A DNA stretch of 64,000 nt from Janthinobacterium agaricidamnosum. Lineage in GTDB: Bacteria > Pseudomonadota > Gammaproteobacteria > Burkholderiales > Burkholderiaceae_D. Location of the stretch: positions 3,596,001 to 3,660,000 of the forward strand of contig NZ_CP033019.1 of the NCBI RefSeq assembly GCF_003667705.1, given 5' to 3'. Below, in pieces: positions 1-64,000 of the stretch. Under the pieces are notes generated by a model. That model saw only the letters and a list, made by a program, of their open reading frames with translations, was not told the origin of the DNA and did not search any database. The number at the start of each line of letters is the position of its first letter. Position 1 is the first letter of the stretch. Position numbers and translations under genes: made by a program.

Positions 1-615
1 AATCAGCACCTTCTTGGCCAGGCCGATGAAAAAAATCGTGCTGCCGATGGCGATATTGCTGGCCGACAGGCGGAAGGTACGCCGGTCGGCGAATTGCGGC
101 ATCATTTCCTTGTGATGCAAGACAGGACCGGCAATCAGATGCGGGAAATACGTGACGAACAGCAGATAGTGGACGAAGCGGCTTTCCTGCGCCTTGCCCT
201 TGCAGGTGTCGACCAGGAAGGCGATCTGCGTAAACGTGAAAAACGAGATGCCAATCGGCAGAATCACGTGCAAAGCGGGAATTGGCTGCGCCAGCAATTG
301 CGCCAGGCTGGCAACGAAAAATCCCGCGTATTTATAGTAGGCAAGCAAGCCGAGGTTGGCGGCAATGGCGGCAGCCAGTATCCATTTCTTGCGCGGCCGG
401 GGGCTGGTCGCCAGCCAGGCCGCGCAGCCATAGTTAAAGACGACGGAGCCCAGCAACAGCGGCAGGTAGCGGTAATCCCAGTACGCGTAGAAGAACAGCG
501 ACGACGACGCCAGCCAGGCGGCAGCCCATAATTCGCTGCGCCGTCCCAGGATGAAAAAACCGGCCACCGTGATGGGCAGATACGCGAACAGGAAGACGTA
601 AGAGTTAAATAACAT
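1..615 (-). CDS. MBOAT-family membrane O-acyltransferase (AlgI-like), 3' end outside window
   Basis: Reading the minus strand from an ATG at 615 gives 205 uninterrupted codons that run off the window edge. The protein starts MLFNSYVFLFAYLPIT and continues with several hydrophobic segments. Recognisable family stretches are FFYAYWDYRYLPLLL, ILPIGISFFTFTQIAFLVD and YFPHLIAGPVLHHKEM, which match the N-terminal half of alginate O-acetyltransferase AlgI and other MBOAT proteins. These integral membrane enzymes acylate extracellular polysaccharides. The catalytic histidine lies in the missing C-terminal half, so activity cannot be judged. It lies downstream of the prp cluster on the same strand, separated by about 145 bp, and is probably a separate unit. 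The substrate is unknown. Confidence 0.85.
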   Translation of the reverse strand, partial: MLFNSYVFLFAYLPITVAGFFILGRRSELWAAAWLASSSLFFYAYWDYRYLPLLLGSVVFNYGCAAWLATSPRPRKKWILAAAIAANLGLLAYYKYAGFFVASLAQLLAQPIPALHVILPIGISFFTFTQIAFLVDTCKGKAQESRFVHYLLFVTYFPHLIAGPVLHHKEMMPQFADRRTFRLSASNIAIGSTIFFIGLAKKVLI

Positions 616-759
616 CAGTTCACCCGTCGGGAAGTGTGGGAGGTCGCCAGCGTCTGCGCTGCACGCATCGCGGCTGACGCTCCCCCATTTTCCTTGTCGC
701 TCCGTTTCTTTGCTAGCAGAAATATCAACTGATCTGCCTGCGCATCGGCCTACCTGGCC

Positions 760-1959
760 TTAAAACGCGTCGCCGGGAATGCGCACGCTGCCTTCCATCA
801 GCACGCGCGCGCTGCGGCTCATGATGGCCTTGGTGACGCGCCATTGGCTATCGACCTGCTGCGCTTGCGCGCCCACCGTCAGGGTGCCGGACGGGTGGCC
901 GAAGCGCACCGAGTTGCGGGCTCCGCCGCCGGCCGCCAGGTTGACCAGGGTGCCGGGAATAGCCGCCGCCGTGCCGATGGCAACTGCCGCCGTGCCCATC
1001 ATGGCGTGGTGCAGCTTGCCCATGGACAGAGCGCGCACGAGCAGGTCGATGTCACCCGCCTCCACCTTTTTCCCGCTCGACGACACATAGCCGGCCGGTT
1101 TGGCGACAAAGGCCACCTTCGGCGTGTGCTGGCGCTTCGCCGCTTCATCGAGATGGGAAATCAAACCCATGCGCAGCGCGCCATGCGCGCGGATGGTCTC
1201 GAAGCGGGCCAGCGCGGCCGGATCGCCATTGACGGCGTCCTGCAGTTCCGTGCCCGTGTAGCCGATGGCGTGCGCATCGACGAAAATCGTCGGGATGCCG
1301 GCGTTGATCATCGTGACTTTCAACACGCCGATGCCGGGCACGTCGAGGTCATCGACGAGGTTGCCAGTAGGAAACATGGCTGAGCTGCCACCATCGCCGC
1401 CCTCCTCGTCCGCGGCCGGATCGAGAAATTCCAGCTTCACTTCGGCGGCCGGGAAGGTCACGCCATCGAGCTCGAAGTCGCCCGTTTCCTGCACTTCGCC
1501 CTGCGTCATGGGCACGTGGGCGATGATGGTCTTGCCGATATTGGCTTGCCAGATGCGCACCGTGGCGATGCCGTCGGCAGGCACGCGGGCCGCGTCCACC
1601 AGGCCGCTGGCAATGGCGAACGAGCCGACGGCGGCCGACAGGTTGCCGCAGTTGCCGCTCCAGTCGACAAAAGGCTTGTCGATCGAGACCTGGCCGAACA
1701 GGTAGTCGACGTCGTGCTCCGGCATCGTGCTTTTCGCCAGGATCACCGTCTTGCTGGTGCTCGACGTGGCGCCGCCCATGCCGTCGATCTGCTTGCCGTA
1801 AGGGTCGGGACTGCCGATCACGCGCAGCAGCAAGGCGTCGCGCGCCGCGCCCGGCACTTGCGCGCTGGCGGGCAAATCCTGCAGACGGAAGAACACGCCC
1901 TTGCTGGTGCCGCCGCGCATGTAGGTGGCGGGGATCTTGATTTGGGGTACGTGGATCAT
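760..1959 (-). CDS. prpF: 2-methylaconitate cis-trans isomerase PrpF
   Basis: This 399-residue protein has the PrpF/DUF453 signature near its start (MRGGTSKGVFF, residues 14-24) and the VDWSGNCGNLSAAVG motif (around 98-112). In the AcnD variant of the 2-methylcitrate cycle, PrpF isomerises the 2-methylaconitate made by AcnD so that the next hydration can proceed. The ATG at 1959 is preceded by an AGGAAAA ribosome site. It is the last gene of a minus-strand prpB-prpC-acnD-prpF series. The gap to acnD is about 120 bp and holds two REP-like palindromes, so prpF may be transcribed at a different level. Length is normal for the family. Confidence 0.95.
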   Translation of the reverse strand: MIHVPQIKIPATYMRGGTSKGVFFRLQDLPASAQVPGAARDALLLRVIGSPDPYGKQIDGMGGATSSTSKTVILAKSTMPEHDVDYLFGQVSIDKPFVDWSGNCGNLSAAVGSFAIASGLVDAARVPADGIATVRIWQANIGKTIIAHVPMTQGEVQETGDFELDGVTFPAAEVKLEFLDPAADEEGGDGGSSAMFPTGNLVDDLDVPGIGVLKVTMINAGIPTIFVDAHAIGYTGTELQDAVNGDPAALARFETIRAHGALRMGLISHLDEAAKRQHTPKVAFVAKPAGYVSSSGKKVEAGDIDLLVRALSMGKLHHAMMGTAAVAIGTAAAIPGTLVNLAAGGGARNSVRFGHPSGTLTVGAQAQQVDSQWRVTKAIMSRSARVLMEGSVRIPGDAF

Positions 1960-1980
1960 GAATTTTCCTGGAAGAGGTAG

Positions 1981-2073
1981 GTCGGATCAGCGGGGCATCG
2001 CCGCGCGTCATCCGACACATTGTTGGCGCGTTTTGGCAGACAGCGTCGGATTACGCGCAAGCGCTAATCCGAC
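1981..2073. repeat. REP-like palindrome pair between acnD and prpF
   Basis: Two imperfect palindromes share the arms GTCGGAT and ATCCGAC. One spans 1981-2016 (GTCGGATcagc...gcgtcATCCGAC). The other spans 2045-2073, with arms GTCGGATTACGCGC and GCGCTAATCCGAC. The same arms occur at 44692-44780. The pattern resembles repetitive extragenic palindromes. It sits in the transcribed spacer of the prp operon, where such hairpins often protect upstream mRNA or lower downstream expression. Confidence 0.7.
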
Positions 2074-2079
2074 CTGCCG

Positions 2080-4686
2080 TTACGCGGCTTTCGAAGATTC
2101 GAGGAAATCCTGGGCAAATCGCTGCAGCACGCCGCCCGCCTCGTAGATCGACACCTCTTCCGCCGTATCGAGGCGGCAGGTGACGGGCACTTCGACCTTG
2201 TCGCCGTTCTTGCGGTGGATGACGAGGGTCAAGGTGGAGCGCGGCGTGCGCTCGCCCACGACGTCGTAGGTTTCGCTGCCGTCCAGGCCCAGGGTCTTGC
2301 GGTTCACGCCCGGCAAAAACTCCAGCGGCAAGACGCCCATGCCCACCAGGTTGGTGCGGTGGATGCGTTCAAAACCTTCGGCCACGATGGCTTCCACGCC
2401 GGCCAGGCGCACGCCCTTGGCGGCCCAGTCGCGCGAGGAACCCTGGCCATAGTCGGCGCCGGCGATGATGATCAATGGCTGCTTGCGCTCCATGTACACC
2501 TCGATGGCTTCCCACATGCGCGAGATTTTGCCTTCCGGCTCGATGCGCGTGAGCGAACCGGCCTTCACTTTGCCGTCCTCGATGACCATCTCGTTCTTCA
2601 AGGTCGGATTGGCGAACGTGGCGCGCTGCGCCGTCAAATGGTCGCCCCGGTGCGTGGCGTAGGAATTGAAGTCTTCCTCGGGCAAACCCATCTTCGCCAG
2701 GTATTCGCCGGCCGCGCTGTCGAGCATGATGGCGTTCGATGGCGACAGGTGGTCGGTGGTGATGTTGTCGCCCAGGACGGCCAGCGGACGCATGCCTTTC
2801 AAGGGGCGCGCGCCGGCCAGCGCGCCTTCCCAGTATGGCGGCCGGCGGATGTACGTCGTCTGCGGGCGCCAGTCGTACAGCGGGCTGACCTTGATGCCGT
2901 CATCCGCCTGCGCGGCGAACATGGGGATATACACCTTGCGGAACTGCTCCGGCTTGACGCTGGACGCGACGATGGCGTCGATTTCCTCGTCGGACGGCCA
3001 GATATCTTTCAACAGAATCGGTTTGCCGTCCGCGTCATGGCCCAGCACATCCTTTTCGATGTCGAAGCGGATGGTGCCGGCAATCGCGTAGGCCACCACC
3101 AGCGGCGGCGAGGCGAGGAAAGCCTGTTTCGCGTACGGGTGGATGCGGCCGTCGAAGTTGCGGTTGCCCGACAGGACGGCCGTGGCGTACAGGTCGCGCG
3201 ACACCACTTCGTCCTGGATGACGGGGTCGAGCGCGCCCGACATGCCGTTGCACGAGGTGCAGGCGAAAGCCACCACGCCAAAGCCCAATGCTTCGAGTTC
3301 CGGCATCAGGCCCGCTTCCTGCAGGTACAGCTCCACGGTTTTCGAGCCGGGCGCCAGCGACGATTTGACCCACGGCTTGCGCGTCAGGCCCAGGCGGTTC
3401 GCATTGCGCGCGATCAGGCCGGCCGCGATCATGTTGCGCGGGTTGTTCGTATTGGTGCAGCTGGTGATGGCGGCGATGATGACGGCGCCGTCCGGCATCT
3501 TGCCCGGTTCGTTTTCCACCACGCCGGAAATCCCGCGCGCGGCCAGTTCCGACGTCGGCACGCGGTTGTGCGGATTCGACGGCCCGGCGATATTGCGCAC
3601 GACGGACGACAGGTCGAAGCTCAAGACGCGCTCGTACTGGGCGTCCACCAGGCTGTCGGCCCACAGGCCCGTTTCCTTGGCGTACAGCTCCACCAGTTTG
3701 ACCAGTTCGTCGTCGCGGCCCGTCAGTTTCAGATACTTGATGGTTTGCGCATCGATGTAGAACATGGCGGCCGTGGCGCCGAATTCCGGCGCCATATTCG
3801 AGATCGTGGCGCGGTCGCCCAGGGTCAGGTGCGATGCGCCTTCGCCAAAGAATTCCAGGTAGGAGGAGACGACCTTCTGCTTGCGCAGGAACTCCGTCAG
3901 CGCCAGCACCGTGTCCGTGGCCGTGATGCCCGGCTGCGGTTTACCCGTCAGCTTGACGCCGATGATGTCGGGCAGGCGCATCCACGAAGCGCGGCCCAGC
4001 ATCACGCTTTCGGCCTCCAGGCCGCCCACGCCGATGGCGATCACGCCCAGCGCGTCGACCATGGGCGTATGCGAATCCGTGCCGACCAGGGTGTCGGGAT
4101 AGGCCACGCCGTCCTGCACCTGGATCACGGGCGACATGCGCTCGAGGTTAATCTGGTGCAGGATGCCGTTCCCCGGCGGGATCACGTCGACGTTTTTAAA
4201 CGCTTTCTTGGTCCAGTCGATGAAATCGAAACGGTCTTCGTTGCGGCGGTCTTCGATGGCGCGGTTCTTGGCGAAGGCGTCGGGGTCGAAACCGCCGCAT
4301 TCGACGGCCAGCGAGTGGTCGACCACCAGCTGCGTGGGCACCACCGGGTTGACGAGCGCCGGGTCGCCGCCCTGGGCAGCGATGGCGTCGCGCAAGCCGG
4401 CCAGGTCGACCAGGGCCGTCTGGCCCAGGATGTCATGGCAGACGACGCGGGCGGGGAACCAGGGAAAATCGAGGTCGCGGCGGCGTTCGATGAACTGGCT
4501 CAGCGAAGCGTCCAGGGTGGCCGGGTCGCAGCGGCGCACGAGGTTTTCCGCCAGTACGCGCGAGGTGTAGGGCAAAGTGGCGTAGGCGCCTGGCTGGATC
4601 GCATCGACGGCGGCGCGCGTGTCGAAATAGTCTAGCTGGGTGCCCGGCAAGGACTTGCGGTACAGGGTATTCATGGGGGTGCTCAT
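2080..4686 (-). CDS. acnD: Fe/S-dependent 2-methylisocitrate dehydratase AcnD
   Basis: An aconitase-superfamily protein of 868 residues. It carries the [4Fe-4S] cysteines in ITSCTNTNNPRNM and FACTSCNGMSG and the C-terminal swivel-domain motif GADYGQGSSRDWAAKG. Together with PrpF it replaces PrpD: AcnD dehydrates 2-methylcitrate to a 2-methylaconitate. The start is [11 protein letters not shown] at 4686, whose A overlaps the TAA stop of prpC (TAATG), so translation is likely coupled; a second ATG lies 12 nt downstream. The open frame continues upstream to 4914, but that stretch is antisense-frame noise inside prpC. Identification as AcnD rather than general AcnA rests on its position between prpC and prpF and on its length. 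Confidence 0.95.
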   Translation of the reverse strand: MSTPMNTLYRKSLPGTQLDYFDTRAAVDAIQPGAYATLPYTSRVLAENLVRRCDPATLDASLSQFIERRRDLDFPWFPARVVCHDILGQTALVDLAGLRDAIAAQGGDPALVNPVVPTQLVVDHSLAVECGGFDPDAFAKNRAIEDRRNEDRFDFIDWTKKAFKNVDVIPPGNGILHQINLERMSPVIQVQDGVAYPDTLVGTDSHTPMVDALGVIAIGVGGLEAESVMLGRASWMRLPDIIGVKLTGKPQPGITATDTVLALTEFLRKQKVVSSYLEFFGEGASHLTLGDRATISNMAPEFGATAAMFYIDAQTIKYLKLTGRDDELVKLVELYAKETGLWADSLVDAQYERVLSFDLSSVVRNIAGPSNPHNRVPTSELAARGISGVVENEPGKMPDGAVIIAAITSCTNTNNPRNMIAAGLIARNANRLGLTRKPWVKSSLAPGSKTVELYLQEAGLMPELEALGFGVVAFACTSCNGMSGALDPVIQDEVVSRDLYATAVLSGNRNFDGRIHPYAKQAFLASPPLVVAYAIAGTIRFDIEKDVLGHDADGKPILLKDIWPSDEEIDAIVASSVKPEQFRKVYIPMFAAQADDGIKVSPLYDWRPQTTYIRRPPYWEGALAGARPLKGMRPLAVLGDNITTDHLSPSNAIMLDSAAGEYLAKMGLPEEDFNSYATHRGDHLTAQRATFANPTLKNEMVIEDGKVKAGSLTRIEPEGKISRMWEAIEVYMERKQPLIIIAGADYGQGSSRDWAAKGVRLAGVEAIVAEGFERIHRTNLVGMGVLPLEFLPGVNRKTLGLDGSETYDVVGERTPRSTLTLVIHRKNGDKVEVPVTCRLDTAEEVSIYEAGGVLQRFAQDFLESSKAA

Positions 4687-5840
4687 TATTTGCGGTCCTT
4701 GATTGGCACGAATTCCAGGTCTTCCGGGCCCACGTAATTGGCACTCGGGCGGATGATCTTGTTGTCGATGCGCTGTTCGATGATGTGGGCAGCCCAGCCC
4801 GAGGTGCGCGAGATGACGAACAGCGGCGTGAACATCGCCGTCGGCACGCCCATCATGTGGTACGACACGGCCGAGAACCAGTCCAGGTTCGGGAACATGT
4901 TCTTGATTTCCCACATGACCGATTCCAGGCGCTCGGCGATGTCGAACATTTTGGTCGATCCCGCTTCCTGCGACAGCGAACGGGCCACTTCCTTGATGAC
5001 TTTATTGCGCGGGTCCGAAATTGTGTAGACGGGGTGGCCGAAGCCGATCACCACTTCCTTGTTGGCGACGCGTTCGCGGATGTCCGCTTCCGCTTCGTCG
5101 GCATTGTCGTAGCGCTTCTGGATGTCCAGCGCCACTTCGTTGGCGCCGCCGTGTTTCGGGCCGCGCAGCGCGCCGATGGCGCCCGTGATGGCCGAATGGA
5201 TGTCCGAACCCGTGCCGGCGATCACGCGGCTGGTGAAGGTCGACGCGTTGAATTCGTGTTCCGCATACAGGATCAGCGACGTGTGCATGGCTTTTTCCCA
5301 CGACGCCGAGGGTTTTTCGCCGTGCAGCAGGTGCAGGAAGTGGCCGCCGATCGAGTCGTCGTCCGTTTCCACTTCGATGCGCTTGCCGTTATGGCTGTAG
5401 TGGTACCAGTACAGCAGCATGGAGCCGAACGACGCCATCAGGCGGTCGGCGATGTCGCGCGCGCCCGGCGCGTTATGGTCATCCTTTTCCGGCAAGGCGC
5501 AGCCGAGCACGGACACGCCCGTGCGCATCACGTCCATCGGGTGGGCGGCGGCCGGCAGCGCTTCCAGCGCCGCTTTCACTGCAGACGGCAAGCCGCGCAA
5601 GGACTTCAGCTTGGCCTTGTAGCCTTTCAGTTCCGCCAAGGTTGGCAGCTTGCCGTGCACCAGCAAATAAGCGATTTCCTCGAATTCGCAGCTGTCGGCC
5701 ACGTCCAGGATGTCGTAGCCGCGGTAATGCAAATCGTTGCCGGTCTTGCCGACCGAGCACAGCGCCGTGTTGCCGGCGGTGACGCCGGACAGGGCGACGG
5801 ATTTTTTAGGCTTGAAAGTGGCGGCTTGCGGTGCGGTCAT
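4686..5840 (-). CDS. prpC: 2-methylcitrate synthase PrpC
   Basis: A 384-residue citrate-synthase-family enzyme that condenses propionyl-CoA with oxaloacetate. Conserved active-site regions are visible: [24 protein letters not shown] and [14 protein letters not shown], supplying the two catalytic histidines and the aspartate. The start is placed at the ATG at 5840 ([10 protein letters not shown]), preceded by TTTGGAGAACACA with a good GGAG site. The open frame reaches 5876, but those extra residues lack a ribosome site. It follows prpB by 69 bp and overlaps acnD by one base. Confidence 0.96.
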
Positions 5841-5909
5841 TGTGTTCTCCAAATTGAATAGTCTCGGGTGCGTCACTGCGGGACCGGCATGCGGTCCCTG
5901 TTTCTTTAC

Positions 5910-6797
5910 TTATTTCTTTTGCGCGGCGAACAGCGCGTCGAGTTTTTGCTCGAAATCATGATAGTTGATCGATTCATACAGCTCCATGCGCGTCTGCATG
6001 GTGTCGACGACATTCTTTTGCGTACCGTCGCGGCGCAGCGCCTGGTAGACGTTTTCCGCCGCCTTGTTCATGGCGCGGAAGGCCGACAACGGGTACAGGG
6101 CCAGGCCCACGTGGGCGCTGCGCAGCTCGTCCAGCGTGAACAGCGGCGTGGAACCGAATTCCGTGATGTTGGCCAGGATCGGCACGTTGACGGCCTTGGC
6201 GAACGTGGCGTACATGTCCAGGTCCGTGATGGCTTCCGGGAAGATCATGTCGGCGCCCGCTTCGACGCAGGCGACGGCGCGCTCCAGTGCCGCTTCCAGG
6301 CCATCGACGGCCAGCGCATCGGTACGCGCCATGATGACGAAATTCGGGTCCGTGCGCGCATCGACGGCCGCTTTGATGCGGTCGACCATCTCTTCCTTGC
6401 TGACGATTTCCTTGCCCGGACGGTGACCGCAGCGCTTGGCGCCCACCTGGTCTTCGATGTGCAGGCCGGCCGCGCCGAACTTGATCATCGATTTCACCGT
6501 GCGCGCCACGTTGAAGGCTGAGGCGCCGAAGCCCGTGTCGGCGTCGACCAGCAGCGGCAGATCGCACACGTCGGTGATGCGGCGGATGTCGGTCAGCACG
6601 TCGTCCAGGCTGGAAATGCCCAGATCGGGCAAGCCCAGCGAGCCGGCCGCGACGCCGCCGCCGGACAGGTAGATGGCCTTATAGCCGGCGCGCTTGGCCA
6701 GCAAGGCGTGGTTGGCGTTGATGGCGCCGACGACTTGCAACGGGGATTCTTCCTGGACGGCCTTGCGGAATGCGGCACCTGCGGAGTATTGAGTCAT
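5910..6797 (-). CDS. prpB: 2-methylisocitrate lyase PrpB
   Basis: A 295-residue member of the isocitrate lyase/PEP mutase superfamily that splits 2-methylisocitrate into pyruvate and succinate, closing the 2-methylcitrate cycle. Family landmarks are [18 protein letters not shown], the metal-binding DADTGFG and the active-site cysteine loop [10 protein letters not shown]. It is the first gene of the prp series. The ATG at 6797 follows an AAGGTG ribosome site and lies about 64 nt downstream of a perfect sigma-54 promoter. No prpR regulator gene is next to it. Confidence 0.97.
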
Positions 6798-6861
6798 GTG
6801 TTCACCTTATGGGTTTCGGACGGTCCCGAATGTTTCACGGAGTGGCTATGAACATTGATAT

Positions 6862-6877
6862 TGCAAATGCCGTGCCA
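6862..6877 (-). promoter_or_regulatory. Sigma-54 promoter of the prp operon
   Basis: On the minus strand the sequence reads TGGCACGGCATTTGCA. This matches the RpoN consensus TGGCAC-N5-TTGCA at every -24 and -12 position. It points at prpB with a leader of about 64 nt to the ATG. Sigma-54 control with the activator PrpR is established for enterobacterial prp operons. Confidence 0.9.
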
Positions 6878-6998
6878 GCACCATGCGCTCGCGCGGAAAA
6901 TGCACCACGGCACAGTGAAAACCAGGGAAATGGCCACGCATCGGCGCTGCACGCGTTGTCACGCCAGGGAACAGCGATGTCACGATTCAGGCCAATGA

Positions 6999-7049
6999 TG
7001 TTTCAAATATGTTTCAACCATTCCATTTGAAACATTGAAACATGAAACA
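6999..7049. promoter_or_regulatory. Upstream activator cluster, five TGTTTCA/TGAAACA heptamers
   Basis: TGTTTCA occurs at 6999-7005 and 7010-7016. Its complement TGAAACA occurs at 7028-7034, 7036-7042 and 7043-7049. The outer copies form inverted repeats extended by AAAT/ATTT. The cluster lies roughly 120-190 bp upstream of the sigma-54 promoter, the usual position of an enhancer bound by an NtrC-type activator such as PrpR. The factor itself is inferred. Confidence 0.7.
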
Positions 7050-7075
7050 TATGAGACTGCCACCGGCGACGCGCA

Positions 7076-7103
7076 TAAAAAAACAGCCGGCGGGTGCCGG
7101 CTG
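7076..7103 (-). terminator. Rho-independent terminator after the 82-residue gene
   Basis: On the minus strand CAGCCGGC-ACCC-GCCGGCTG forms an 8-bp perfect stem followed by seven T. It closes the gene at 7127-7375 and insulates it from the prp promoter region. Confidence 0.85.
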
Positions 7104-7126
7104 CAGGTTTGCTGGAAATGCAGGGT

Positions 7127-7375
7127 CTACGCCAGCCGCACCAGCGGATTGGCGATGATGTTGTCGATCTGGCGCACGGCTTCTTCGCAGGCGGCGGCAA
7201 TGGCGCCCTCCTCGTCGTCGCGCACGAATTGCATGGTCGAGCCTTCGAACACCTCCAGGCCTTCCGCCGTGGCGCGTTCAATGTCGCAGCTGGCCGACCA
7301 TTTGCCATCGGTGGTGGGCACGGCCAGGGGAACGATTTCCCAGCCTTTATAGTGAATTTTAGAACTGCTATTCAT
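7127..7375 (-). CDS. Small hypothetical protein, paralogue of 7498-7734
   Basis: An 82-residue soluble protein of unknown function. The ATG at 7375 follows a strong AAAGGAGGC ribosome site, and a clean terminator follows the stop. The pattern is an N-terminal beta-rich segment (HYKGWEIVPLAVP...GKWSASCDIER) and a C-terminal amphipathic helix (AAACEEAVRQIDNII). The neighbouring 78-residue protein has the same plan (YRGFTISVTPQ...LWDFTYRLQR, then GLEVARTEVDNLL), so the two look like diverged tandem copies. No signal peptide or membrane segment is seen. Confidence 0.75.
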   Translation of the reverse strand: MNSSSKIHYKGWEIVPLAVPTTDGKWSASCDIERATAEGLEVFEGSTMQFVRDDEEGAIAAACEEAVRQIDNIIANPLVRLA

Positions 7376-7497
7376 GGGGTGCCTCCTTTGACTGACTCAA
7401 TACTGGAAATCGTAGCATGAAGCGTGACCGCTAGCGACGTGTTTCACGCGCCGGCGCGCGGTCAGGCCGACTTTCAGGCTAAACGATTTACGCTGGC

Positions 7498-7734
7498 TCA
7501 AGGACGCAGCAGATTATCCACTTCCGTCCTGGCCACTTCCAGGCCCGCCGTGCAGGCGGTCTCGGGCGCCGCGTAGCCGCCCAGGGTGCGGCTGCGCGTG
7601 ATCGCCTGCGCTTCCGGCTCACCGTCGCGCTGCAGGCGGTAGGTAAAATCCCATAAATCGTCGTTGTCCTTTTGCGGGGTCACGGAAATCGTAAAACCGC
7701 GGTACTGTTCGCTGCTTGCAGTGATATCGTTCAT
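7498..7734 (-). CDS. Small hypothetical protein, paralogue of 7127-7375
   Basis: A 78-residue protein with a strong CAAGGAGGAATTC ribosome site directly before the ATG at 7734. It starts MNDITASSEQYRGFTISV and ends in a helix ending VDNLLRP. Spacing of the YRGF/YKGW motif, the basic-aromatic strand and the terminal helix parallels the downstream 82-residue protein. Function is unknown. The 120-bp gap between them is enough for a separate promoter. Confidence 0.75.
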   Translation of the reverse strand: MNDITASSEQYRGFTISVTPQKDNDDLWDFTYRLQRDGEPEAQAITRSRTLGGYAAPETACTAGLEVARTEVDNLLRP

Positions 7735-7912
7735 GAATTCCTCCTTGGAAGAATGAGGTTACCATGCTGCAAGCGCGAGCGTGCGCACGACTGCGACGGA
7801 GGCATGCATGCCCGCTTATCTGTTTTTCGCATGTCAAATGTCAATTTGCAGCATTTTTTTAGCGAACTCTGGCGATATAATGCCATTCCCTTGCCCGTCC
7901 CTTGCCGCCGCG

Positions 7913-8770
7913 ATGACTCCACAAATCCAAGCTTTCTTCGACCCGACCACCGCCACCGTCACCTACGTTGTCTACGAAGCGGATGGCCGGGACTGCGCCA
8001 TCATCGATTCCGTGCTCGATTACGACCCGAAGGCGGGCCGCACTTCAACCGCCTCGGCCGACAAGGTGATCGCCTTCGTGCGCGAACACGGCTTGCAGTG
8101 CCGTTGGCTGCTGGAAACCCATGCGCACGCCGATCATCTTTCCGCCGCGCCCTACCTGCAACAGCAGCTGGGCGGCGACGTGGCCATCGGCGCCGCCATC
8201 CAGACGGTGCAGCAGGCCTTCGCCGCCGTCTACCACCAGGACGGCGCCAGGGCCGACGGCTCGCAGTTCGACCAGCTGTTCGCGCCAGACCAGGTGTTTC
8301 ATATCGGCAAACTGGAAGTACGCGCGCTGCACGTGCCCGGCCACACGCCGGCCGACCTGGCGTACCAGATCGGCGACGCCGTTTTCGTGGGCGACACCCT
8401 GTTCATGCCGGACGTAGGCTCGGCCCGCTGCGACTTCCCCGGCGGTTCCGCGACCCTGCTGTACCGCTCCGTGCAGCGCTTGCTGGCACTGCCGCCGCAG
8501 ACGCGGCTGTTCATGTGCCACGACTACCCGCCCAACGGCCGCGCGCCGCGCTGGGAAGTGACGGTGGCCGAACAGCGCGCCAGCAATATCCACTTGCGCG
8601 ACGGCATCACGGAAGAACAATTCGTGGCCATGCGCACGGGCCGCGACGCCACCCTGGACATGCCGACCCTGATCCTGCCTGCCATCCAGGTCAACATCAA
8701 CGCGGGCAAGCTGCCCGAGCCGGAAGACAATGGCGTGCGCTATCTCAAGATACCGCTGAACGCGATCTGA
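7913..8770 (+). CDS. MBL-fold metallohydrolase (persulfide dioxygenase/Blh-like)
   Basis: A 285-residue metallo-beta-lactamase-fold protein. It shows the metal-binding motif THAHADHLSAA, a second histidine in PGHTPADLAY, an aspartate in FVGDTLF and a C-terminal CHDYPP histidine. The overall pattern resembles the glyoxalase-II-like persulfide dioxygenase/Blh group that oxidises sulfane sulfur on glutathione; this is inferred from motif layout. The start MTPQIQAFFDP is chosen because the family begins here. The frame also offers an ATG at 7880, but that overlaps a likely -10 box (TATAAT at 7876-7881). No BigR-type regulator or rhodanese gene is adjacent. Confidence 0.88.
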   Translation: MTPQIQAFFDPTTATVTYVVYEADGRDCAIIDSVLDYDPKAGRTSTASADKVIAFVREHGLQCRWLLETHAHADHLSAAPYLQQQLGGDVAIGAAIQTVQQAFAAVYHQDGARADGSQFDQLFAPDQVFHIGKLEVRALHVPGHTPADLAYQIGDAVFVGDTLFMPDVGSARCDFPGGSATLLYRSVQRLLALPPQTRLFMCHDYPPNGRAPRWEVTVAEQRASNIHLRDGITEEQFVAMRTGRDATLDMPTLILPAIQVNINAGKLPEPEDNGVRYLKIPLNAI

Positions 8771-8828
8771 TCCCTGCGGGCACTGCCCGCCCGCCTCCCC
8801 TCCTTTCTTGACACCACGCAAGTTCCAC

Positions 8829-8863
8829 CTCAGGCAATCCGCATACAGTGCAGATTGCCTGAG
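8829..8863. repeat. 11-bp inverted repeat upstream of tle3
   Basis: CTCAGGCAATC (8829-8839) and GATTGCCTGAG (8853-8863) form a perfect inverted repeat with a 13-nt loop. No T-run follows on either strand, so it is a weak terminator candidate. It could be an operator for the downstream gene or a Rho-independent-like end for the hydrolase gene. Confidence 0.6.
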
Positions 8864-8911
8864 TTCACTTTGGCGCCGCTTTTTCCTGCTTAACGCTGAC
8901 GGAGCGCCCGC

Positions 8912-11041
8912 ATGTCGCCCGACCCTACGCTCGATACGAATTGCCTGCTGCTGGCCGAAGCCGAAGGCACGACATTGTTCAGCCACGCGTTGCTCGCGGC
9001 CGTCACGCGCCTGCCCCGTCCCGGCATCGTCATCTTTGTGCACGGCGTCAATTCCGACGGTGAATGGTATGAGCAGGCCGAGCAAGGCCTGTGCGCCGGG
9101 CTGAATGCCCGTCTGAAGCGCCGCGACGAAGACCTGGAGATCCCGGGCCCGGCCGCCGGAAAGATGCAGGCCGCCACTTACGCACGCGAACTGACGGATG
9201 ACGGCTTCCTCAATCCCAAGCGCAATGCCACCACCTTCCTGCAGGCGGACGACGCCAATTCGCCCGTGATCCGCTTTCGCTGGGGCTACAAGGCCAACGG
9301 CGAGGAATTGCAGGCATTCGGCGACGGCATCTATCTCAACGAAAAGAATTACTGGGGCGGCGGGCCGTTCGCCAACGGCTGCAGCGCCCTGCCTGAGCTG
9401 TGGGGCCAGGGCTTGTCCGAGGAACTGTTCCTGTGGATGCATATCCAGCACATGAACCCGACGAATGACCGGCAAGTGTATGCCTGTCCGCCGCGCCCGT
9501 ATTTCGTGTTCGCCGCGTGGCGCCTGGCGCGTCTCGTACAATCGATCAGGGCATGCCAGCACGATGCGCCCGTCACCATCGTCTGCCATAGCCAGGGCAA
9601 TATGGTGGCCATAGCGGCCGCCTTTCTCGGCGAAACGCTGGGCGCTTCTGCCGTGGCCGACTCCTATGTGCTATGCAACCCGCCCTACAGTCTGCTCGAC
9701 AGCAATTTCACGGAAAACTGGGTCAGCGGCCATCTGAAGGATGAGCATGGCAATACGGGCCGGCAAAAGTACGCGGCGCGCACGCAAACCTTGAAAGCGT
9801 TTTTCAACATCCTGCGCACCCGCACGGCAATGCAGCAGGATGCCGCCTTTGTCGACGAGTGCAGCGCGAATCGCAAGCCTGCACGCAAGGACAGCTATAC
9901 GGCCGCGTTCGACCACGCAGACTACGGCTTGCATGGCTCCACCTATGGCCGGGTTACCTTGTATTTTAATCCGCACGACCAGGTGATTTCCGCCACGCCC
10001 GTGCAGGGCATAGGCTGGCGCGGCATGTCGGCACAGGAAATTGCCGATACGGGCGGCGAAGGGATCTTCACCCAGCGCGTGTTTGCGCAAAATCACCTTG
10101 TCGGCCAGGAAGATGAGAAGGACTACGATATCTGGCAGCGCAATGGCCAGCCCTTGACGCCGGACAGCCTCGATTTCTGGCACCCGCGCTCGCTGGTCGC
10201 CGAGTACTCGATCGAAAAGGGCATGCGGGCCAGCAAAGGCATCGGCCGCAAGATACTGACCTTTCTGTTTGCGCCCATCGTCATCATTCTCGCCAAGACT
10301 GCCGGCACGCGCATCAACGCCCTGCCGCCCAAGACCTGGCGGCTGCCGATGAAGGCGCCCAGGCTGCCCGAGCCCTTCCTGCCGCATTCGAAACGCTTTG
10401 CCGATACGAGCGAACAATTTGACGAAGACTGCGATGCCCCCGCCGACTCCCTGCACAAGGAACGCGCCGCCGACGCCGATGACGCGTTTGCGCCCTACCG
10501 TTCCCAGGGCAAGGGCGATGCGCAGACCGAGGCGGCGCTGCGCTACGAACAGGATGGCATGCTGCGCATGCAGGCCAGGCGCGACGGCTGGGTCGAAAAA
10601 GGCAAGACTGTGACGGCGGTGGACGAGCCGGAGGAGGCTAGCAAGGAATTCAATGCCTGGCGCAAGAACGAAATCCAGAGCTACCTGGCCGCCAATATCG
10701 ACACCCACGCCACCGATCACTCGACCATCATGACCAATCCCGAGCATGCGGAAAAGGCGCTGGCGTATGACGTGGCGGTGGGGGTGTGCACGATCAGGCG
10801 GGAGGAACTGCAGGAATTAAGGGTTGCGGCGGATTGGAGCCTGTTGAAAGGCGCATCTTTCGAGTCTGGAGAGTTCTTTGAATACTACGACAATGGCACA
10901 TTTAAAAATGTATCTTTATTTACATGGGCAAATGACAAAGACAGCCCTGCCAGAAAACCAAAAAACATCGTTGACGAGCGCCAGAATGCCAGGCCTGCCG
11001 ACCCTTCCACCAACTTTGCACTGAGGACTGACGGTGCGTAA
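8912..11041 (+). CDS. Tle3-like type VI lipase effector (DUF3274 region)
   Basis: A 709-residue alpha/beta-hydrolase. The N-terminus carries the oxyanion-side motif FVHGVNSDGEWY (H44) and the nucleophile elbow VCHSQGNM with Ser227; the usual G-x-S-x-G begins with Cys here. An acidic candidate is D356 in YFNPHDQV. The pattern matches the Tle3 antibacterial phospholipase family, whose C-terminal region is DUF3274. A short hydrophobic stretch (FLFAPIVIILAKTAG, about 452-466) lies in the C-terminal half. A GGAG ribosome site precedes the ATG. The last 60 codons are clearly more AT-rich than the rest. The gene overlaps the next, Tla3-like gene by 8 nt. No vgrG, PAAR or secretion-machinery gene is in the window. 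Confidence 0.82.
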   Translation: MSPDPTLDTNCLLLAEAEGTTLFSHALLAAVTRLPRPGIVIFVHGVNSDGEWYEQAEQGLCAGLNARLKRRDEDLEIPGPAAGKMQAATYARELTDDGFLNPKRNATTFLQADDANSPVIRFRWGYKANGEELQAFGDGIYLNEKNYWGGGPFANGCSALPELWGQGLSEELFLWMHIQHMNPTNDRQVYACPPRPYFVFAAWRLARLVQSIRACQHDAPVTIVCHSQGNMVAIAAAFLGETLGASAVADSYVLCNPPYSLLDSNFTENWVSGHLKDEHGNTGRQKYAARTQTLKAFFNILRTRTAMQQDAAFVDECSANRKPARKDSYTAAFDHADYGLHGSTYGRVTLYFNPHDQVISATPVQGIGWRGMSAQEIADTGGEGIFTQRVFAQNHLVGQEDEKDYDIWQRNGQPLTPDSLDFWHPRSLVAEYSIEKGMRASKGIGRKILTFLFAPIVIILAKTAGTRINALPPKTWRLPMKAPRLPEPFLPHSKRFADTSEQFDEDCDAPADSLHKERAADADDAFAPYRSQGKGDAQTEAALRYEQDGMLRMQARRDGWVEKGKTVTAVDEPEEASKEFNAWRKNEIQSYLAANIDTHATDHSTIMTNPEHAEKALAYDVAVGVCTIRREELQELRVAADWSLLKGASFESGEFFEYYDNGTFKNVSLFTWANDKDSPARKPKNIVDERQNARPADPSTNFALRTDGA

Positions 11042-12500
11042 GTTCATTGCCACGCCGCGCCAGCGACTGGTCTGGGCGCTCACCACATTTCTCTTCGTCA
11101 TTTTCCTGGCACTTTGGTCCATCTGGCCGGAATATGCCGGTCACCAGTACGCCCATTCACCTGGAGACCTCATGAAACAGTTCCTCGCGCTGCCCATGCT
11201 CGCCGCTTTCTCCATGTTTGCGCTATTGACGGCCTGCGCCGTGAAACCTGCACAGAAAGAAGACGATCTCCCACCAATCACGGCCCACGTTCCTTTCCGG
11301 GCACAAGTGGTGGGACTGCAGTGGCTCAATCCGCTGCAGCGGCTCGACTATCCGACCGAGTGGCAGTTGCTCTGGACGCTCGGCCTGGCCAAACCCAACA
11401 AGAATGACGATATGGTCAGGACGGATCCCAGGGGTTTCAGCACCCTGCAGGCCGTCGCCCCCATTGCCCACGATATCAATGGCAGGGAAACGTTCAAGGG
11501 CTATCACCATAAGTATCTGCGCGAGCTGATGACCAATTTTCACGACATTTACTATTCCAGCCCCACCTACTTCTACCACGTCTATCCCAAGGATCAAAAA
11601 CAGAACTGGCGTGAACTGGCAGGCATCCGCGTGGAATATGCCCTGCCTGAAGGGAAATTCGATCTGGCAGAAGTACACCAATTCACGCAGCAAACCATCA
11701 CCGACACCTTCAGCATCGGCAACACCCACTTCCCCACCCTCTGGACCCGCGCCACCCCGCCCGACGTGCGCATCACCCTGGGCGGCAACAATGCGGGCTT
11801 CGTCTCCCTGCAAGCCGCGCTGGCCTACCTGGAAGCGCATCCGCAGCAAACCGTATGGGTCATGAACTGGGACGCGCCGAGCCGGCCAAAAACCATGCAG
11901 ATCAATGAAAACCTCGTGCTGCTGGTGCTGGCCGGCCCTGATTACAAAACGGAGCGGGCGGCGCTGGCGTGGATAGGCTATCCGGCCGCGCGCAAGGTGG
12001 CCGATTTTGAAACGGGCAAGGACAAGCCTCCACGCGCCGTGCAGGCGTGGCAGGCCGTGTTTGCCGAAGCGGCGCGCCAGGGCGGCAAGACGGAAGAAGA
12101 GATCGGCTACGTCATCCACGACGCCAACAAGACCTTGCCCACCTCCTCCGACCGGCTGCGCCAGCTTGCGCATGCCTTGAGCCTGGAAGTGCAGGGCTTC
12201 GACTTCCTGCCGCAGACTTTCAATACCCCGGCCCTGCTGGGCGAAATGGGCGCCGGCACGGCGCTGACCAATGTCGCTCTGGGCATCGCCCATGCCAACC
12301 ACGTCGGCCAGCCCGTGCTGGTGGCGGGCACCAGCGATCCTGCCAGCGTCACTGGCGTGCTGGTGTCGCCGCCGGCCATCGTGCGCCCCATCAAGCACGA
12401 CCAGCCGTGGTTCCGCGCGCGCGGCGAAAACCATGCCTACCTGCCGTGGTGGGGTATCCGCCACGACGCGGCGGACACTATGCGGGGTTATTCCGATTGA
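11034..12500 (+). CDS. Tla3-like type VI lipase adaptor (DUF2875)
   Basis: A 488-residue partner of the preceding lipase. The body starts PFRAQVVGLQWLNPLQRLDYP and the C-terminal third has a thiolase-like run (MGAGTALTNVALGIAHA, then LPWWGIRHDA). This fits the DUF2875/Tla3 family, which loads Tle3 onto its VgrG carrier in Pseudomonas. The GTG at 11034 overlaps tle3 by 8 nt and has GAGGA upstream. An in-frame ATG at 11172 also has GGAGA upstream; it would start a shorter protein whose N-terminus looks like a lipoprotein signal (ending LLTAC). With the long form there are two hydrophobic N-terminal segments (about 12-34 and 50-68). Confidence 0.78.
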   Translation: MRKFIATPRQRLVWALTTFLFVIFLALWSIWPEYAGHQYAHSPGDLMKQFLALPMLAAFSMFALLTACAVKPAQKEDDLPPITAHVPFRAQVVGLQWLNPLQRLDYPTEWQLLWTLGLAKPNKNDDMVRTDPRGFSTLQAVAPIAHDINGRETFKGYHHKYLRELMTNFHDIYYSSPTYFYHVYPKDQKQNWRELAGIRVEYALPEGKFDLAEVHQFTQQTITDTFSIGNTHFPTLWTRATPPDVRITLGGNNAGFVSLQAALAYLEAHPQQTVWVMNWDAPSRPKTMQINENLVLLVLAGPDYKTERAALAWIGYPAARKVADFETGKDKPPRAVQAWQAVFAEAARQGGKTEEEIGYVIHDANKTLPTSSDRLRQLAHALSLEVQGFDFLPQTFNTPALLGEMGAGTALTNVALGIAHANHVGQPVLVAGTSDPASVTGVLVSPPAIVRPIKHDQPWFRARGENHAYLPWWGIRHDAADTMRGYSD

Positions 12501-12621
12501 GTCCGAAGGCGACGCACATGACATGGCGTCAAACGCAACAACAAAATGCAAGTGATGCGCCTTCCGCCATACCATATCCCTCGGTACCATGTGGTGACCC
12601 TATTCGAGGATCCGCCACGCC

Positions 12622-14079
12622 ATGCCTTCACAATCCAAAACCGCTCCATCCAACCAGCAGGCCACCGAGGCCGCTGGCGCCAAGCCGCCCGTGCGCGGCG
12701 CCCTTGCCAGCCTGTCCCTGTCGATGCTGCTGCCCGCGCTGGGCACCAGCATCGCCAACGTGGCCCTGCCCGACATGGCCAGGGCCCTGCATGCGCCGTT
12801 CCAGGACGTGCAATGGATCGTGCTGGCCTACCTGCTGGCCATCACCGCGCTGATCGTCAGCGTGGGCCGCCTCGGCGACATGATCGGCCGGCGCCGCCTG
12901 CTGCTGGCCGGCATCGCCCTGTTCGCCGCCGCCTCCATCCTGTGCGCCTTGGCGCCCACCCTGTGGCTGCTGGTCGCCGCGCGCGCCCTGCAGGGCCTGG
13001 GCGCTGCCGTCATGATGGCGCTGACCATGGCCTTTGTCGGCAGCATCGTGCCCAAGGCGCAGACGGGCAGCGCCATGGGCCTGCTCGGTACCATGTCGGC
13101 AGTCGGCACCACGCTCGGGCCCGCGCTGGGGGGCCTGCTGATCGCGCGCTTCGGCTGGCAATCCATCTTCCTCGTCAACGTGCCGCTTGCCGGCGTGGCG
13201 CTGCTGATGGTCTGGCGCTTCCTGCCGGCCGACCAGCACGGCGCGCACGCCAAGCGGCCCGTCTTCGACCACCGCGGCACCTTGCTGCTGGCGCTGACCC
13301 TGGCCGCGTACGCGCTGGCCATGACCCTGGGGCACGGCCATTTCGGCATGCGCAACGTGGCGCTGCTGCTGGCCGCCTGCGTGGGCGGCGCCCTGTTCGT
13401 GTATGTGGAACTGAAGGCGCCGGCGCCGCTGATCCGCCTGGCCATGCTGCGCGCGCCCGTGCTCAGCGCGGGCCTGGCGACCAGCATGCTGGTGTCGACG
13501 GTCATGATGTCGACCCTGGTGGTCGGTCCCTTCTACCTGGCGCACGGCCTGTGTCTGGGCACGGCCGTCACCGGCATGGTGCTGGCGGCCGGACCGCTGG
13601 TGGCGGCGTTCTGCGGCGTGCCGTCCGGCTGGCTGGTGGACCGCTACGGCGCGCAGCGCATGGGCGGCGCGGGCCTGTGCGGCGCGGCCGCCGCCTGCCT
13701 GGCGCTGTCGCTGATGCCCGCCAGCCTGGGCATCCCCGGCTACGTCGCACCGATCATGCTGCTCACGGCCAGCTACGCGCTGTTCCAGGCGGCCAACAAT
13801 ACGGCCGTGATGGGCGACATCGTCCCCGACCAGCGCGGCCTCATTTCCGGCATGCTCAATCTGTCGCGCAATCTGGGCCTCGTCACGGGCGCCTCCGTGA
13901 TGGGCGCCGTCTTCGCCGCCGGCGCTGGCGATATCGCCGGCGCCCGGCCAGCCGCCATGATCCGTGGCATGCACGCTACCTTTGCCGTCGCCAGCGCGCT
14001 GATACTCGCCGCGCTGGCCATTTTCGCGCTCGGCCGCGTCCTGGCCAAGCCCCCTACGTCTTCTGGAGACCCCGCATGA
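12622..14079 (+). CDS. MFS drug transporter (DHA2/EmrB-QacA type)
   Basis: A 485-residue polytopic membrane protein. It has the MFS motif A region (GRLGDMIGRRRLLL), motif B (ALQGLGAAVMMAL) and the antiporter motif C region (GTTLGPALGGLL). These place it with proton-driven multidrug exporters of the DHA2 group. A GAGG ribosome site precedes the ATG. Its stop overlaps the start of the adaptor gene (ATGA), making it the first gene of a four-gene efflux operon. It is unusual that an MFS gene heads an RND operon rather than using its own EmrA-type adaptor. Confidence 0.92.
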   Translation: MPSQSKTAPSNQQATEAAGAKPPVRGALASLSLSMLLPALGTSIANVALPDMARALHAPFQDVQWIVLAYLLAITALIVSVGRLGDMIGRRRLLLAGIALFAAASILCALAPTLWLLVAARALQGLGAAVMMALTMAFVGSIVPKAQTGSAMGLLGTMSAVGTTLGPALGGLLIARFGWQSIFLVNVPLAGVALLMVWRFLPADQHGAHAKRPVFDHRGTLLLALTLAAYALAMTLGHGHFGMRNVALLLAACVGGALFVYVELKAPAPLIRLAMLRAPVLSAGLATSMLVSTVMMSTLVVGPFYLAHGLCLGTAVTGMVLAAGPLVAAFCGVPSGWLVDRYGAQRMGGAGLCGAAAACLALSLMPASLGIPGYVAPIMLLTASYALFQAANNTAVMGDIVPDQRGLISGMLNLSRNLGLVTGASVMGAVFAAGAGDIAGARPAAMIRGMHATFAVASALILAALAIFALGRVLAKPPTSSGDPA

Positions 14080-15212
14080 TGCGCCCCCGTCCGATCCCGT
14101 CCCTGCCCTTCCCACTGCTGCTGGCCCTGGCCTGCAGCGCCACTTTATCCGGCTGCGGCCGTTCCCAGGCCGCGCCTGGCGGCCTGCCGCCCAAGCCCAC
14201 CGTGTCCGTGGCCCTGCCCGAATCGTCGATGGTGCAGGCAAGCCTCGACTACACGGGCCGCATCGAACCATCGCAGCGCGTGGAAGTACGCTCGCGCGTA
14301 TCGGGCTACTTGCAGCAAATCGCGTTTCGCGATGGCCAGCAGGTCAAGGCCGGCGATGCGCTGTTCGTCATCGACCCGCGCCCCTTCGCGGCGGCGCGCG
14401 ACCGCGCCCGAGCCAGCCTGGCCCAGGCCCATGCGCGCAGCAAGCTGGCCACGGCCCAGTTCGAACGCAGCAGCCGGCTGCAGCAGACGGGCGCGGCCAG
14501 CACCGAGGAGCTGGAACGGGCGCGCGGCGAGCTGGAAGGCGCGCAGGCGGCCGTCATGCTGAGCCAGGCGGAATTGCGCAGCGCCGAACTGGAACTGTCC
14601 TTCACCACCATGCGCGCGCCCATCGCCGGCACGGTGTCGGACCGCCGCGTCGACGTCGGCAACTACGTGGCCGGCGGCGCCGCGCAAAGTGGCGTGCTGA
14701 CCACCATCGTCGCGCACAGCCCCGTGCGCGCCACGGTCGACCTGTCGGAAGCGGATTTCCAGCGCCTGCGCCAGCACAGCAGGCTGCCGTCCAAGGTGCA
14801 GCTGGCGCTCGACGGCGGCGGCCCCGCCCAGGAAGCCAGCGTCGATTTTGTCGACAACGAGATCAGCGTCCGCTCGGGCACGGTGCGCCTGCGCGCCAGC
14901 CTGGCCAACGCCGACCACGCCGTCATGCCGGGCAGCTTTGCGCGCGTGCGCATTCCTGTCGGCGCGGCGCAAGAGCGCCTGCTGGTGCCCGACGCCGCCA
15001 TCCTCAGCGACCAGAACAAAAAGATGGTGTTCATCGTGGACGCGGCGGGCAAGGTGGCGCCGCGCAAGCTGGAACTGGGCGGCCTGCAGGGCGACAAGCA
15101 GATCGTGCTGTCCGGCCTCGGACCGCAGGAGCGGGTCATCGTCTCCGGCGCGGCCAAGGTGCGCCCAGGCGACCAGGTGCTCGTGGCCGCTCCCCGCGCC
15201 AGCGGCGCATAA
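14076..15212 (+). CDS. RND efflux periplasmic adaptor (membrane fusion lipoprotein)
   Basis: A 378-residue AcrA/MexA-type adaptor. The N-terminus has a lipoprotein signal with the lipobox LSGC at about residues 24-27. Next come the barrel-sandwich half-motif (GRIEPSQRVEVRSRVSGYL), a coiled-coil hairpin (about 95-165) and the second half-motif (TMRAPIAGTVSDRRVDVG). It should bridge the inner-membrane pump and the outer-membrane channel. The ATG at 14076 overlaps the MFS stop by 4 nt; a second ATG follows immediately. The RND gene starts 10 nt after its stop. Confidence 0.93.
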   Translation: MMRPRPIPSLPFPLLLALACSATLSGCGRSQAAPGGLPPKPTVSVALPESSMVQASLDYTGRIEPSQRVEVRSRVSGYLQQIAFRDGQQVKAGDALFVIDPRPFAAARDRARASLAQAHARSKLATAQFERSSRLQQTGAASTEELERARGELEGAQAAVMLSQAELRSAELELSFTTMRAPIAGTVSDRRVDVGNYVAGGAAQSGVLTTIVAHSPVRATVDLSEADFQRLRQHSRLPSKVQLALDGGGPAQEASVDFVDNEISVRSGTVRLRASLANADHAVMPGSFARVRIPVGAAQERLLVPDAAILSDQNKKMVFIVDAAGKVAPRKLELGGLQGDKQIVLSGLGPQERVIVSGAAKVRPGDQVLVAAPRASGA

Positions 15213-15221
15213 GGAGCGGCC

Positions 15222-18200
15222 ATGCGCTTTTCCCAATTTTTCATCCGCCGTCCCGTGTTCGCCATCGTGCTGTCGATCCTCATCACCCTGGTGGGCGCGG
15301 TGTCGGCCATGCGCCTGCCGATCTCGGAGTTTCCCGAGATCGTGCCGCCCACGGTGACGGTGAAGGCCAGCTATCCGGGCGCCTCGGCGCAGGAAATCGC
15401 CGATACGGTCGCCGCGCCGATCGAACAGGAAATCAACGGCGTCGACGGCATGCTCTACATGTCCTCGCAATCGGTGGGCGACGGCAAGCTGACCATCAGC
15501 GTGGTGTTCAAGCCGGGCACCGACATCGAACAGGCGCAGTCGCTGGTGCAGAACCGCGTGGCGGTGGCCGAAGCGCGCCTGCCCGACGCCGTGCGCCGGC
15601 TGGGTCTGGCCGTCAAGAAGGCCTCGCCCGACCAGCTGATGGTAGTGCTGTTCGATTCGCCGAAAGGCACGCGCGACCAGCAGTACATCTCCAACTTCAT
15701 CGGCACCGCCGTCAAGGACCAGCTGGCCCGCATCGAAGGCGTCGGCGATATCTACACGCGCGGCGCGCGCGACTTCTCGATGCGCATCTGGCTCGATCCG
15801 GCGCGCGTGGCCTCGCTGGGCCTGAGCGCGCCGGAAGTGATCGCGGCGGTACGGCAAGCCAACTCGCAGGTCGCCGCCGGGGTATTGAACCAGCCGCCCA
15901 GCGGCAGCGATGGCGCCTACCAGGTGCAGGTGCAGGCGCAAAGCCGCTTGCGCGACGTGGCCGAATTCGAGGCCATCATCGTCGCCGCCCATGCCGACGG
16001 CGGCGTGGTGCGCCTGCGCGACGTGGCGCGCGTCGAGATGGGCGCGCAGGATTACGCGGAAAGCGGCTTTGTCGACAACCGCACGGCCATCGCGCTGAGC
16101 ATCAGCCTGCTGCCCGGCTCGAACGCGCTGGCCACCGGCGACCGCGTGCTGGCGCTGCTGGCCAAAATGGAAGCCGATTTCCCGCAGGACGTCGCCTACC
16201 ATGCCTATTACAATCCGACCGAATTCATCCGTTCCTCGATCGACAAGGTGCGCGACACCATCTTCGAGGCGGCACTGCTGGTGTGCCTGGCCATGCTGCT
16301 GTTCCTCGGCTCGTGGCGCGCCGCCATCATTCCCATCCTGGCCATTCCCGTGTCCCTGGTCGGCACCTTCACGGTGCTGGCCGCGATGGGCTATTCCCTC
16401 AATACGCTGTCGCTGTTCGGCCTGGTGCTGGCGATCGGCATCGTCGTCGATGACGCCATCGTGGTGGTGGAAAACGTCGAGCGCCACATGGAGGACGGCA
16501 TGAGCCCCGTCGCCGCGGCGCAGCGCAGCATGAACGAGGTGGGCTTCGCGCTGGTCGCCATCGCGCTGGTGCTGGTGGCCGTGTTCGTGCCAACGGCCTT
16601 CATCGATGGCATCTCCGGCATGTTCTACCGCCAGTTCGCCGTCACCATCGCCGCCTCCACCGTGATCTCGGCACTGGTCTCGCTGACGCTGTCGCCGGCC
16701 CTGGCCGCGCTGCTGCTCAAGCCGCAGCACGATGCCAACAGCCTGGGCGCGCGCTGGATGGCCATCTTCAACCGCGGCTTTTCCCGCCTGACGGGCGGCT
16801 ACGTGCAACTGACCGGGCGCATCCTCTCGCGGCGCTGGCTGATGCTGCCCGCGTATCTCGTGCTGGCGGGTCTGACCCTGTGGCGCCTGGACGCGACGCC
16901 GCGCGGCTTCGTGCCGCAGTTGGACCGCGGCTATGCCATCGTCTCGATCCAGCTGCCGGCCGGCTCGACCCTGGCGCGCACCAGCGCAGTGGTGCAGGAC
17001 GTCACGGCACGCCTGATGAGCCACCCCGGCGTGGCCCACACGGCCGCCTTCGTCGGCACCGACGGCGCCACGTTTACGTCGGCGCCCAACACGGCCGTCA
17101 TCTTCACCATGTTCAAGGACTTCGGCGCGCGCGCCAGCAGTGGCCTGGACGGGCCGGCCATGCTGGGCGCCCTGCGCGGCAAGCTGGCGCCCATCAGCGC
17201 GGCGCGCGTGATGGTGATACCGCCGCCTTCCGTGCGCGGCATCGGCACCGGCGGCGGCTTCAAGCTGATGCTGCGCGACACGGGCGGCCTGGGACCGCAA
17301 GCCTTGCAGGCGGCCGCGCGCGGCATCGCCGAGGAAGCGGGGAAACTGCCCTCGGTGACGGGCGCCTTCACGCCGTTCAACGCCATGAGCCCGCAGATCA
17401 AGGTTGAACTGGACAGCACCAGGGCCGAATACCTGGGCGTGCCGCCGCTGCGCATCAACGAGACCCTGCAAAGCTACCTGGCACCCGTGTTTGTCAACGA
17501 CATGAACCTGATGGGCCGGGTCTGGCGCGTCACCGCACAGGCGGACGCGCCCTACCGGCGCAGCGTGGCCGACCTGGCCGCACTCAAGACGCGCACCGCC
17601 AGCGGCGACATGGTCCCGCTGGGCAGCGTGGCCACCTTCAGCGAAGGCACGGCGCCGTTCCGCGTGCCGCGCTACAACCTGTATCCCGCCGCCGAAATCC
17701 AGGGCAGCACCAGGCCCGGCTACTCCACGGGGCAGACCATCGCCGCGATGGAAGAACTGCTCAAGGCTCGCCTGCCGGCCGGCTTCGACTACGAGTGGAC
17801 GGAACTGGCGCTGCAGGAAAAACACGCGGGCGCCAGCACCGGCATGGTGCTGGGACTGGCCGTTCTGCTGGTGTATCTGCTGCTGGCGGCCCTGTTTGAA
17901 AGCTGGCTGCTGCCCCTGTCCGTCGTGCTGATCGTGCCCAGCTGCGTGCTGGCCACGCTGATCGGCGTGTCGTGGCGCGGCCTGGACAACAACGTGCTGA
18001 CGCAGATCAGCATCGTGGTGCTGATCGGCCTGGCCGCCAAGAACGCCATCCTGATCGTCGAATTCGCGCGCCAGGCGATGGCGGCCGGCGCCGACGCGCG
18101 CGCAGCGGCCATCGCCGCCGCCCGCACGCGCTTGCGTCCCATCCTGATGACGTCGCTGGCTTTCCTGCTGGGTGCGATACCGCTGATGCTGTCTTCCGGT

Positions 18201-18362
18201 GCGGGCGCGGAGATGCGCCAATCGATGGGCACGGCCGTCTTCGCCGGCATGCTGGGCGTGACCTTGTCGGGCCTGTTGTTTACACCCTTGTTTTTCACCT
18301 TGCTGAGCAGGCGCCGCGCGGCGCCGGCCACGCACACGGTCGCGCTGGGAGAAGCCGCATGA
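15222..18362 (+). CDS. RND multidrug efflux pump, HAE1/AcrB family
   Basis: A 1046-residue inner-membrane proton antiporter of normal family length. It starts MRFSQFFIRRPVFAIVLS and shows the GIVVDDAIVVVENVER motif of TM4, whose aspartate pair relays protons. The C-terminal GLAAKNAILIVEFARQ and RLRPILMTSLAFLLGAIPLM stretches are also typical. It has two large periplasmic loops and 12 predicted membrane helices. The start follows AAGGAGCGGCC. It is translationally coupled to the outer-membrane gene (ATGA overlap). The substrate range cannot be read from sequence. Confidence 0.95.
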   Translation: MRFSQFFIRRPVFAIVLSILITLVGAVSAMRLPISEFPEIVPPTVTVKASYPGASAQEIADTVAAPIEQEINGVDGMLYMSSQSVGDGKLTISVVFKPGTDIEQAQSLVQNRVAVAEARLPDAVRRLGLAVKKASPDQLMVVLFDSPKGTRDQQYISNFIGTAVKDQLARIEGVGDIYTRGARDFSMRIWLDPARVASLGLSAPEVIAAVRQANSQVAAGVLNQPPSGSDGAYQVQVQAQSRLRDVAEFEAIIVAAHADGGVVRLRDVARVEMGAQDYAESGFVDNRTAIALSISLLPGSNALATGDRVLALLAKMEADFPQDVAYHAYYNPTEFIRSSIDKVRDTIFEAALLVCLAMLLFLGSWRAAIIPILAIPVSLVGTFTVLAAMGYSLNTLSLFGLVLAIGIVVDDAIVVVENVERHMEDGMSPVAAAQRSMNEVGFALVAIALVLVAVFVPTAFIDGISGMFYRQFAVTIAASTVISALVSLTLSPALAALLLKPQHDANSLGARWMAIFNRGFSRLTGGYVQLTGRILSRRWLMLPAYLVLAGLTLWRLDATPRGFVPQLDRGYAIVSIQLPAGSTLARTSAVVQDVTARLMSHPGVAHTAAFVGTDGATFTSAPNTAVIFTMFKDFGARASSGLDGPAMLGALRGKLAPISAARVMVIPPPSVRGIGTGGGFKLMLRDTGGLGPQALQAAARGIAEEAGKLPSVTGAFTPFNAMSPQIKVELDSTRAEYLGVPPLRINETLQSYLAPVFVNDMNLMGRVWRVTAQADAPYRRSVADLAALKTRTASGDMVPLGSVATFSEGTAPFRVPRYNLYPAAEIQGSTRPGYSTGQTIAAMEELLKARLPAGFDYEWTELALQEKHAGASTGMVLGLAVLLVYLLLAALFESWLLPLSVVLIVPSCVLATLIGVSWRGLDNNVLTQISIVVLIGLAAKNAILIVEFARQAMAAGADARAAAIAAARTRLRPILMTSLAFLLGAIPLMLSSGAGAEMRQSMGTAVFAGMLGVTLSGLLFTPLFFTLLSRRRAAPATHTVALGEAA

Positions 18363-19822
18363 TCCGCATGACACACTTGAACACGCGCCGCGCCGCGCCG
18401 CTGCTGGCGGCGGCCATGCTGGCCCTGGCCGGCTGCAGCGCCGGCACGCCCACGGCGACGCGGGCGCTCGATCCGGCGCAACTGTCTGCCCTGCCCTCAG
18501 CGGGCGGCCCGAAACTGCAGGCCGGCGCGCCGCCGGCGCTGTGGTGGCAGGCACTGGGCGATGCCAGCCTGGAGCAGCTGGTCAAGCGCGCCTGGCAAGA
18601 CAACTACGACGTGCGCATCGCCGCCGCGCGCCTGGCCAGCGCCCGCGAGTTCGCGCAGGCCGCGCGCGGCGCCCGCCTGCCGGCGGTGGATCTCGACGCC
18701 CAGGCCGGACGCGCGCGCCTGGCGGCGATCGAGAGCCGCGGCGGCCAGCCGCACATCGCCTCGCCGCTGCAGTGGAGCGCCGTCTTCAGCTGGGAGCTCG
18801 ACCTGTTCGGCCGCGTGCGCCACAGCATCACCGCTGCCGAGGCATCGTCGGACGAGCGCGCCGCCGTGCGCGACGATGTGCGGCGCCTGATCCTGGCGCA
18901 GGTGGTGGACGCCTACCTGGTGCTGCGCGGCGCGCAGCAGATGCGCGCCAGCCTGCAGGAGCAGCTGTCGAACCAGTCCGGCACCCTGCAACTGGTGCGC
19001 GAGCGCGAAAGCGCGGGCCGCGCCGCGCCGGCCGAGCGCATGCGCGCCGAGGCGCAGATGCGCCTGGCCAGTGCCCGCCTGCCCAGCCTGAACGCCGAAG
19101 AACGCCTCGCGCGCAACCGGCTGGCGACGCTCACCGGACAGCGTCTCGATGCGCCGGAACTGGCGGCGCTCGACCAGCCGATGCCGCTGACGCTGCCGCA
19201 AACCTTGTTGACGGATGAGCCGGCTCACCTGCTGCTGCGCCGGCCCGACGTGCGCGCGGCCGAACGGGCGCTGGCAGCGGCCAGCGCGCGCGAAGGCGCC
19301 GCCATCGCCGAACGCTTCCCGCGCATCAGCCTGGGCGCGCTGTTTGGCGCCTCCGGCGTGGCCGGCGACTGGAATGGCGGCGATGCGGCGCGCTGGCAGG
19401 CGGGCGCCGCGTTTTCCCTGCCGCTGTTCGATGGCGGCACGCGCCGCGCCCGCGCCCGCGCGGCCGGGGCCGAGGTGCAGGCCGCGCAGGCCGGCTTCGA
19501 CAAGGCGCTGGCGCTGGCACTGGAAGAAGCCGACAGCGCCATCGCGCAATGGGTGCAATTGCGCAACCGCCAAGCGGAACTGCGCGAGGCGCACCGGCTG
19601 GCGCAGGAAAGCGCGCGCCTGGCGCGCGTGCGCTACCAGGAAGGCGCGGAAAGCCTGCTCGGCGTGCTCGAAGCGGAACGCATTGCGCTGGCCGCGCAAG
19701 AGCAGCTGGTGACGGCGCACCGCGACGTGGCCATCGCCACGGCGCGCGGCTACACGGCCATGGCCGGCGGCTTCGACGGGCCCGTGCAGCAGGCCGCTGC
19801 CGGCGCCATCAGCCGGCGCTGA
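18359..19822 (+). CDS. Outer-membrane efflux lipoprotein, NodT/OprM family
   Basis: A 487-residue TolC-like channel protein with a lipoprotein signal (LAGC at about residues 22-25) and two repeats rich in Ala/Arg/Glu helices. Family landmarks are PPALWWQALGDASLEQLV near the N-terminus and FSWELDLFGRVRHS. LLLRRPDVRAAERALAAA and AQWVQLRNRQAELREAHRLA mark the second repeat. It completes the tripartite pump. The start overlaps the RND stop by 4 nt; MTHLN nine bases later is an alternative. The last 14 bp overlap the convergent LysR gene. Confidence 0.93.
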   Translation: MIRMTHLNTRRAAPLLAAAMLALAGCSAGTPTATRALDPAQLSALPSAGGPKLQAGAPPALWWQALGDASLEQLVKRAWQDNYDVRIAAARLASAREFAQAARGARLPAVDLDAQAGRARLAAIESRGGQPHIASPLQWSAVFSWELDLFGRVRHSITAAEASSDERAAVRDDVRRLILAQVVDAYLVLRGAQQMRASLQEQLSNQSGTLQLVRERESAGRAAPAERMRAEAQMRLASARLPSLNAEERLARNRLATLTGQRLDAPELAALDQPMPLTLPQTLLTDEPAHLLLRRPDVRAAERALAAASAREGAAIAERFPRISLGALFGASGVAGDWNGGDAARWQAGAAFSLPLFDGGTRRARARAAGAEVQAAQAGFDKALALALEEADSAIAQWVQLRNRQAELREAHRLAQESARLARVRYQEGAESLLGVLEAERIALAAQEQLVTAHRDVAIATARGYTAMAGGFDGPVQQAAAGAISRR

Positions 19823-20714
19823 TCCGGGCCGCGCAGGCGTCGACCACGCAGCCGCGCAGCCAGCGGTGGGCGGGGTCGGCATCCATGCGCGGATGCCACA
19901 TCAGCGACACGGTCAGGTCCGGCATGCCCAGCGGCAGCGCAAAGCTGAACATGCCGGCACGCAGATTGCCCGTATGCCGTTCCGGCACGGTGGCGATCAG
20001 GTCGGAGCCGGCGGCCAGCGCCAGCGCCGCCGTGAAGCCGCCGACGATGCTGGCGATCGTGCGCTGCAATCCCAGCGCGGCCAGCGCGTCGTCCATCGGT
20101 CCCGTATCCTGGTCGCGCCGCGCCACCAGCACGTGCTGGCCGGCCGCATAGCGCTCGGCGCTGATCGCTCCTTGCGCCAGCGCATGGCCGCTGCGCACCA
20201 CGCCCACGAAACGGTCGCCGAACAGCCTGCGCGTGCGCACTTCCGGGCTGGTGAGACTGCCGATCACGCCCGTTTCCAGGTCGATGCTGCCCTCGCGCAG
20301 CTGCACGCTTTCGCGGTCGAGCTTTTGCACGAAGCGCAGGCGCACGCCAGGCGCCTGCGCGCCGATATGCGCGAGCAGGGCCGGGCCGAAATTTTCCACG
20401 AAGCCGTCGCTCGCACGCAGCGTAAACGTCTGCGCCAGCTGGCGCGGATCGAGCGCTTGCACCGGTCCCAGCACGGCCAGTGCCTCGCCCAGCAGGCGGC
20501 CCACCCGTTCGCGCAGCTCCAGCGCGCGCGGCGTGGGCACCAGTTCACGCCCGGCGCGTACCAGCAGCGGATCGCCGGTCGTCTCGCGCAGGCGCGCCAG
20601 GGCGCGGCTCATGGCCGATGGACTCAGACGCAAGCGCCGCGCCGCGCGCGTGACGCTACCTTCGGCCAGCAGGACATCGAGGGTGATCAACAGGTTCAGA
20701 TCGGGTAGCGACAT
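19809..20714 (-). CDS. LysR-family transcriptional regulator
   Basis: A 301-residue regulator with an N-terminal winged helix-turn-helix (DLNLLITLDVLLAEGSVTRAA, SPSAMSRALARLRETTGDP; residues 5-60) and a LysR substrate-binding domain (about 90-300). It is convergent with the efflux operon and overlaps its last gene by 14 bp. It lies only 6 bp after the M28 peptidase gene on the same strand, so it may be co-transcribed with that gene. Control of the pump is plausible by position but not shown. Confidence 0.92.
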   Translation of the reverse strand: MSLPDLNLLITLDVLLAEGSVTRAARRLRLSPSAMSRALARLRETTGDPLLVRAGRELVPTPRALELRERVGRLLGEALAVLGPVQALDPRQLAQTFTLRASDGFVENFGPALLAHIGAQAPGVRLRFVQKLDRESVQLREGSIDLETGVIGSLTSPEVRTRRLFGDRFVGVVRSGHALAQGAISAERYAAGQHVLVARRDQDTGPMDDALAALGLQRTIASIVGGFTAALALAAGSDLIATVPERHTGNLRAGMFSFALPLGMPDLTVSLMWHPRMDADPAHRWLRGCVVDACAARISAG

Positions 20715-20720
20715 TGGCGC

Positions 20721-22169
20721 TTACTCGCCCTGCTCCGGCGCGCGGCCGATCTCGCCGTCGATATTGGCCAGGAACCACGCCAGCGACGCCATCAGCGCCA
20801 CATTGCGCTTGAGGTTATCCGGGTCGACCTTGTCCAGCGTGTCGGCCGGCGTGTGGTGGTAGTGGAAGTAGCTGTGGCTGTCGACGAGCGGCTCGAAGCT
20901 GGGCACACCGCCCGTTTCCAGCCGGTGCAGGTCGCCCGTGCCCAGCGCATCGCGGCGCGTGAACGCGTGCGCGCCCATCGGCAGCAAGGCAGCGCGCAGC
21001 GGTGCGAACAGTTTTTCCGACTTCGGCCCCACGCTGGCGAGGATGCCGAACGGGCGGCCGGCGCCGCTGTCCATCTCGATGGCCGCGTATTGTTTGCCGA
21101 GCGCCTGCTTGTGGGCCTCGAAGTAGGCCTGGCCGCCACGGCCGCCGTTTTCCTCGTTCATCCAGGCGATCACGCGGATGGTGCGGCGCGGGCGGTAGTC
21201 GAGCTTCTTCAAGGTTTCCACCACGCCCATGGCCGCCACGACGCCGGCACCGTCGTCGTGCGCGCCCGTCGCCAGATCCCAGGAATCGAGGTGGCCCGAG
21301 ACCACCACCACCTCGCCGGCCTTGTCCGTGCCGGGCCAGTCGGCGATCACGTTGTAGCTGTCCGCTTCCGGCAGATTTTGCGGCGTCAGGGTCAGGTGCA
21401 TTTTCAAGGGCCCGCGCGCGGCCAGGCGGCCGATCAGCAAGGCGTCTTCCACGGTGACGGCGGCGGCCGGAATGCGCTTGTTGTCATCGAGGCCCGTGGC
21501 GCCCGCGTGCGGGATGCGGAAGTTCGCGCCGCCCACCGAGCGCACCAGCGCGGCGACCGCGCCCAGGTCGGCCGCCGCCTTCGGCCCGAGGAAGCGCGCG
21601 CGCGAACCCTGGCCGTAGGTAACGCCGGCCAGGCCCCGCTCGGCCATCTCCTGGTCGAACGGCGTGTCGATCAGCACGATGGCGCCCTTCACTTCCGGCG
21701 CGCGCGCCTTGAGTTCGTCCAGGCTCTTGACGATGATCACGGGTGCCGTCAGGCCGGCGGCCGCAGTGGCGCCCGAGCCGCCCAGGGCCGTGAGCACCAC
21801 GCGCTGCGAGACACCCTGCGGACGGCCCGCATAGTCGACGATTTCCGCCGTTTCCACGCCGCGCACCCAGTGCGGCACTTTCACGGGCTGCAGGGTGACG
21901 GTGGCGCCCAGCTGGCGCATGGCGTCGGCCACCTGCTGCACGGCGGCGGCCGCGCCTGCGGAGCCGGACAGGCGCGGGCCGATCAAATCCGTCATGTCGG
22001 CCAGGCGGGCGTAGGCCCAGTCGCTTTGCAGCGCCGTGTCGCGCACCTGCGCCAGCGCTTGCGGCGTATTGCCCGGTGCGGCGGCAAAGGCGCCGGCGCT
22101 GACGATGCAGCCAAGGGCGATGGATAAAACGGAACGGCGCAATGGCGCGCCAGTCAGGATGATTTGCAT
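20721..22169 (-). CDS. Exported M28-family zinc metallopeptidase
   Basis: A 482-residue protein with an N-terminal signal peptide ending near AGAFAA. A PA-like insert follows (about 130-250), then a di-zinc M28 catalytic domain. Metal and catalytic residues are visible in SGHLDSWD, GAHDDGAG, MNEENGGRG, EMDSGAG and FHYHHTPADTLD. The layout resembles carboxypeptidase Q/plasma glutamate carboxypeptidase (M28B), acting on dipeptides in the periplasm or outside the cell. Length is typical and all metal ligands appear intact. Confidence 0.92.
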   Translation of the reverse strand: MQIILTGAPLRRSVLSIALGCIVSAGAFAAAPGNTPQALAQVRDTALQSDWAYARLADMTDLIGPRLSGSAGAAAAVQQVADAMRQLGATVTLQPVKVPHWVRGVETAEIVDYAGRPQGVSQRVVLTALGGSGATAAAGLTAPVIIVKSLDELKARAPEVKGAIVLIDTPFDQEMAERGLAGVTYGQGSRARFLGPKAAADLGAVAALVRSVGGANFRIPHAGATGLDDNKRIPAAAVTVEDALLIGRLAARGPLKMHLTLTPQNLPEADSYNVIADWPGTDKAGEVVVVSGHLDSWDLATGAHDDGAGVVAAMGVVETLKKLDYRPRRTIRVIAWMNEENGGRGGQAYFEAHKQALGKQYAAIEMDSGAGRPFGILASVGPKSEKLFAPLRAALLPMGAHAFTRRDALGTGDLHRLETGGVPSFEPLVDSHSYFHYHHTPADTLDKVDPDNLKRNVALMASLAWFLANIDGEIGRAPEQGE

Positions 22170-22344
22170 GTGATGTCAGTTCCAGTCAACGAGGTCGAAG
22201 CGGGTACGCCGTGGCCATGGGCAAGGCGCGGCTGTCTACGATAGCGTATTTGTTCTGTCATTGCAGCAACTTTTACGGGACCGATTGCCTCTTGCCCCCA
22301 GAGTCGATTACCATGAAGATTCGTGATCGCTACCGGAAACCGAC

Positions 22345-22875
22345 ATGCTCAAGGGAACCCTCTGCACCATCCGGCATTTGCAGGCTGCCGACCTGAATAC
22401 CTATATTTCCCTCGTCAACGACCTGCCCTCGCGCGGCGAGTTTTTCTCCATGCAATTCAAGTCGCCCGAGGCCATGCGGCGCGACTTCCTGCAATCGGGC
22501 TTTGTCACCGAAGACAGCGAATTGTTCCTCATCGAAGATCACTCACAGCACATCATCGGCACGATCACGCACTTCAAGAGCCGCACGCCAGCCTCGCGCG
22601 AAATCGGTTACCGCCTGTTCGACCGGCAGCGGGACGGGCGCGGCTACATCAGCGAAGCGACGCGCCTGGTGGTCGATTACCTGTTCAGCGCCTATCCGTA
22701 TCACCGGCTCGAGCTGCTGATGGACCCGCTGAACATCGGCTCCGAGCGCATCGCGCAAAAGAACGGCTTTACCCAGGAAGGCTTGATACGCCAGGCTTTC
22801 TTTATCAACGGCGTGATGCGCGACGCCAAAATGTACAGCCTGCTTCGTCCAGAATGGCAGGCGCGCCGGCGCTGA
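22345..22875 (+). CDS. GNAT-family N-acetyltransferase (RimJ/RimL-like)
   Basis: A 176-residue single-domain acetyltransferase. The acceptor-side strand TIRHLQAADLNTYISLVND, the acetyl-CoA loop (QRDGRGYISEAT, near 93-104) and the C-terminal NIGSERIAQKNGFTQEG are typical of RimJ/RimL-type GNAT proteins. The substrate is unknown. It stands alone, with its own upstream region after the divergent M28 peptidase gene. Confidence 0.9.
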   Translation: MLKGTLCTIRHLQAADLNTYISLVNDLPSRGEFFSMQFKSPEAMRRDFLQSGFVTEDSELFLIEDHSQHIIGTITHFKSRTPASREIGYRLFDRQRDGRGYISEATRLVVDYLFSAYPYHRLELLMDPLNIGSERIAQKNGFTQEGLIRQAFFINGVMRDAKMYSLLRPEWQARRR

Positions 22876-22893
22876 CTTGTTACCGCCCCGCCC

Positions 22894-22955
22894 CGATTGT
22901 AATAAGTTGTATTAGACGTGGAACAAGCTTGCGGCAGCAGATATAGTCCAGTTCA
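22894..22955 (+). promoter_or_regulatory. Putative promoter/operator shared with 39747-39805
   Basis: ATTGTAATAAGTTG at 22894-22907 is followed by a second half-site, giving 10-bp-spaced direct repeats TTGTAATAAG/TTGTATTAGA. TATAGTCCA lies at 22942-22950 as a likely -10 region. The same combination precedes the YXWGXW-protein gene at 39831. No good -35 is seen, consistent with activator dependence. Direct repeats spaced by one helical turn suggest an OmpR-type regulator (inference). Confidence 0.55.
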
Positions 22956-22995
22956 TGCAGATCATTGTGATCTCGCCGGAATGGAAGGAAATGCC

Positions 22996-23442
22996 ATGTT
23001 GAACAAGAAACTCCTGGGTGCGGTAATGGTAGCGGCAGTGGCTGTGTCTTCGGCCGCAGTCGCCGGTGACCGCGACTTCAATACCGTTGCAGGCGCCGTT
23101 GTCGGGGCGGCCATTGGCAACAGCACCGGCGGACGCAATGGTGCGATCGTCGGTGGCGTGCTGGGCGCCGCCGTCGGCAACAGCATCAGCACGAATGACC
23201 GCTACTACGACCGTGGCGGCTATCGCGGCGGCTACCGCGAAACCTATTACGCGCCTGCGCCGCAACCGGTGTACTACGCCCCGGCGCCGCAGCCCGTGTA
23301 CTACGCGCCGCCACCGCGCTACTACGGCCCGCCGGCTGTCGTCTACGTGCAGCCGGGCCGCGGCTACTACCGCGACCATGGCCGCTACGACTACTATGAC
23401 CGTGGCCACGGTCACGGCCACGGCTGGGGCCATCGCCGTTAA
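22996..23442 (+). CDS. Exported glycine-zipper protein with Tyr/Pro-rich tail
   Basis: A 148-residue protein. It has a signal peptide (MLNKKLLGAVMVAAVAVSSAAVAG), a glycine-zipper region (TVAGAVVGAAIGNSTGG, then GAIVGGVLGAAVGNSI; about 28-68) and a Tyr/Pro/Gly-rich tail. The tail contains the tandem segment YYAPAPQPV twice and ends in His/Gly-rich GHGHGHGWGHRR. Glycine zippers of this type insert in or associate with the envelope. The start is the ATG at 22996 with AAGGAA upstream; the open frame begins earlier without support. Function is unknown; its promoter region resembles that of another exported protein in the window. Confidence 0.82.
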   Translation: MLNKKLLGAVMVAAVAVSSAAVAGDRDFNTVAGAVVGAAIGNSTGGRNGAIVGGVLGAAVGNSISTNDRYYDRGGYRGGYRETYYAPAPQPVYYAPAPQPVYYAPPPRYYGPPAVVYVQPGRGYYRDHGRYDYYDRGHGHGHGWGHRR

Positions 23443-23462
23443 GCGACACCCGCCACCATATA

Positions 23463-23497
23463 AAACCTGCGCCAGCTTGCTGCCGCAGGTTTTTTTG
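23463..23497 (+). terminator. Rho-independent terminator after glycine-zipper gene
   Basis: AACCTGCG (23464-23471) pairs with CGCAGGTT (23484-23491) and is followed by a run of T. Confidence 0.85.
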
Positions 23498-23585
23498 CGA
23501 AACAGGCAAGGTATCGCCCCCGCACGATTTCGGCTAAGCTGTGTCCTACGATCAACATTGCTGGCCGCCTGGACCGCACCAACCG

Positions 23586-24536
23586 ATGCATTTAATTAAA
23601 GACGCGCTCGACTTTGGCCCCTGGCTCGATGCCGCCGCCGGCACCAGCGTGGGCGCCGGCCCGATGCCCCGGCGCGAAAACCAGGACAACTTCCTGCTGA
23701 TCGATGCCAGCGGCCATGCCGTCTGCCTGTCGCGGCAGGCGCCGTTCCACTGCCAGGTGCCGGGCTGGCCGCGCGGCCACGTGCGTGCCGCCGTGCTCGA
23801 CGGCATGGGCGGCCACGGCCTTGGGCGCGAAGCGGCGGAAGCGGCCGTGCAAGGCTTGCTGGCCGTACCCGCCTGCCTCGACACGGCCAGCCTGGCAGCC
23901 AAACTCGACCAGTTGCACACGCGCTTGCAGGATACCTTCGCCAGGACGGCGCCAGCTCAGGCCCGCCCGCCGGGCACCACTCTGACCTTGCTGGAAGTGC
24001 CGCCCGGCGAAGCCCCGCTGCTGTATCACGTGGGCGATTCGCGCCTGTATGAAATTGCCGACGGGGTTGCCAGCATCCTCACCGTCGACCACGTGCCGGC
24101 CACCGTGTACGCCATGCGCGGCGCGCTCGACGAGACGCGCTGGCGCGCCGCCGTGCACGGCGAGCACCATCCGCAAATCTCGCAGGCCTTCATTTTAGGC
24201 AACGCCATCAGCGACAGCTTGCAGCTCGACAAGCCCTTGCGCGGACTCGATGCGGCCACCTTGCCGCCCTTCCTCGCGCACCTGGGCGACCGCCGCGTGC
24301 TGCGCGTGCGTCCCGGCGCCCACTATCTGTTGGCCAGCGACGGTTTCTGGGCCTGCGAGGATCCGCTGGCCCTCACGGCCCGCTGGCCCGCCTTGTGTGC
24401 CGGCAAGACTGCGGCTCAGGCCGTCAGCGACCTGTTCGACGACTTCCTCTTGCATCCGCCAAAAGGCTTGTATAGCGATAACATTACCGTGGTGGCGCTG
24501 CGCTTCGATGCGGCATTCACCGTCCCAGGCGGCTAG
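23586..24536 (+). CDS. PP2C-family protein phosphatase
   Basis: A 316-residue PPM/PP2C phosphatase. The metal-binding motifs are complete: RRENQDNF, LDGMGGHG, HVGDSRLYEI, LASDGFW and SDNITVVALR. It should remove phosphate from Ser/Thr residues in the cytosol; no membrane segment is seen. An insert with two cysteines and histidines (AVCLSRQAPFHCQVPGWP) precedes the DGMGGH motif. The start MHLIKDALDF is preferred, though a GTG at 23541 is in frame; neither has a clear ribosome site. A Ser/Thr kinase (34422-36734) and an FHA protein (26138-27781) lie nearby. The 3' end overlaps the convergent DUF2177 gene by 20 bp. Confidence 0.88.
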   Translation: MHLIKDALDFGPWLDAAAGTSVGAGPMPRRENQDNFLLIDASGHAVCLSRQAPFHCQVPGWPRGHVRAAVLDGMGGHGLGREAAEAAVQGLLAVPACLDTASLAAKLDQLHTRLQDTFARTAPAQARPPGTTLTLLEVPPGEAPLLYHVGDSRLYEIADGVASILTVDHVPATVYAMRGALDETRWRAAVHGEHHPQISQAFILGNAISDSLQLDKPLRGLDAATLPPFLAHLGDRRVLRVRPGAHYLLASDGFWACEDPLALTARWPALCAGKTAAQAVSDLFDDFLLHPPKGLYSDNITVVALRFDAAFTVPGG

Positions 24537-24936
24537 CAGCCAGGTAGCCGGCCGTGGCCGACACGGCCGACAGCACGGTGCCCCAGGCCATGTCGATCGC
24601 CGTCAAGGCCAGCGGCCAGCCGCGCAAGGTCGCATAGTTGCTCAAATCATAGGTGCCGTAGGCAAGCAGCCCCAGCAGCGCGCCCAGCGCCGCCGCCGTG
24701 CGTCCGCGGCGCGCCCGCAAGCCGGGCAGGATGGCAAAGACCAGCAGTCCGGCCACGTAGAGCAGATAAAACAGCACGGCCGGCGCCCAGCGGGGCGTGT
24801 CCGCCAATAGCGGCCCCAGCGCCGCGGCGTACACGGGTTTCATCAGCACCGCCAGCCACAGGGCGTCGATGGCCAGGAACACGCACAAGGCGGCGCCATA
24901 GGCAATGGCAAGCTGGAACGGGCGTTGGGCAGGCAT
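24517..24936 (-). CDS. DUF2177 inner-membrane protein
   Basis: A 139-residue protein with four hydrophobic segments. It starts with a segment ending AIDALWLAVLMKPVY and contains YGTYDLSNYATLRGW, both typical of the DUF2177 family. Function is unknown in the family. It is convergent with the PP2C gene, overlapping by 20 bp. Confidence 0.85.
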   Translation of the reverse strand: MPAQRPFQLAIAYGAALCVFLAIDALWLAVLMKPVYAAALGPLLADTPRWAPAVLFYLLYVAGLLVFAILPGLRARRGRTAAALGALLGLLAYGTYDLSNYATLRGWPLALTAIDMAWGTVLSAVSATAGYLAASRLGR

Positions 24937-25088
24937 GGTCGTCTTTCGGCGTCAGGCGGCGTTGAGGGGAACAGTTGCGCCAGCATAATGCAAAACGCCG
25001 CCACGCTCACGACAGCCTGTATAAATTGAACCATGCCCATGGCGCGCGGTCTGACGAAAGGATCTCTCCAACGTCACAGGAGCATGCC

Positions 25089-25940
25089 ATGAGCAACACC
25101 ATGCCTACACCGCAGGCCGGCGCCGCCGGCGCGCCCGACTACGCCGCCATCAAGCAGCGCCAGCAAGCAGGCTGGGCCAGCGGCGACTTCGCCGTCATCG
25201 GCGTGACCCTGCAGCCGGTCGGCGAGTCGCTGGCCGAGGCTGCCGATATCCGCGCCCACGAAGACGTCATCGACATCGCCGCCGGCAACGGCAACGCCAC
25301 CTTGGCGGCGGCGCGCCGCTTTGCCCGCGTCGTCTCCACCGATTATGTGCCGGCGCTGCTGGACAAGGGGCGCGCGCGCGCCGAAGCGGAAGGGCTGGCC
25401 GTGACCTTCCGCGTGGCCGACGCCGAAGCCCTGCCCTTCGCCGATGCCAGTTTCGACGCGGCCCTGTCGACCTTCGGCGTCATGTTCACGCCCGACCACC
25501 GGCGCGCGGCCAGCGAAATGCTGCGCGTGCTGCGTCCCGGCGGACGCATCGGCATGGCCAACTGGACCCCGGACGGTTTGATCGGCCAGCTCTTCAAGAC
25601 CATCGGCAAATATGTGCCGCCCCCGGCGGGCGTGGTGTCGCCGGCCCGCTGGGGCGAGGAAGCGTATGTGCGCGACCTGTTCGGCCAGGCGGCAGAGCAG
25701 GTGCACAGCCAGCGCAAGGTCTTCAATTTCCGCTACGCCTCCGCTCACCACTGGGTGCAGGTCTTCCGCGATTATTACGGCCCCGTCCACAAGGCCTTTG
25801 CCGCGCTGGACGCACCTGGCGCCGAGGCGCTGGAGCAGGAGCTGTTCGCCCTGCTCGAACGCCTGAATACAGCGGGCACTCACTCGCTGGTGGTGCCGGG
25901 CGAGTATCTGGAAGTCATCGTCAGCAAACAGCGCAGCTGA
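25089..25940 (+). CDS. Class I SAM-dependent methyltransferase
   Basis: A 283-residue methyltransferase of the UbiE/Methyltransf_11 type. Motif I is DVIDIAAGNGNATLAAA (about residues 60-76). An acidic residue after the second strand (VVSTDYVP) and motif post-I VADAEALPFADASFD follow, then MLRVLRPGGRIGMANW. The start MSNTMPTPQ has CACAGGAG upstream; the longer open frame lacks support. The substrate is unknown. Confidence 0.9.
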   Translation: MSNTMPTPQAGAAGAPDYAAIKQRQQAGWASGDFAVIGVTLQPVGESLAEAADIRAHEDVIDIAAGNGNATLAAARRFARVVSTDYVPALLDKGRARAEAEGLAVTFRVADAEALPFADASFDAALSTFGVMFTPDHRRAASEMLRVLRPGGRIGMANWTPDGLIGQLFKTIGKYVPPPAGVVSPARWGEEAYVRDLFGQAAEQVHSQRKVFNFRYASAHHWVQVFRDYYGPVHKAFAALDAPGAEALEQELFALLERLNTAGTHSLVVPGEYLEVIVSKQRS

Positions 25941-26137
25941 ACGCAGCTGGACTGGCGATATCAAAATAACATATCCGGAAAGACATAAAATGTGTTTTTG
26001 AGCAATAGTTTCCATGACATGTATGGCAAGGTGTGACCAAGGGGATGAATTTGGGCAAAAAGAGCGCATTCAAGCGCCGCGAAAGTTGCCAAGCAGGCGC
26101 AAAAGCGCGTAAGCTCTCATGTAGAACAGAGGGCGCA

Positions 26138-27781
26138 ATGTCCCCGCTCGATTCGAGTCAGAATGTCATGAAAAAATGCAGCAACCCGGAGCACCCGCAC
26201 TGTACGTTCTGGGTCTTGCCTGGGGAAACAGTCTGCGCGGGCAACCACCCGCAAGCGACGAATGCCCCCAGCAGCTACGACCTGTTGAGCGCACTGCGCA
26301 GCGCCCGTTCCGAACCATCGGCAACGGCGCTTCCGCACGCCCGTGCGCATGATGCTGCGATGCGCGATGCGGTGATACGCGATGCTGCTCAAGCGGTGAC
26401 CAGCCTGACCAGCCCCATGCCAGCCTCGCCCCCCGCCAGCCTGCCGGCATTTACCCCAGTGCCCGCCGCACAGCCGGCCACTGCGCCCGCTTACCAGCCG
26501 ATACATGCCCACCTGCACATCAGCGGCTTCGATCCCCGTGCGGCAGGCGGACGGCAAACCCTGAAGATGGAATTGCGCGGCATGAGCGCCGCCTGCGCGC
26601 CGCAGCTGACCTTGCGCCTGCGCTCGGACCTGATCCCGCGCGGCGCCGTCCAGCATGATTTCGTGCGCACCACGCGCGGCGACTGGCGACCCGTATTTGT
26701 CGAGTTTTCCTCGCGTAACAAGGAGCACGGGCAATACCAGATCGAGGTGGAAGTACACAGCCACGTCGACGGCGCCGTGGCGCAGAAATGGGTATGCACG
26801 TTTGTCATCCTCGTACCGCGCCGCGACGCCACCCTGACGGAAATCCACCAGATCTTCCTCAGCACGCACAAGAACGTGCGCGTGATGGCCGACGACGCCT
26901 CGATTGCCCGCGTGACGGGCGGCGACGGCTGCAACCTCGACGTCACCGCGCGCAATGCCGGCATTGCCCACGTGGATTTGTCGGCGCCGCAAGGCAAGAT
27001 CGACATGGGTTTTACCACCATCGCCTGGGACGAGGAATTGATCGAAGTCGACCTGCCCGCCGCCAGCCACTGCCATCCGCACCCGAGCCAGGCTGCCTGC
27101 CTCGTCAATGCGGCGCCGGAAGCGGGCGAGCAGCGCCAGATCCGCCTGTTCGCGCTGGAAGAATGCATGCTGGGACGCTTCGAGCTGGTGGACCCCGAAG
27201 CCGATGTGCTGCTCAGCCATTTCAGCCCCGACGGCCAGGACAACAATGGCTTGACGCGCCGCCTGTCGGGCCGCCACGCCATCATCCGGCGCAGCCAGCA
27301 AGGCTTTGAAATCGAAGACGTGTCGCGCTACGGCGTGCTGCTCGACGGCGTCTGGCCCGGCAAGCACAAACCCGTCGCCCTGCGCCTGGGCATGCGCATC
27401 GAATTGTCCGCCAGCATCAAGGGCATCGTCGTGCTCCGCGTCACGGCCATCCTCGCGCACGGCGTGATCCTGCACCGCATCGACCACGGCGCCCGCGCCG
27501 AGTGTTTTTACCTGCTGCTGCCCGACACCCAGCCCACGCCGGCCAGCCACCTGGCCACGCCGCAGGCCGGCTGCCTTCCCCTGCTGTTCCACCGCAACGG
27601 CGGTTTCTGGCATCTGGACACGGCCAGCGGCAAGGAAACCGCGCTGGCCCCGGCCACGGCGCTCGACAAGCTCAGCGGCTTCGCGCGGCACAACCGCTTC
27701 GCCAGCGAACCGTATCCGGAATGCTGGATCATCCGCACCGAAGGCGCAGCGCTGTGCGATAGCACCATGCAAACTGCATAA
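26138..27781 (+). CDS. FHA-domain protein with N-terminal zinc-knuckle-like motif
   Basis: A 547-residue cytosolic protein. The N-terminus has a possible metal site, C14-x7-C22-x10-C33-x3-H37. An Ala/Pro-rich linker follows (about 65-120), then a beta-rich region of unknown fold (about 125-310) and an FHA domain (about 330-430). FHA landmarks LGRF (R347) and LSGRHAII (S377, H380) are present, while the usual asparagine of the peptide loop reads SRYGVLLDG. FHA domains bind phosphothreonine. The region after the FHA domain (440-547) is unrecognised. The ATG at 26138 has GAGGG upstream; MKKCSN at 26168 is an alternative. A PP2C phosphatase and a Ser/Thr kinase are encoded within 9 kb. Confidence 0.85.
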   Translation: MSPLDSSQNVMKKCSNPEHPHCTFWVLPGETVCAGNHPQATNAPSSYDLLSALRSARSEPSATALPHARAHDAAMRDAVIRDAAQAVTSLTSPMPASPPASLPAFTPVPAAQPATAPAYQPIHAHLHISGFDPRAAGGRQTLKMELRGMSAACAPQLTLRLRSDLIPRGAVQHDFVRTTRGDWRPVFVEFSSRNKEHGQYQIEVEVHSHVDGAVAQKWVCTFVILVPRRDATLTEIHQIFLSTHKNVRVMADDASIARVTGGDGCNLDVTARNAGIAHVDLSAPQGKIDMGFTTIAWDEELIEVDLPAASHCHPHPSQAACLVNAAPEAGEQRQIRLFALEECMLGRFELVDPEADVLLSHFSPDGQDNNGLTRRLSGRHAIIRRSQQGFEIEDVSRYGVLLDGVWPGKHKPVALRLGMRIELSASIKGIVVLRVTAILAHGVILHRIDHGARAECFYLLLPDTQPTPASHLATPQAGCLPLLFHRNGGFWHLDTASGKETALAPATALDKLSGFARHNRFASEPYPECWIIRTEGAALCDSTMQTA

Positions 27782-27817
27782 GAACACTGTTGTAAATCTG
27801 CAGTTATCCGCAAGGCA

Positions 27818-27922
27818 CTAGCGTGGTATCAGTACGAGAAAAATCATCGACAATCCCAGAATAAACACCGCTTCCAGCGTAAACACGATGGCGGGAATCT
27901 GCAATTCGCGCGGGATTTTCAT
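27818..27922 (-). CDS. 34-residue single-span membrane peptide
   Basis: A small reading frame: ATG at 27922-27920, TAG at 27818-27820. The peptide starts MKIPRELQIPAIVFTLE, continues with a hydrophobic helix of about 20 residues (IVFTLEAVFILGLSMIFLVL) and ends IPR. A ribosome-site-like AGAGGTG lies 5 bases upstream of the ATG. It sits between the FHA gene and the YdjM-like gene, on the opposite strand to both. Function is unknown. The charged N-terminus, single membrane span and short basic end are typical of regulatory membrane peptides. Support is from composition and ribosome site only. Confidence 0.6.
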   Translation of the reverse strand: MKIPRELQIPAIVFTLEAVFILGLSMIFLVLIPR

Positions 27923-28137
27923 GGCGACACCTCTTAAAACGTAAGACTGCTTTCAGTATAGCGCGCCCTGCGCCAAATACATTATCAGCCGCACAACACA
28001 CTTGACCGGCCGGCATCAGGCGCCGAGTTCGCCATCACGTCCATCCCGACACACAATTTAACACTTTAATAGCAGATATTGCGCAAATAGCCCCCAGCGA
28101 CGCCCTTGCGTACTGTATATTCATCCAGTTAATATCC

Positions 28138-28779
28138 ATGACATTTTACAAAGCGCCTGTGCGGCGTTTTACATTTCCTATGGCTTCCAACAAAGCGCAT
28201 CATGCGACCGGTTGGGCTGCCGGCGTGATCGCCGCGGCCCTGGTCGCGCACGCTGGCGCCGGCGGCCCCTATCAAGTGCTGAGCATGCTCGCCTTTGTCA
28301 TGGGGGCGCTGGGCGGCACGGCGCCGGACTGGCTGGAAGTGGCCTGGTGGGCGCGCACGCACAAGCTGTGGATCACGCACCGCACGTGGACGCACTGGGG
28401 CCTGGCCTGGATCGCCCTGCTCGTCTACACGTATCTGCAATTGCCGTACCACCTGTGGGCGCCGCCCCTGTTCGGCTTTGCCGCCGGCGGCATCATGCAT
28501 CTGCTGGCCGACTGGCCCAATCCGCTGGGGGTGCCGTGGATTTTCCGCCGCCACTCGCTGCGCTGGTGGAAAAGCGGCCGCCACGACATCATCGTCATCA
28601 TCGCCGCCTGGCTGGCCGCCACCATCGTGGCCGACCATGTGTTTTTCGACGGTATCCACTGGCAGCGCACCGTGCTGGCGTTCGACGGCCTGCTGCGCTG
28701 GTCCGCTACTGCCCTGCAGCAAGCCTGGGCGGATCTGCAACAGTGGCAGGAACGCTGGCGCCTCGGTGGCGGACAGTAA
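28138..28779 (+). CDS. YdjM/DUF457-like inner-membrane metal-dependent hydrolase
   Basis: A 213-residue polytopic protein. The motif KAHHATGWAAGVIAA near the N-terminus, the APDWLE and THRTWTHWGLAW segments and GGIMHLLADWPNP supply the histidines and aspartates of the YdjM/DUF457 inner-membrane hydrolase family. The start is uncertain: ATG at 28138 or ATG at 28180 (MASNKAHH), which is closer to the family start. A GC-rich hairpin (AAGCGCC...GGCGTTTT) lies between them. Neither has a clear ribosome site. The sequence ends before an ECF sigma gene. Confidence 0.8.
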   Translation: MTFYKAPVRRFTFPMASNKAHHATGWAAGVIAAALVAHAGAGGPYQVLSMLAFVMGALGGTAPDWLEVAWWARTHKLWITHRTWTHWGLAWIALLVYTYLQLPYHLWAPPLFGFAAGGIMHLLADWPNPLGVPWIFRRHSLRWWKSGRHDIIVIIAAWLAATIVADHVFFDGIHWQRTVLAFDGLLRWSATALQQAWADLQQWQERWRLGGGQ

Positions 28780-28803
28780 TTGACGCCGCCCGCATGGCAA
28801 TGT

Positions 28804-28822
28804 GATAATGAGTATCATTCTC
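28804..28822 (+). promoter_or_regulatory. Fur box upstream of the ECF sigma gene
   Basis: GATAATGAGTATCATTCTC matches the 19-bp Fur consensus GATAATGATAATCATTATC at 16 positions. It lies about 65 bp before the sigma-factor start, so the iron-uptake unit should be repressed when iron is plentiful. Confidence 0.85.
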
Positions 28823-28888
28823 AAACAGCCCAGCCAGCCGGCACCCCGCGTTCCGTCAGCCCAGCCCATCCCTTGCCTGGAGAACGCA

Positions 28889-29407
28889 GTGAGTACCGTC
28901 AGTCCCACCCATGCCAGCCACCTGAGCACCTTGTACAGCGAACACCATGGCTGGCTGTATGGCTGGCTGCGCGGCAAGCTGGGCAACCGCGCCGAGGCGG
29001 CCGACCTGGCGCAGGACACTTTTTTACGCCTGCTGGGCAAGCACGAGGTGGCACCGCTGGCGCCGCTGCGCGAGCCGCGCGGCTACCTGGCGACCATCGC
29101 GCGCGGCTTGCTGATCGACCGCTACCGGCGCCAGGCGCTGGAACAGGCCTATCTGGAAGCGCTGGCCCAGCAAGCCGAGCCGATATCGATCTGCGCCGAA
29201 ACGCACGCCATCATCATCGAAACCCTGTTCGCCATCGACCGCCTGCTCGACCGCCTGGGCGCGCGCACGCGGGCCATCTTCCTGCTGGCGCAAATCGAAG
29301 AACTGAGTTACGTGGACATCAGCCGGCGCCTCGGCGTGTCCTTGCCCACCGTGAAAAAGCACCTGGTGCGCGCCTACACGGAATGCCTGATGCTGGCGGC
29401 CGGCTGA
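28889..29407 (+). CDS. ECF sigma factor, FecI-like
   Basis: A 172-residue RNA polymerase sigma factor. Region 2 (LYGWLRGKLGNRAEAADLAQDTFLRLL) and region 4 (LAQIEELSYVDISRRLGVSLPTVKKH) are clear. The GTG at 28889 with CTGGAGAACGCA upstream is preferred; an open frame from 28802 would run through the Fur box. It overlaps fecR by one base (TGATG), and a STN-domain TonB receptor follows. That is the FecI-FecR-FecA surface-signalling layout. The siderophore is unknown. Confidence 0.92.
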   Translation: MSTVSPTHASHLSTLYSEHHGWLYGWLRGKLGNRAEAADLAQDTFLRLLGKHEVAPLAPLREPRGYLATIARGLLIDRYRRQALEQAYLEALAQQAEPISICAETHAIIIETLFAIDRLLDRLGARTRAIFLLAQIEELSYVDISRRLGVSLPTVKKHLVRAYTECLMLAAG

Positions 29408-30375
29408 TGTTTTCCCCTTCCACCCCGCAGTCAGCGCCCATCCCCCGCAAGGTGCTGGCCGCCGCCGCCCACTGGCATGTGGAACTCCAGTGCGGCAGCG
29501 CCGACCCGGCCGCCCTGCAGGCATGGCGCGACGCCAGCGCCGAGCATGACCGGGCCTGGGCGCTGCTGCAGCGCATGGACGGCCAGCTGGCCATCATACC
29601 GCCGGCGCTGGCAATTCCTGCCCTGCAGGCGGCGCAGCAGCGACGGCGCAGCGCCGCGAAAATGCTGGCCATGCTGGTGGCGGCCGGCGGCGGCATCATG
29701 TTGGGCCAGGCGGGCTTGCAGTCCGCCCCCTGGCAAGCGTGGACGGCGTCCTTGCGCACGGCGCCGGGCCAGCGCCGCCACGTGACGCTGGCCGATGGCG
29801 GGCGCATGGAGATGAATACGGACAGCGCCGTCGACGTCGATTACAGCGCCGCGCGCCGCCGCATCCGCCTGCATCACGGCGAAGTCATGATCACGACGGC
29901 GCCCGATGCGCGCCCCTTCCTCGTCGACACGCCGCACGGCGTGATCCGCGCGCTGGGCACGCGCTTCGGCGTGCGCTGCGATGACGGTGGCAGCGTCGTC
30001 AGCGTCTTCGAACACGCCGTGGAAGTGCGCGGCGCGGCGCGCCCGGATGCCGTGCGTCGCCTGGAAGCGGGGCAGCAGCTGCGCTTTGGCGGCACCGGTC
30101 TGGAAGCCGTGCTGGCCATGCCCGCGCACCAGGACAGCTGGCTGCGCGGCATGCTGGTGGCGGCAGACTGGCCGCTGCAACGGCTGGTGCAGGAACTGTC
30201 GCGCTACCGGCGCGGACGCCTGGCCTGCGACGCGAGCGTGGCGCAACGCCCCGTCACGGGCACTTACCGGCTCGACGATATCGACGCCGTGCTGGAAAGC
30301 CTGTGCGCCTCGCACGGACTGCAAGTGACCTACTTCACGCGCTACTGGGCCACGGTGGCGGCCCGTTCAAGCTAA
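29407..30375 (+). CDS. FecR-like anti-sigma/sigma regulator
   Basis: A 322-residue FecR-family protein. The N-terminal DUF4880-like cytosolic part (AAAHWHVELQCGSADPAALQAW...RAWALLQRMDGQL) is followed by one membrane segment (about 79-100). The FecR periplasmic domain follows (RHVTLADGGRMEMNTDSAVDVDY, then HGVIRALGTRFGVRCD). It should transmit the ligand-bound signal from the TonB receptor to the sigma factor. Translationally coupled to the sigma gene. Confidence 0.92.
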   Translation: MFSPSTPQSAPIPRKVLAAAAHWHVELQCGSADPAALQAWRDASAEHDRAWALLQRMDGQLAIIPPALAIPALQAAQQRRRSAAKMLAMLVAAGGGIMLGQAGLQSAPWQAWTASLRTAPGQRRHVTLADGGRMEMNTDSAVDVDYSAARRRIRLHHGEVMITTAPDARPFLVDTPHGVIRALGTRFGVRCDDGGSVVSVFEHAVEVRGAARPDAVRRLEAGQQLRFGGTGLEAVLAMPAHQDSWLRGMLVAADWPLQRLVQELSRYRRGRLACDASVAQRPVTGTYRLDDIDAVLESLCASHGLQVTYFTRYWATVAARSS

Positions 30376-30489
30376 TTACTTTCAGTTTTTTTTGCGCCAG
30401 GGGTTGGTGTTTCGCTGCGCTGCTTCGGCTTGACAGGTAAGAAGCCGATTCATCCACCATTGACCATATCCTGAGCAGAAAGACCGAGC

Positions 30490-32973
30490 ATGCAGCTGAC
30501 CACCCCCGTCCTACATCCCGCCGCGCGCGCCATCCGCCTGGCCGTCCTCGCCATGGCGTGCGCCGCCCCCGCCGTCTTTGCCGCCGCGCCCGCGCTGGCG
30601 CAAGGCCAGGCCGCCGCTTCAAGCGCTGCGCCGCAAGCCTACGCCATTGCGGCCGGCCCGCTGGCCACCGCTTTGAACGATTTTGCCGTCGCCGCCGGCG
30701 TCAGCCTGTCGACCGATCCCGCGCAGACGCGCGGCCTGCGCTCGCCCGGCGTGCGCGGCAGCCACAGTGTGGCGCAGGGCTTTGCCCAGGTATTGGCCGG
30801 CAGCGGCCTGGAAGCGGTGCAGCTGCCGAACGGCGCCTACGTGCTGCGCCAGGCGGCACCCTCCTCCGCGCCGGCGGCCGGCGTGGAAAAGACCATGGCG
30901 CCCGTGGTCGTGAACGCCAGCATGGAGCGCGACCCCGTCAGTGAACACAGCAACTCGTACGCGGCGCGCGCCGTCACCGTCGGCAAGGGCGTGCAGACCG
31001 TGCGCGAGATTCCCCAGTCCGTCAGCGTCGTCACGCGGCAGAAGATGGATGACCAGAACCTCAACTCCATCGACGCCGTGCTGGCCAACACCACCGGCAT
31101 CACCATGTACGACAGCCCCATGGGCGGGCGCTATGTATATTCGCGCGGCTTCATGGTCGACACTTACCAGTTCGACGGCGTCAACCGCGCCATGTACTAC
31201 CCGCAGGCGAACAGCTTCACCAGCAATACGGCCATGCTCGATCGCGTGGAGATCGTGCGCGGCGCCACGGGCCTGCTGCAGGGCACGGGCTCGCCGGGCG
31301 CCGCCATCAACATGGTGCGCAAGCGCCCGATGGCGGAAAAACAGGTGCAGCTGGCGCTCAGCGCGGGCCGCTGGAACGACGTGCGCGGCGAAGTCGATGT
31401 CACCGGCCCCTTGAACGAATCGGGCAGCATCCGCGGCCGCGCCGTGGCCGCGCATGACCAGCGCGATTATTTTTATGACGTGGCCGACAGCCGCACGGAC
31501 GTGCTGTACGGCGTGCTGGAATTCGACCTGGCGCCGGGCAGCAAGCTGACGACGGGCGCCAGCTACGAAAAACTGCACGCGACGCCCTTCTTTTCCGGCA
31601 TGCCGCGCTACCGCGACGGCAGCGATCCGAAACTGCCCCGCGAGACTTTCCTCGGTGCCGACTGGAACCGCTGGGCTAGCCGCCAGACGGCCGTCTTCGC
31701 CGAATTCGAGCACCGCTTCGACGCCGACTGGTCGCTCAAGGCCAGCGCCAACTACACGCGCGAGCGGCATGACGTGAAATACATGTTCAGCCAGGGCGCG
31801 ATCGACCCCGCCACCCTGGCCGGCATGATGATGTTTGGCGGCGTGTTCGACTACGGCAGCACCAACAAGGGCCTCGACCTGTCGCTCGACGGCAAATTCA
31901 ACGCCTTCGGCCGCCGCCACGGCTTCAGCGCCGGCATCAGCACGAACCGCCTGGAAAGCGACAGCGATTTCAGTCTGGCCCTGCTGCAGCAAGCGAACAA
32001 TCCGCTGCAGCCGAATCACGGCGTGGCCGAACCGAGCGACGCCTGGTTCCGCGAACACAGCTACCGGGGCGATCCCAGCGTAACAAAAATGACGCAGACG
32101 GGCGCCTACGGCGTGGCGCGCTTCAGCGTCAGCGATCCGCTCACCGTAGTGGCGGGCGCCCGCGTGTCGAACTACAAATGGAGCAGCGTGTACCGCGACA
32201 CGGGCGAGGTGTACATCGACCCGTACCGCGAAAACGGCGTCGTCACGCCGTATGGCGGCGTGATCTATGCATTCGACAAGCGCTGGTCCGGCTACGCCAG
32301 CGTTTCCGACATCTTCCAGCCGCAAAACCAGCGCACGGCCGATGGCGCCCTGCTCGACCCGCTCAAGGGCCGCAACCTGGAAGTGGGCGTCAAGGGTGAA
32401 CTGTTCGACGGCAAGGTGAACACCTCGCTGGCGCTGTTCCGCATCGAGCAGCGCAACCGCGCGGAACTCGACCTGGCTAATACCTGCTCCAGCGGCACGG
32501 AGTGCTATTTCTCGACGGGCAAGGTGCGCAGCGAAGGCCTCGATGCGGAAATCAGCGGCGAAGTGGCGCCGGGCTGGCAGCTGTTCGCCGGCTACACGCT
32601 GAACAATTTCAAGTACCTGGAGCAGACGTCGAACGCGGGCGTGATGTTCGCCAGCACCTACTCGCCGCGCCACATGCTGCGCGCGTGGAGCGACTACCGC
32701 CTGCCCGGCGCCTTGCAGCAGTGGAGCGTGGGCGGCGGCGTGAACTTCCAGACGGAGAGCTCGCGCGTCACGCGCGACGTGACCGTGGCGCAGGGCGCGT
32801 ATGCCTTGTGGAGCGCGCGCGCCGCGTACCAGATCGACCGCAACTGGACGGCGTCGCTGTCCGTGACGAACTTGCTCGACAAGCGCTACTACCAGACGGT
32901 GGGCGCGCCGGCCTGGGGCAATTTCTATGGCGAGCCGCGCAAGGCGCAACTGACCTTGCGCGCGCGCTTCTAA
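30490..32973 (+). CDS. TonB-dependent ferric-siderophore receptor with signalling domain
   Basis: An 827-residue outer-membrane receptor of FpvA/FhuE type. A signal peptide ends near PALAQG. An STN signalling domain follows (AYAIAAGPLATALNDFAVAAGVSL, about 50-120), then the plug (TVREIPQSVSVVTRQKMDDQ, DRVEIVRGATGLLQGTGSPG). A barrel ends in aromatic LRARF. The signalling domain talks to the preceding FecR. A pair of cysteines (NTCSSGTECYF) sits in an outer loop. The 114-bp spacer after fecR holds a possible promoter (TTGACA at 30431) and no gene. Confidence 0.95.
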   Translation: MQLTTPVLHPAARAIRLAVLAMACAAPAVFAAAPALAQGQAAASSAAPQAYAIAAGPLATALNDFAVAAGVSLSTDPAQTRGLRSPGVRGSHSVAQGFAQVLAGSGLEAVQLPNGAYVLRQAAPSSAPAAGVEKTMAPVVVNASMERDPVSEHSNSYAARAVTVGKGVQTVREIPQSVSVVTRQKMDDQNLNSIDAVLANTTGITMYDSPMGGRYVYSRGFMVDTYQFDGVNRAMYYPQANSFTSNTAMLDRVEIVRGATGLLQGTGSPGAAINMVRKRPMAEKQVQLALSAGRWNDVRGEVDVTGPLNESGSIRGRAVAAHDQRDYFYDVADSRTDVLYGVLEFDLAPGSKLTTGASYEKLHATPFFSGMPRYRDGSDPKLPRETFLGADWNRWASRQTAVFAEFEHRFDADWSLKASANYTRERHDVKYMFSQGAIDPATLAGMMMFGGVFDYGSTNKGLDLSLDGKFNAFGRRHGFSAGISTNRLESDSDFSLALLQQANNPLQPNHGVAEPSDAWFREHSYRGDPSVTKMTQTGAYGVARFSVSDPLTVVAGARVSNYKWSSVYRDTGEVYIDPYRENGVVTPYGGVIYAFDKRWSGYASVSDIFQPQNQRTADGALLDPLKGRNLEVGVKGELFDGKVNTSLALFRIEQRNRAELDLANTCSSGTECYFSTGKVRSEGLDAEISGEVAPGWQLFAGYTLNNFKYLEQTSNAGVMFASTYSPRHMLRAWSDYRLPGALQQWSVGGGVNFQTESSRVTRDVTVAQGAYALWSARAAYQIDRNWTASLSVTNLLDKRYYQTVGAPAWGNFYGEPRKAQLTLRARF

Positions 32974-32979
32974 GCCAGC

Positions 32980-33867
32980 TTATGCCGGAGGACGCAATGG
33001 CGCCTTCGGCAACGGGATGAATTCCGTCTCGCCCGGCACTTGTCCCATGCGCTGGGCGCTCCAGTCGTCGGCCGCCTGCGACAGGCGCTCCTTGCTCGAC
33101 GAGACGAAATTCCAGAACAGGTAGCGGTGGCCGTCCAGCGGCTCGCCGCCGATCACGACGAACTGCACCGGGCCGCCGCCTGTCGTCACGACAGGCGCCT
33201 TACCCTCTTCCAGCAAGGCCATGGTGTTTGGCAGCAGCGCCACGCCGTCGACCAGCACCTCCCCGCTGATCGGATAGATCGCCGCTTCCGCCGGCAAGCC
33301 ATCCAGCCGCAACTCGCGCCCCGCCTGCAGCGCTACATCGAGGTACAGCGTCTGCATGTAGGTGCGCACGGGCGAAGTCTGGCCAAACGCCGTGCCAATG
33401 AGGACTTTCACCACGGCGCCATCGAACGTCACGACGGGAATGTCGGCCTGCGGCGTGTGCGTGAAACTCGGCGCATCTTCCTCGTGCGCCTTTGGCAGCG
33501 CGGCCCACAGCTGCAAGCCGTGCGTGCGGTGCGGTTGTCCCGCCAGGTCGTGCGGCGTGCGCTCCGAATGCACGATGCCGCGTCCGGCCGTCATCCAGTT
33601 GATGGCGCCCGGTTCGATGCGCTGGCAGGAACCGATGCTGTCGCGGTGGTCGATCGCGCCCTCGAACAGATAGGTGACGGTGGCCAGGCCGATATGCGGA
33701 TGCGGGCGCACGTCGTGGTTGGCGTCGGGCGCCACGTCGATGGGGCCGAAATGGTCGAAGAAGATGAAGGGGCCGACGGCCTGCTTTACTGCGGAAGGCA
33801 GCAGGCGCCGCACGACGAAGCCGCCGCCCAGGTCTTTTTCGTGGCTTTTCAGGATGGCCGCGCTCAT
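32980..33867 (-). CDS. Pirin-family protein
   Basis: A 295-residue bicupin. The pirin N-terminal metal site is present in HPHIGLATVTYLFEGAIDHRDS, with a further residue in GRGIVHSE. The C-terminal pirin domain follows (about 180-285). Some bacterial pirins are quercetinases; the role here is unknown. The start MSAAILKSHEK overlaps the osmC stop (ATGA). It is convergent with the TonB receptor, with 6 bp between stops. Confidence 0.9.
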   Translation of the reverse strand: MSAAILKSHEKDLGGGFVVRRLLPSAVKQAVGPFIFFDHFGPIDVAPDANHDVRPHPHIGLATVTYLFEGAIDHRDSIGSCQRIEPGAINWMTAGRGIVHSERTPHDLAGQPHRTHGLQLWAALPKAHEEDAPSFTHTPQADIPVVTFDGAVVKVLIGTAFGQTSPVRTYMQTLYLDVALQAGRELRLDGLPAEAAIYPISGEVLVDGVALLPNTMALLEEGKAPVVTTGGGPVQFVVIGGEPLDGHRYLFWNFVSSSKERLSQAADDWSAQRMGQVPGETEFIPLPKAPLRPPA

Positions 33868-34262
33868 GCCAGCACCGTCGTGATTTCCGTGGTGACGGCC
33901 GTCATCAGCTTGTGGATCGGGCATTTGCCGGCCACGGCCAGCAATTCCTGGCGCTGCGCATCCGTCAGCTCGCCCGTCAGGTGCAGGGTGGCGGCCAGGC
34001 GGTACACGCCCTTGCGCTCGTCGCTGGCATCGCGCTCGGTCGACACTTCCACGTGTTCCAGCGGGATGCCTTTGTGTCTGGCGTACCAGACGACGGTGAG
34101 CGCCTTGCAGGCCGACAGGGCCGCGTCGTACAGGTCGTGCGGCGAAGGGCCGGCGTCGCCGCCGCCCTCCTCCACCGAGGCGTCGGCGGAAATGATGTGA
34201 TCGCGCACGTGCACGATGTGGCGCATGGGCTGCGACTGGTCGCGGATGGCTTTGATGGTCAT
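33864..34262 (-). CDS. OsmC-family peroxiredoxin-like protein
   Basis: A 132-residue OsmC/YhfA-like protein. It has the two redox cysteines in SACKALTVVWYARHKG and GKCPIHKLM, typical of OsmC proteins that reduce organic hydroperoxides. It heads a two-gene unit with the pirin gene (4-nt overlap). The pairing suggests oxidative-stress protection. Its upstream region of about 160 bp reaches the end of the kinase gene. Confidence 0.9.
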   Translation of the reverse strand: MTIKAIRDQSQPMRHIVHVRDHIISADASVEEGGGDAGPSPHDLYDAALSACKALTVVWYARHKGIPLEHVEVSTERDASDERKGVYRLAATLHLTGELTDAQRQELLAVAGKCPIHKLMTAVTTEITTVLA

Positions 34263-34421
34263 GGCGTTCCTTGGTGCGTTTGGAAAGCCACAATTTACAC
34301 CGTTTGCCCGCTTGGCGCAGCCCGCTCTCCTGCTACCTGGTCATATGATACGGAAGACGGCGTCGGCCATCAGCGCCATTTCTTCCGGGTCCGGCGTGAC
34401 GACGCCAGGCGCCGTACTTGC

Positions 34422-36734
34422 CTAATCGAGCGTGCGCGCCACGCGGAAGCCCACGATGTCGTTCGACAGTACGGTGGAAAAACCGTTGCGCAGGGCCGAG
34501 CGCAGGTAGCGCGGGTGGTACAGCCACGAGCCGCCGCGCAGGATGCGCCGGCTGCTGTCGCTGCCCTCTTCCCATGCGCTGCCATCGACGGGCGCGCCTT
34601 CGTAATTGTCGTGCACCACGTCCTGCACCCATTCCCACACATTGCCATGCATGTCGAACAGGCCCCAGGAATTCGGCGCGAAGGTGCCCAGCGGGCTGGT
34701 GCCGCCCCGGTACACGCCGCGCGGGCCGCCGTTGTAGACATACAAACCGTCGTAGTTGGCTTGCTCGGTGCTGATCGTGTCGCCCACGTTGAAGGCCGTG
34801 CGCGTGCCGGCGCGGCATGCGTATTCCCATTCCGCTTCGCTGGGCAGGCGGTACTTGCGCCCGGTACGCTCGCTGAGCCACCCCAGATACAGCTGCGCGT
34901 CATTCCAGCTCACGCCCACCACCGGGTGCTGGTCGTTCTGCACGAAGCCGGGATTGTCCCAGTCCGTCTCGGAACCGCCCGCCCAGCCGGTCGCCTTGAC
35001 GAAGGCGCGCCATTCGCCCACGCTGACGGGGTGACGCGCCAGCGCGAACGGGCGCTCGATGCCGACCCAGTGCTGCGGCATCTCGCGCTCGAGCCAGGCC
35101 TGTTGCGAGCCGGCCTGGATGGCGGCCTTGTGTTCCGTCTCGTGCGCGCCCATCTGGAAACGGCCGCTGGGAATGAGCACCAGTTCCGGCCCCTGTCCCG
35201 AGCCATCGAGAAAATCGTCACGCAAGACGCCTTCCGCATTGGGCACCGGTTCCACGTGTTCCGCTTCCGGCGCCGGCGCGGATGCCGGCGCGGGGACAGC
35301 GGCCGCGGCGGCGCGGCTGGCCTCTTCGCGGCGCGCGCGTTCCTGCTCGGCGCGGTAGGCTGCCTCCGCCTTGGCGACGATGGCCTTGCGCTGCAATTCC
35401 TGGTGTTCCTGCAAGGCGGTGGCGGCATCGGCTTCGCGGCGCGCGCGCAGCTGGCCGCGCAGCGCTTCCTTGCGCAGCTTGCGCGCCTCTTCCGCTTCGA
35501 AATGGCGCTGCGCCTCCTGCTCGCGGCGCAGTTTGTCCAATCGCTGCTTTTCCAGCGCCGCCGCCTGGATTTCCGCCTTGCGGCGCTGGTCCAGTTCTTC
35601 CTGGCGCGCACGTGCCTCTTTGAGCGCCGCCTCGCGGGCCTGTTCGGCGGCCAGCGCCGCCTCCTTTTGCTGCTGCGCCGCGCGCGCCTGCTGCTGGCGC
35701 GCCTGCTCCGCCAGTTCTTCGGGCGACGGCCCGGCCGCGCGCTCCAGGTTTTCCAGCAAGGCTTGCACCGATTGCGGACGCAATTCCGGCGTCAGCGAAA
35801 ACCCGTTCTGCAGCACCTGCCACTGCTGCGCGTTGAGCGCTTGCGGCGCCGACGGCAGATGGCTGGCGCTGCGCGCGTCGTCGAACGGCATGCGCCCTTC
35901 GAGCATCTGGTAAATCATCACGGCCACCGCATACACGTCCAGGCGCGGGCTGGGCTGGCGCTGGTTGGCGCCGGCCTCGGGCGCCCGGTAGCCGTGCGTG
36001 CCCGCATTCGGCATGTCCAGTGCCAGGCTGCTGTCCGCATTGCGCACGCGCGAAGCGATGCCGTAGTCGAGCAGCTTGACGTCGCCTTTCGCCGTCAGGA
36101 AGACATTGCCCGGCTTGATGTCGCGGTGCACCAGCTTGTGCTTTTCCCACGCATACGACAGGGCGTCGGCCACCGGCTGCAGCAGCTGCTGCACCGTGGA
36201 CAGGGGCAGCGCGCCCTCGCGCGCCAGATAATGCTCGAGGTCTTCGCCATCGAGGCATTCCATGATGATGAAATAGCTGGCCGTGGCCGGGTCCTGCGCC
36301 CACTCGTAGACGCGCACGATGTTTTCATGCGCGAGCTTCCTCGCCTGGGTCGCTTCCTCGATCAGCAACTTGGCATGCGTGGCGCTTTGCGTCAGCTGCG
36401 GCGGCAAGATCTTCAGCGCCACCATTTCGCTGCTGCCCAGTTCCGCGTGCGTGGCCAGGTCGGTCGCTTGCCACACCTGCCCCATGCCGCCCGTGCCGAT
36501 CAGCCGTTCGAGCCGGTAGCGGCGGTTCTGCGGGCCGATTTCCTGGCCCGTCATGAAGCCCAGCTCCGTGCCCTGGCGTACGGGCAACGGCGCGGCCACG
36601 GGAGCGGCGCCGGGCGGCGCGTACTCGGCGTCGAGGATGGCGTTCTTGCGGCGTTCAAATTCCTGCTCGCTGAGCAGCCCGTCGTCGTGGAGGGCGCGCA
36701 GTTCCCGCAGTTTGTCTCGTGCTTTTTGCATCAT
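34422..36734 (-). CDS. Ser/Thr protein kinase fused to a cysteine-less FGE-like domain
   Basis: A 770-residue cytosolic protein. Domains in order: SHOCT-like (3-38, LHDDGLLSEQEFERRK); kinase (about 72-332); Ala/Glu/Arg coiled coil (335-490); Pro/Ala linker; FGE/sulfatase-modifying-like domain (about 520-770). Kinase residues are intact: GTGGMG loop (80-85), K108, HRDIKPGN (D205) and a DYG in place of DFG (223-225). The FGE-like part has the family core (LPSEAEWEYACRAGTRT, DMHGNVWEWVQDV). Its end reads GGSWLYHPRYLRSALR, where active enzymes have two copper-binding cysteines (LCHxSYC pattern), so oxidase activity is unlikely and a binding role more plausible. No membrane segment. The ATG at 36734 lies 19 bp after the SPFH gene stop, so the two form an operon. 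Confidence 0.9.
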   Translation of the reverse strand: MMQKARDKLRELRALHDDGLLSEQEFERRKNAILDAEYAPPGAAPVAAPLPVRQGTELGFMTGQEIGPQNRRYRLERLIGTGGMGQVWQATDLATHAELGSSEMVALKILPPQLTQSATHAKLLIEEATQARKLAHENIVRVYEWAQDPATASYFIIMECLDGEDLEHYLAREGALPLSTVQQLLQPVADALSYAWEKHKLVHRDIKPGNVFLTAKGDVKLLDYGIASRVRNADSSLALDMPNAGTHGYRAPEAGANQRQPSPRLDVYAVAVMIYQMLEGRMPFDDARSASHLPSAPQALNAQQWQVLQNGFSLTPELRPQSVQALLENLERAAGPSPEELAEQARQQQARAAQQQKEAALAAEQAREAALKEARARQEELDQRRKAEIQAAALEKQRLDKLRREQEAQRHFEAEEARKLRKEALRGQLRARREADAATALQEHQELQRKAIVAKAEAAYRAEQERARREEASRAAAAAVPAPASAPAPEAEHVEPVPNAEGVLRDDFLDGSGQGPELVLIPSGRFQMGAHETEHKAAIQAGSQQAWLEREMPQHWVGIERPFALARHPVSVGEWRAFVKATGWAGGSETDWDNPGFVQNDQHPVVGVSWNDAQLYLGWLSERTGRKYRLPSEAEWEYACRAGTRTAFNVGDTISTEQANYDGLYVYNGGPRGVYRGGTSPLGTFAPNSWGLFDMHGNVWEWVQDVVHDNYEGAPVDGSAWEEGSDSSRRILRGGSWLYHPRYLRSALRNGFSTVLSNDIVGFRVARTLD

Positions 36735-36753
36735 CTGGGGTGAAACGCTTCCA

Positions 36754-39093
36754 TCAAGGCTGCAGGGCGACACCGCAGGCGGCGCAGAATTTATCTTCCG
36801 GGTGACCCGCGCGCTGCGCATGGCCGTTCTTGCAGCGGGCCGGCGCCGATGCCGGTGCGGCGGAGGCAGAAGCCGCACCCGGCTGCAGCGCCTGCGCCAC
36901 GGCCACGCCCAGCTGCGCCTGCGCCGACAGGCCGTGCGCGTGCGCCGCGTTCTGCAGGTTGATCAGGTCGAGCTGCTGGCGCCGTTCGCGCTCCGCCTGG
37001 CCTTCCAGGTAGCTGCGCTCCTGCGCCACGCTGTCCTGCGCCATGCGCAGCGCGTCCAGCGGCGCGACGCTGTTCTCGGCCGCCGCCAGCGCCGCCAGCG
37101 CGTGGATCTGCTCGGCGCTCATGCCCGCCTGCAGCTGCACTTTCAGTACTTGCGCCAACGCGGCCGCGTTCTGCCCGGCGGCCATGGCCACCTTGCCCGT
37201 GTCGCTCAGCGAACCGATTTTCTCGATGCGGTCGATATCGATGCGCGCCAGTTCGGCCGCATGCGCCTGCTGCGCCAGCAACGCCTCATATTCTCCCTTC
37301 CAGCGCGCGTAATCGCTTTCGCGCTGCTGCGCCATGGCCAGCAAGTCGCGCTGCCATTGCGCTTCCTGTTCCAGCTGGCGCAGCTGCTGGCGCTGTTCCT
37401 CGATGGCCAGCGCGTCGAGCTGCGCCAGCTGCGATTGCTGCTGCAGCTGGCGCGCGTGCACGCCGTCGGCCTCGATGGTGCGCAGCAGCTTTTCCTGCTG
37501 CGCGACGGCCTCCTCGCGCGCGCCGCCGCGCCGCAGCGCCGCCACCTTTTCCGCGATCTCCGCCGCCTGCACCTGGGCCGCTTCATCCTTGTGCGCCTCG
37601 GCGCGCAGCAGTTCGCGCTGGCGCGCCAGCTGCATCTGGTCTTCCCACTCCTGCACCCGCTCGGCCTCGCGCTTGCGCGCCGCGTTCGCCAGCATCAGGC
37701 CCTGCCAGGCCGCCTGGTGCTGCTCCGCCTCCAGCTGCGCCTCGCGCTGGGCCGCATCCGCTTCCGCCTGGCGCAGGCGCGCCAGCTGGGTGCGGCGGCC
37801 CGTCTCGTCGTCGATCAGCAGCGCGCTTTCCACCTGCTGCGCGATCGACTGCAAGTGGACCTGGTGGGTAAAGCGCTGCTGCGCCATCTGGATCTGTTCG
37901 CGTCCATGCAGCTGCGACAATTCCAGCTCGCTGCGCATCTTGATGGCGGCCAGCGCGCGCACGTGTTCCCAGTTGGCCGCTGCATCGGCGCGCTGCGCGC
38001 CCTTTTGCGCCAGTTCCTGTTCCAGCTCGCCCAGCGCCAGCGCGGCGCCATGGTCGAGCGCCTGGCGCCGCGACTTCGCTTCCAGGATGCGGCCATACAG
38101 GTCGATCTGGCGTCCGCGCAGCGCTTGCAGGCGTTCTGCCTCCTGGTGGCCCAGTTCCGCCTTTTCCAGCGTCGCGTCCTGCCGCAGTTCGGCGCGCCGG
38201 TGCGCGTGGCGCGCCGCCAGTTCCTCGCGGCGGATGCGCTGCCATTCTTCCTCGTCATACAGCTGGTCGAGCTGCTTCATGCGCTCCAGGCTGTGCTGTT
38301 CCAGTTCCTGCGCCGGCAAGCCGCCCAGCCACAGGGTGCCGATGCTGGTGCCAGCATCGCCCTCGCCCGCGCGCTTGTCGTGTCGCAAACTGAGCGTTTC
38401 CACGCGCGCCACGGCCAGGCCGGACGGCGCCAGGCGCTGCGTCAGGGCCGATTGCAGGCGCTCGTTCAATTCGGGCCGCAGGTCGCCATTCGCGTCCATC
38501 TCGCGCAGTGCGCGGCTGCCGATGAATTCCAGCGCGATCTGGCGCACGGACGGCAGCAGCAAGGCGTGCAGGTGGGCGCGCGTGACGGCGCCCGGCGCGC
38601 GCATGAACTGGCGCGCGAACGCATCGGGCTGGCCCAGCGCGATGTCCACGCGCAGCGCGGCGGCGACGTCCAGCAGCTCCGTGCTGGCCAGGCCGGGCAG
38701 ATCGAATTCCAGGCTGACGGCGTCGGCGCGCGCGATCAGCACTTCGGCCGGGCGCGCCGGCAGCAGCGCCGGCAGGCGCGCGAAGAAGGCGGCGCTGTCG
38801 TAGTCGCCAGCCGGTATCAAGGTGAAAGCGTCCGATTGCACGATCCAGGCGCGCGACTCGGCGGGCACCTGCAGGCGGCGCGCGGCGCTGCCGAACAGCG
38901 AGGACAGTTCGCGCACGCCGAAGAACAGGGCCAGTTGCCCATCAGCAAGATGCCATTGATTGGCATGCAGCACCGCGTCGCTGTCGGGGGCGCCCAGCGA
39001 CAAGCCGCATTGCGCGCAGTAGCCGGCGGCAGCGCCGTTCTTGTGCTCGCAGCGCGGGCAGCGGGCGCCGCCAAAACCAAACAATTGGAACAT
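36754..39093 (-). CDS. Double-zinc-ribbon, SPFH-like, coiled-coil protein
   Basis: A 779-residue protein. An N-terminal zinc ribbon (C12-P-R-C15...C26-x2-C29) and a C-terminal one (C754...C770-x2-C773) flank the rest. Residues about 50-260 resemble an SPFH/band-7 domain (QVPAESRAWIVQSDAFTLIPAG, then VDIALGQPDAFARQFM). About 265-560 and 590-700 are Gln/Glu/Arg/Ala coiled coil. SPFH domains scaffold membrane-bound or oligomeric assemblies. No membrane helix is seen. A GGAG site precedes the ATG. It is the first gene of the operon with the kinase, so it is a likely partner or substrate. Function unknown; the domain assignment to SPFH is by pattern and needs a profile search. Confidence 0.85.
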   Translation of the reverse strand: MFQLFGFGGARCPRCEHKNGAAAGYCAQCGLSLGAPDSDAVLHANQWHLADGQLALFFGVRELSSLFGSAARRLQVPAESRAWIVQSDAFTLIPAGDYDSAAFFARLPALLPARPAEVLIARADAVSLEFDLPGLASTELLDVAAALRVDIALGQPDAFARQFMRAPGAVTRAHLHALLLPSVRQIALEFIGSRALREMDANGDLRPELNERLQSALTQRLAPSGLAVARVETLSLRHDKRAGEGDAGTSIGTLWLGGLPAQELEQHSLERMKQLDQLYDEEEWQRIRREELAARHAHRRAELRQDATLEKAELGHQEAERLQALRGRQIDLYGRILEAKSRRQALDHGAALALGELEQELAQKGAQRADAAANWEHVRALAAIKMRSELELSQLHGREQIQMAQQRFTHQVHLQSIAQQVESALLIDDETGRRTQLARLRQAEADAAQREAQLEAEQHQAAWQGLMLANAARKREAERVQEWEDQMQLARQRELLRAEAHKDEAAQVQAAEIAEKVAALRRGGAREEAVAQQEKLLRTIEADGVHARQLQQQSQLAQLDALAIEEQRQQLRQLEQEAQWQRDLLAMAQQRESDYARWKGEYEALLAQQAHAAELARIDIDRIEKIGSLSDTGKVAMAAGQNAAALAQVLKVQLQAGMSAEQIHALAALAAAENSVAPLDALRMAQDSVAQERSYLEGQAERERRQQLDLINLQNAAHAHGLSAQAQLGVAVAQALQPGAASASAAPASAPARCKNGHAQRAGHPEDKFCAACGVALQP

Positions 39094-39393
39094 GTGTGAC
39101 TCCTGATGAGAATGATTGCGTGCGCGCTGGCTACCGTAGCGATTCTAGCAGGAGCGCCGGCGGCGCACGCTACACCGCGCAGTATCAAATAATGCCACGC
39201 GGCAAGTACATTCATATGCACGGATACAGGGCTAATTAGGCCTCAATTCAAGCGGTCGCCCGCGCAGGCATTTCAGCGCCGTTTTTTTGCAGGCCATCCC
39301 GCCAAAACCACGGCTGGTCGCATGCGCATGGCGGGCCGGCGGGCGCTTGGCTACAGTGCATGCATACCCACCCGCCACACGAAAGGAACGATC
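39094..39393. other. Intergenic region, no gene seen
   Basis: About 300 bp between the divergent SPFH gene and the 82-residue gene. It should hold both promoters. A weak -10-like TAGAAT for the SPFH gene is at 39142-39147 (minus strand), with no clear -35. No coding frame has a ribosome site. Confidence 0.5.
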
Positions 39394-39642
39394 ATGAACA
39401 CGCAAAAAAACGCCCTGAAAAACATGGAAGCCATCTTCACCGTCGCCGTCGCCATCGCCTGCGGTGCCAGCTATGCCAGCTTCACCAGGCCACAGGCGGC
39501 AGAAACCGGCAATACGGCGCAGGCGAACGCCATCCCCGTCGTCGTCGTCAGCGCCAAGCGCCTGACGGAACAGGAAAAGAAAATCTCGCTGATCGAGGAA
39601 CGCCAGGCCTTGCTGGGCAACACCACCGCCAGCGCCCTGTGA
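39394..39642 (+). CDS. Small exported hypothetical protein
   Basis: An 82-residue protein. The N-terminus (MNTQKNALKNMEAIFTVAVA) contains a hydrophobic stretch up to about residue 30 that could be a signal or anchor. The rest is short and polar, with the motif PVVVVSAKRLTEQEKK. The ATG at 39394 has GAAAGGAA upstream; the longer open frame lacks support. Function is unknown. Confidence 0.7.
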   Translation: MNTQKNALKNMEAIFTVAVAIACGASYASFTRPQAAETGNTAQANAIPVVVVSAKRLTEQEKKISLIEERQALLGNTTASAL

Positions 39643-39746
39643 GTCACCGATGCTGACCCCACGCCGCCTGGCGCCAGTTTGAATGCGACCGCGCCAGGCC
39701 GCCATTTGTATCGGCCACGGATACACGGACACACAGCATTGTGTCA

Positions 39747-39805
39747 ATTGTAATAAGTTGAATCAAAGGCGAAAAACCGCCGGCAAGCGCCTATAGTCCA
39801 TTTCA
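39747..39805 (+). promoter_or_regulatory. Putative promoter/operator shared with 22894-22955
   Basis: ATTGTAATAAGTTG (39747-39760) and TATAGTCCA (39792-39800) reproduce the elements upstream of the glycine-zipper gene, with spacing 45 instead of 48 nt between starts. The half-sites TTGTAATAAG/TTGAATCAAA are again 10 bp apart. Confidence 0.55.
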
Positions 39806-39830
39806 CGCAATCACCGAAATGGAGCACATC

Positions 39831-40586
39831 ATGAAACCCATCACACTCTACGCAGCAGCCATGCTTGCCATCAGCGCCGCAGCCTTCCTGCCCGCGCAGG
39901 CCATGGCACAGAATCAGCTCGGCGTCAGCATTGTCGTCGGCAACGCCCCGCCTCCGCCACGGTTTGAAAGCGTGCCGGCACCGCGCGCCGGCTATGTCTG
40001 GGCGCCAGGCTACTGGAACTGGGATGGCCAGCGCCATGTGTGGAACGACGGAGAATGGCTGCGCGAACGCGGCGGCAACCAGTACCGCCGCGCCGCCTGG
40101 ATACAAGAGAACAACCGCTGGCGCCTGGACCGTGGCGGCTGGGTCGCCGCACAGGTGCAGCCGGTGCGCTATGACGACATCCGCATCGCTCCGCCGCCGC
40201 CGCGCCGCGAAGCCATCCCGCGCGCCCGCCACGGCTACGCCTGGGTGCCCGGCCACTGGGAATGGCGCAGCCAGCGCTACGCCTGGACACCTGGCGTATG
40301 GATCGCCGAACGCCCCGGCTACGTGTATGCGCCGCCCGCATGGAACCAGCGCGACGGCCGCTGGCAGATGGAGCAAGGCCGCTGGTCGCCACGCGGCCCG
40401 AACGGCGACCGCGACCACGACGGCATCCCCAACCGTTATGACCGCGACAATGGCAACCGCCACGACCGTGACGGCGACGGCATCCCCAACCGCTATGACC
40501 GCGACAACGGCAACCGCCACGACCGCGACGGCGACGGCGTTCCGAACCGCGACGACCGCCGTCCCGATAATCCCCATCGCAATTAA
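39831..40586 (+). CDS. Exported YXWGXW-repeat protein with Asp-rich C-terminal repeats
   Basis: A 251-residue protein. It has a signal peptide ending AQAMAQ and several W-rich repeats of the YxWxxGxW type ([36 protein letters not shown]). The tail has three 19-residue units of D-R-D-x-D-G-I-P-N-R. These resemble the calcium-binding thrombospondin type 3 pattern DxDxDG. The ATG at 39831 follows AATGGAGCACATC. Likely periplasmic or surface located; function unknown. It carries the same upstream element as the glycine-zipper gene. Confidence 0.85.
40407..40577 (+). repeat. 57-bp tandem repeat inside the YXWGXW-protein gene
   Basis: Three units start at 40407, 40464 and 40521, each coding 19 residues. 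The first two are nearly identical, the third is diverged in its second half. The repeat is in frame, so changes in copy number would alter the protein tail without shifting the frame. Confidence 0.85.
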
Positions 40587-40603
40587 TATGCAGCCGTAGT
40601 CCG

Positions 40604-40640
40604 GACAAGGCCACCCATCGCGGTGGCCTTGTCATTTTCC
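40604..40640 (+). terminator. Terminator after the YXWGXW-protein gene
   Basis: GACAAGGCCACC (40604-40615) pairs with GGTGGCCTTGTC (40622-40633), a perfect 12-bp stem with a 6-nt loop, followed by ATTTTCC. The T-run is short. Confidence 0.75.
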
Positions 40641-40701
40641 GGACACATCCGTGTATTAACATCGCGCGACGATCAATCACACTGCGCGAGAAAGATTCAC
40701 G

Positions 40702-41730
40702 ATGGCGATGGAAACTGCCGGTTTTACCTACGGCTCGGACACCTCGGGCCTGGTCTGGGGCTTCCTGTTTGGCCGCGAGGCGCAGCCGCTGGCGCTCGAC
40801 TCGACGGCCGCGCTGGCCTGGCTGGCCGATGGCGCGGCGCGGCCGGCGCAGGAATTCGTCTGGCTGCATTTTAATTTGTCGCATGCGGCCAGCGAAAAAT
40901 GGCTGATGACGCACACGCAGCTGGCCGACGAATTCTATGAAACCCTGCACCAGGGTTCGCGTTCCACGCGCATCGAGCAGGCGGAAAACACCCTCATCGC
41001 CGTGGTCAACGATGTGGTGCACAATTTCTCGTTCGAAGCGTCGGACATTTCCACCATGTGGGCCAGCGTGGCGCAAAACCTCGTCATCACGGCGCGCCGC
41101 GCGCCGCTGCAGTCGATCGAACGGCTGCGCCAGGCCGTCATCAAGAACCACGAACCGATCCGCTCGTCGGTGGAACTGCTGATCCACCTGCTGCGCGACC
41201 AGGCCGACGTGCTGGTCAACATCGTGCGCGATGCCGTGGCACGGGTCGACGATATCGAGGATCACTTGCTGGCCGGGCGCCTGGTGCCGAAACGCGAAGA
41301 CCTGGGCGCCATGCGGCGCGTGCTGGTGCGGCTGCAGCGCCTGCTGGCGCCGGAACCGGCCGCCCTGTTCCGCCTGCTGCAGCGTCCGCCCGCATGGGTG
41401 TCGGAACTGGACAGCCTGGAACTGCGCCAATCGACGGAGGAATTTTCGGTGGTGCTCAGCGATATGTCCTCGCTACAGGAACGCATCAAGCTGCTGCAGG
41501 AAGAGATCGCCGCCAGCGTCAACGAGGAAAACAGCCGCAGCCTGTTCGTGCTGACCATCGTCACCGTGCTGGCCTTGCCGATCAATATCATCGCCGGCAT
41601 GCTGGGCATGAATGTGGGGGGTATCCCGCTGGCCCAGCATCCGCAGGGCTTCTGGATCATCGTCGCCATCATCGTCACATTTACGGTCGTGGCGGGATGG
41701 CTGGTGGTGCGCGTGCAGCGAAACAGTTAA
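40702..41730 (+). CDS. CorA/ZntB-family metal ion transporter
   Basis: A 342-residue protein. A large cytosolic N-terminal domain (to about 275) is followed by two membrane helices, with the signature GMLGMNVGG between them. The N-terminal WLHFNLSH motif and the GMN loop place it in the CorA family; ZntB-type zinc transport is the best guess over magnesium. It ends in a short basic tail. It stands alone, after a terminator. Confidence 0.9.
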   Translation: MAMETAGFTYGSDTSGLVWGFLFGREAQPLALDSTAALAWLADGAARPAQEFVWLHFNLSHAASEKWLMTHTQLADEFYETLHQGSRSTRIEQAENTLIAVVNDVVHNFSFEASDISTMWASVAQNLVITARRAPLQSIERLRQAVIKNHEPIRSSVELLIHLLRDQADVLVNIVRDAVARVDDIEDHLLAGRLVPKREDLGAMRRVLVRLQRLLAPEPAALFRLLQRPPAWVSELDSLELRQSTEEFSVVLSDMSSLQERIKLLQEEIAASVNEENSRSLFVLTIVTVLALPINIIAGMLGMNVGGIPLAQHPQGFWIIVAIIVTFTVVAGWLVVRVQRNS

Positions 41731-41786
41731 TTTCCGTCCTGGCACGGCCTGGCAGGCGAACGGCAGGCGCCGTCCGCCGTCATTGC

Positions 41787-42215
41787 TTATCGGTGGTACT
41801 CGCCGGCCCGTTCAGGCTGATAGACGATTTCCTCGATCTTGACCTTCACCACGCCGCCCGGCATGGGCCAGGCGATGCTGTCGCCCACGGACAGGCCCAG
41901 CAGCGCGCTGCCGACGGGCGCCAGCACGGAAATGCGGTCGGCCTGGCCTTCCACATCCTTCGGATAGACGAGCGTGAGGCAGAATTCCTCCTTGTTTTCC
42001 ACCGTGAAGCGCACGGTGGAATTCATCGTCACGACGGTCGGGGGAATCTCTTGCGGTTCGAGCACCTCGGCGCGGCCCAGCTCATCGAGCAAGGCGGCCT
42101 TGTCCGGCGATAAGTTATTACCCAAGGCATACAACAACGCTTCCAGTCGTTCCAGGTCTTGTGACGACAAAATAATTTTTGGTTTTTTTTCCAAGATATC
42201 CTCACTATTGATCAT
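41787..42215 (-). CDS. rnk: Nucleoside diphosphate kinase regulator Rnk
   Basis: A 142-residue GreA/GreB-like protein. The short N-terminal part (KPKIILSSQDLERLEALLYAL) is followed by the FKBP-like C-terminal fold (TMNSTVRF, VLAPVGSALLGLSVGDSI). It lacks the long coiled coil of GreA and is the right size for Rnk, which binds RNA polymerase. The start is MINSEDILEKK at 42215. It is convergent with the transporter gene. Confidence 0.88.
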   Translation of the reverse strand: MINSEDILEKKPKIILSSQDLERLEALLYALGNNLSPDKAALLDELGRAEVLEPQEIPPTVVTMNSTVRFTVENKEEFCLTLVYPKDVEGQADRISVLAPVGSALLGLSVGDSIAWPMPGGVVKVKIEEIVYQPERAGEYHR

Positions 42216-42378
42216 TAGGGCGGCGTCCGGTTTTGCTGGCGGCGACTTGCTTGGCCGCGGCAGACAAAACAAACAGCATCAGAACGTCCATCATCAGCGG
42301 ATTATGGACGAACTCGCGAAGCAAGGCCATAGCGTTCGCGCATTCTTCATTAAAATTTATTAAAATCAATGACTTGCA

Positions 42379-42507
42379 ATGGCCGACACAGTCAAAAAGT
42401 TAATCCGTGCCGGAATGGCCGGGCACATTGAAGTTATTCTTGGCGGTATTTTGTTTACCTTCAGCATGTTTTTAGAGAAAAAAACCGGCAGGCAAAAAAA
42501 GGATTAA
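42379..42507 (+). CDS. Candidate 42-residue membrane peptide
   Basis: ATG at 42379, TAA at 42505-42507. The peptide starts MADTVKKLIRAGMAG, has a hydrophobic core (IEVILGGILFTFSMFL) and ends in a very basic tail (EKKTGRQKKD). The layout of a basic-flanked single helix is plausible for a small membrane protein. No clear ribosome site is seen, and base composition is AT-rich compared with its neighbours. Support is weak. Confidence 0.4.
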   Translation: MADTVKKLIRAGMAGHIEVILGGILFTFSMFLEKKTGRQKKD

Positions 42508-42649
42508 ACTTCAGTATGTATTATTAGAAAGACACGCCCGCCTTTTCCGCCTGTCTTGTCGCCTTGTCTGCCGCCAGCGGTGCCCGGCATGGATACTAAA
42601 TTGCCGCACGCCCTGTACTTTCACGCTGCAAAATGACAATATGTCGGCC

Positions 42650-42669
42650 TTAGCAACACTTAGCAACAC
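42650..42669 (+). repeat. Perfect 10-bp tandem direct repeat TTAGCAACAC
   Basis: TTAGCAACAC at 42650-42659 and again at 42660-42669, about 110 bp upstream of the GGDEF-EAL start. Repeats spaced by one helical turn are typical of response-regulator sites. Confidence 0.6.
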
Positions 42670-42780
42670 GTTGAGAGTTCCGGCTCACTTCGGTTTTCTT
42701 CAGACTGGAACGTAAAGTATGGCAGGGCGAGGCGCGATCACACGGGGCGGCGGCAAGCGGGGCCGGCAGGAGGAAGCGTC

Positions 42781-44673
42781 ATGATGACGCCATTGATACT
42801 GCCGTCCGTGCAATTACGCGGCGACCGGATAGCCCGGCTGAACTTGCTGGCCGCGGCGGCCATGCTGGCCATGGCCAGCCTGCTGCTGATCCTCTTCCAG
42901 TTGTTTTCCCTCCAGGCATCCCTCCAGCGCAGCCTGCAGATCCAGGCCGACATGCTGGCGCCCGCCACCACCGAGGCCATGCGCCAGGACAATCGCCTGG
43001 CGGCGCAACAACTGCTCGCTCCCCTCGCCGCCGCCCCGCATATCCGGCAAGCCCTGCTCTACAGTCCCTATGGCGCGCCGTTTGCCCGCTATGCGCGCAG
43101 CAGCGTCGATAGCGTGCCCGCGGCGCCGCGCAACGGCGTGCACCTCGATTACCTGGACGGCAGCGCCGCCATCCTCAAGACCTTGCCCGGCGGCGGCGCC
43201 CTGTACCTGCGCGCCAGCCTGGCGCCGCTGTACGCCAGCCTGGCACAATTTGCCGCCTTCACCCTGCTCGTCTGCCTGTGCGCATTCGGCCTGACGTTCC
43301 TGATGGTGCGCCGCACGCGCACCGCCGCTCAGCATGCGGAAAGCCATTTGCACTACCTGGCCCACGTCGACTCCGTTACGCAGTTGCCGAACCGCCATGA
43401 ATTCAACGACGCGCTGGCCTACGCGCTGGCGCGCGCCGACCGCCAGGACAGCAGCGTGGGCCTGCTGCTGCTGGATCTGGACAACTTCAAGATCGTCAAC
43501 GATACGCTGGGCCACCACTGCGGCGACCAGTTGCTCAAGCTCGTCGCCGAGCGCCTCGTGGCCATCCTGCGCGGCACCGACATCATCTGCCGCATCGGCG
43601 GCGACGAATTCGTCGTCATCGTCGAACCGGCCGACGACGCCTCGGAAATGGCCAGCGTGGCGAGCAAGATCCTCGCCGTGCTGGCCGAACCGTTCGACCT
43701 CGAAGGCCACCAGTTGTATGTCAGCGCCAGCATCGGCGTGAGCCTGTACCCGTTCGACGCGCAGGACGTGGCCACCCTGACGCGCAATGCCGATACGGCC
43801 ATGTACCACGCCAAGCACCAGGGCAAGAACCGCTACGCCGTGTTCAAGGCCGAAATGGAATTGCGCGCCCAGCGCCGCCTGCGCATGGAAGCGAACCTGC
43901 GCCGCGCGCTGCAAAACGAGGAACTGTATCTGCACTACCAGCCGCAGATCGACTTGCGCAGCGGGCGCATCGTCGGCGTGGAAGCGCTGGTACGCTGGAA
44001 CTGCCGCGAGATGGGCCAGCTGAGCCCTGCCGAATTCATCCCCGTGGCCGAGGAAAGCGGCATCATCGTCGATCTGGGACGCTGGGTGCTGCAAAGCGCC
44101 TGCCGCCAGGCCGCCGTCTGGTGCAAGGCGGGGCTGCTCGACTCGCTCGAGCACGTGGCCGTCAACCTGTCGGCCTGCCAGGCGCGCGACCCGGGCCTGA
44201 TGGACGACATCCGCGCCATCCTGCACGAAACGCAGCTGCCGCATGGCTTGCTGGAGCTGGAAATCACGGAAGGGGTCTTGATGGACAACGTCCACGCCAA
44301 CGTGGAACTGATGCGGCGCCTGCAGGAGACGGGCATCCACCTGTCGATCGACGATTTCGGCACCGGCTATTCGTCGATGTCCTACCTGAAGCGCCTGCCG
44401 ATCGACCAGCTGAAGATCGACCGCAGCTTCGTGCACGACCTGCCCGGCGAGGGCGAAGCCATCGTCACGGCCATCATCGCCATGGCGCACAGCCTGCACC
44501 TGAAAGTGGTGGCCGAAGGGGTGGAGACCTTGCAGCAGGTGGAATTTTTAAGAACAGCGGGCTGCGACAACGTGCAGGGCTACTTCTTTGCGCGACCGAT
44601 GACGGCGGCGCAGCTGACGGCATTGCTGCTGGAGCGGCGCGACTGGAGCACGCGGACGATTTTGCCGGCTTGA
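42781..44673 (+). CDS. Membrane GGDEF-EAL protein (c-di-GMP turnover)
   Basis: A 630-residue protein. Two membrane segments (about 20-43 and 155-178) flank a periplasmic sensor region; GGDEF (about 195-355) and EAL (about 370-620) domains follow. GGDEF is intact, with the inhibitory I-site RGTD exactly five residues before it. EAL shows EALVRW, the NLSA segment, the metal-binding DDFGTGYSS and KIDRSF, so both cyclase and phosphodiesterase could be active. A strong AGGAGG site precedes the ATG. The leader carries a 10-bp direct repeat. Confidence 0.93.
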   Translation: MMTPLILPSVQLRGDRIARLNLLAAAAMLAMASLLLILFQLFSLQASLQRSLQIQADMLAPATTEAMRQDNRLAAQQLLAPLAAAPHIRQALLYSPYGAPFARYARSSVDSVPAAPRNGVHLDYLDGSAAILKTLPGGGALYLRASLAPLYASLAQFAAFTLLVCLCAFGLTFLMVRRTRTAAQHAESHLHYLAHVDSVTQLPNRHEFNDALAYALARADRQDSSVGLLLLDLDNFKIVNDTLGHHCGDQLLKLVAERLVAILRGTDIICRIGGDEFVVIVEPADDASEMASVASKILAVLAEPFDLEGHQLYVSASIGVSLYPFDAQDVATLTRNADTAMYHAKHQGKNRYAVFKAEMELRAQRRLRMEANLRRALQNEELYLHYQPQIDLRSGRIVGVEALVRWNCREMGQLSPAEFIPVAEESGIIVDLGRWVLQSACRQAAVWCKAGLLDSLEHVAVNLSACQARDPGLMDDIRAILHETQLPHGLLELEITEGVLMDNVHANVELMRRLQETGIHLSIDDFGTGYSSMSYLKRLPIDQLKIDRSFVHDLPGEGEAIVTAIIAMAHSLHLKVVAEGVETLQQVEFLRTAGCDNVQGYFFARPMTAAQLTALLLERRDWSTRTILPA

Positions 44674-44691
44674 GTTGCTGCCAACGATGGT

Positions 44692-44780
44692 GTCGGATTA
44701 CGGCCGTTGGCCTAATCCGACCTACGCCATGCACAGGCAGGTCGGCGTAGGTCGGATTAGCGCAAAGCGCGTAATCCGAC
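44692..44780. repeat. REP-like palindrome pair between convergent genes
   Basis: Two palindromes: 44692-44721 (arms GTCGGATTA and TAATCCGAC) and 44751-44780 (arms GTCGGATTAGCGC and GCGCGTAATCCGAC). Between them CTACGCC and GGCGTAG form a further stem. The arms equal those at 1981-2073. It lies between the stops of the GGDEF-EAL gene and prfC, and may act as a bidirectional terminator. Confidence 0.75.
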
Positions 44781-44793
44781 ATCACCAGCTACA

Positions 44794-46491
44794 TCAAGCC
44801 AATTTCGCCGAATGCTCGCGCGTCGCGTGGAATGTCAATTTCGGCCAGCGCTCTTCCGTCAGACGCAGGTTCACGCCCGACGTGGCCAAATAGGCCATGT
44901 TGCCGGCCGCGTCGTAGGCCACGTTGTGGCCCAGCGCGTTTTCGAAATCCTGCAGGACACGCTTGTCGTCGCAGCTGACCCAGCGCGCGCTGCTGATGCT
45001 GGTGCCTTCGAAGACGGCATCGACGCCATACTCGTTGAGCAAACGGCTAGCCACCACTTCGAACTGCAGCACGCCGACGGCGCCCAGTACCAGTTCGCCG
45101 CCCTGCACCGGCTTGAAGACCTGTACCGCGCCCTCTTCGCCCAGCTGCTGCAGGCCCTTGTGCAACTGCTTGATCTTCAGCGGATTACGGATGCGCACGG
45201 AACGGAAGAAGTCCGGCGCGAAGTACGGGATGCCGGTAAAGGTCAGCATCTCGCCTTCGGAAAAACTGTCGCCGATCTGCATGTTGCCGTGGTTCGGCAA
45301 GCCGATGATGTCGCCCGCGTACGCCTCTTCCACCTGTTCGCGCGAGGAGGCCATGAAGGTCACCACGTTCGACACCTTGATCTCGCGCCCCAGGCGCAAG
45401 TGCTTGACCTTCATGCCGCGCTCGAAACGTCCCGAACACACGCGCAGGAAGGCGATGCGGTCGCGGTGGGCCGGGTCCATGTTCGCCTGGATCTTGAAGA
45501 CGAAACCGGTGAATGGCTGCTCGGTCGGATCGACGGAACGCACGGTCGCGTCGCGCGGGCGCGGCGCCGGCGCCCAGTCAACCAGCGCGGAAAGAATCTC
45601 GCGCACGCCGAAGTTGTTGATGGCCGAACCGAAGAACACGGGCGTCTGCACGCCGGAGAGGAATTCCTCCAGGTTGAACGGGTTCGAGGCGCCGTGCACC
45701 AATTCGACTTCCATGCGCAACTGGTCCATCTCCAGCGGGAACATCTCCTGCAGGCGCGGGTTGTCGATGCCCTTGATGATTTCGAAGGCGCCGTCGGCCT
45801 TCTCTTCACCGGCCTTGAACAGCATGATCTCGTCGTTCAGCAGGTGGTACACGCCGCGGAAGTTCTTGCCCATGCCGATAGGCCAGGTGACGGGCGCGCA
45901 CTGGATCTTCAGCACCGATTCGAGTTCGTCGAGCAGGTCCAGCGGATCGCGCGTCTCGCGGTCCATCTTGTTCATGAAGGTGACGATGGGCGTATTGCGC
46001 ATGCGGCAGACGGCCAGCAGCTTGATCGTCTGCGCTTCCACGCCCTTGGCCGCATCGATCACCATCAGCGCCGAGTCAACTGCCGTCAGCACGCGGTAGG
46101 TATCTTCCGAGAAGTCCTGGTGGCCCGGGGTGTCGAGCAGGTTGACGACGTGGTCGCGGAATTCGAACTGCATCACCGAGGAGGCGACGGAAATGCCGCG
46201 CTGCTTCTCGATCTCCATCCAGTCCGACGTCGCGTGGCGGCCCGATTTGCGGGCCTTGACGGTGCCGGCCATCTGGATCGCGCCCGAGAACAGCAGCAGT
46301 TTTTCCGTCAGCGTGGTTTTACCCGCATCCGGGTGGGAAATGATGCCGAAGGTGCGGCGGCGCTGCACTTCGCGCGCGATCACGGCCGGCGCCTTGCTGC
46401 TCGCTGGCGCTGCGGCGTTGTCCGCATTGTCCGCATTGTCGCTGGAATCGGGGGTAGTGATGTCGTTCTCGTTGGCCATATTGGTGACCAT
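44794..46491 (-). CDS. prfC: Peptide chain release factor 3
   Basis: A 565-residue translational GTPase that recycles release factors 1 and 2. The G domain shows [12 protein letters not shown] (G1), RGISV (G2), [11 protein letters not shown] (G3) and NKMDRE (G4), followed by domains II and III. The ATG at 46491 is preferred because GAGGG lies upstream; a second ATG lies 12 bp later. An Asp/Asn/Ala-rich N-terminal extension ([13 protein letters not shown]) precedes the G domain and is not part of the core. Confidence 0.95.
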
Positions 46492-46653
46492 AATATGGCC
46501 CTCGCAAAAAACCCTCGATTTTACAGAAGGATCGGCCTTCCGTGTGAACTGCTTCACTGTGGAGAAAAGCAAAATCGCCCGCTTCATCAAGGGGTCACAA
46601 TCCGCAGGCAACATTGCACTGCAGAAATGTTGTCACCCTACCCTGGAAACCCC

Positions 46654-48711
46654 ATGAAAATGCTCCTCACTCCCGCCATCCGACTCATGCAGCGCCTGCG
46701 CCTGCTGCCCAAATTCATGCTTGTCTGCCTGGTCTTCCTGCTGCCGCTGGCGCTGGCGACCACCCTGCTGATCTCGGAGCTGGGCAAGTCGCTGGCCCAG
46801 GCGCAGGATGCGCAGCGGGGCGTGGCCTATGTGCGCCAGTTGCAGGAAGGCACGCGCCTGCTGCAGCAGCGGTGCGGCCTCGAGCACTTGCGCCTGAGCG
46901 GCAAGGCGGGCATGGACAACACGGCCCTCAACGCGCGCATCACGGCTTCTCTGGCGGCCCTGGCGCGCCTTCCGGCCGGCACCGGCCTGCCCCAGGCGGT
47001 CGAACTGACGAAACAGTGGCAAGCCCTGCTGGGCCGCCAGGCGGGCCTGGCGGCGCGCGACAGCTACGCGGCGCACACGGCGCTGCTGCGCCAGGCGGCC
47101 AAACTGGGCCAGCTGGTGGCCGACCGTTCGCACCTGAGCCTGGACCCGGACGCGGGCGCCAACCATCTGAGCGCCGTCTTCACCGCCACCCTGCCCGACC
47201 TGGCCGAAAGCCTGTCGGACATCGGCGGGCGCGGCGCCGCCTACATCGACACGGGCCTGTTCGAGGCGAACGAAGATCAGCTCGTCAACGCCAATGCCCT
47301 GATCGCGCGCCACGAACTGGAACGCCTGCCCTCCCGTTTCGACGAGATCCTTGCCGCCAGGCCGGAACTGCGCGCCAGCCTGCAGCCGGCCCTGAAAGCC
47401 GTGCCGGCCGCGCTGGCCTTCCTCGAACGCACGAAAAATGAAGTGACGAATTCCTACGACCAGACGTCGGGCGCGCAATTCCACGCGGCCGGCATGCAGG
47501 CGATCGACGCCCTGCACGCGCTCTCCGGCGCCTCCGCCACCGCGCTGGACGACTTGCTGGCGCAGCGCATCGCCCGCGACGAGGCGCGCCGCGCCCTGAT
47601 CCTGGCGGCCATGCTGCTGGTGCTGCTGGCCGCCGCCTACCTGTGCGCAGGCTTTTATACCGCCTTCGCGCGCGACGTGACGCAATTGCGCGTGGCCGTC
47701 GGCGCGGCGGCGGCGGGCGACCTGTCGCAGCGCATCACCTCGCAGGCGCACGACGAGATCGGCGACCTGGTGCGCGACTTCGGCGCCATGACGCACGGCC
47801 TGGCCGCACTGGTGCAGGAAATCCGCGGCGGCGCGGCCGTCATCGCGGCGGCCGGCGCCGATATCGCCCAGGGCAACGCCGCCCTGTCCGGCCATACGGC
47901 CACGCAAGCGGACGCGCTGGGCGCCACCGTGGACTCGATGCGCGAGCTGACGGCCACCGTGGGCCGCAACGAAGCCCACGTAGGACAGGGGCGCACGCTG
48001 GTGGCGACGGCGGCCGACGTGGCCCTGAAAGGCGGACAGACCGTCGGCGCCGTGGTCGAGACCATGGCCTCGATCAAGGCCAGCTCGCACAAGATCGTCG
48101 ACATCATCAGCGTCATCAACGGCATCGCCTTCCAGACGAATATCCTGGCCCTGAACGCGGCCGTGGAAGCGGCACGCGCGGGCGAACAAGGGCGCGGCTT
48201 TGCCGTCGTGGCATCAGAGGTGCGCAGCCTGGCGCAGCGCTCGAACGAGGCGGCGCTGGAAATCAAGCGCCTGATCGGCGATTCCGTCGCCACCGTGGAT
48301 GCGGGCGGCGACCTGGTCAATGCAGCCGGCAGCACCATGCGCCAGGTCGTCGATGCGGTGCAGCAGGTGGCCGTGGTGATCGGACGCATCAGCAACGCCG
48401 GTGCCGAGCAGAATGGCGAGATCGCCCGCATCAACCAGGCGTTGGCGCAGATCGACGACATGACGCGCCAGAACGCGGGTCTGGTCGACGAGGCGCGCGC
48501 CGGTTCGCAGCGCCTGCACCAGGAAGGCGAAGCACTGACGCAGGCCGTCAGCCGCTTCCGCCTGGGAGAACACGAGGCGCCAAACGCGCGCCAGGCGCCC
48601 GCCGCGACCGTGCGCGACGGCTTGCCCAGCGTGCGTCCGGCCGGCCTGTGGAGCGCCAACAAACCGCGCGTCATATCACAAAATCGCGCAGAACGGCGCA
48701 AGGCTAGCTAG
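46654..48711 (+). CDS. Methyl-accepting chemotaxis protein
   Basis: A 685-residue chemoreceptor. TM1 (about 20-42), a long helical periplasmic sensor (to about 310), TM2 (about 312-332), HAMP (about 333-385) and the signalling hairpin follow (IVDIISVINGIAFQTNILAL, ending GFAVVASEVRSLAQRS). The tail is basic and polar. The start MKMLLTPAIR has CTGGAAA upstream; an ATG at 46627 is an in-frame option. The ligand is unknown; no chemotaxis kinase genes are nearby. It is divergent from prfC. Confidence 0.93.
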   Translation: MKMLLTPAIRLMQRLRLLPKFMLVCLVFLLPLALATTLLISELGKSLAQAQDAQRGVAYVRQLQEGTRLLQQRCGLEHLRLSGKAGMDNTALNARITASLAALARLPAGTGLPQAVELTKQWQALLGRQAGLAARDSYAAHTALLRQAAKLGQLVADRSHLSLDPDAGANHLSAVFTATLPDLAESLSDIGGRGAAYIDTGLFEANEDQLVNANALIARHELERLPSRFDEILAARPELRASLQPALKAVPAALAFLERTKNEVTNSYDQTSGAQFHAAGMQAIDALHALSGASATALDDLLAQRIARDEARRALILAAMLLVLLAAAYLCAGFYTAFARDVTQLRVAVGAAAAGDLSQRITSQAHDEIGDLVRDFGAMTHGLAALVQEIRGGAAVIAAAGADIAQGNAALSGHTATQADALGATVDSMRELTATVGRNEAHVGQGRTLVATAADVALKGGQTVGAVVETMASIKASSHKIVDIISVINGIAFQTNILALNAAVEAARAGEQGRGFAVVASEVRSLAQRSNEAALEIKRLIGDSVATVDAGGDLVNAAGSTMRQVVDAVQQVAVVIGRISNAGAEQNGEIARINQALAQIDDMTRQNAGLVDEARAGSQRLHQEGEALTQAVSRFRLGEHEAPNARQAPAATVRDGLPSVRPAGLWSANKPRVISQNRAERRKAS

Positions 48712-48936
48712 TCAAAAGTGTGCGCGTAGGACAAGGACTACAATTTCGCCTCAAAAGAGACTACAAAGTGGCGACTGCTAATCTTATGTTCGCCACTTAC
48801 ATAAGCTCTTAAAGTAGCTACATCGCGATCTGCACCGCGCGGTCGAACAAAACGCCGTTATCACATGAGCACGGCACTTTCTTTGACCAGCAACGCGGCA
48901 GTCGCACTCCGATGTAAAAAGCCTGTGAGGAATACT

Positions 48937-49746
48937 ATGAACCAAACTCAACTTAGCACCCCGGTCCAGAAGAACCAGTTGCTGCCGCGCGCCATGCCGG
49001 CGGCCGGACGGGAAATCAAGCTTGCGTCGCGGGTTAGCCTCAGCAGTGCCCAACAGAATGAATTGCTGGCCGCCCTGCCGCGCGCCGCGCTCGAATCGCT
49101 GTTCGAAGACCTGGAACTGGTTGAACTGCCGTTCGGCAAGGAATTGTATGCCTATGGTAACAACCTGGAATATAGCTACTTCCCCACCACCGCCATCATT
49201 TCACTGCTGTATGTCATGGAAGACGGCGCCACGACGGAAATCGCCGTGGTCGGCCATGAAGGCGTGGCCGGTGCCTCGCTGCTGGCAGGCGAGCGCGCCA
49301 TGTGCACGGCCGTCGTGCAAAGCGCCGGTTACGGCTACCGCCTGAAAACGCAAAGCCTGCGCGACGCGTTCAATCAAGGCGGCGCCCTGCCCCAGCTGCT
49401 GATGCGCTACACCAACGCCCTGTTTGCGCAGATGGCGCAGAACGCCGTCGGCGGCCGCCACAGCTCGATCGAGCAAAAGCTGTGCCGCTGGCTGCTGGAC
49501 CGCCTGGACCGTTCGCCATCGAATGAATTGAAAGTGACGCAAGAGCTGATCTCGATCATGCTGGGCGTGCGCCGCGAAAGCATCACGGCCGCCGCCGGCA
49601 AGCTGCAGGAAGAAGGCTTGATCCACTATCGCCGCGGCAATATCACCGTGCTGGACCGCGCCGGCCTGGAATGCTATGCGGGCGAGTGCTACAAGGTCGC
49701 CAAGACGGAATACGACCGCTTGCTGCGCGACGTTTCACGCTGCTGA
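48937..49746 (+). CDS. Crp/Fnr-family transcriptional regulator
   Basis: A 269-residue regulator. The N-terminal cyclic-nucleotide-binding-like beta roll (about 70-170) lacks a canonical phosphate-binding motif (the corresponding segment reads GERAMCTAVVQ), so a nucleotide ligand is doubtful. No Fnr-type cysteine cluster is seen. The winged helix-turn-helix carries TQELISIMLGVRRESIT. The ATG at 48937 with GTGAGGAATACT is preferred over the earlier frame start. A terminator follows. Its target is unknown. Confidence 0.9.
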   Translation: MNQTQLSTPVQKNQLLPRAMPAAGREIKLASRVSLSSAQQNELLAALPRAALESLFEDLELVELPFGKELYAYGNNLEYSYFPTTAIISLLYVMEDGATTEIAVVGHEGVAGASLLAGERAMCTAVVQSAGYGYRLKTQSLRDAFNQGGALPQLLMRYTNALFAQMAQNAVGGRHSSIEQKLCRWLLDRLDRSPSNELKVTQELISIMLGVRRESITAAAGKLQEEGLIHYRRGNITVLDRAGLECYAGECYKVAKTEYDRLLRDVSRC

Positions 49747-49767
49747 TCGGGCAAGATAGTTAGCAGA

Positions 49768-49798
49768 ATGGCCGGGCTGCATGCCCGGCCATTTTTTT
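49768..49798 (+). terminator. Rho-independent terminator after the Crp/Fnr gene
   Basis: ATGGCCGGGC (49768-49777) and GCCCGGCCAT (49783-49792) form a 10-bp stem followed by seven T. Confidence 0.9.
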
Positions 49799-49811
49799 AT
49801 CTCAAGGAAAA

Positions 49812-51239
49812 TTACGCTTCGGCATCCGCATCGATATCTTCCAGCTCCGGCGTCAGCGGCATGGGAATCACGGCCTCCACACACGTCCCCTTGCCTTCCG
49901 GCCCCTGGCGCACGGTAAGCGTGCCACCCAGCAGCAGGGCCCGCTCGCGCATGCCCAGCAAGCCGTGCGACATCGGTTTTTGCAGCGCATCTTCCGTGAT
50001 GCCGATGCCGTCGTCGATCACGCGCAGCACGAGGCCGTGCTCGTTGCGTTTCAAGGTCACGCTGACCATGCCGGCCCGTGCATATTTGAGGATATTCGTC
50101 AGCGATTCCTGCACGATGCGGAACAGGGCGATCGTCAAGGTCGCTTCGCGGTTATCGATATTGATGGCCACGTCCGTTTCGCAGCGCACCGAGCTCATGC
50201 GCGCAAAATCCTCGCAATAGCTTTCGATGGCGGCGCACAGGCCCAGGTTGTCCAGCAGGCTGGGGCGCAGGTCTTCCACGATGCGGCGCTTCAGTTCCAC
50301 CGTTTCCAGCAAGGTCGCCTTGGCATGGCGCAGCTGCGCGGCCAGTTCCGGCTGCGTATGCGCCAACTGCTGCGTGACGGCGCCCAGGTCCATGCTGATC
50401 GAGGTCAAGTTGGCACCCAGTTCATCGTGCAGCTCGCGCGCCAGCCGCGCTTTTTCCACTTCGTTGACACTGATCAAATGACGCGACAGCACGGATAACT
50501 GCTCCGTGCGCTTGCTGACCGTCGATTCCAGGGTGTCGTTGGCATTTTGCAATGCATACTCGACGGCTGCCCGGTTCTGGAAGCTGCGCCGCACGAGCTG
50601 GTAAAACATGATCAGCACGAGGATGGCCAGGGCATTGATGCCGATGCCGAGCAGCACGGCTTTCTGGTACTCATGATAAAAGGCGGCGCTGCCGGTCGAC
50701 AGCGCTTCATTCTGCTCGCGCGTCATGATCACCACCTGCAGACGAATCTCGTCCATGGTGGCGCGGTCATCGGTCACGCGGGAAATGTTGACGATCTCGG
50801 CCAACCCGCCCTGCTTGTAGACGTCGATAGACTGTTGCAACATCGACATTTTTCGGCGGATCAGGCTTTTCAGCTGGCCCAGGTTTTTCAGCTGGGTGGG
50901 ACTGCCCGCGAGCAAGGTTTGCAGCTCGTTGAATTCGTTGTCGATTTCGGTGGCAGCGGTCTTCGACGGCCCCAGATAGGTTTCGGAGCCGGAAATGAAA
51001 TAGCCGCGCAAGCTGCTTTCCGCATCGAGCACGAGCACGTTCAGATACTGCAGGCGGTCGGCCACGCGGGCGCTCTGGCTGAGCAAGGCATTCGTGCCCT
51101 TCAGCGACTCCAGGTTATGGTAAAGACTAAAACCATTCAATACAAGCAACAAGGCGCACGTCACGCACAGGATCGTCTTGTACAGGGGCAGGCGGTGATT
51201 CGGGGCCGGTTGAGCGGTGAAATACATCCTGGTGTGCAT
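49812..51239 (-). CDS. NarX/DesK-type sensor histidine kinase with CHASE3-like sensor
   Basis: A 475-residue membrane kinase. TM1 (about 20-38), a periplasmic CHASE3-like helical region (to about 195) and TM2 (about 197-217) come first. The HisKA_3 domain has the phosphate-accepting histidine in ARLARELHDELGANL, followed by an HATPase domain (RIVQESLTNILKYA, RVIDDGIGI, GLLGMRERA). The start MHTRMYFTAQ at 51239 is chosen; an ATG 12 bp later is also possible. The response regulator gene lies 139 bp upstream on the same strand, making a two-component pair. Confidence 0.92.
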   Translation of the reverse strand: MHTRMYFTAQPAPNHRLPLYKTILCVTCALLLVLNGFSLYHNLESLKGTNALLSQSARVADRLQYLNVLVLDAESSLRGYFISGSETYLGPSKTAATEIDNEFNELQTLLAGSPTQLKNLGQLKSLIRRKMSMLQQSIDVYKQGGLAEIVNISRVTDDRATMDEIRLQVVIMTREQNEALSTGSAAFYHEYQKAVLLGIGINALAILVLIMFYQLVRRSFQNRAAVEYALQNANDTLESTVSKRTEQLSVLSRHLISVNEVEKARLARELHDELGANLTSISMDLGAVTQQLAHTQPELAAQLRHAKATLLETVELKRRIVEDLRPSLLDNLGLCAAIESYCEDFARMSSVRCETDVAINIDNREATLTIALFRIVQESLTNILKYARAGMVSVTLKRNEHGLVLRVIDDGIGITEDALQKPMSHGLLGMRERALLLGGTLTVRQGPEGKGTCVEAVIPMPLTPELEDIDADAEA

Positions 51240-51378
51240 CCTTAGCAAGGTTCGGCGCGGGAGAGAGCGCCGGCGCCGGCCAATTATAGTCCTCGCCACA
51301 AACTGCTGCACTGCACAACATCAAGTCGTGCCCGGTTAGCTGGCTGAGCGATCATGTTTCCATGATCGCACCGCAGCG

Positions 51379-52011
51379 CTAGTCAAGCAAATTGTTTTTC
51401 ATTGCGTAATAGGTCAAGTCGCTGTTCGATTGCAAGCCCATTTTTTCCATGATGCGCGTACGGTAGGTACTGACCGTCTTGATGCTCAGCGACAAGGCCA
51501 CGCCGATATCGGACACCGTCGCGCCGCGCGCCAGGCGCAGGAAGACCTGGAACTCGCGGTCCGACAATTCCGTATGCAGCGCGGCATTCGTATCGCGGTC
51601 GAACGACTGCGCCAGCAACTCGCCCACGGTGGAGCTGACATAGCGGCGCCCCTGGAATACGGTGCGCACGGCCGTCATCAGCTCGTCGGCTTCGCATTCC
51701 TTGTTCAGATAGCCATTCGCGCCCATCTTGAACAGATTCAGCGCATATTGCTGCGCGGGATAGCCGCTGAGGATCAGCACGGGCAATTCCGGCTGGCCCT
51801 GGCGGATCGTGCGCAAGGTATCGATGCCGCTCTGATCGGGCATGGCGATATCGAGCAGCAATACATCGCAAATTTCGCGGCGGGCGATATCGAGCGCTTC
51901 GCGCCCGGTACCGGCTTCCGCCACCACACTGAAGTCGCTTGACGACGAAAAAATCTGTTTGAACCCAGCTCGTACTATTTGGTGATCATCACAAATGGCA
52001 ACGCGTATCAT
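51379..52011 (-). CDS. NarL/FixJ-family response regulator
   Basis: A 210-residue regulator. The receiver domain (1-120) has the acidic pocket DDHQ, the phosphate acceptor in LLLDIAMPDQSG, and the conserved lysine in YLNKECEADEL. The LuxR-type helix-turn-helix (about 145-205) carries ARGATVSDIGVALSLSIKTVSTY. It lies upstream of the sensor kinase gene and is likely its partner. Confidence 0.93.
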   Translation of the reverse strand: MIRVAICDDHQIVRAGFKQIFSSSSDFSVVAEAGTGREALDIARREICDVLLLDIAMPDQSGIDTLRTIRQGQPELPVLILSGYPAQQYALNLFKMGANGYLNKECEADELMTAVRTVFQGRRYVSSTVGELLAQSFDRDTNAALHTELSDREFQVFLRLARGATVSDIGVALSLSIKTVSTYRTRIMEKMGLQSNSDLTYYAMKNNLLD

Positions 52012-52221
52012 TGTTTCCCCTTAAATTTTCCTGGCCTGGGAAAGACTACCGGAACCTGAACGCTGCTCCGGCTTAGCGTCACTAACAAAAACGCAACATT
52101 AACATTATATTCAAAATATGGCGCGCCGTACGGTAGCGTCAGCACCAAGGCGGAGCGCCCATGCAGTATAGTCAACTTAGTCAACCGCTACCGGACAACC
52201 CGACCTATATTGGTACAAATC

Positions 52222-52635
52222 TTATTTTAGCAAGTTTAAAATCGCAATTAATTCATTGCGTATCCACACGCGGTCCAGCGGCGCTTCCTGCGGCACGGCA
52301 GGCATGGCCGGCAGCACTGGCAGCTCGTCGGCGATGGCATGCGATGCGCCACGGCTGTCGAGCTTGTTGCGCGCGCCGCTGATGGTAAAGCCCTGCTCGT
52401 ACAGCAATTCGCGGATGCGGCGTATCAGCAGCACCTCATGATGCTGATAATAACGGCGGTTGCCGCGTCGTTTGACCGGCTTGAGCTGGGAAAACTCCTG
52501 CTCCCAGTAGCGCAGTACATGCGGTTTGACGCCGCACAACTCGCTCACCTCGCCGATCGTGAAATAGCGTTTCGCCGGAATGGGCGGCAAGGGGGCGATC
52601 AACTCGGTTTTACTGATGCGCTCGTTCATCGCCAC
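52222..52635 (-). CDS. MerR-family transcriptional regulator
   Basis: A 137-residue protein with an N-terminal MerR helix-turn-helix (YFTIGEVSELCGVKPHVLRYWE, then RRYYQHHEVLLIRRIRELLYEQG). A short C-terminal helix follows instead of a long effector domain. This short MerR commonly follows ihfA in betaproteobacteria. It starts 4 bp after the ihfA stop. The ligand is unknown. Confidence 0.9.
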   Translation of the reverse strand: MAMNERISKTELIAPLPPIPAKRYFTIGEVSELCGVKPHVLRYWEQEFSQLKPVKRRGNRRYYQHHEVLLIRRIRELLYEQGFTISGARNKLDSRGASHAIADELPVLPAMPAVPQEAPLDRVWIRNELIAILNLLK

Positions 52636-52639
52636 TCAC

Positions 52640-52987
52640 TCAGGCAGCACGTGCCAGCGGACTGGTCTCTTCGACCATGCTTTTCAGCTTCTGGCTCGCA
52701 TGAAAGGTCACGACACGGCGCGCCGTGATGGGAATCTCTTCACCCGTCTTCGGATTGCGGCCCGGCCGCTGCGGTTTGTCGCGCAACTGGAAATTGCCGA
52801 AACCGGACAGCTTGACGGCTTCGCCACGCTCGAGCGCATTGCGGATCTCGTCGAAAAAGGTCTCGACCATATCTTTCGCTTCGCGCTTGTTCAGGCCCAC
52901 TTGCTCGAACAACAGTTCGGCCAGTTCCGCCTTGGTCAAGGTGGGTAAATCTTTTTCCGCTTCCTGGCGCACTTTGGCAACCAGCAT
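52640..52987 (-). CDS. ihfA: Integration host factor subunit alpha
   Basis: A 115-residue DNA-bending protein of the HU/IHF family. The core [20 protein letters not shown] and the DNA-binding arm [14 protein letters not shown] are conserved. The start [12 protein letters not shown] at 52987 is the closest ATG before the conserved core; the frame extends to 53200 but that part overlaps pheT and lacks support. Nearer starts (GTG or TTG within the next 20 codons) cannot be excluded. Its usual place after pheT is kept. Confidence 0.92.
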
Positions 52988-53159
52988 GGCCCGATGCAAA
53001 TCGGCGGCCAGTGCGGATTGCAGTACGGCGGAATCAACGTCGCTGTTATTAATTTTCCTGCCCTGCCTTTTCTGTGCGCCCGAGCTCGCCACATGGCAAG
53101 CTCGTCTACGATTGACGACGGAAAGGCCGTCACGCAAAAAGCGACGGCCAGTCCGGTAA

Positions 53160-55586
53160 TTACGAACGCAGTTTCGCGTCGTGGCCCTGCTTGGCGGCAT
53201 CGATCAGGACAGCCATCAGGCCATCGACCACATCGTCTTGCAGGGTGTTTTGAGTATCTTGCAAGCTAATCCGGAAAGCAAGGCTTTTTTCATCCGCTTC
53301 CAGACCTTTTCCACGATATTCATCAAATAAAACAATGGCTTGCACGATACGCGCCGCCGGGCTTGCCTTGGCGGCGGCATGGAAGCTGTCGAGCAGATCC
53401 TGCACGGCCACCGATTGCTTGACGACCACGGCCAGGTCGCGGCTGGCGCCAGGGAATTTCGAGATTTCCTGGTACACGGGCACGACTCTTTGCGTCAGGG
53501 CAGCGGCATCGACTTCGAACAGCACGGGCGCCAGCGGCAAGTCGTACTTTTGCATCCAGCGCGGGTGCAATTCCCCGATGAAACCGATGACCTTGCCATC
53601 GAGCTCCACGTTGGCCGAACGGCCCGGATGCAGGGCCGGATGTTCCGCCTTGGTGAAACGCAAGACCAGCGGCGCGAACAGCGCTTCCAGGTCCGCCTTC
53701 ACGTCGAAGAAGTCGACCGTGCGGGACGGCTGGCCCCACTGTTCGTCGGCCACCGCGCCGTAGGCCATGGCGGCAACGCGCTTGGGCTGGGCATAGCCGG
53801 CCACCGACAAGGGGCCGTTTTGCACGCTGTCGTCGCGCTGGTAAATGGCGCCCACTTCGAAGATGCGCACGCGGTTCGTCTTGCGGTTCAGGTTGTAGCG
53901 CACGTTGGCGATCAGGCTGCCGATCAACGAGGAACGCATCACGCTCATCTGGCTGGCGATCGGGTTTTGCAATTTGATCGGGTTCGTGTTGCCCGAGAAA
54001 TCGCGCTCCCATGCCGCATCGACAAAGCTCATGTTAACCACTTCCTGGAAGCCCAGGTCGGCCAGCTCATGACGTACCGCAAACAAGGAGCGGGTATTTT
54101 CCGGTGCGATCTGCATCACGTTCGCGGCCACGGGCGGCAAGGTCGGGATGTTTTCAAAGCCGTATACGCGCGCCACTTCCTCGATCAAGTCTTCCTCGAT
54201 CTCGATGTCGAAACGGTAGCTGGGCGAGGTCACGGAAAACACGCCGTCCGCCAGGGTGAACGGCAGGGCCAGGCGCGTGAAGATGTCGGCGATCAGCGCA
54301 TCGTTGAGCGGCACACCGATGACTTTTTGCGCGCGCGCCGTGCGCATGGTCACGGGCTGGCGTTGCGGCAAGTTCACCACGTGGTCGTCGACGGGGCCGA
54401 CGGTGGTGGCCGGCGTGCCGCAGATTTCCACGATCAGGGCCGTGATACGCTCGATGTGCTCGACGGTGGTGGCGAAATCGACGCCGCGTTCGAAGCGGTG
54501 CGCCGCATCGGTCGAGAAATTCAAACGGCGGGCGCGGCCCTGGATGGCGTTCGGCCACCAGAATGCCGCTTCCAGGTAGATGCTGTCCGTATCGTCCGAG
54601 ACCGAGCTGGCGTCGCCGCCCATGATGCCGGCCAGCGATTCGATTTCCTGGTCGTCCGCAATGACGCCGATCCACTCGTCGACGGCAACGGTGTTGCCAT
54701 TCAAGAGCTTGACGGATTCGCCCGCCTTGCCCCAACGCACGTCGAGGCTGCCGTGGATCTTTGCCAGGTCAAACACGTGGCTGGGACGGCCCAGCTCCAG
54801 CATGACATAGTTGGAAATGTCGACCAGGGCCGACAGCGGACGCTGGCCGCTGCGCTCGAGGCGCTGCTTCATCCAGTCCGGCGTGGCTGCCTTGGCGTTC
54901 AAGCCGCGGATGACGCGGCCCGTGAAACGGCCGCACAGGTCCGGCGCGCTGACTTTCACGGGCAGGATTTCATCGCTGGAAACCGGCACGGTGCGGAACT
55001 GCGGCGCATTCAGGGGCACGCCCGTCAATGCCGACACTTCGCGCGCCACACCCAGCACGGACAGGCAGTCCGCCTTGTTCGGCGTCAACTTGATGGTGAA
55101 TTTCAAGTCATTGAGGGCAAAGTAATCGCGGAAATTCTGGCCGATCGGCGCGTCGTCCGGCAATTCCATCAAGCCGGCGTTTTCTTCCGACAATTTCAAT
55201 TCGCGCGCGGAGCACAGCATGCCTTGCGACTCGACGCCGCGCAGCTGGCCCACCTTGATTTCAAACGGCTTGCCATCGGCGCCAGGGGGCAGCACGGCGC
55301 CGGCCATTGCGCAGACGACTTTCAAGCCCGGACGCACGTTCGGCGCGCCGCAGACGATGTTGAGCATGGTGCCCGTGCCGACATCGACCTGGCATACATT
55401 CAGGCGGTCCGCGTTCGGATGTTTTTCCATCTCCAGGACCAGGCCCACCACCACGTTCGAGAACGGGGGCGCGACAGGATCGACGTCCTCGACTTCGAGA
55501 CCGGACATGGTCAGCAGATGGGCCAGTTCGTCCGAAGTCATCTTCGGATCGACCATGGTACGGAGCCAGTTTTCGGAAAATTGCAT
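53160..55586 (-). CDS. pheT: Phenylalanyl-tRNA synthetase beta subunit
   Basis: An 808-residue subunit. It has the tRNA-binding EMAP-like domain ([14 protein letters not shown], about 55-155), the B3/B4 region, B5 and the catalytic-like domain. [12 protein letters not shown] marks the C-terminal anticodon-binding domain. The start [12 protein letters not shown] at 55586 is conserved; two codons earlier is another ATG. It is downstream of pheS, as is normal. Length is normal. Confidence 0.96.
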
Positions 55587-55664
55587 AATCAAGCCTTCAA
55601 ATGGTCAAAGCTCACAGCGCGAGCGCACGGGCGCTCCAGCGCCATGAATCAAACGGAACAACGC

Positions 55665-56681
55665 TTAGTTGAATTGCTTCAGGAAACGCAAGTCGCCTTC
55701 ATAGAACAGGCGCAGGTCGTTGATGCCATAGCGCAGCATCGTCAAGCGTTCCAGGCCGGAGCCGAAAGCAAAACCGATGAATTTCTCGGGATCGAGGCCG
55801 AAGTTCTTCACCACGGTCGGATGCACCTGACCGGCGCCCGACACTTCCAGCCAGCGGCCCTTCAGGGGGCCGGAGCCGAAGGCGATGTCGATCTCGGCCG
55901 ACGGTTCCGTGAACGGGAAGTACGACGGGCGGAAGCGCACCTGCAGGTCGTCCGTTTCGAAGAAGGCCTTGACGAAGTTCAGGTACACGCCCTTCAGGTC
56001 GGCAAAGCTGATGTCTTCGGCGATCCACAGGCCTTCGACCTGGTGGAACATCGGCGAATGGGTGGCGTCGCTGTCGACGCGGTAGGTGCGGCCCGGCGCG
56101 ATGACCTTGATCGGCGGCGTATGCGTGCGCGCATAGCGCACCTGCATCGGGCTCGTGTGCGTGCGCAGCAACAAGGGCTTGCCGTCGGTGTCGTTGCCAT
56201 CGATGTAGAACGTGTCTTGCATGGAACGGGCTGGGTGGTTTTCCGGGCTGTTGAGCGCCGTGAAATTGGTCCAGTCGTTCTCGATTTCGGGGCCGTCGGC
56301 CACGTCGAAGCCGATCGAGCGGAAGATTTCCTCGACACGCTCCCACGTGCGCATCACGGGATGGATGCCGCCGGGCATGCGGCCACGGCCCGGCAGGCTC
56401 ACGTCGATCGCTTCGGCGTTCAGACGGCCTTGCATCTGGGCATCAGCCAGCGCATCACGGCGCGCCGTCAGCGCGTCTTCGATCTGCACTTTGACGGCGT
56501 TGATCAGGGCGCCCTGCGCCTTGCGCGCGTCCGGGTCCAGTTTGCCCAGGCCCTTCATCATTTCGGTAATCTGGCCAGTCTTGCCCAGGTAGCGGGCTTT
56601 GGCGTTTTCAAGTGCGGCAGCGTCTGCGGCGGCGATAAAGTCAGCCTGGGCCGAGACGACGAGTTCTTCTAGGGAGTTCAT
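55665..56681 (-). CDS. pheS: Phenylalanyl-tRNA synthetase alpha subunit
   Basis: A 338-residue class II synthetase subunit. The N-terminal coiled coil is followed by motif 2 ([20 protein letters not shown]) and motif 3 ([18 protein letters not shown]). The start [14 protein letters not shown] is conserved. It is separated from rplT by about 145 bp containing an attenuator-like hairpin. It forms an alpha2-beta2 enzyme with PheT. Confidence 0.96.
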
Positions 56682-56739
56682 GCGGCTTTTCCTGTTTTGG
56701 AAATCAATCCTGGATTTAGTAATCTAGAACCCAACAATC

Positions 56740-56811
56740 AAAAACGGAAACGGGGCATAAGGTTCACACCCCTGCCCCGCTCTTTTATAACGTCACCCTA
56801 CGGATGACGTT
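56740..56811 (-). promoter_or_regulatory. Attenuator-like hairpins between rplT and pheS
   Basis: On the minus strand CGGGGCA and TGCCCCG (56751-56757 and 56773-56779) form a stem followed by TTTCCGTTTTT, like a terminator. Just upstream TGACGTT/AACGTCA (56789-56795, 56805-56811) form another hairpin. In enterobacteria pheST is attenuated at this position. No Phe-rich leader peptide is visible here. Confidence 0.6.
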
Positions 56812-56827
56812 GTGCAATGACCGATGC

Positions 56828-57187
56828 TTACGCAGCGATTTTTGCTTTCACTGCGTTGACAATCGCAGCGAATGCTGGCTTGTCCATCACAGCCATATCG
56901 GCCAGGACTTTACGGTCCAGTTCGATATTTGCTTTTTTCAAGCCGTTCATGAATACGCTGTACGTTACGCCATGCTCACGGGAAGCGGCGTTGATACGGG
57001 CGATCCACAGGCGGCGGAAAACGCGCTTCTTGTTGCGGCGATCGCGGTAAGCGTATTGGCCAGCGCGCATAACTGCTTGCTTGGCAACACGGTATACACG
57101 GCTGCGGCGACCACGGTAGCCTTTAGCTTGAACAAGAATCTTTTTATGACGGGCACGAGCTGTAACCCCACGTTTTACTCTAGGCAT
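56828..57187 (-). CDS. rplT: 50S ribosomal protein L20
   Basis: A 119-residue basic protein with the typical L20 start [18 protein letters not shown] and the [17 protein letters not shown] segment. It binds 23S rRNA early in assembly and represses its own operon in several bacteria. A GGAG site precedes the ATG. It follows rpmI by 26 bp. Confidence 0.98.
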
Positions 57188-57213
57188 AGTAACTCCTTAA
57201 ATTGAGTGTGAGA

Positions 57214-57411
57214 TTAAGCAGTCGGCATCATGCGCATAACGGATGTGACATCCGATGCGTTGATGTTACGGGTACCGCGCAACTGACGTTTGTTCTTGGT
57301 GGTCTTCTTGGTCAGGATGTGGCGCTTGAACGCGTGACCCGACTTGACAGTTCCACCTGGACGCACGCGAAAACGTTTTTTCGCGGAGCTTTTGGTCTTC
57401 ATTTTAGGCAT
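57214..57411 (-). CDS. rpmI: 50S ribosomal protein L35
   Basis: A 65-residue protein starting [16 protein letters not shown], a conserved L35 sequence of normal length. The frame extends 10 codons upstream, but the family start at 57411, with GAGGA upstream, is chosen. It lies between infC and rplT as usual. Confidence 0.98.
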
Positions 57412-57531
57412 AGCAATCTGTCCTCTTACGGACAGCTCCATTTATAACAGGATTGCAGGTGGCAACACGACGCTGCGCTTAGATGCCTGCTTTCACATGT
57501 TGTGCAGCGGATGCGAGTCCGCTACAGTTCA

Positions 57532-57561
57532 CGCGGCCCGCACATTGCTGAGCGGGCCGCG
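57532..57561 (-). promoter_or_regulatory. GC-rich hairpin in the infC-rpmI spacer (possible L20 leader part)
   Basis: CGCGGCCCGC (57532-57541) and GCGGGCCGCG (57552-57561) form a 10-bp perfect stem. No T-run follows on the minus strand. The spacer between infC and rpmI is about 225 bp, long for co-translated genes, and is where L20 binds its own mRNA in other bacteria. The role is inferred from position. Confidence 0.45.
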
Positions 57562-57638
57562 CAAATTCTGCCTGGGGTTTGACGCCGCGCCAATGCTGGC
57601 ACGCGCTGTGTCCACCCACAGTAAAACGCTATTGTAAC

Positions 57639-58160
57639 TTACTTCTTCTTCTTAGGCGAAAGAACCATGATCATTTGGCGGCCTTCCATCTTCGGGAACT
57701 GCTCGACCTGGCCGTACGGCTCCAGATCGGCTTTCAGACGTTCCAGCATGCGGAAGCCAATATCCTGGTGCGCCATCTCACGACCGCGGAAACGCAAGGT
57801 GATCTTGGTTTTATCGCCATCTTCAAGGAACTTGATGAGATTACGCAACTTGATATTGTAGTCACCATCATCAGTCCCCGGACGGAATTTGACTTCCTTC
57901 ACGAGGATGATCTTTTGCTTCAATTTGGCTTCGTGAGCTTTCTTTTGCTCCGAATACTTAAATTTGCCGTAGTCCATCAAACGGCACACCGGTGGCTGCG
58001 CGGTAGGCGCAATTTCCACCAGGTCGACGTTTGCCTCTTCCGCCAGGCGGAAGGCTTCAGCCAAACTTACGATACCGAGTGGCTCGTTATCGACCCCGCT
58101 TAAACGCATTTCAGGGGCAGTGATTTCGCCATTGATGCGATGTGACTTGTCAGTAGCTAT
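57639..58160 (-). CDS. infC: Translation initiation factor IF-3, apparently ATA start
   Basis: A 173-residue factor. From the first ATG in frame (58109) it would lack 17 N-terminal residues that are conserved in IF-3 ([19 protein letters not shown]). Going upstream the frame reads ATA GCT ACT GAC AAG, with AAAGGA seven bases before ATA; no ATG, GTG or TTG lies between the thrS stop and this point. An ATT two codons earlier sits too near the ribosome site. Non-AUG starts of infC are known (AUU in E. coli) and let IF-3 repress its own synthesis. The operon is thrS-infC-rpmI-rplT. Confidence 0.93.
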
Positions 58161-58211
58161 TGTAATTTCCTTTAAAAATCTTGTAAGACGGTCGTGCAGC
58201 GAGTTTCCTCG

Positions 58212-60119
58212 TCAGGCCTTGGTGTCGACTTCATGTTTGAGTCGCTCAATCAGGGCATCGACGGACATGACGCCCAGATCGACATTGCCCCGCGCCCGCA
58301 CGGCCACTGTATTCGCATCCCGCTCTTTGTCGCCAATTACTAAGATGTAAGGCAATTTTTGTACGGAATGTTCACGTATTTTATAGGTAATCTTCTCGTT
58401 ACGCAAATCAGCCTGTACGCGCAGCCCCGCTTTGCGCAGTTTTGTTGTTACTTCTTGTACATAATCAGCTTGGGCGTCGGAAATATTCAACACTGACACT
58501 TGCACCGGCGACAGCCACAACGGCATGGCACCCGCATAGTGTTCGATCAGGATGCCGATGAAACGTTCCAGCGAACCCACGATCGCGCGGTGCAACATGA
58601 TCGGCACCTGGCGCGTGTTGTCCACGGCCACGTATTCAGCACCCAGGCGGCCCGGCATCGACGGATCGATCTGCACGGTGCCCACTTGCCATGCGCGGCC
58701 CAGACTATCCTTCAGGTGGTATTCGATCTTCGGACCATAGAACGCACCCTCGCCCGGCAATTCCGTCCATTCCACGCCGCAGGCGCGCAAGGCCGAACGC
58801 AGGGATTCCTCGGCGAAATCCCACGACTCTTCCGTGCCGATGCGGTTTTCGGGGCGCAAGGCCAGTTTCACGTCGATATTCGTGAAGCCGAATGCCGTGT
58901 ACACATCCATCGCCTGCTGGTGGAACGCCGTCACTTCGCCGGCGATCTGCTCTTCCAGGCAGAAGATGTGGCCGTCATCCTGCGTAAAACCGCGCACGCG
59001 CATCATGCCGTGCAAGGCGCCCGACGGTTCGTTGCGGTGGCATTGGCCGAATTCGCCGTAGCGCAATGGCAAGTCGCGGTAGCTGCGCATGCCATTGTTG
59101 AAAATCTGGATATGGCCAGGGCAATTCATCGGCTTCAGCGCATAGGCGCGGTTTTCCGATTCCGTGATGAACATGTTTTCACGGTAATTATCCCAGTGAC
59201 CGGTCTTTTCCCACAGGCCACGGTCGAGGATTTGCGGCGCCTTGACTTCCTGGTAGCCGTTGACCTGGTACACATTGCGCATATATTGCTCGACTTGCTG
59301 CCAGATCGACCAGCCTTTCGGGTGCCAGAAGATCAGGCCCGGCGCCTCTTCCTGGAAATGGAAGAAATCGAGCTGCTTGCCCAGTTTGCGGTGATCGCGC
59401 TTTTCCGCCTCTTCCAGGTTGTGCAGATACAGTTCCTGGTCTTCCTTCTTGGCCCAGGCCGTGCCATAGATACGCTGCAGCATCTCGTTTTTCGAGTCGC
59501 CGCGCCAGTAGGCGCCGGCCAGCTTCATCAGCTTGAACACTTTCAGCTTGCCCGTCGACGGCACGTGGGGGCCGCGGCACAAGTCCGTGAACTTGCCTTC
59601 GGAATACAGCGACACTTCCTGGTCGGCCGGGATCGAGCCGATCAGTTCAGCCTTGTACGCTTCACCGATACTGTTGAAGTAGTCGATAGCTTCGTCGCGC
59701 GCGACAACCTTGCGCGTCACTTGCTCATCCTTCTTGGCCAGTTCCGCCATTTTCTTTTCGATCGCGACCAGATCTTCCGGCGTGAACGGACGCTTGTAGG
59801 CGAAGTCATAGTAAAAGCCGTTGTCGATCACGGGACCGATGGTCACTTGCGCGTCCGGGAACAATTCCTTGACGGCATACGCCAGCAAGTGGGCCGTCGA
59901 GTGGCGAATCACTTCCAGGCCGTCGGCGTCCTTGTCCGTCACAATCGCCAATTCCGCGTCTTGCTCGATCAGATAGGAGGTATCGACCAGCTTGCCGTCG
60001 ACCTTGCCCGCCAGGGCAGCCTTGGCCAGGCCGGTACCAATATTGGCCGCAACCTGGGCCACGGTGACCGGACCGTCAAATTGACGGGCGGAACCATCGG
60101 GAAGTCGGATTGTAAGCAT
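58212..60119 (-). CDS. thrS: Threonyl-tRNA synthetase
   Basis: A 635-residue class II synthetase. The TGS domain (1-60), the editing domain ([18 protein letters not shown], about 75-225), the catalytic core ([24 protein letters not shown] region) and the anticodon-binding domain (from about 530) are all present. The start [11 protein letters not shown] at 60119 follows TATGGAGATCAAT; an ATG four codons earlier contains that ribosome site. It heads the translation operon. Confidence 0.96.
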
Positions 60120-60202
60120 ATTGATCTCCATATCGGCGCTGGCGCCAGGTAAAACTGCAATGAATGGTGTGGACTGAAAAACTGAAAGGAAAACGCAGAC
60201 GC

Positions 60203-60229
60203 AAAAAAACGCGGACTAGCCGCGTTTTT
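60203..60229. terminator. Bidirectional terminator between tRNA-Val and thrS
   Basis: AAACGCGG (60207-60214) pairs with CCGCGTTT (60220-60227). Runs of A before and T after make it work in either direction. It should end the tRNA transcript before thrS. Confidence 0.8.
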
Positions 60230-60334
60230 CACTTTTTTGAGACAAAGGAAACCCGTTCGACTAGCGTCACTCCCAAAGCTTGGTAGTAGTTCGCGGTGTC
60301 ATAACCGGTTTTACCTTTCTCTCTAACTGCATTC

Positions 60335-60411
60335 TGGTGGGCGGTGAGGAATTCGAATCCCCGACCCCTTGGATGTCGACCAAGTATTCTAACCAGCTGA
60401 ACTAACCGCCC
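60335..60411 (-). tRNA. tRNA-Val (anticodon GAC), copy 1
   Basis: A 77-nt cloverleaf with encoded CCA: acceptor GGGCGGT/ACCGCCC, D arm GTTC...GAAT, anticodon stem CTTGG/CCAAG and T arm GGGGA/TCCTC. The seven-base anticodon loop reads TCGACAT, so the anticodon is GAC (Val) and position 33 is C instead of the near-universal U. The discriminator base is A, as expected for valine. Confidence 0.9.
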
Positions 60412-60500
60412 GTAAAACTTTTGTTGATCATTGTATTTCAAATGACCGCTTGCGGCTTGCGCCAGCTTAAAACTCTTTAAAACCACTTACTGCTAAATTC

Positions 60501-60577
60501 TGGTGGGCGGTGAGGAATTCGAATCCCCGACCCCTTGGATGTCGACCAAGTATTCTAACCAGCTGAACTAACCGCCC
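60501..60577 (-). tRNA. tRNA-Val (anticodon GAC), copy 2
   Basis: Identical in sequence to the copy at 60335-60411, including C33 and the encoded CCA. Separated from it by about 90 bp of different sequence. The pair is probably one transcript reading from copy 2 to copy 1. Confidence 0.9.
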
Positions 60578-60725
60578 CGAAGACCAGCATTATAGAGAGG
60601 CTTTCCCAGAATGACAAGGGCTGTTTTACAGGAAACTTTAATCTGTTTTTCATCCGCTTCCCGGGCGTCAGCCTCCTTTATAGAGAGTCGGCCCGGCACA
60701 CGCGGAATGCCGCTAGAATCGCGGC

Positions 60726-61190
60726 ATGAACTCCACTCTATTCGCCTGGCTGAAAACCCTGAGCCGCATCTGCGGTTTTGAAACGGCCGACTGCTTCCCG
60801 CCCAATCATCCCTATGCGCGCACGCGCTGGGAAGCCGCGTATTTCGATATCGCCTCCGACGTGAAGCCCGACGAGATCGAACGGCGCATCTGCGCGGCCA
60901 TCGCCAACACGCCGAGCGTCTTCGCCTACATCAGCAATCCCACGCCGCGCATGCAGCGCGCGCTGCTGAACGTGATCCACGACCGGCTGCGGCGCCAGCC
61001 CGGCGCGGGCGCCACGGACCTGGTCTTGTTACTGATCAATGCCTACGCCAGCCCCCACATCACGGAAGCCGTGCCCGGGCTGCGCACCTTGATCTACAAC
61101 ACGGAACACGAAGACACGAATCTGCGCGTGCATGCGATCCTGGAATTGCTGGTCGGCACGCCACGGGGGCTGGACGTGATCGACATGTAA
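60726..61190 (+). CDS. Hypothetical protein
   Basis: A 154-residue soluble, mostly helical protein that I do not recognise. It starts MNSTLFAWLKTLSRICGFE and contains RWEAAYFDIASDVKPDEIERRI and TEHEDTNLRVHAILELL. No signal peptide or membrane helix. It begins divergently from the tRNA genes and ends 3 bp before the stop of the convergent acyltransferase gene. The clean frame and normal codon use support a real gene. Confidence 0.75.
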   Translation: MNSTLFAWLKTLSRICGFETADCFPPNHPYARTRWEAAYFDIASDVKPDEIERRICAAIANTPSVFAYISNPTPRMQRALLNVIHDRLRRQPGAGATDLVLLLINAYASPHITEAVPGLRTLIYNTEHEDTNLRVHAILELLVGTPRGLDVIDM

Positions 61191-61193
61191 TCG

Positions 61194-62306
61194 TCATGCA
61201 TGATTGGCGGGAACGTAGCGCGCCCGCAAGCGCATGAATGGCGTTTCCACAACTCTATACAAAAGCCAGCCCGTCAAGATGCTGACGGCGGCACTGAGCA
61301 GTATCGCCGGCGCGCCGTCCGGCCCATAACCGAGATCCTGCAACACCGGCCGCAGCAGGATGCATAACTGCTTGTGCAACAGATAAATCGCATACGACCA
61401 CAGGGCCAGGCTGGCCGCGCCCGGCACGCGCAGTTTATATAATGCACTGCCGGGACTGAGCGCGGCGATCAGCAGCAAGCTGAAACTGGCGGCCAGGGCC
61501 GGATAGCCGAACACGGTCACCGCATAGCCATAATGATCGGTGAGAAACATGTAAAACATCAGCGCCGTGCCGACCATTCCCGCCAGCAAGGTGCGGTTGC
61601 CGTGCGATGTCAGGCGCGTCCAGGCGGTCGGGTGGTAATTCTTCAGCAGCGCCAGCGCCACGCCCGCCACCAGTTCGTCAAAACGGCACCACGAGGCATA
61701 GTAAATGTACTTGTAATAGCCGAGGCCGCCGCGCGGCAGGTGCACGTATTCATCCCACAGGTAGGCGCGCGCCAGCATGCCGACGATCAAACTGGCGGCC
61801 ACGGCCAGCCACGCCCACAGCAGCGACTTGCGGCAGGCGGCGATCAACAACGCCACGGCCGGCAGCAGCACGTAGAACTGCTCTTCCACGCACAGCGACC
61901 ACGCATGGGAAAACGCCGTGCCCGGCGTCAGATTGATGTTTTGCGTAAAGGTCAGGAATTTCCACAGGGGCAGCAGCGCGCTGTCGCCGCGAAACGCGGG
62001 CCACACATAATACAAAGCCAGCACGACATAAAAATTGGGCAAGGTGCGCAGGAAACGCCGCGCATAGAAACGGGGCAAGGAAAATCCGTGCTCGCTGCGC
62101 AGGGCCGCGAAGATCTGGTTGCCGATCAGATAGCCGCTGAGGGCAAAGAACAGGTCCACACCCGTCCAGCCGATTTCTCCCCAGAAACCAAACGCCCCGC
62201 CCTCGCTGACGAACAGCAAATAGTGGTTCATGAAGACGAGCACGATGGCCAGCGCGCGCAAGGTATCGAGGCCATACAGGCGGGAAGGATGGGACGTACT
62301 GGACAT
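61194..62306 (-). CDS. Acyltransferase family 3 membrane protein (OafA/YrhL-like)
   Basis: A 370-residue polytopic membrane protein. It begins with the family motif YGLDTLRALAIVLVFMNHY, containing the conserved Arg and His, followed by GWTGVDLFFALSGYLIG and CVEEQFYVLLP. These match acyltransferase-3, which O-acylates lipopolysaccharide or other surface sugars. About ten hydrophobic segments are seen. The ATG at 62306 is preferred; an upstream TTG at 62327 is in frame. Confidence 0.9.
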   Translation of the reverse strand: MSSTSHPSRLYGLDTLRALAIVLVFMNHYLLFVSEGGAFGFWGEIGWTGVDLFFALSGYLIGNQIFAALRSEHGFSLPRFYARRFLRTLPNFYVVLALYYVWPAFRGDSALLPLWKFLTFTQNINLTPGTAFSHAWSLCVEEQFYVLLPAVALLIAACRKSLLWAWLAVAASLIVGMLARAYLWDEYVHLPRGGLGYYKYIYYASWCRFDELVAGVALALLKNYHPTAWTRLTSHGNRTLLAGMVGTALMFYMFLTDHYGYAVTVFGYPALAASFSLLLIAALSPGSALYKLRVPGAASLALWSYAIYLLHKQLCILLRPVLQDLGYGPDGAPAILLSAAVSILTGWLLYRVVETPFMRLRARYVPANHA

Positions 62307-62444
62307 GGAATCGGCAAGGGAAAACAACGGTGGCGCCGATCATGCCACGCCAGAGTGCGGCATGGCCACATTTTTGCAGGCGTGCACGGCGAATCCCGCT
62401 AAAATATGCCGACCCCGCTTTCCCTTCCCGCAACAGCATAGGAT

Positions 62445-63407
62445 ATGTCCAGCATGAGCAGCGCACTCCACTTCAAGTCCATCAACTACACGGGCCAGGG
62501 CAGCGGCCCGCGCCTGATCGTCACCGGCGCCGTGCACGGCAATGAAACCTGCGGCACCAAGGGCATCCACCGCGTGATGGCTGAACTCGACAGCGGCGCC
62601 CTCTCGATTCTGGCCGGCAGCGTCACCTTCGTGCCCATCACCAACCCGCTGGCCTACGCCAAGGGCGTGCGCAGCGGCGACCGCAACCTGAACCGCAATC
62701 TGTTTCCGAACGACAATCCACAAGATTTCGAAGACCGCATCGCCAATTGGCTGTGCCCTTTGCTGGGCCAGCACGACGTGCTGCTCGACTTGCACTCGTT
62801 CAATGCCGACAGCCAGCCCTTCGTCATGGTGGGGCCGCGCAACAACGATGGCCCGCTGCAACCGTTTCAACACGAAGACAAGGAACGCGCGCTGGCGCGC
62901 CGCCTGGGCGTGCGCCGCTTCGTCGACGGCTGGCTGCATGCGTATGGCCAGGGCGTACAGCGCCGCCTGGGCAATAGCGATCAGGTGGGCCTGGTCTTGC
63001 GCTATGGCGTGGGCACGACGGAATACATGCGCTCGACGGGCGGCTATGCGCTGACCCTGGAATGCGGCCAGCACGCGGACCCGGCCGCGCCGGACGTGGC
63101 TTACCGCGCCATCATGAACACCCTGGCCTTCCTCGGCTTCATCGATGCGCCGCAGCCTGAACCGATCGCCGACGCGGACATGGAAGCGTTGAACATGGTC
63201 GTCGTGCACGACAAGCTGCATGCAAGCGACCGCTTCATCAAGACCTGGTCCAGCTTTGACAAGGTCAAACAGGGCGAGCAGATCGGCGTGCGCGCGGACG
63301 GCACGCCCGTGACGGCCGAATTCGACGCCTACATCCTCTTCCCGGACGTCAACGCGCAAGCCAATGCCGAGTGGTATTACCTGGCGCGGGTGGCCAGCAG
63401 CTTCTGA
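62445..63407 (+). CDS. Succinylglutamate desuccinylase/aspartoacylase-family protein
   Basis: A 320-residue zinc-dependent amidohydrolase. The first metal motif is TGAVHGNETCG; the second histidine lies in LLDLHSFNADSQPF. A basic substrate-binding segment SGDRNLNRNLFPN matches the AstE/aspartoacylase family. The C-terminal third is beta-rich, as in AstE. No ast operon genes are present, so the substrate is open. ATG at 62445 or 62454; the later has the better-spaced AGGA. Confidence 0.9.
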   Translation: MSSMSSALHFKSINYTGQGSGPRLIVTGAVHGNETCGTKGIHRVMAELDSGALSILAGSVTFVPITNPLAYAKGVRSGDRNLNRNLFPNDNPQDFEDRIANWLCPLLGQHDVLLDLHSFNADSQPFVMVGPRNNDGPLQPFQHEDKERALARRLGVRRFVDGWLHAYGQGVQRRLGNSDQVGLVLRYGVGTTEYMRSTGGYALTLECGQHADPAAPDVAYRAIMNTLAFLGFIDAPQPEPIADADMEALNMVVVHDKLHASDRFIKTWSSFDKVKQGEQIGVRADGTPVTAEFDAYILFPDVNAQANAEWYYLARVASSF

Positions 63408-63749
63408 TCAATGCCCCACTGATTTGGAGAAAAGATTAATCACCAGCACGCCGGCAATGATCAGCCCCAGGCCGATCAGGGCCGGTGTATCGAGGCTTTG
63501 CTTGAACCAGAACCAGCCCACGGCGGAAATGAGCACGATGCCCACGCCCGACCAGATCGCATACACGATGCCGGTAGGAATAACCTTCAAGGTCAGGGAC
63601 AAACACCAGAAGGCGATGCTGTAGCCGACAACGGTGATGACACTGGGCCACAAACGGCTGAAGCCCTCGGATGCCTTCAAGGCGCTGGTGGCGATGACTT
63701 CGGCGATGATGGCGATGGCCAGGTAGAAATACGTCATGGTGAGACTCAT
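63408..63749 (-). CDS. SMR-family transporter (EmrE/QacE-like)
   Basis: A 113-residue protein with four membrane helices. It has the essential glutamate in [18 protein letters not shown] and the family signature [16 protein letters not shown] proteins form antiparallel dimers that exchange protons for small cations. AAGGA precedes the start. It follows another SMR gene by about 10 bp, so the two may form a heterodimer or have different substrates. Confidence 0.9.
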
Positions 63750-63760
63750 GCTGGCATCCT

Positions 63761-64000
63761 TTATTGCGGGCTGAGCAATTTCAAGCCCAGGATGCCGGAG
63801 ACGATCAGGGCGATGCAGGCGATGCGCGCGGCGCTGGCCGGTTCGCCCAGCACCATGATGCCGAAGATGGCCGTGCCCACGGTGCCGATGCCCGTCCAGA
63901 TGGCGTAGGCCGTGCCCAGAGGCAAGGTGCGCAAGGCCAGGCCCAGCATCACCACGCTGCCCAGCATGGACACCGCCGTCAAGACGGAGGGCACGAGACG
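63761..64000 (-). CDS. SMR-family transporter (SugE/Gdx-like), 5' end outside window
   Basis: Eighty codons are in the window, reading in from its end; the N-terminal helix, with the catalytic glutamate, is missing. The visible part ([22 protein letters not shown] and [15 protein letters not shown]) resembles SugE/Gdx guanidinium exporters. It lies just upstream of the EmrE-like gene. A guanidine riboswitch would be upstream, out of view. Confidence 0.85.

What the first reader, a model, noticed from the sequence alone, without database searches (positions are those of the whole stretch)
34422..39093. Two-gene operon: SPFH/double-zinc-ribbon protein plus kinase fused to a cysteine-less FGE-like domain
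The kinase has a clean SHOCT, kinase, coiled-coil, FGE-like order. In the last domain both copper-binding cysteines of active formylglycine-generating enzymes are replaced (Y and L in GGSWLYHPRYLRSALR), so it probably binds a ligand or protein. The 779-residue partner is flanked by zinc ribbons and has an SPFH-like region and a very long coiled coil. They are 19 bp apart and both have coiled coils, suggesting one complex. I know no named system with this exact pair.
Basis: partly seen in the sequence, partly recalled or inferred. Interest (0 to 1): 0.75.

Follow-up and report, generated by a model that had tools for sequence, protein, structure and literature searches.

The report
SPFH scaffold paired with FGE-tailed kinase
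A Janthinobacterium-type bacterium carries a conserved gene pair that makes a ring-type scaffold protein and a signalling kinase with a sensor-like tail; in many relatives the pair ends a seven-gene run that includes a cell-wall enzyme, which points to an undescribed bacterial signalling complex.

Summary
The minus strand carries a 779-aa protein with an N-terminal zinc ribbon, SPFH fold, long helical region and C-terminal Cys/His ribbon. 19 bp on is a 770-aa SHOCT / kinase / coiled-coil / FGE-like protein whose FGE copper cysteines are Y and L. The window copy misses Pfam SPFH, but relatives match Band_7 and the AlphaFold model matches prohibitin, stomatin and HflK/C.

The pair is real: kinase directly downstream in 80 of 80 named loci and 54 of 55 genomes holding both. 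In other lineages this SPFH family is fused to an FGE-like domain (P0251) or to SHOCT (P0255), the kinase's flanking modules. One complex is therefore likely.

The system is larger than reported. In 50 of 80 loci the pair ends a seven-gene run starting with a membrane-anchored PBP-type transpeptidase. The window also holds FHA and PP2C genes that lie near the pair in relatives. One relative has a caspase-FGE protein in the kinase's place.

Best reading: a soluble SPFH scaffold that docks a Hanks kinase for envelope-linked phospho-signalling. No experiment supports function.

The parts
36754..39093 (-). SPFH / zinc-ribbon / long-helix scaffold gene (779 aa)
   Evidence: ORF; homologs; fold
39007..39060 (-). 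N-terminal four-cysteine zinc ribbon (residues 12-29)
   Evidence: sub-threshold DZR / Zn_Ribbon_1; motif in 78 of 80 loci; positions
38371..38892 (-). SPFH region (about residues 68-241)
37024..38253 (-). long helical, coiled-coil-like region (about residues 281-690; end is approximate)
   Evidence: model helix 281-329; the rest judged from sequence only, not modelled
36775..36834 (-). C-terminal CxxxH...CxxC ribbon (residues 754-773)
   Evidence: motif in 77 of 80 loci; positions
34422..36734 (-). SHOCT / Hanks-type kinase / coiled coil / FGE-like gene (770 aa)
   Evidence: start ATG at 36734
36633..36716 (-). SHOCT domain (residues 7-34)
   Evidence: PF09851 2.8e-7
35859..36518 (-). protein kinase domain (residues 73-292), catalytic motifs intact
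   Evidence: PF00069 1.5e-41; VAxK, HRD and DFG/DYG each in 80 of 80 aligned kinases
34434..35192 (-). FGE-sulfatase-like (C-type-lectin fold) domain (residues 515-767)
   Evidence: PF03781 7.8e-58; PvdO best PDB match
34488..34535 (-). GGSWLYHPRYLRSALR, site of the replaced copper cysteines (Y739, L744)
   Evidence: alignment to human FGE; no Cys in the 79 aligned sequences that reach this site
26168..27781 (+). FHA-domain protein (537 aa), ortholog of the FHA gene near the pair in relatives
   Evidence: PF00498 1.3e-5; orthology; directly upstream of SPFH in 3 of 4 g32 loci
23586..24536 (+). PP2C-type phosphatase (316 aa), ortholog of the PP2C gene next to that FHA gene
   Evidence: PF13672 2.3e-5; Stp1 model 3.3e-11 (below its cut-off)

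Best explanation
The pair encodes one signalling complex. The SPFH protein, which has no predicted membrane helix, oligomerises through its SPFH region and long helices into a membrane-near scaffold, as YdjI of Bacillus is membrane-associated through partner proteins. It docks the active Hanks-type kinase through the kinase's two flanking modules, SHOCT and the FGE-like domain. The FGE-like domain is a conserved, non-hypervariable docking or sensing module rather than a formylglycine maker. The signal is written by the kinase, read by the FHA protein and erased by the PP2C. In many relatives the scaffold-kinase pair is tied to the cell envelope by the operon's membrane-anchored PBP-type transpeptidase, so the stimulus is probably envelope or peptidoglycan state. 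Shown here: domains, fold, catalytic motifs, conserved adjacency, fusions, selection. Inferred: oligomer, binding, sensing, envelope role, and that FHA and PP2C act on this kinase's targets.
For: SPFH fold: Foldseek E 2.6e-8 to PHB1/2, with stomatin, erlin, HflK/C, flotillin. Adjacent in 54 of 55 genomes; in the exception (G001) both genes are kept at separate places. The upstream block is all present (50), all absent (26) or cut by a contig end (4) in 80 loci, and its presence changes at least 3 times on the tree (fewest 4) while the pair stays together; I read most changes as losses. Fusions: P0251 = SPFH-FGE in one chain (32% over 499 aa to the window SPFH protein; 37% over 259 aa to the window FGE domain); P0255 = SPFH with C-terminal SHOCT (5.4e-8). 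Kinase motifs VAxK, HRD, D[FY]G in 80 of 80 aligned rows. FHA directly upstream and co-directional in 3 of 4 g32 loci. Transpeptidase (48 sequences): SxxK 48, SxN 46, KTGT 48, hydrophobic N-terminal helix 45. YdjI: SPFH without membrane domain, C-terminal zinc finger, linked to PspA; its membrane partners affect cell-wall synthesis (PMC8581546, passages).
Against: No interaction, localisation or phenotype data. The transpeptidase and four other upstream genes are absent from the window, 26 of 80 loci lack the block, and cl6 has no match anywhere in the window genome, so the envelope link is weakest exactly here. Four g32 kinases lack the FGE domain, so it is not essential everywhere. The family is patchy: 58 of 195 family genomes, 7 of 44 genera. 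FHA and PP2C lie about 7-11 kb away on the other strand in the window. P0251 and P0255 are single sequences, P0251 from a MAG. Residues 331-779 of the scaffold were not modelled.
Confidence: 0.53

Rival explanations
1. A conflict or programmed-response system: the FGE-like (C-type-lectin fold) domain senses an invader or damage, and the SPFH scaffold gathers an exchangeable effector (kinase here, caspase in one relative) that stops growth or kills the cell.
For: Locus G330 (Chitinilyticum) keeps the gene order cl6 / cl11 / cl8 / cl10 ... SPFH but ends in caspase (5.6e-16) - coiled coil - FGE (4.2e-49), with FtsK-like, SH3 and a second FGE gene, beside a phage-type integrase. The SPFH gene is patchy, in 7 of 44 genera of the family. 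FGS domains are proposed invader sensors in conflict systems (PMC7159879, PMC8195603, passages).
Against: The FGE-like domain is under purifying selection and its key site nearly invariant; within the own genus all 13 genomes shown have the gene (unlisted misses possible); no PADLOC hit for the SPFH protein, and the kinase's PADLOC hits are to kinase-domain models.
Confidence: 0.27
2. The FGE-like domain is an enzyme (a PvdO-like oxidoreductase or other modifier) whose activity or target choice is controlled by the fused kinase and scaffold.
For: Best solved relative is PvdO (1.7e-45) and the best NCBIfam hit is dihydropyoverdine dehydrogenase (4.7e-58, but 196.5 bits against a cut-off of 500). 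PvdO, EgtB and SenA models all match; that they are enzymes without the copper cysteines is recalled except for their names.
Against: No substrate gene recognised nearby; the domain is dispensable in the g32 genus, where 3 of 4 kinases keep only a 20-residue piece of it.
Confidence: 0.12
3. The kinase, PP2C and FHA genes are the threonine-phosphorylation control of a type VI secretion system.
For: FHA protein hits TagH weakly (1.2e-4, 22 bits, cut-off 120); a Tle3-type effector gene lies in the window.
Against: No T6SS core gene among the 17 window proteins scanned (many window ORFs were not scanned); T6SS genes elsewhere in the genome were not searched; the SPFH and PBP-type genes do not belong to that pathway (recalled).
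Confidence: 0.05

Closest known systems
YdjI of the Bacillus subtilis pspA-ydjGHI operon
   Same: SPFH domain, no membrane domain of its own, C-terminal zinc finger, operon partners that are membrane proteins, link of those partners to cell-wall synthesis (PMC8581546, passages)
   Different: No kinase or FGE partner; PspA not seen here; here an added N-terminal ribbon and a much longer helical region (recalled for YdjI's length); PF13421 matches are weak (best 0.0074)
SPFH superfamily cages: prohibitin, stomatin, HflK/C, QmcA, flotillin
   Same: SPFH fold over about residues 68-241
   Different: No membrane anchor predicted; zinc ribbons at both ends; genetic partner is a kinase, not FtsH or NfeD
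'Bifunctional serine/threonine-protein kinase / formylglycine-generating enzyme family protein' (an NCBI name of the kinase homologs)
   Same: Several of the kinase homologs carry this name, others 'SUMF1/EgtB/PvdO family nonheme iron enzyme'
   Different: The name implies an active FGE; the cysteine pair is absent here; the SPFH partner is not part of the name
PvdO, dihydropyoverdine dehydrogenase
   Same: Closest solved relative of the FGE-like domain; lacks the copper cysteines in the alignment
   Different: Not fused to a kinase (286-residue chain); 196.5 bits against an NCBI cut-off of 500
FGS-domain conflict systems (VMAP ternary, STAND-FGS) and DGR targets
   Same: C-terminal FGS/C-type-lectin domain on a signalling or caspase effector (PMC7159879, PMC8195603, PMC10907252, passages)
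   Different: No NTPase/MoxR/vWA recognised beside the pair; no hypervariable region; the one SPFH mention in PMC7159879 is a reference title and PMC8195603 has none
Actinobacterial GAP1-N2 GTPase-centric systems with kinase, zinc ribbon and PP2C
   Different: They centre on DO-GTPases and add a vWA gene; neither was recognised here, and no SPFH protein is named there

Membership tests
SPFH / Band 7 superfamily | Profile match to PF01145 | tested here: inconclusive
   Window copy: none. Relatives: 10 of 32 aligned members at E<=1, best 1.6e-8; P0256 over cut-off (24.9 against 23.6 bits)
SPFH / Band 7 superfamily | SPFH fold | tested here: met
SPFH / Band 7 superfamily | Ring or cage oligomer at a membrane | not testable with these tools
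   No multimer prediction; no TM helix by hydropathy
Hanks-type Ser/Thr kinase | VAxK lysine, HRD and D[FY]G motifs | tested here: met
   80 of 80 aligned kinases for each motif; Pfam
Formylglycine-generating enzyme (active FGE/SUMF1) | Two copper-binding active-site cysteines | tested here: not met
   Y and L in the window; no Cys in any of the 79 aligned sequences that reach the site
FGE-sulfatase / C-type-lectin-fold domain (PF03781) | Profile match over cut-off | tested here: met
   196.6 bits against 23.3
DGR-diversified variable protein | Hypervariable C-terminal region | tested here: not met
   C-terminal region is conserved (0.82-0.87 in the last windows) and under purifying selection
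DGR-diversified variable protein | Template repeat and reverse transcriptase | not tested
   Neither was searched for
YdjI-type SPFH/zinc-ribbon (Band_7_1, PF13421) | Profile match over cut-off | tested here: inconclusive
   16 of 32 aligned members match, best only 0.0074; not the window copy
NTP-dependent conflict systems (VMAP, GAP1 etc.) | MoxR/vWA, STAND or DO-GTPase core gene | tested here: inconclusive
   None recognised among the nine neighbour clusters scanned with Pfam; other neighbours were not scanned; an FtsK-like ATPase only in the G330 locus
T6SS threonine-phosphorylation pathway | FHA protein of the TagH/Fha family over cut-off | tested here: not met
   22.1 bits against 120.25

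The most novel reading that the evidence does not exclude
An undescribed bacterial signalling platform: an SPFH/zinc-ribbon scaffold family, found in seven sampled Oxalobacteraceae genera, a Chitinilyticum genome and a Desulfobulbia MAG, whose recurrent partner is an FGE-like docking or sensing module and whose effector is exchangeable (kinase, caspase, or the FGE module alone fused to the scaffold), with a seven-gene envelope version that includes a dedicated PBP-type transpeptidase and several orphan protein families.
Probability: 0.4. Interest if true: 0.8.

Novelty: new variant of a known kind. Interest (0 to 1): 0.6.

Why it matters
SPFH proteins organise membranes in all domains of life, but few bacterial ones have known signalling partners (recalled). 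A scaffold genetically locked to a Hanks kinase, with natural fusions showing which modules go together and natural losses showing which are dispensable, makes 'how do SPFH scaffolds recruit kinases' directly testable in easily grown, non-model bacteria. The FGE-like domain as a conserved, cysteine-less partner of a kinase or caspase also bears on how this fold was recruited as a sensor. The 20-residue FGE remnant kept at the end of three of four g32 kinases is a concrete candidate docking helix.

Tried and rejected
Active FGE: rejected on the missing cysteines. Diversity-generating sensor: disfavoured because the domain is conserved, not hypervariable. cl8 as a second SPFH protein: suspected from its sequence, but profile comparison with the SPFH alignment gave nothing and the model was poor (pLDDT 57, under 50 across most of residues 68-218), so no fold search was run: inconclusive. 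cl10 as a Lon/S5-like fold: my impression from motifs only; no Pfam, NCBIfam or PDB hit. cl6: HTH-like C-terminus by eye only; no reliable hit. cl11 was scanned with Pfam only. cl8 PDB hits (haemoglobin, 0.0076) taken as chance. SPFH by PDB sequence profile: none. Promoters: none found; terminator-like sites 6 against 4.2 (sd 2.4) in shuffles. The wider SPFH search found 5 of 300 order genomes, 1 of 369 class genomes and 2 of 398 phylum genomes, own genome included each time and some genomes repeated; only 2-3 first-look candidates per genome were scored, so misses are possible. Whether G330 has a kinase of this family elsewhere was not searched.

Motif counts were redone on all rows.

Papers: eight answered searches. 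None described this pair in the titles and listings seen; SPFH + FGE-sulfatase + kinase held 0 papers. One paper held SPFH + protein kinase + penicillin-binding + operon + FHA (mycobacterial PstP, PMC6554272; listing seen only). A search naming the host genera failed and was not repeated. I read passages only of PMC7159879, PMC8195603, PMC10907252, PMC8581546 and PMC2877116; most subscription papers are not in the library.

Full report
What is there. The window lies in a 6.36 Mb single-contig genome. The closest proteins to the scaffold are mostly named Janthinobacterium; the very first, P0001, is named Massilia. On the minus strand, 36754-39093 encodes a 779-aa protein and 34422-36734 a 770-aa protein; 19 bp separate the stop codon from the second ATG. 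The second has SHOCT, protein kinase and FGE-sulfatase domains over Pfam's cut-offs, with a coiled-coil-like stretch between kinase and FGE (judged from sequence).

Is the FGE-like domain an FGE? In the alignment to human FGE the two active-site cysteines correspond to Y and L. Among 80 aligned kinases, 79 reach this site and none has a cysteine in it; Y739 is kept in 78 and L744 in 78. The nearest solved relative is PvdO, so catalysis of another kind is not excluded. The kinase's own VAxK, HRD and D[FY]G motifs are present in 80 of 80; the glycine loop is altered in a few rows.

Is the pairing real? In 30 of 30 short loci and 80 of 80 named loci the kinase follows the SPFH gene directly. The reciprocal search is cleaner: among 190 family genomes, 60 matched the kinase at 1e-40; 55 of these had strong matches (1e-92 or better), and the same 55 also had the SPFH gene; 54 were adjacent on one strand. 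The other 5 are distant kinases without it. Three SPFH genomes (G190, G192, G193) do not appear, apparently because its 190 genomes stop short of them; G190 and G192 have the adjacent kinase (L007, L031). In the exception, G001, SPFH and kinase-FGE are both kept but 3.2 Mb apart. One search found the SPFH gene in 58 of 195 genomes and 7 of 44 genera; all 13 same-genus genomes shown had it, but most misses were not listed. Selection is purifying on both genes (dN/dS 0.07-0.27 and 0.09-0.18).

Fusions. Searching with the SPFH protein of G330 (identified as Chitinilyticum aquatile by a 100% match and equal contig length) returned 20 proteins. P0251, from a Desulfobulbia MAG, carries ribbon, SPFH-like region and helices followed by an FGE-like domain in one chain: 32% over 499 aa to the window scaffold and 37% over 259 aa to the window FGE-like domain, again without the cysteines. 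P0255 carries a C-terminal SHOCT (5.4e-8), the module at the kinase's N-terminus here. So both modules that flank the kinase are found fused to this scaffold family elsewhere. Each fusion rests on one sequence.

The larger system. One search clustered neighbours and one search counted them by tblastn. Directly upstream and co-directional in relatives lie cl5, cl6, cl11, cl8 and cl10. All five are in 50 of 80 loci, 26 have none, and 4 are cut by contig ends. cl5 has a PBP transpeptidase domain (1.5e-14 in the one sequence scanned); of 48 sequences, 48 have SxxK, 46 SxN, 48 KTGT and 45 a hydrophobic N-terminal helix. cl6, cl8 and cl10 have no reliable Pfam, NCBIfam or PDB match, cl11 no Pfam match. 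On a 72-row tree (69 of the 80 loci plus three g32 rows; 11 loci dropped for odd starts, short contigs or runs of N) the 'no upstream block' state needs at least 4 changes, 3 forced by well-supported branches; G001 and G330, not on the tree, have cl6, cl11, cl8 and cl10, so I read most changes as losses. The window has none of the five and cl6 has no match in the whole genome.

FHA and PP2C. The window holds an FHA protein (26168-27781) and a PP2C (23586-24536) on the plus strand, orthologs of genes found within the fetched flank of the pair in 46 and 27 of 80 loci; many flanks end before them. In 3 of 4 g32 loci the FHA gene is directly upstream of the SPFH gene, same strand; in the fourth a receptor-like gene lies between. 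These g32 kinases lack the FGE domain, yet 3 of 4 end in a 20-residue stretch matching its VSWNDAQLYLGWLSERTG helix (0 of 500 shuffles as good; the fourth 14 of 500).

The caspase version. In G330 the order cl6, cl11, cl8, cl10 is kept, then come an FtsK-like ATPase, a second FGE protein, an SH3 protein, the SPFH gene, and a 1344-aa caspase / coiled coil / FGE protein. A phage-type integrase lies beside it. This keeps the conflict-system rival alive.

How it most likely works. I read it as a YdjI-like SPFH scaffold (PMC8581546, passages) that concentrates a Hanks kinase near the envelope, with FHA as reader and PP2C as eraser. The link to the envelope comes from relatives, not from this genome. 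The complex is likely; the stimulus and the substrates are unknown.

Novelty. Each recognised part is of a known kind, and NCBI already gives some kinase homologs the name 'bifunctional serine/threonine-protein kinase/formylglycine-generating enzyme family protein'. In the eight answered paper searches I found no description of the SPFH-kinase pair or of the seven-gene run.

Noticed in passing
8912-11038 (+) and 11034-12497 (+): A Tle3-type T6SS phospholipase gene (PF24322, 2.6e-104) overlapping a 488-aa gene without any Pfam hit, possibly its immunity partner or adaptor.
   Followed up: no
28802-32973 (+): Sigma-factor-like, FecR-like and TonB-receptor-like ORFs in the FecI/FecR/FecA order, read from the ORF list only.
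   Followed up: no
L162 (G058), 1-14218: In a genome where one search lists no SPFH gene of this family, a kinase (DUF4384 tail) lies next to a caspase-FGE protein with a signal-peptide-like start (by eye), an FHA-GAF-HD protein, a PP2C-like stretch and a second kinase-like stretch: the same parts in another arrangement.
   Followed up: partly
L036-L039, kinase C-termini: Kinases without the FGE domain keep a 20-residue piece of it at the very end in 3 of 4 cases.
   Followed up: yes
L040 and L041: SPFH proteins without zinc-ribbon cysteines at either end; L040 keeps the upstream genes and kinase-FGE, L041 keeps four upstream genes but its kinase is elsewhere.
   Followed up: partly
L100:13742-14128 and 20 other loci: A PhnA/YjdM zinc-ribbon gene directly after the kinase in 20 of these 21 loci.
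   Followed up: no
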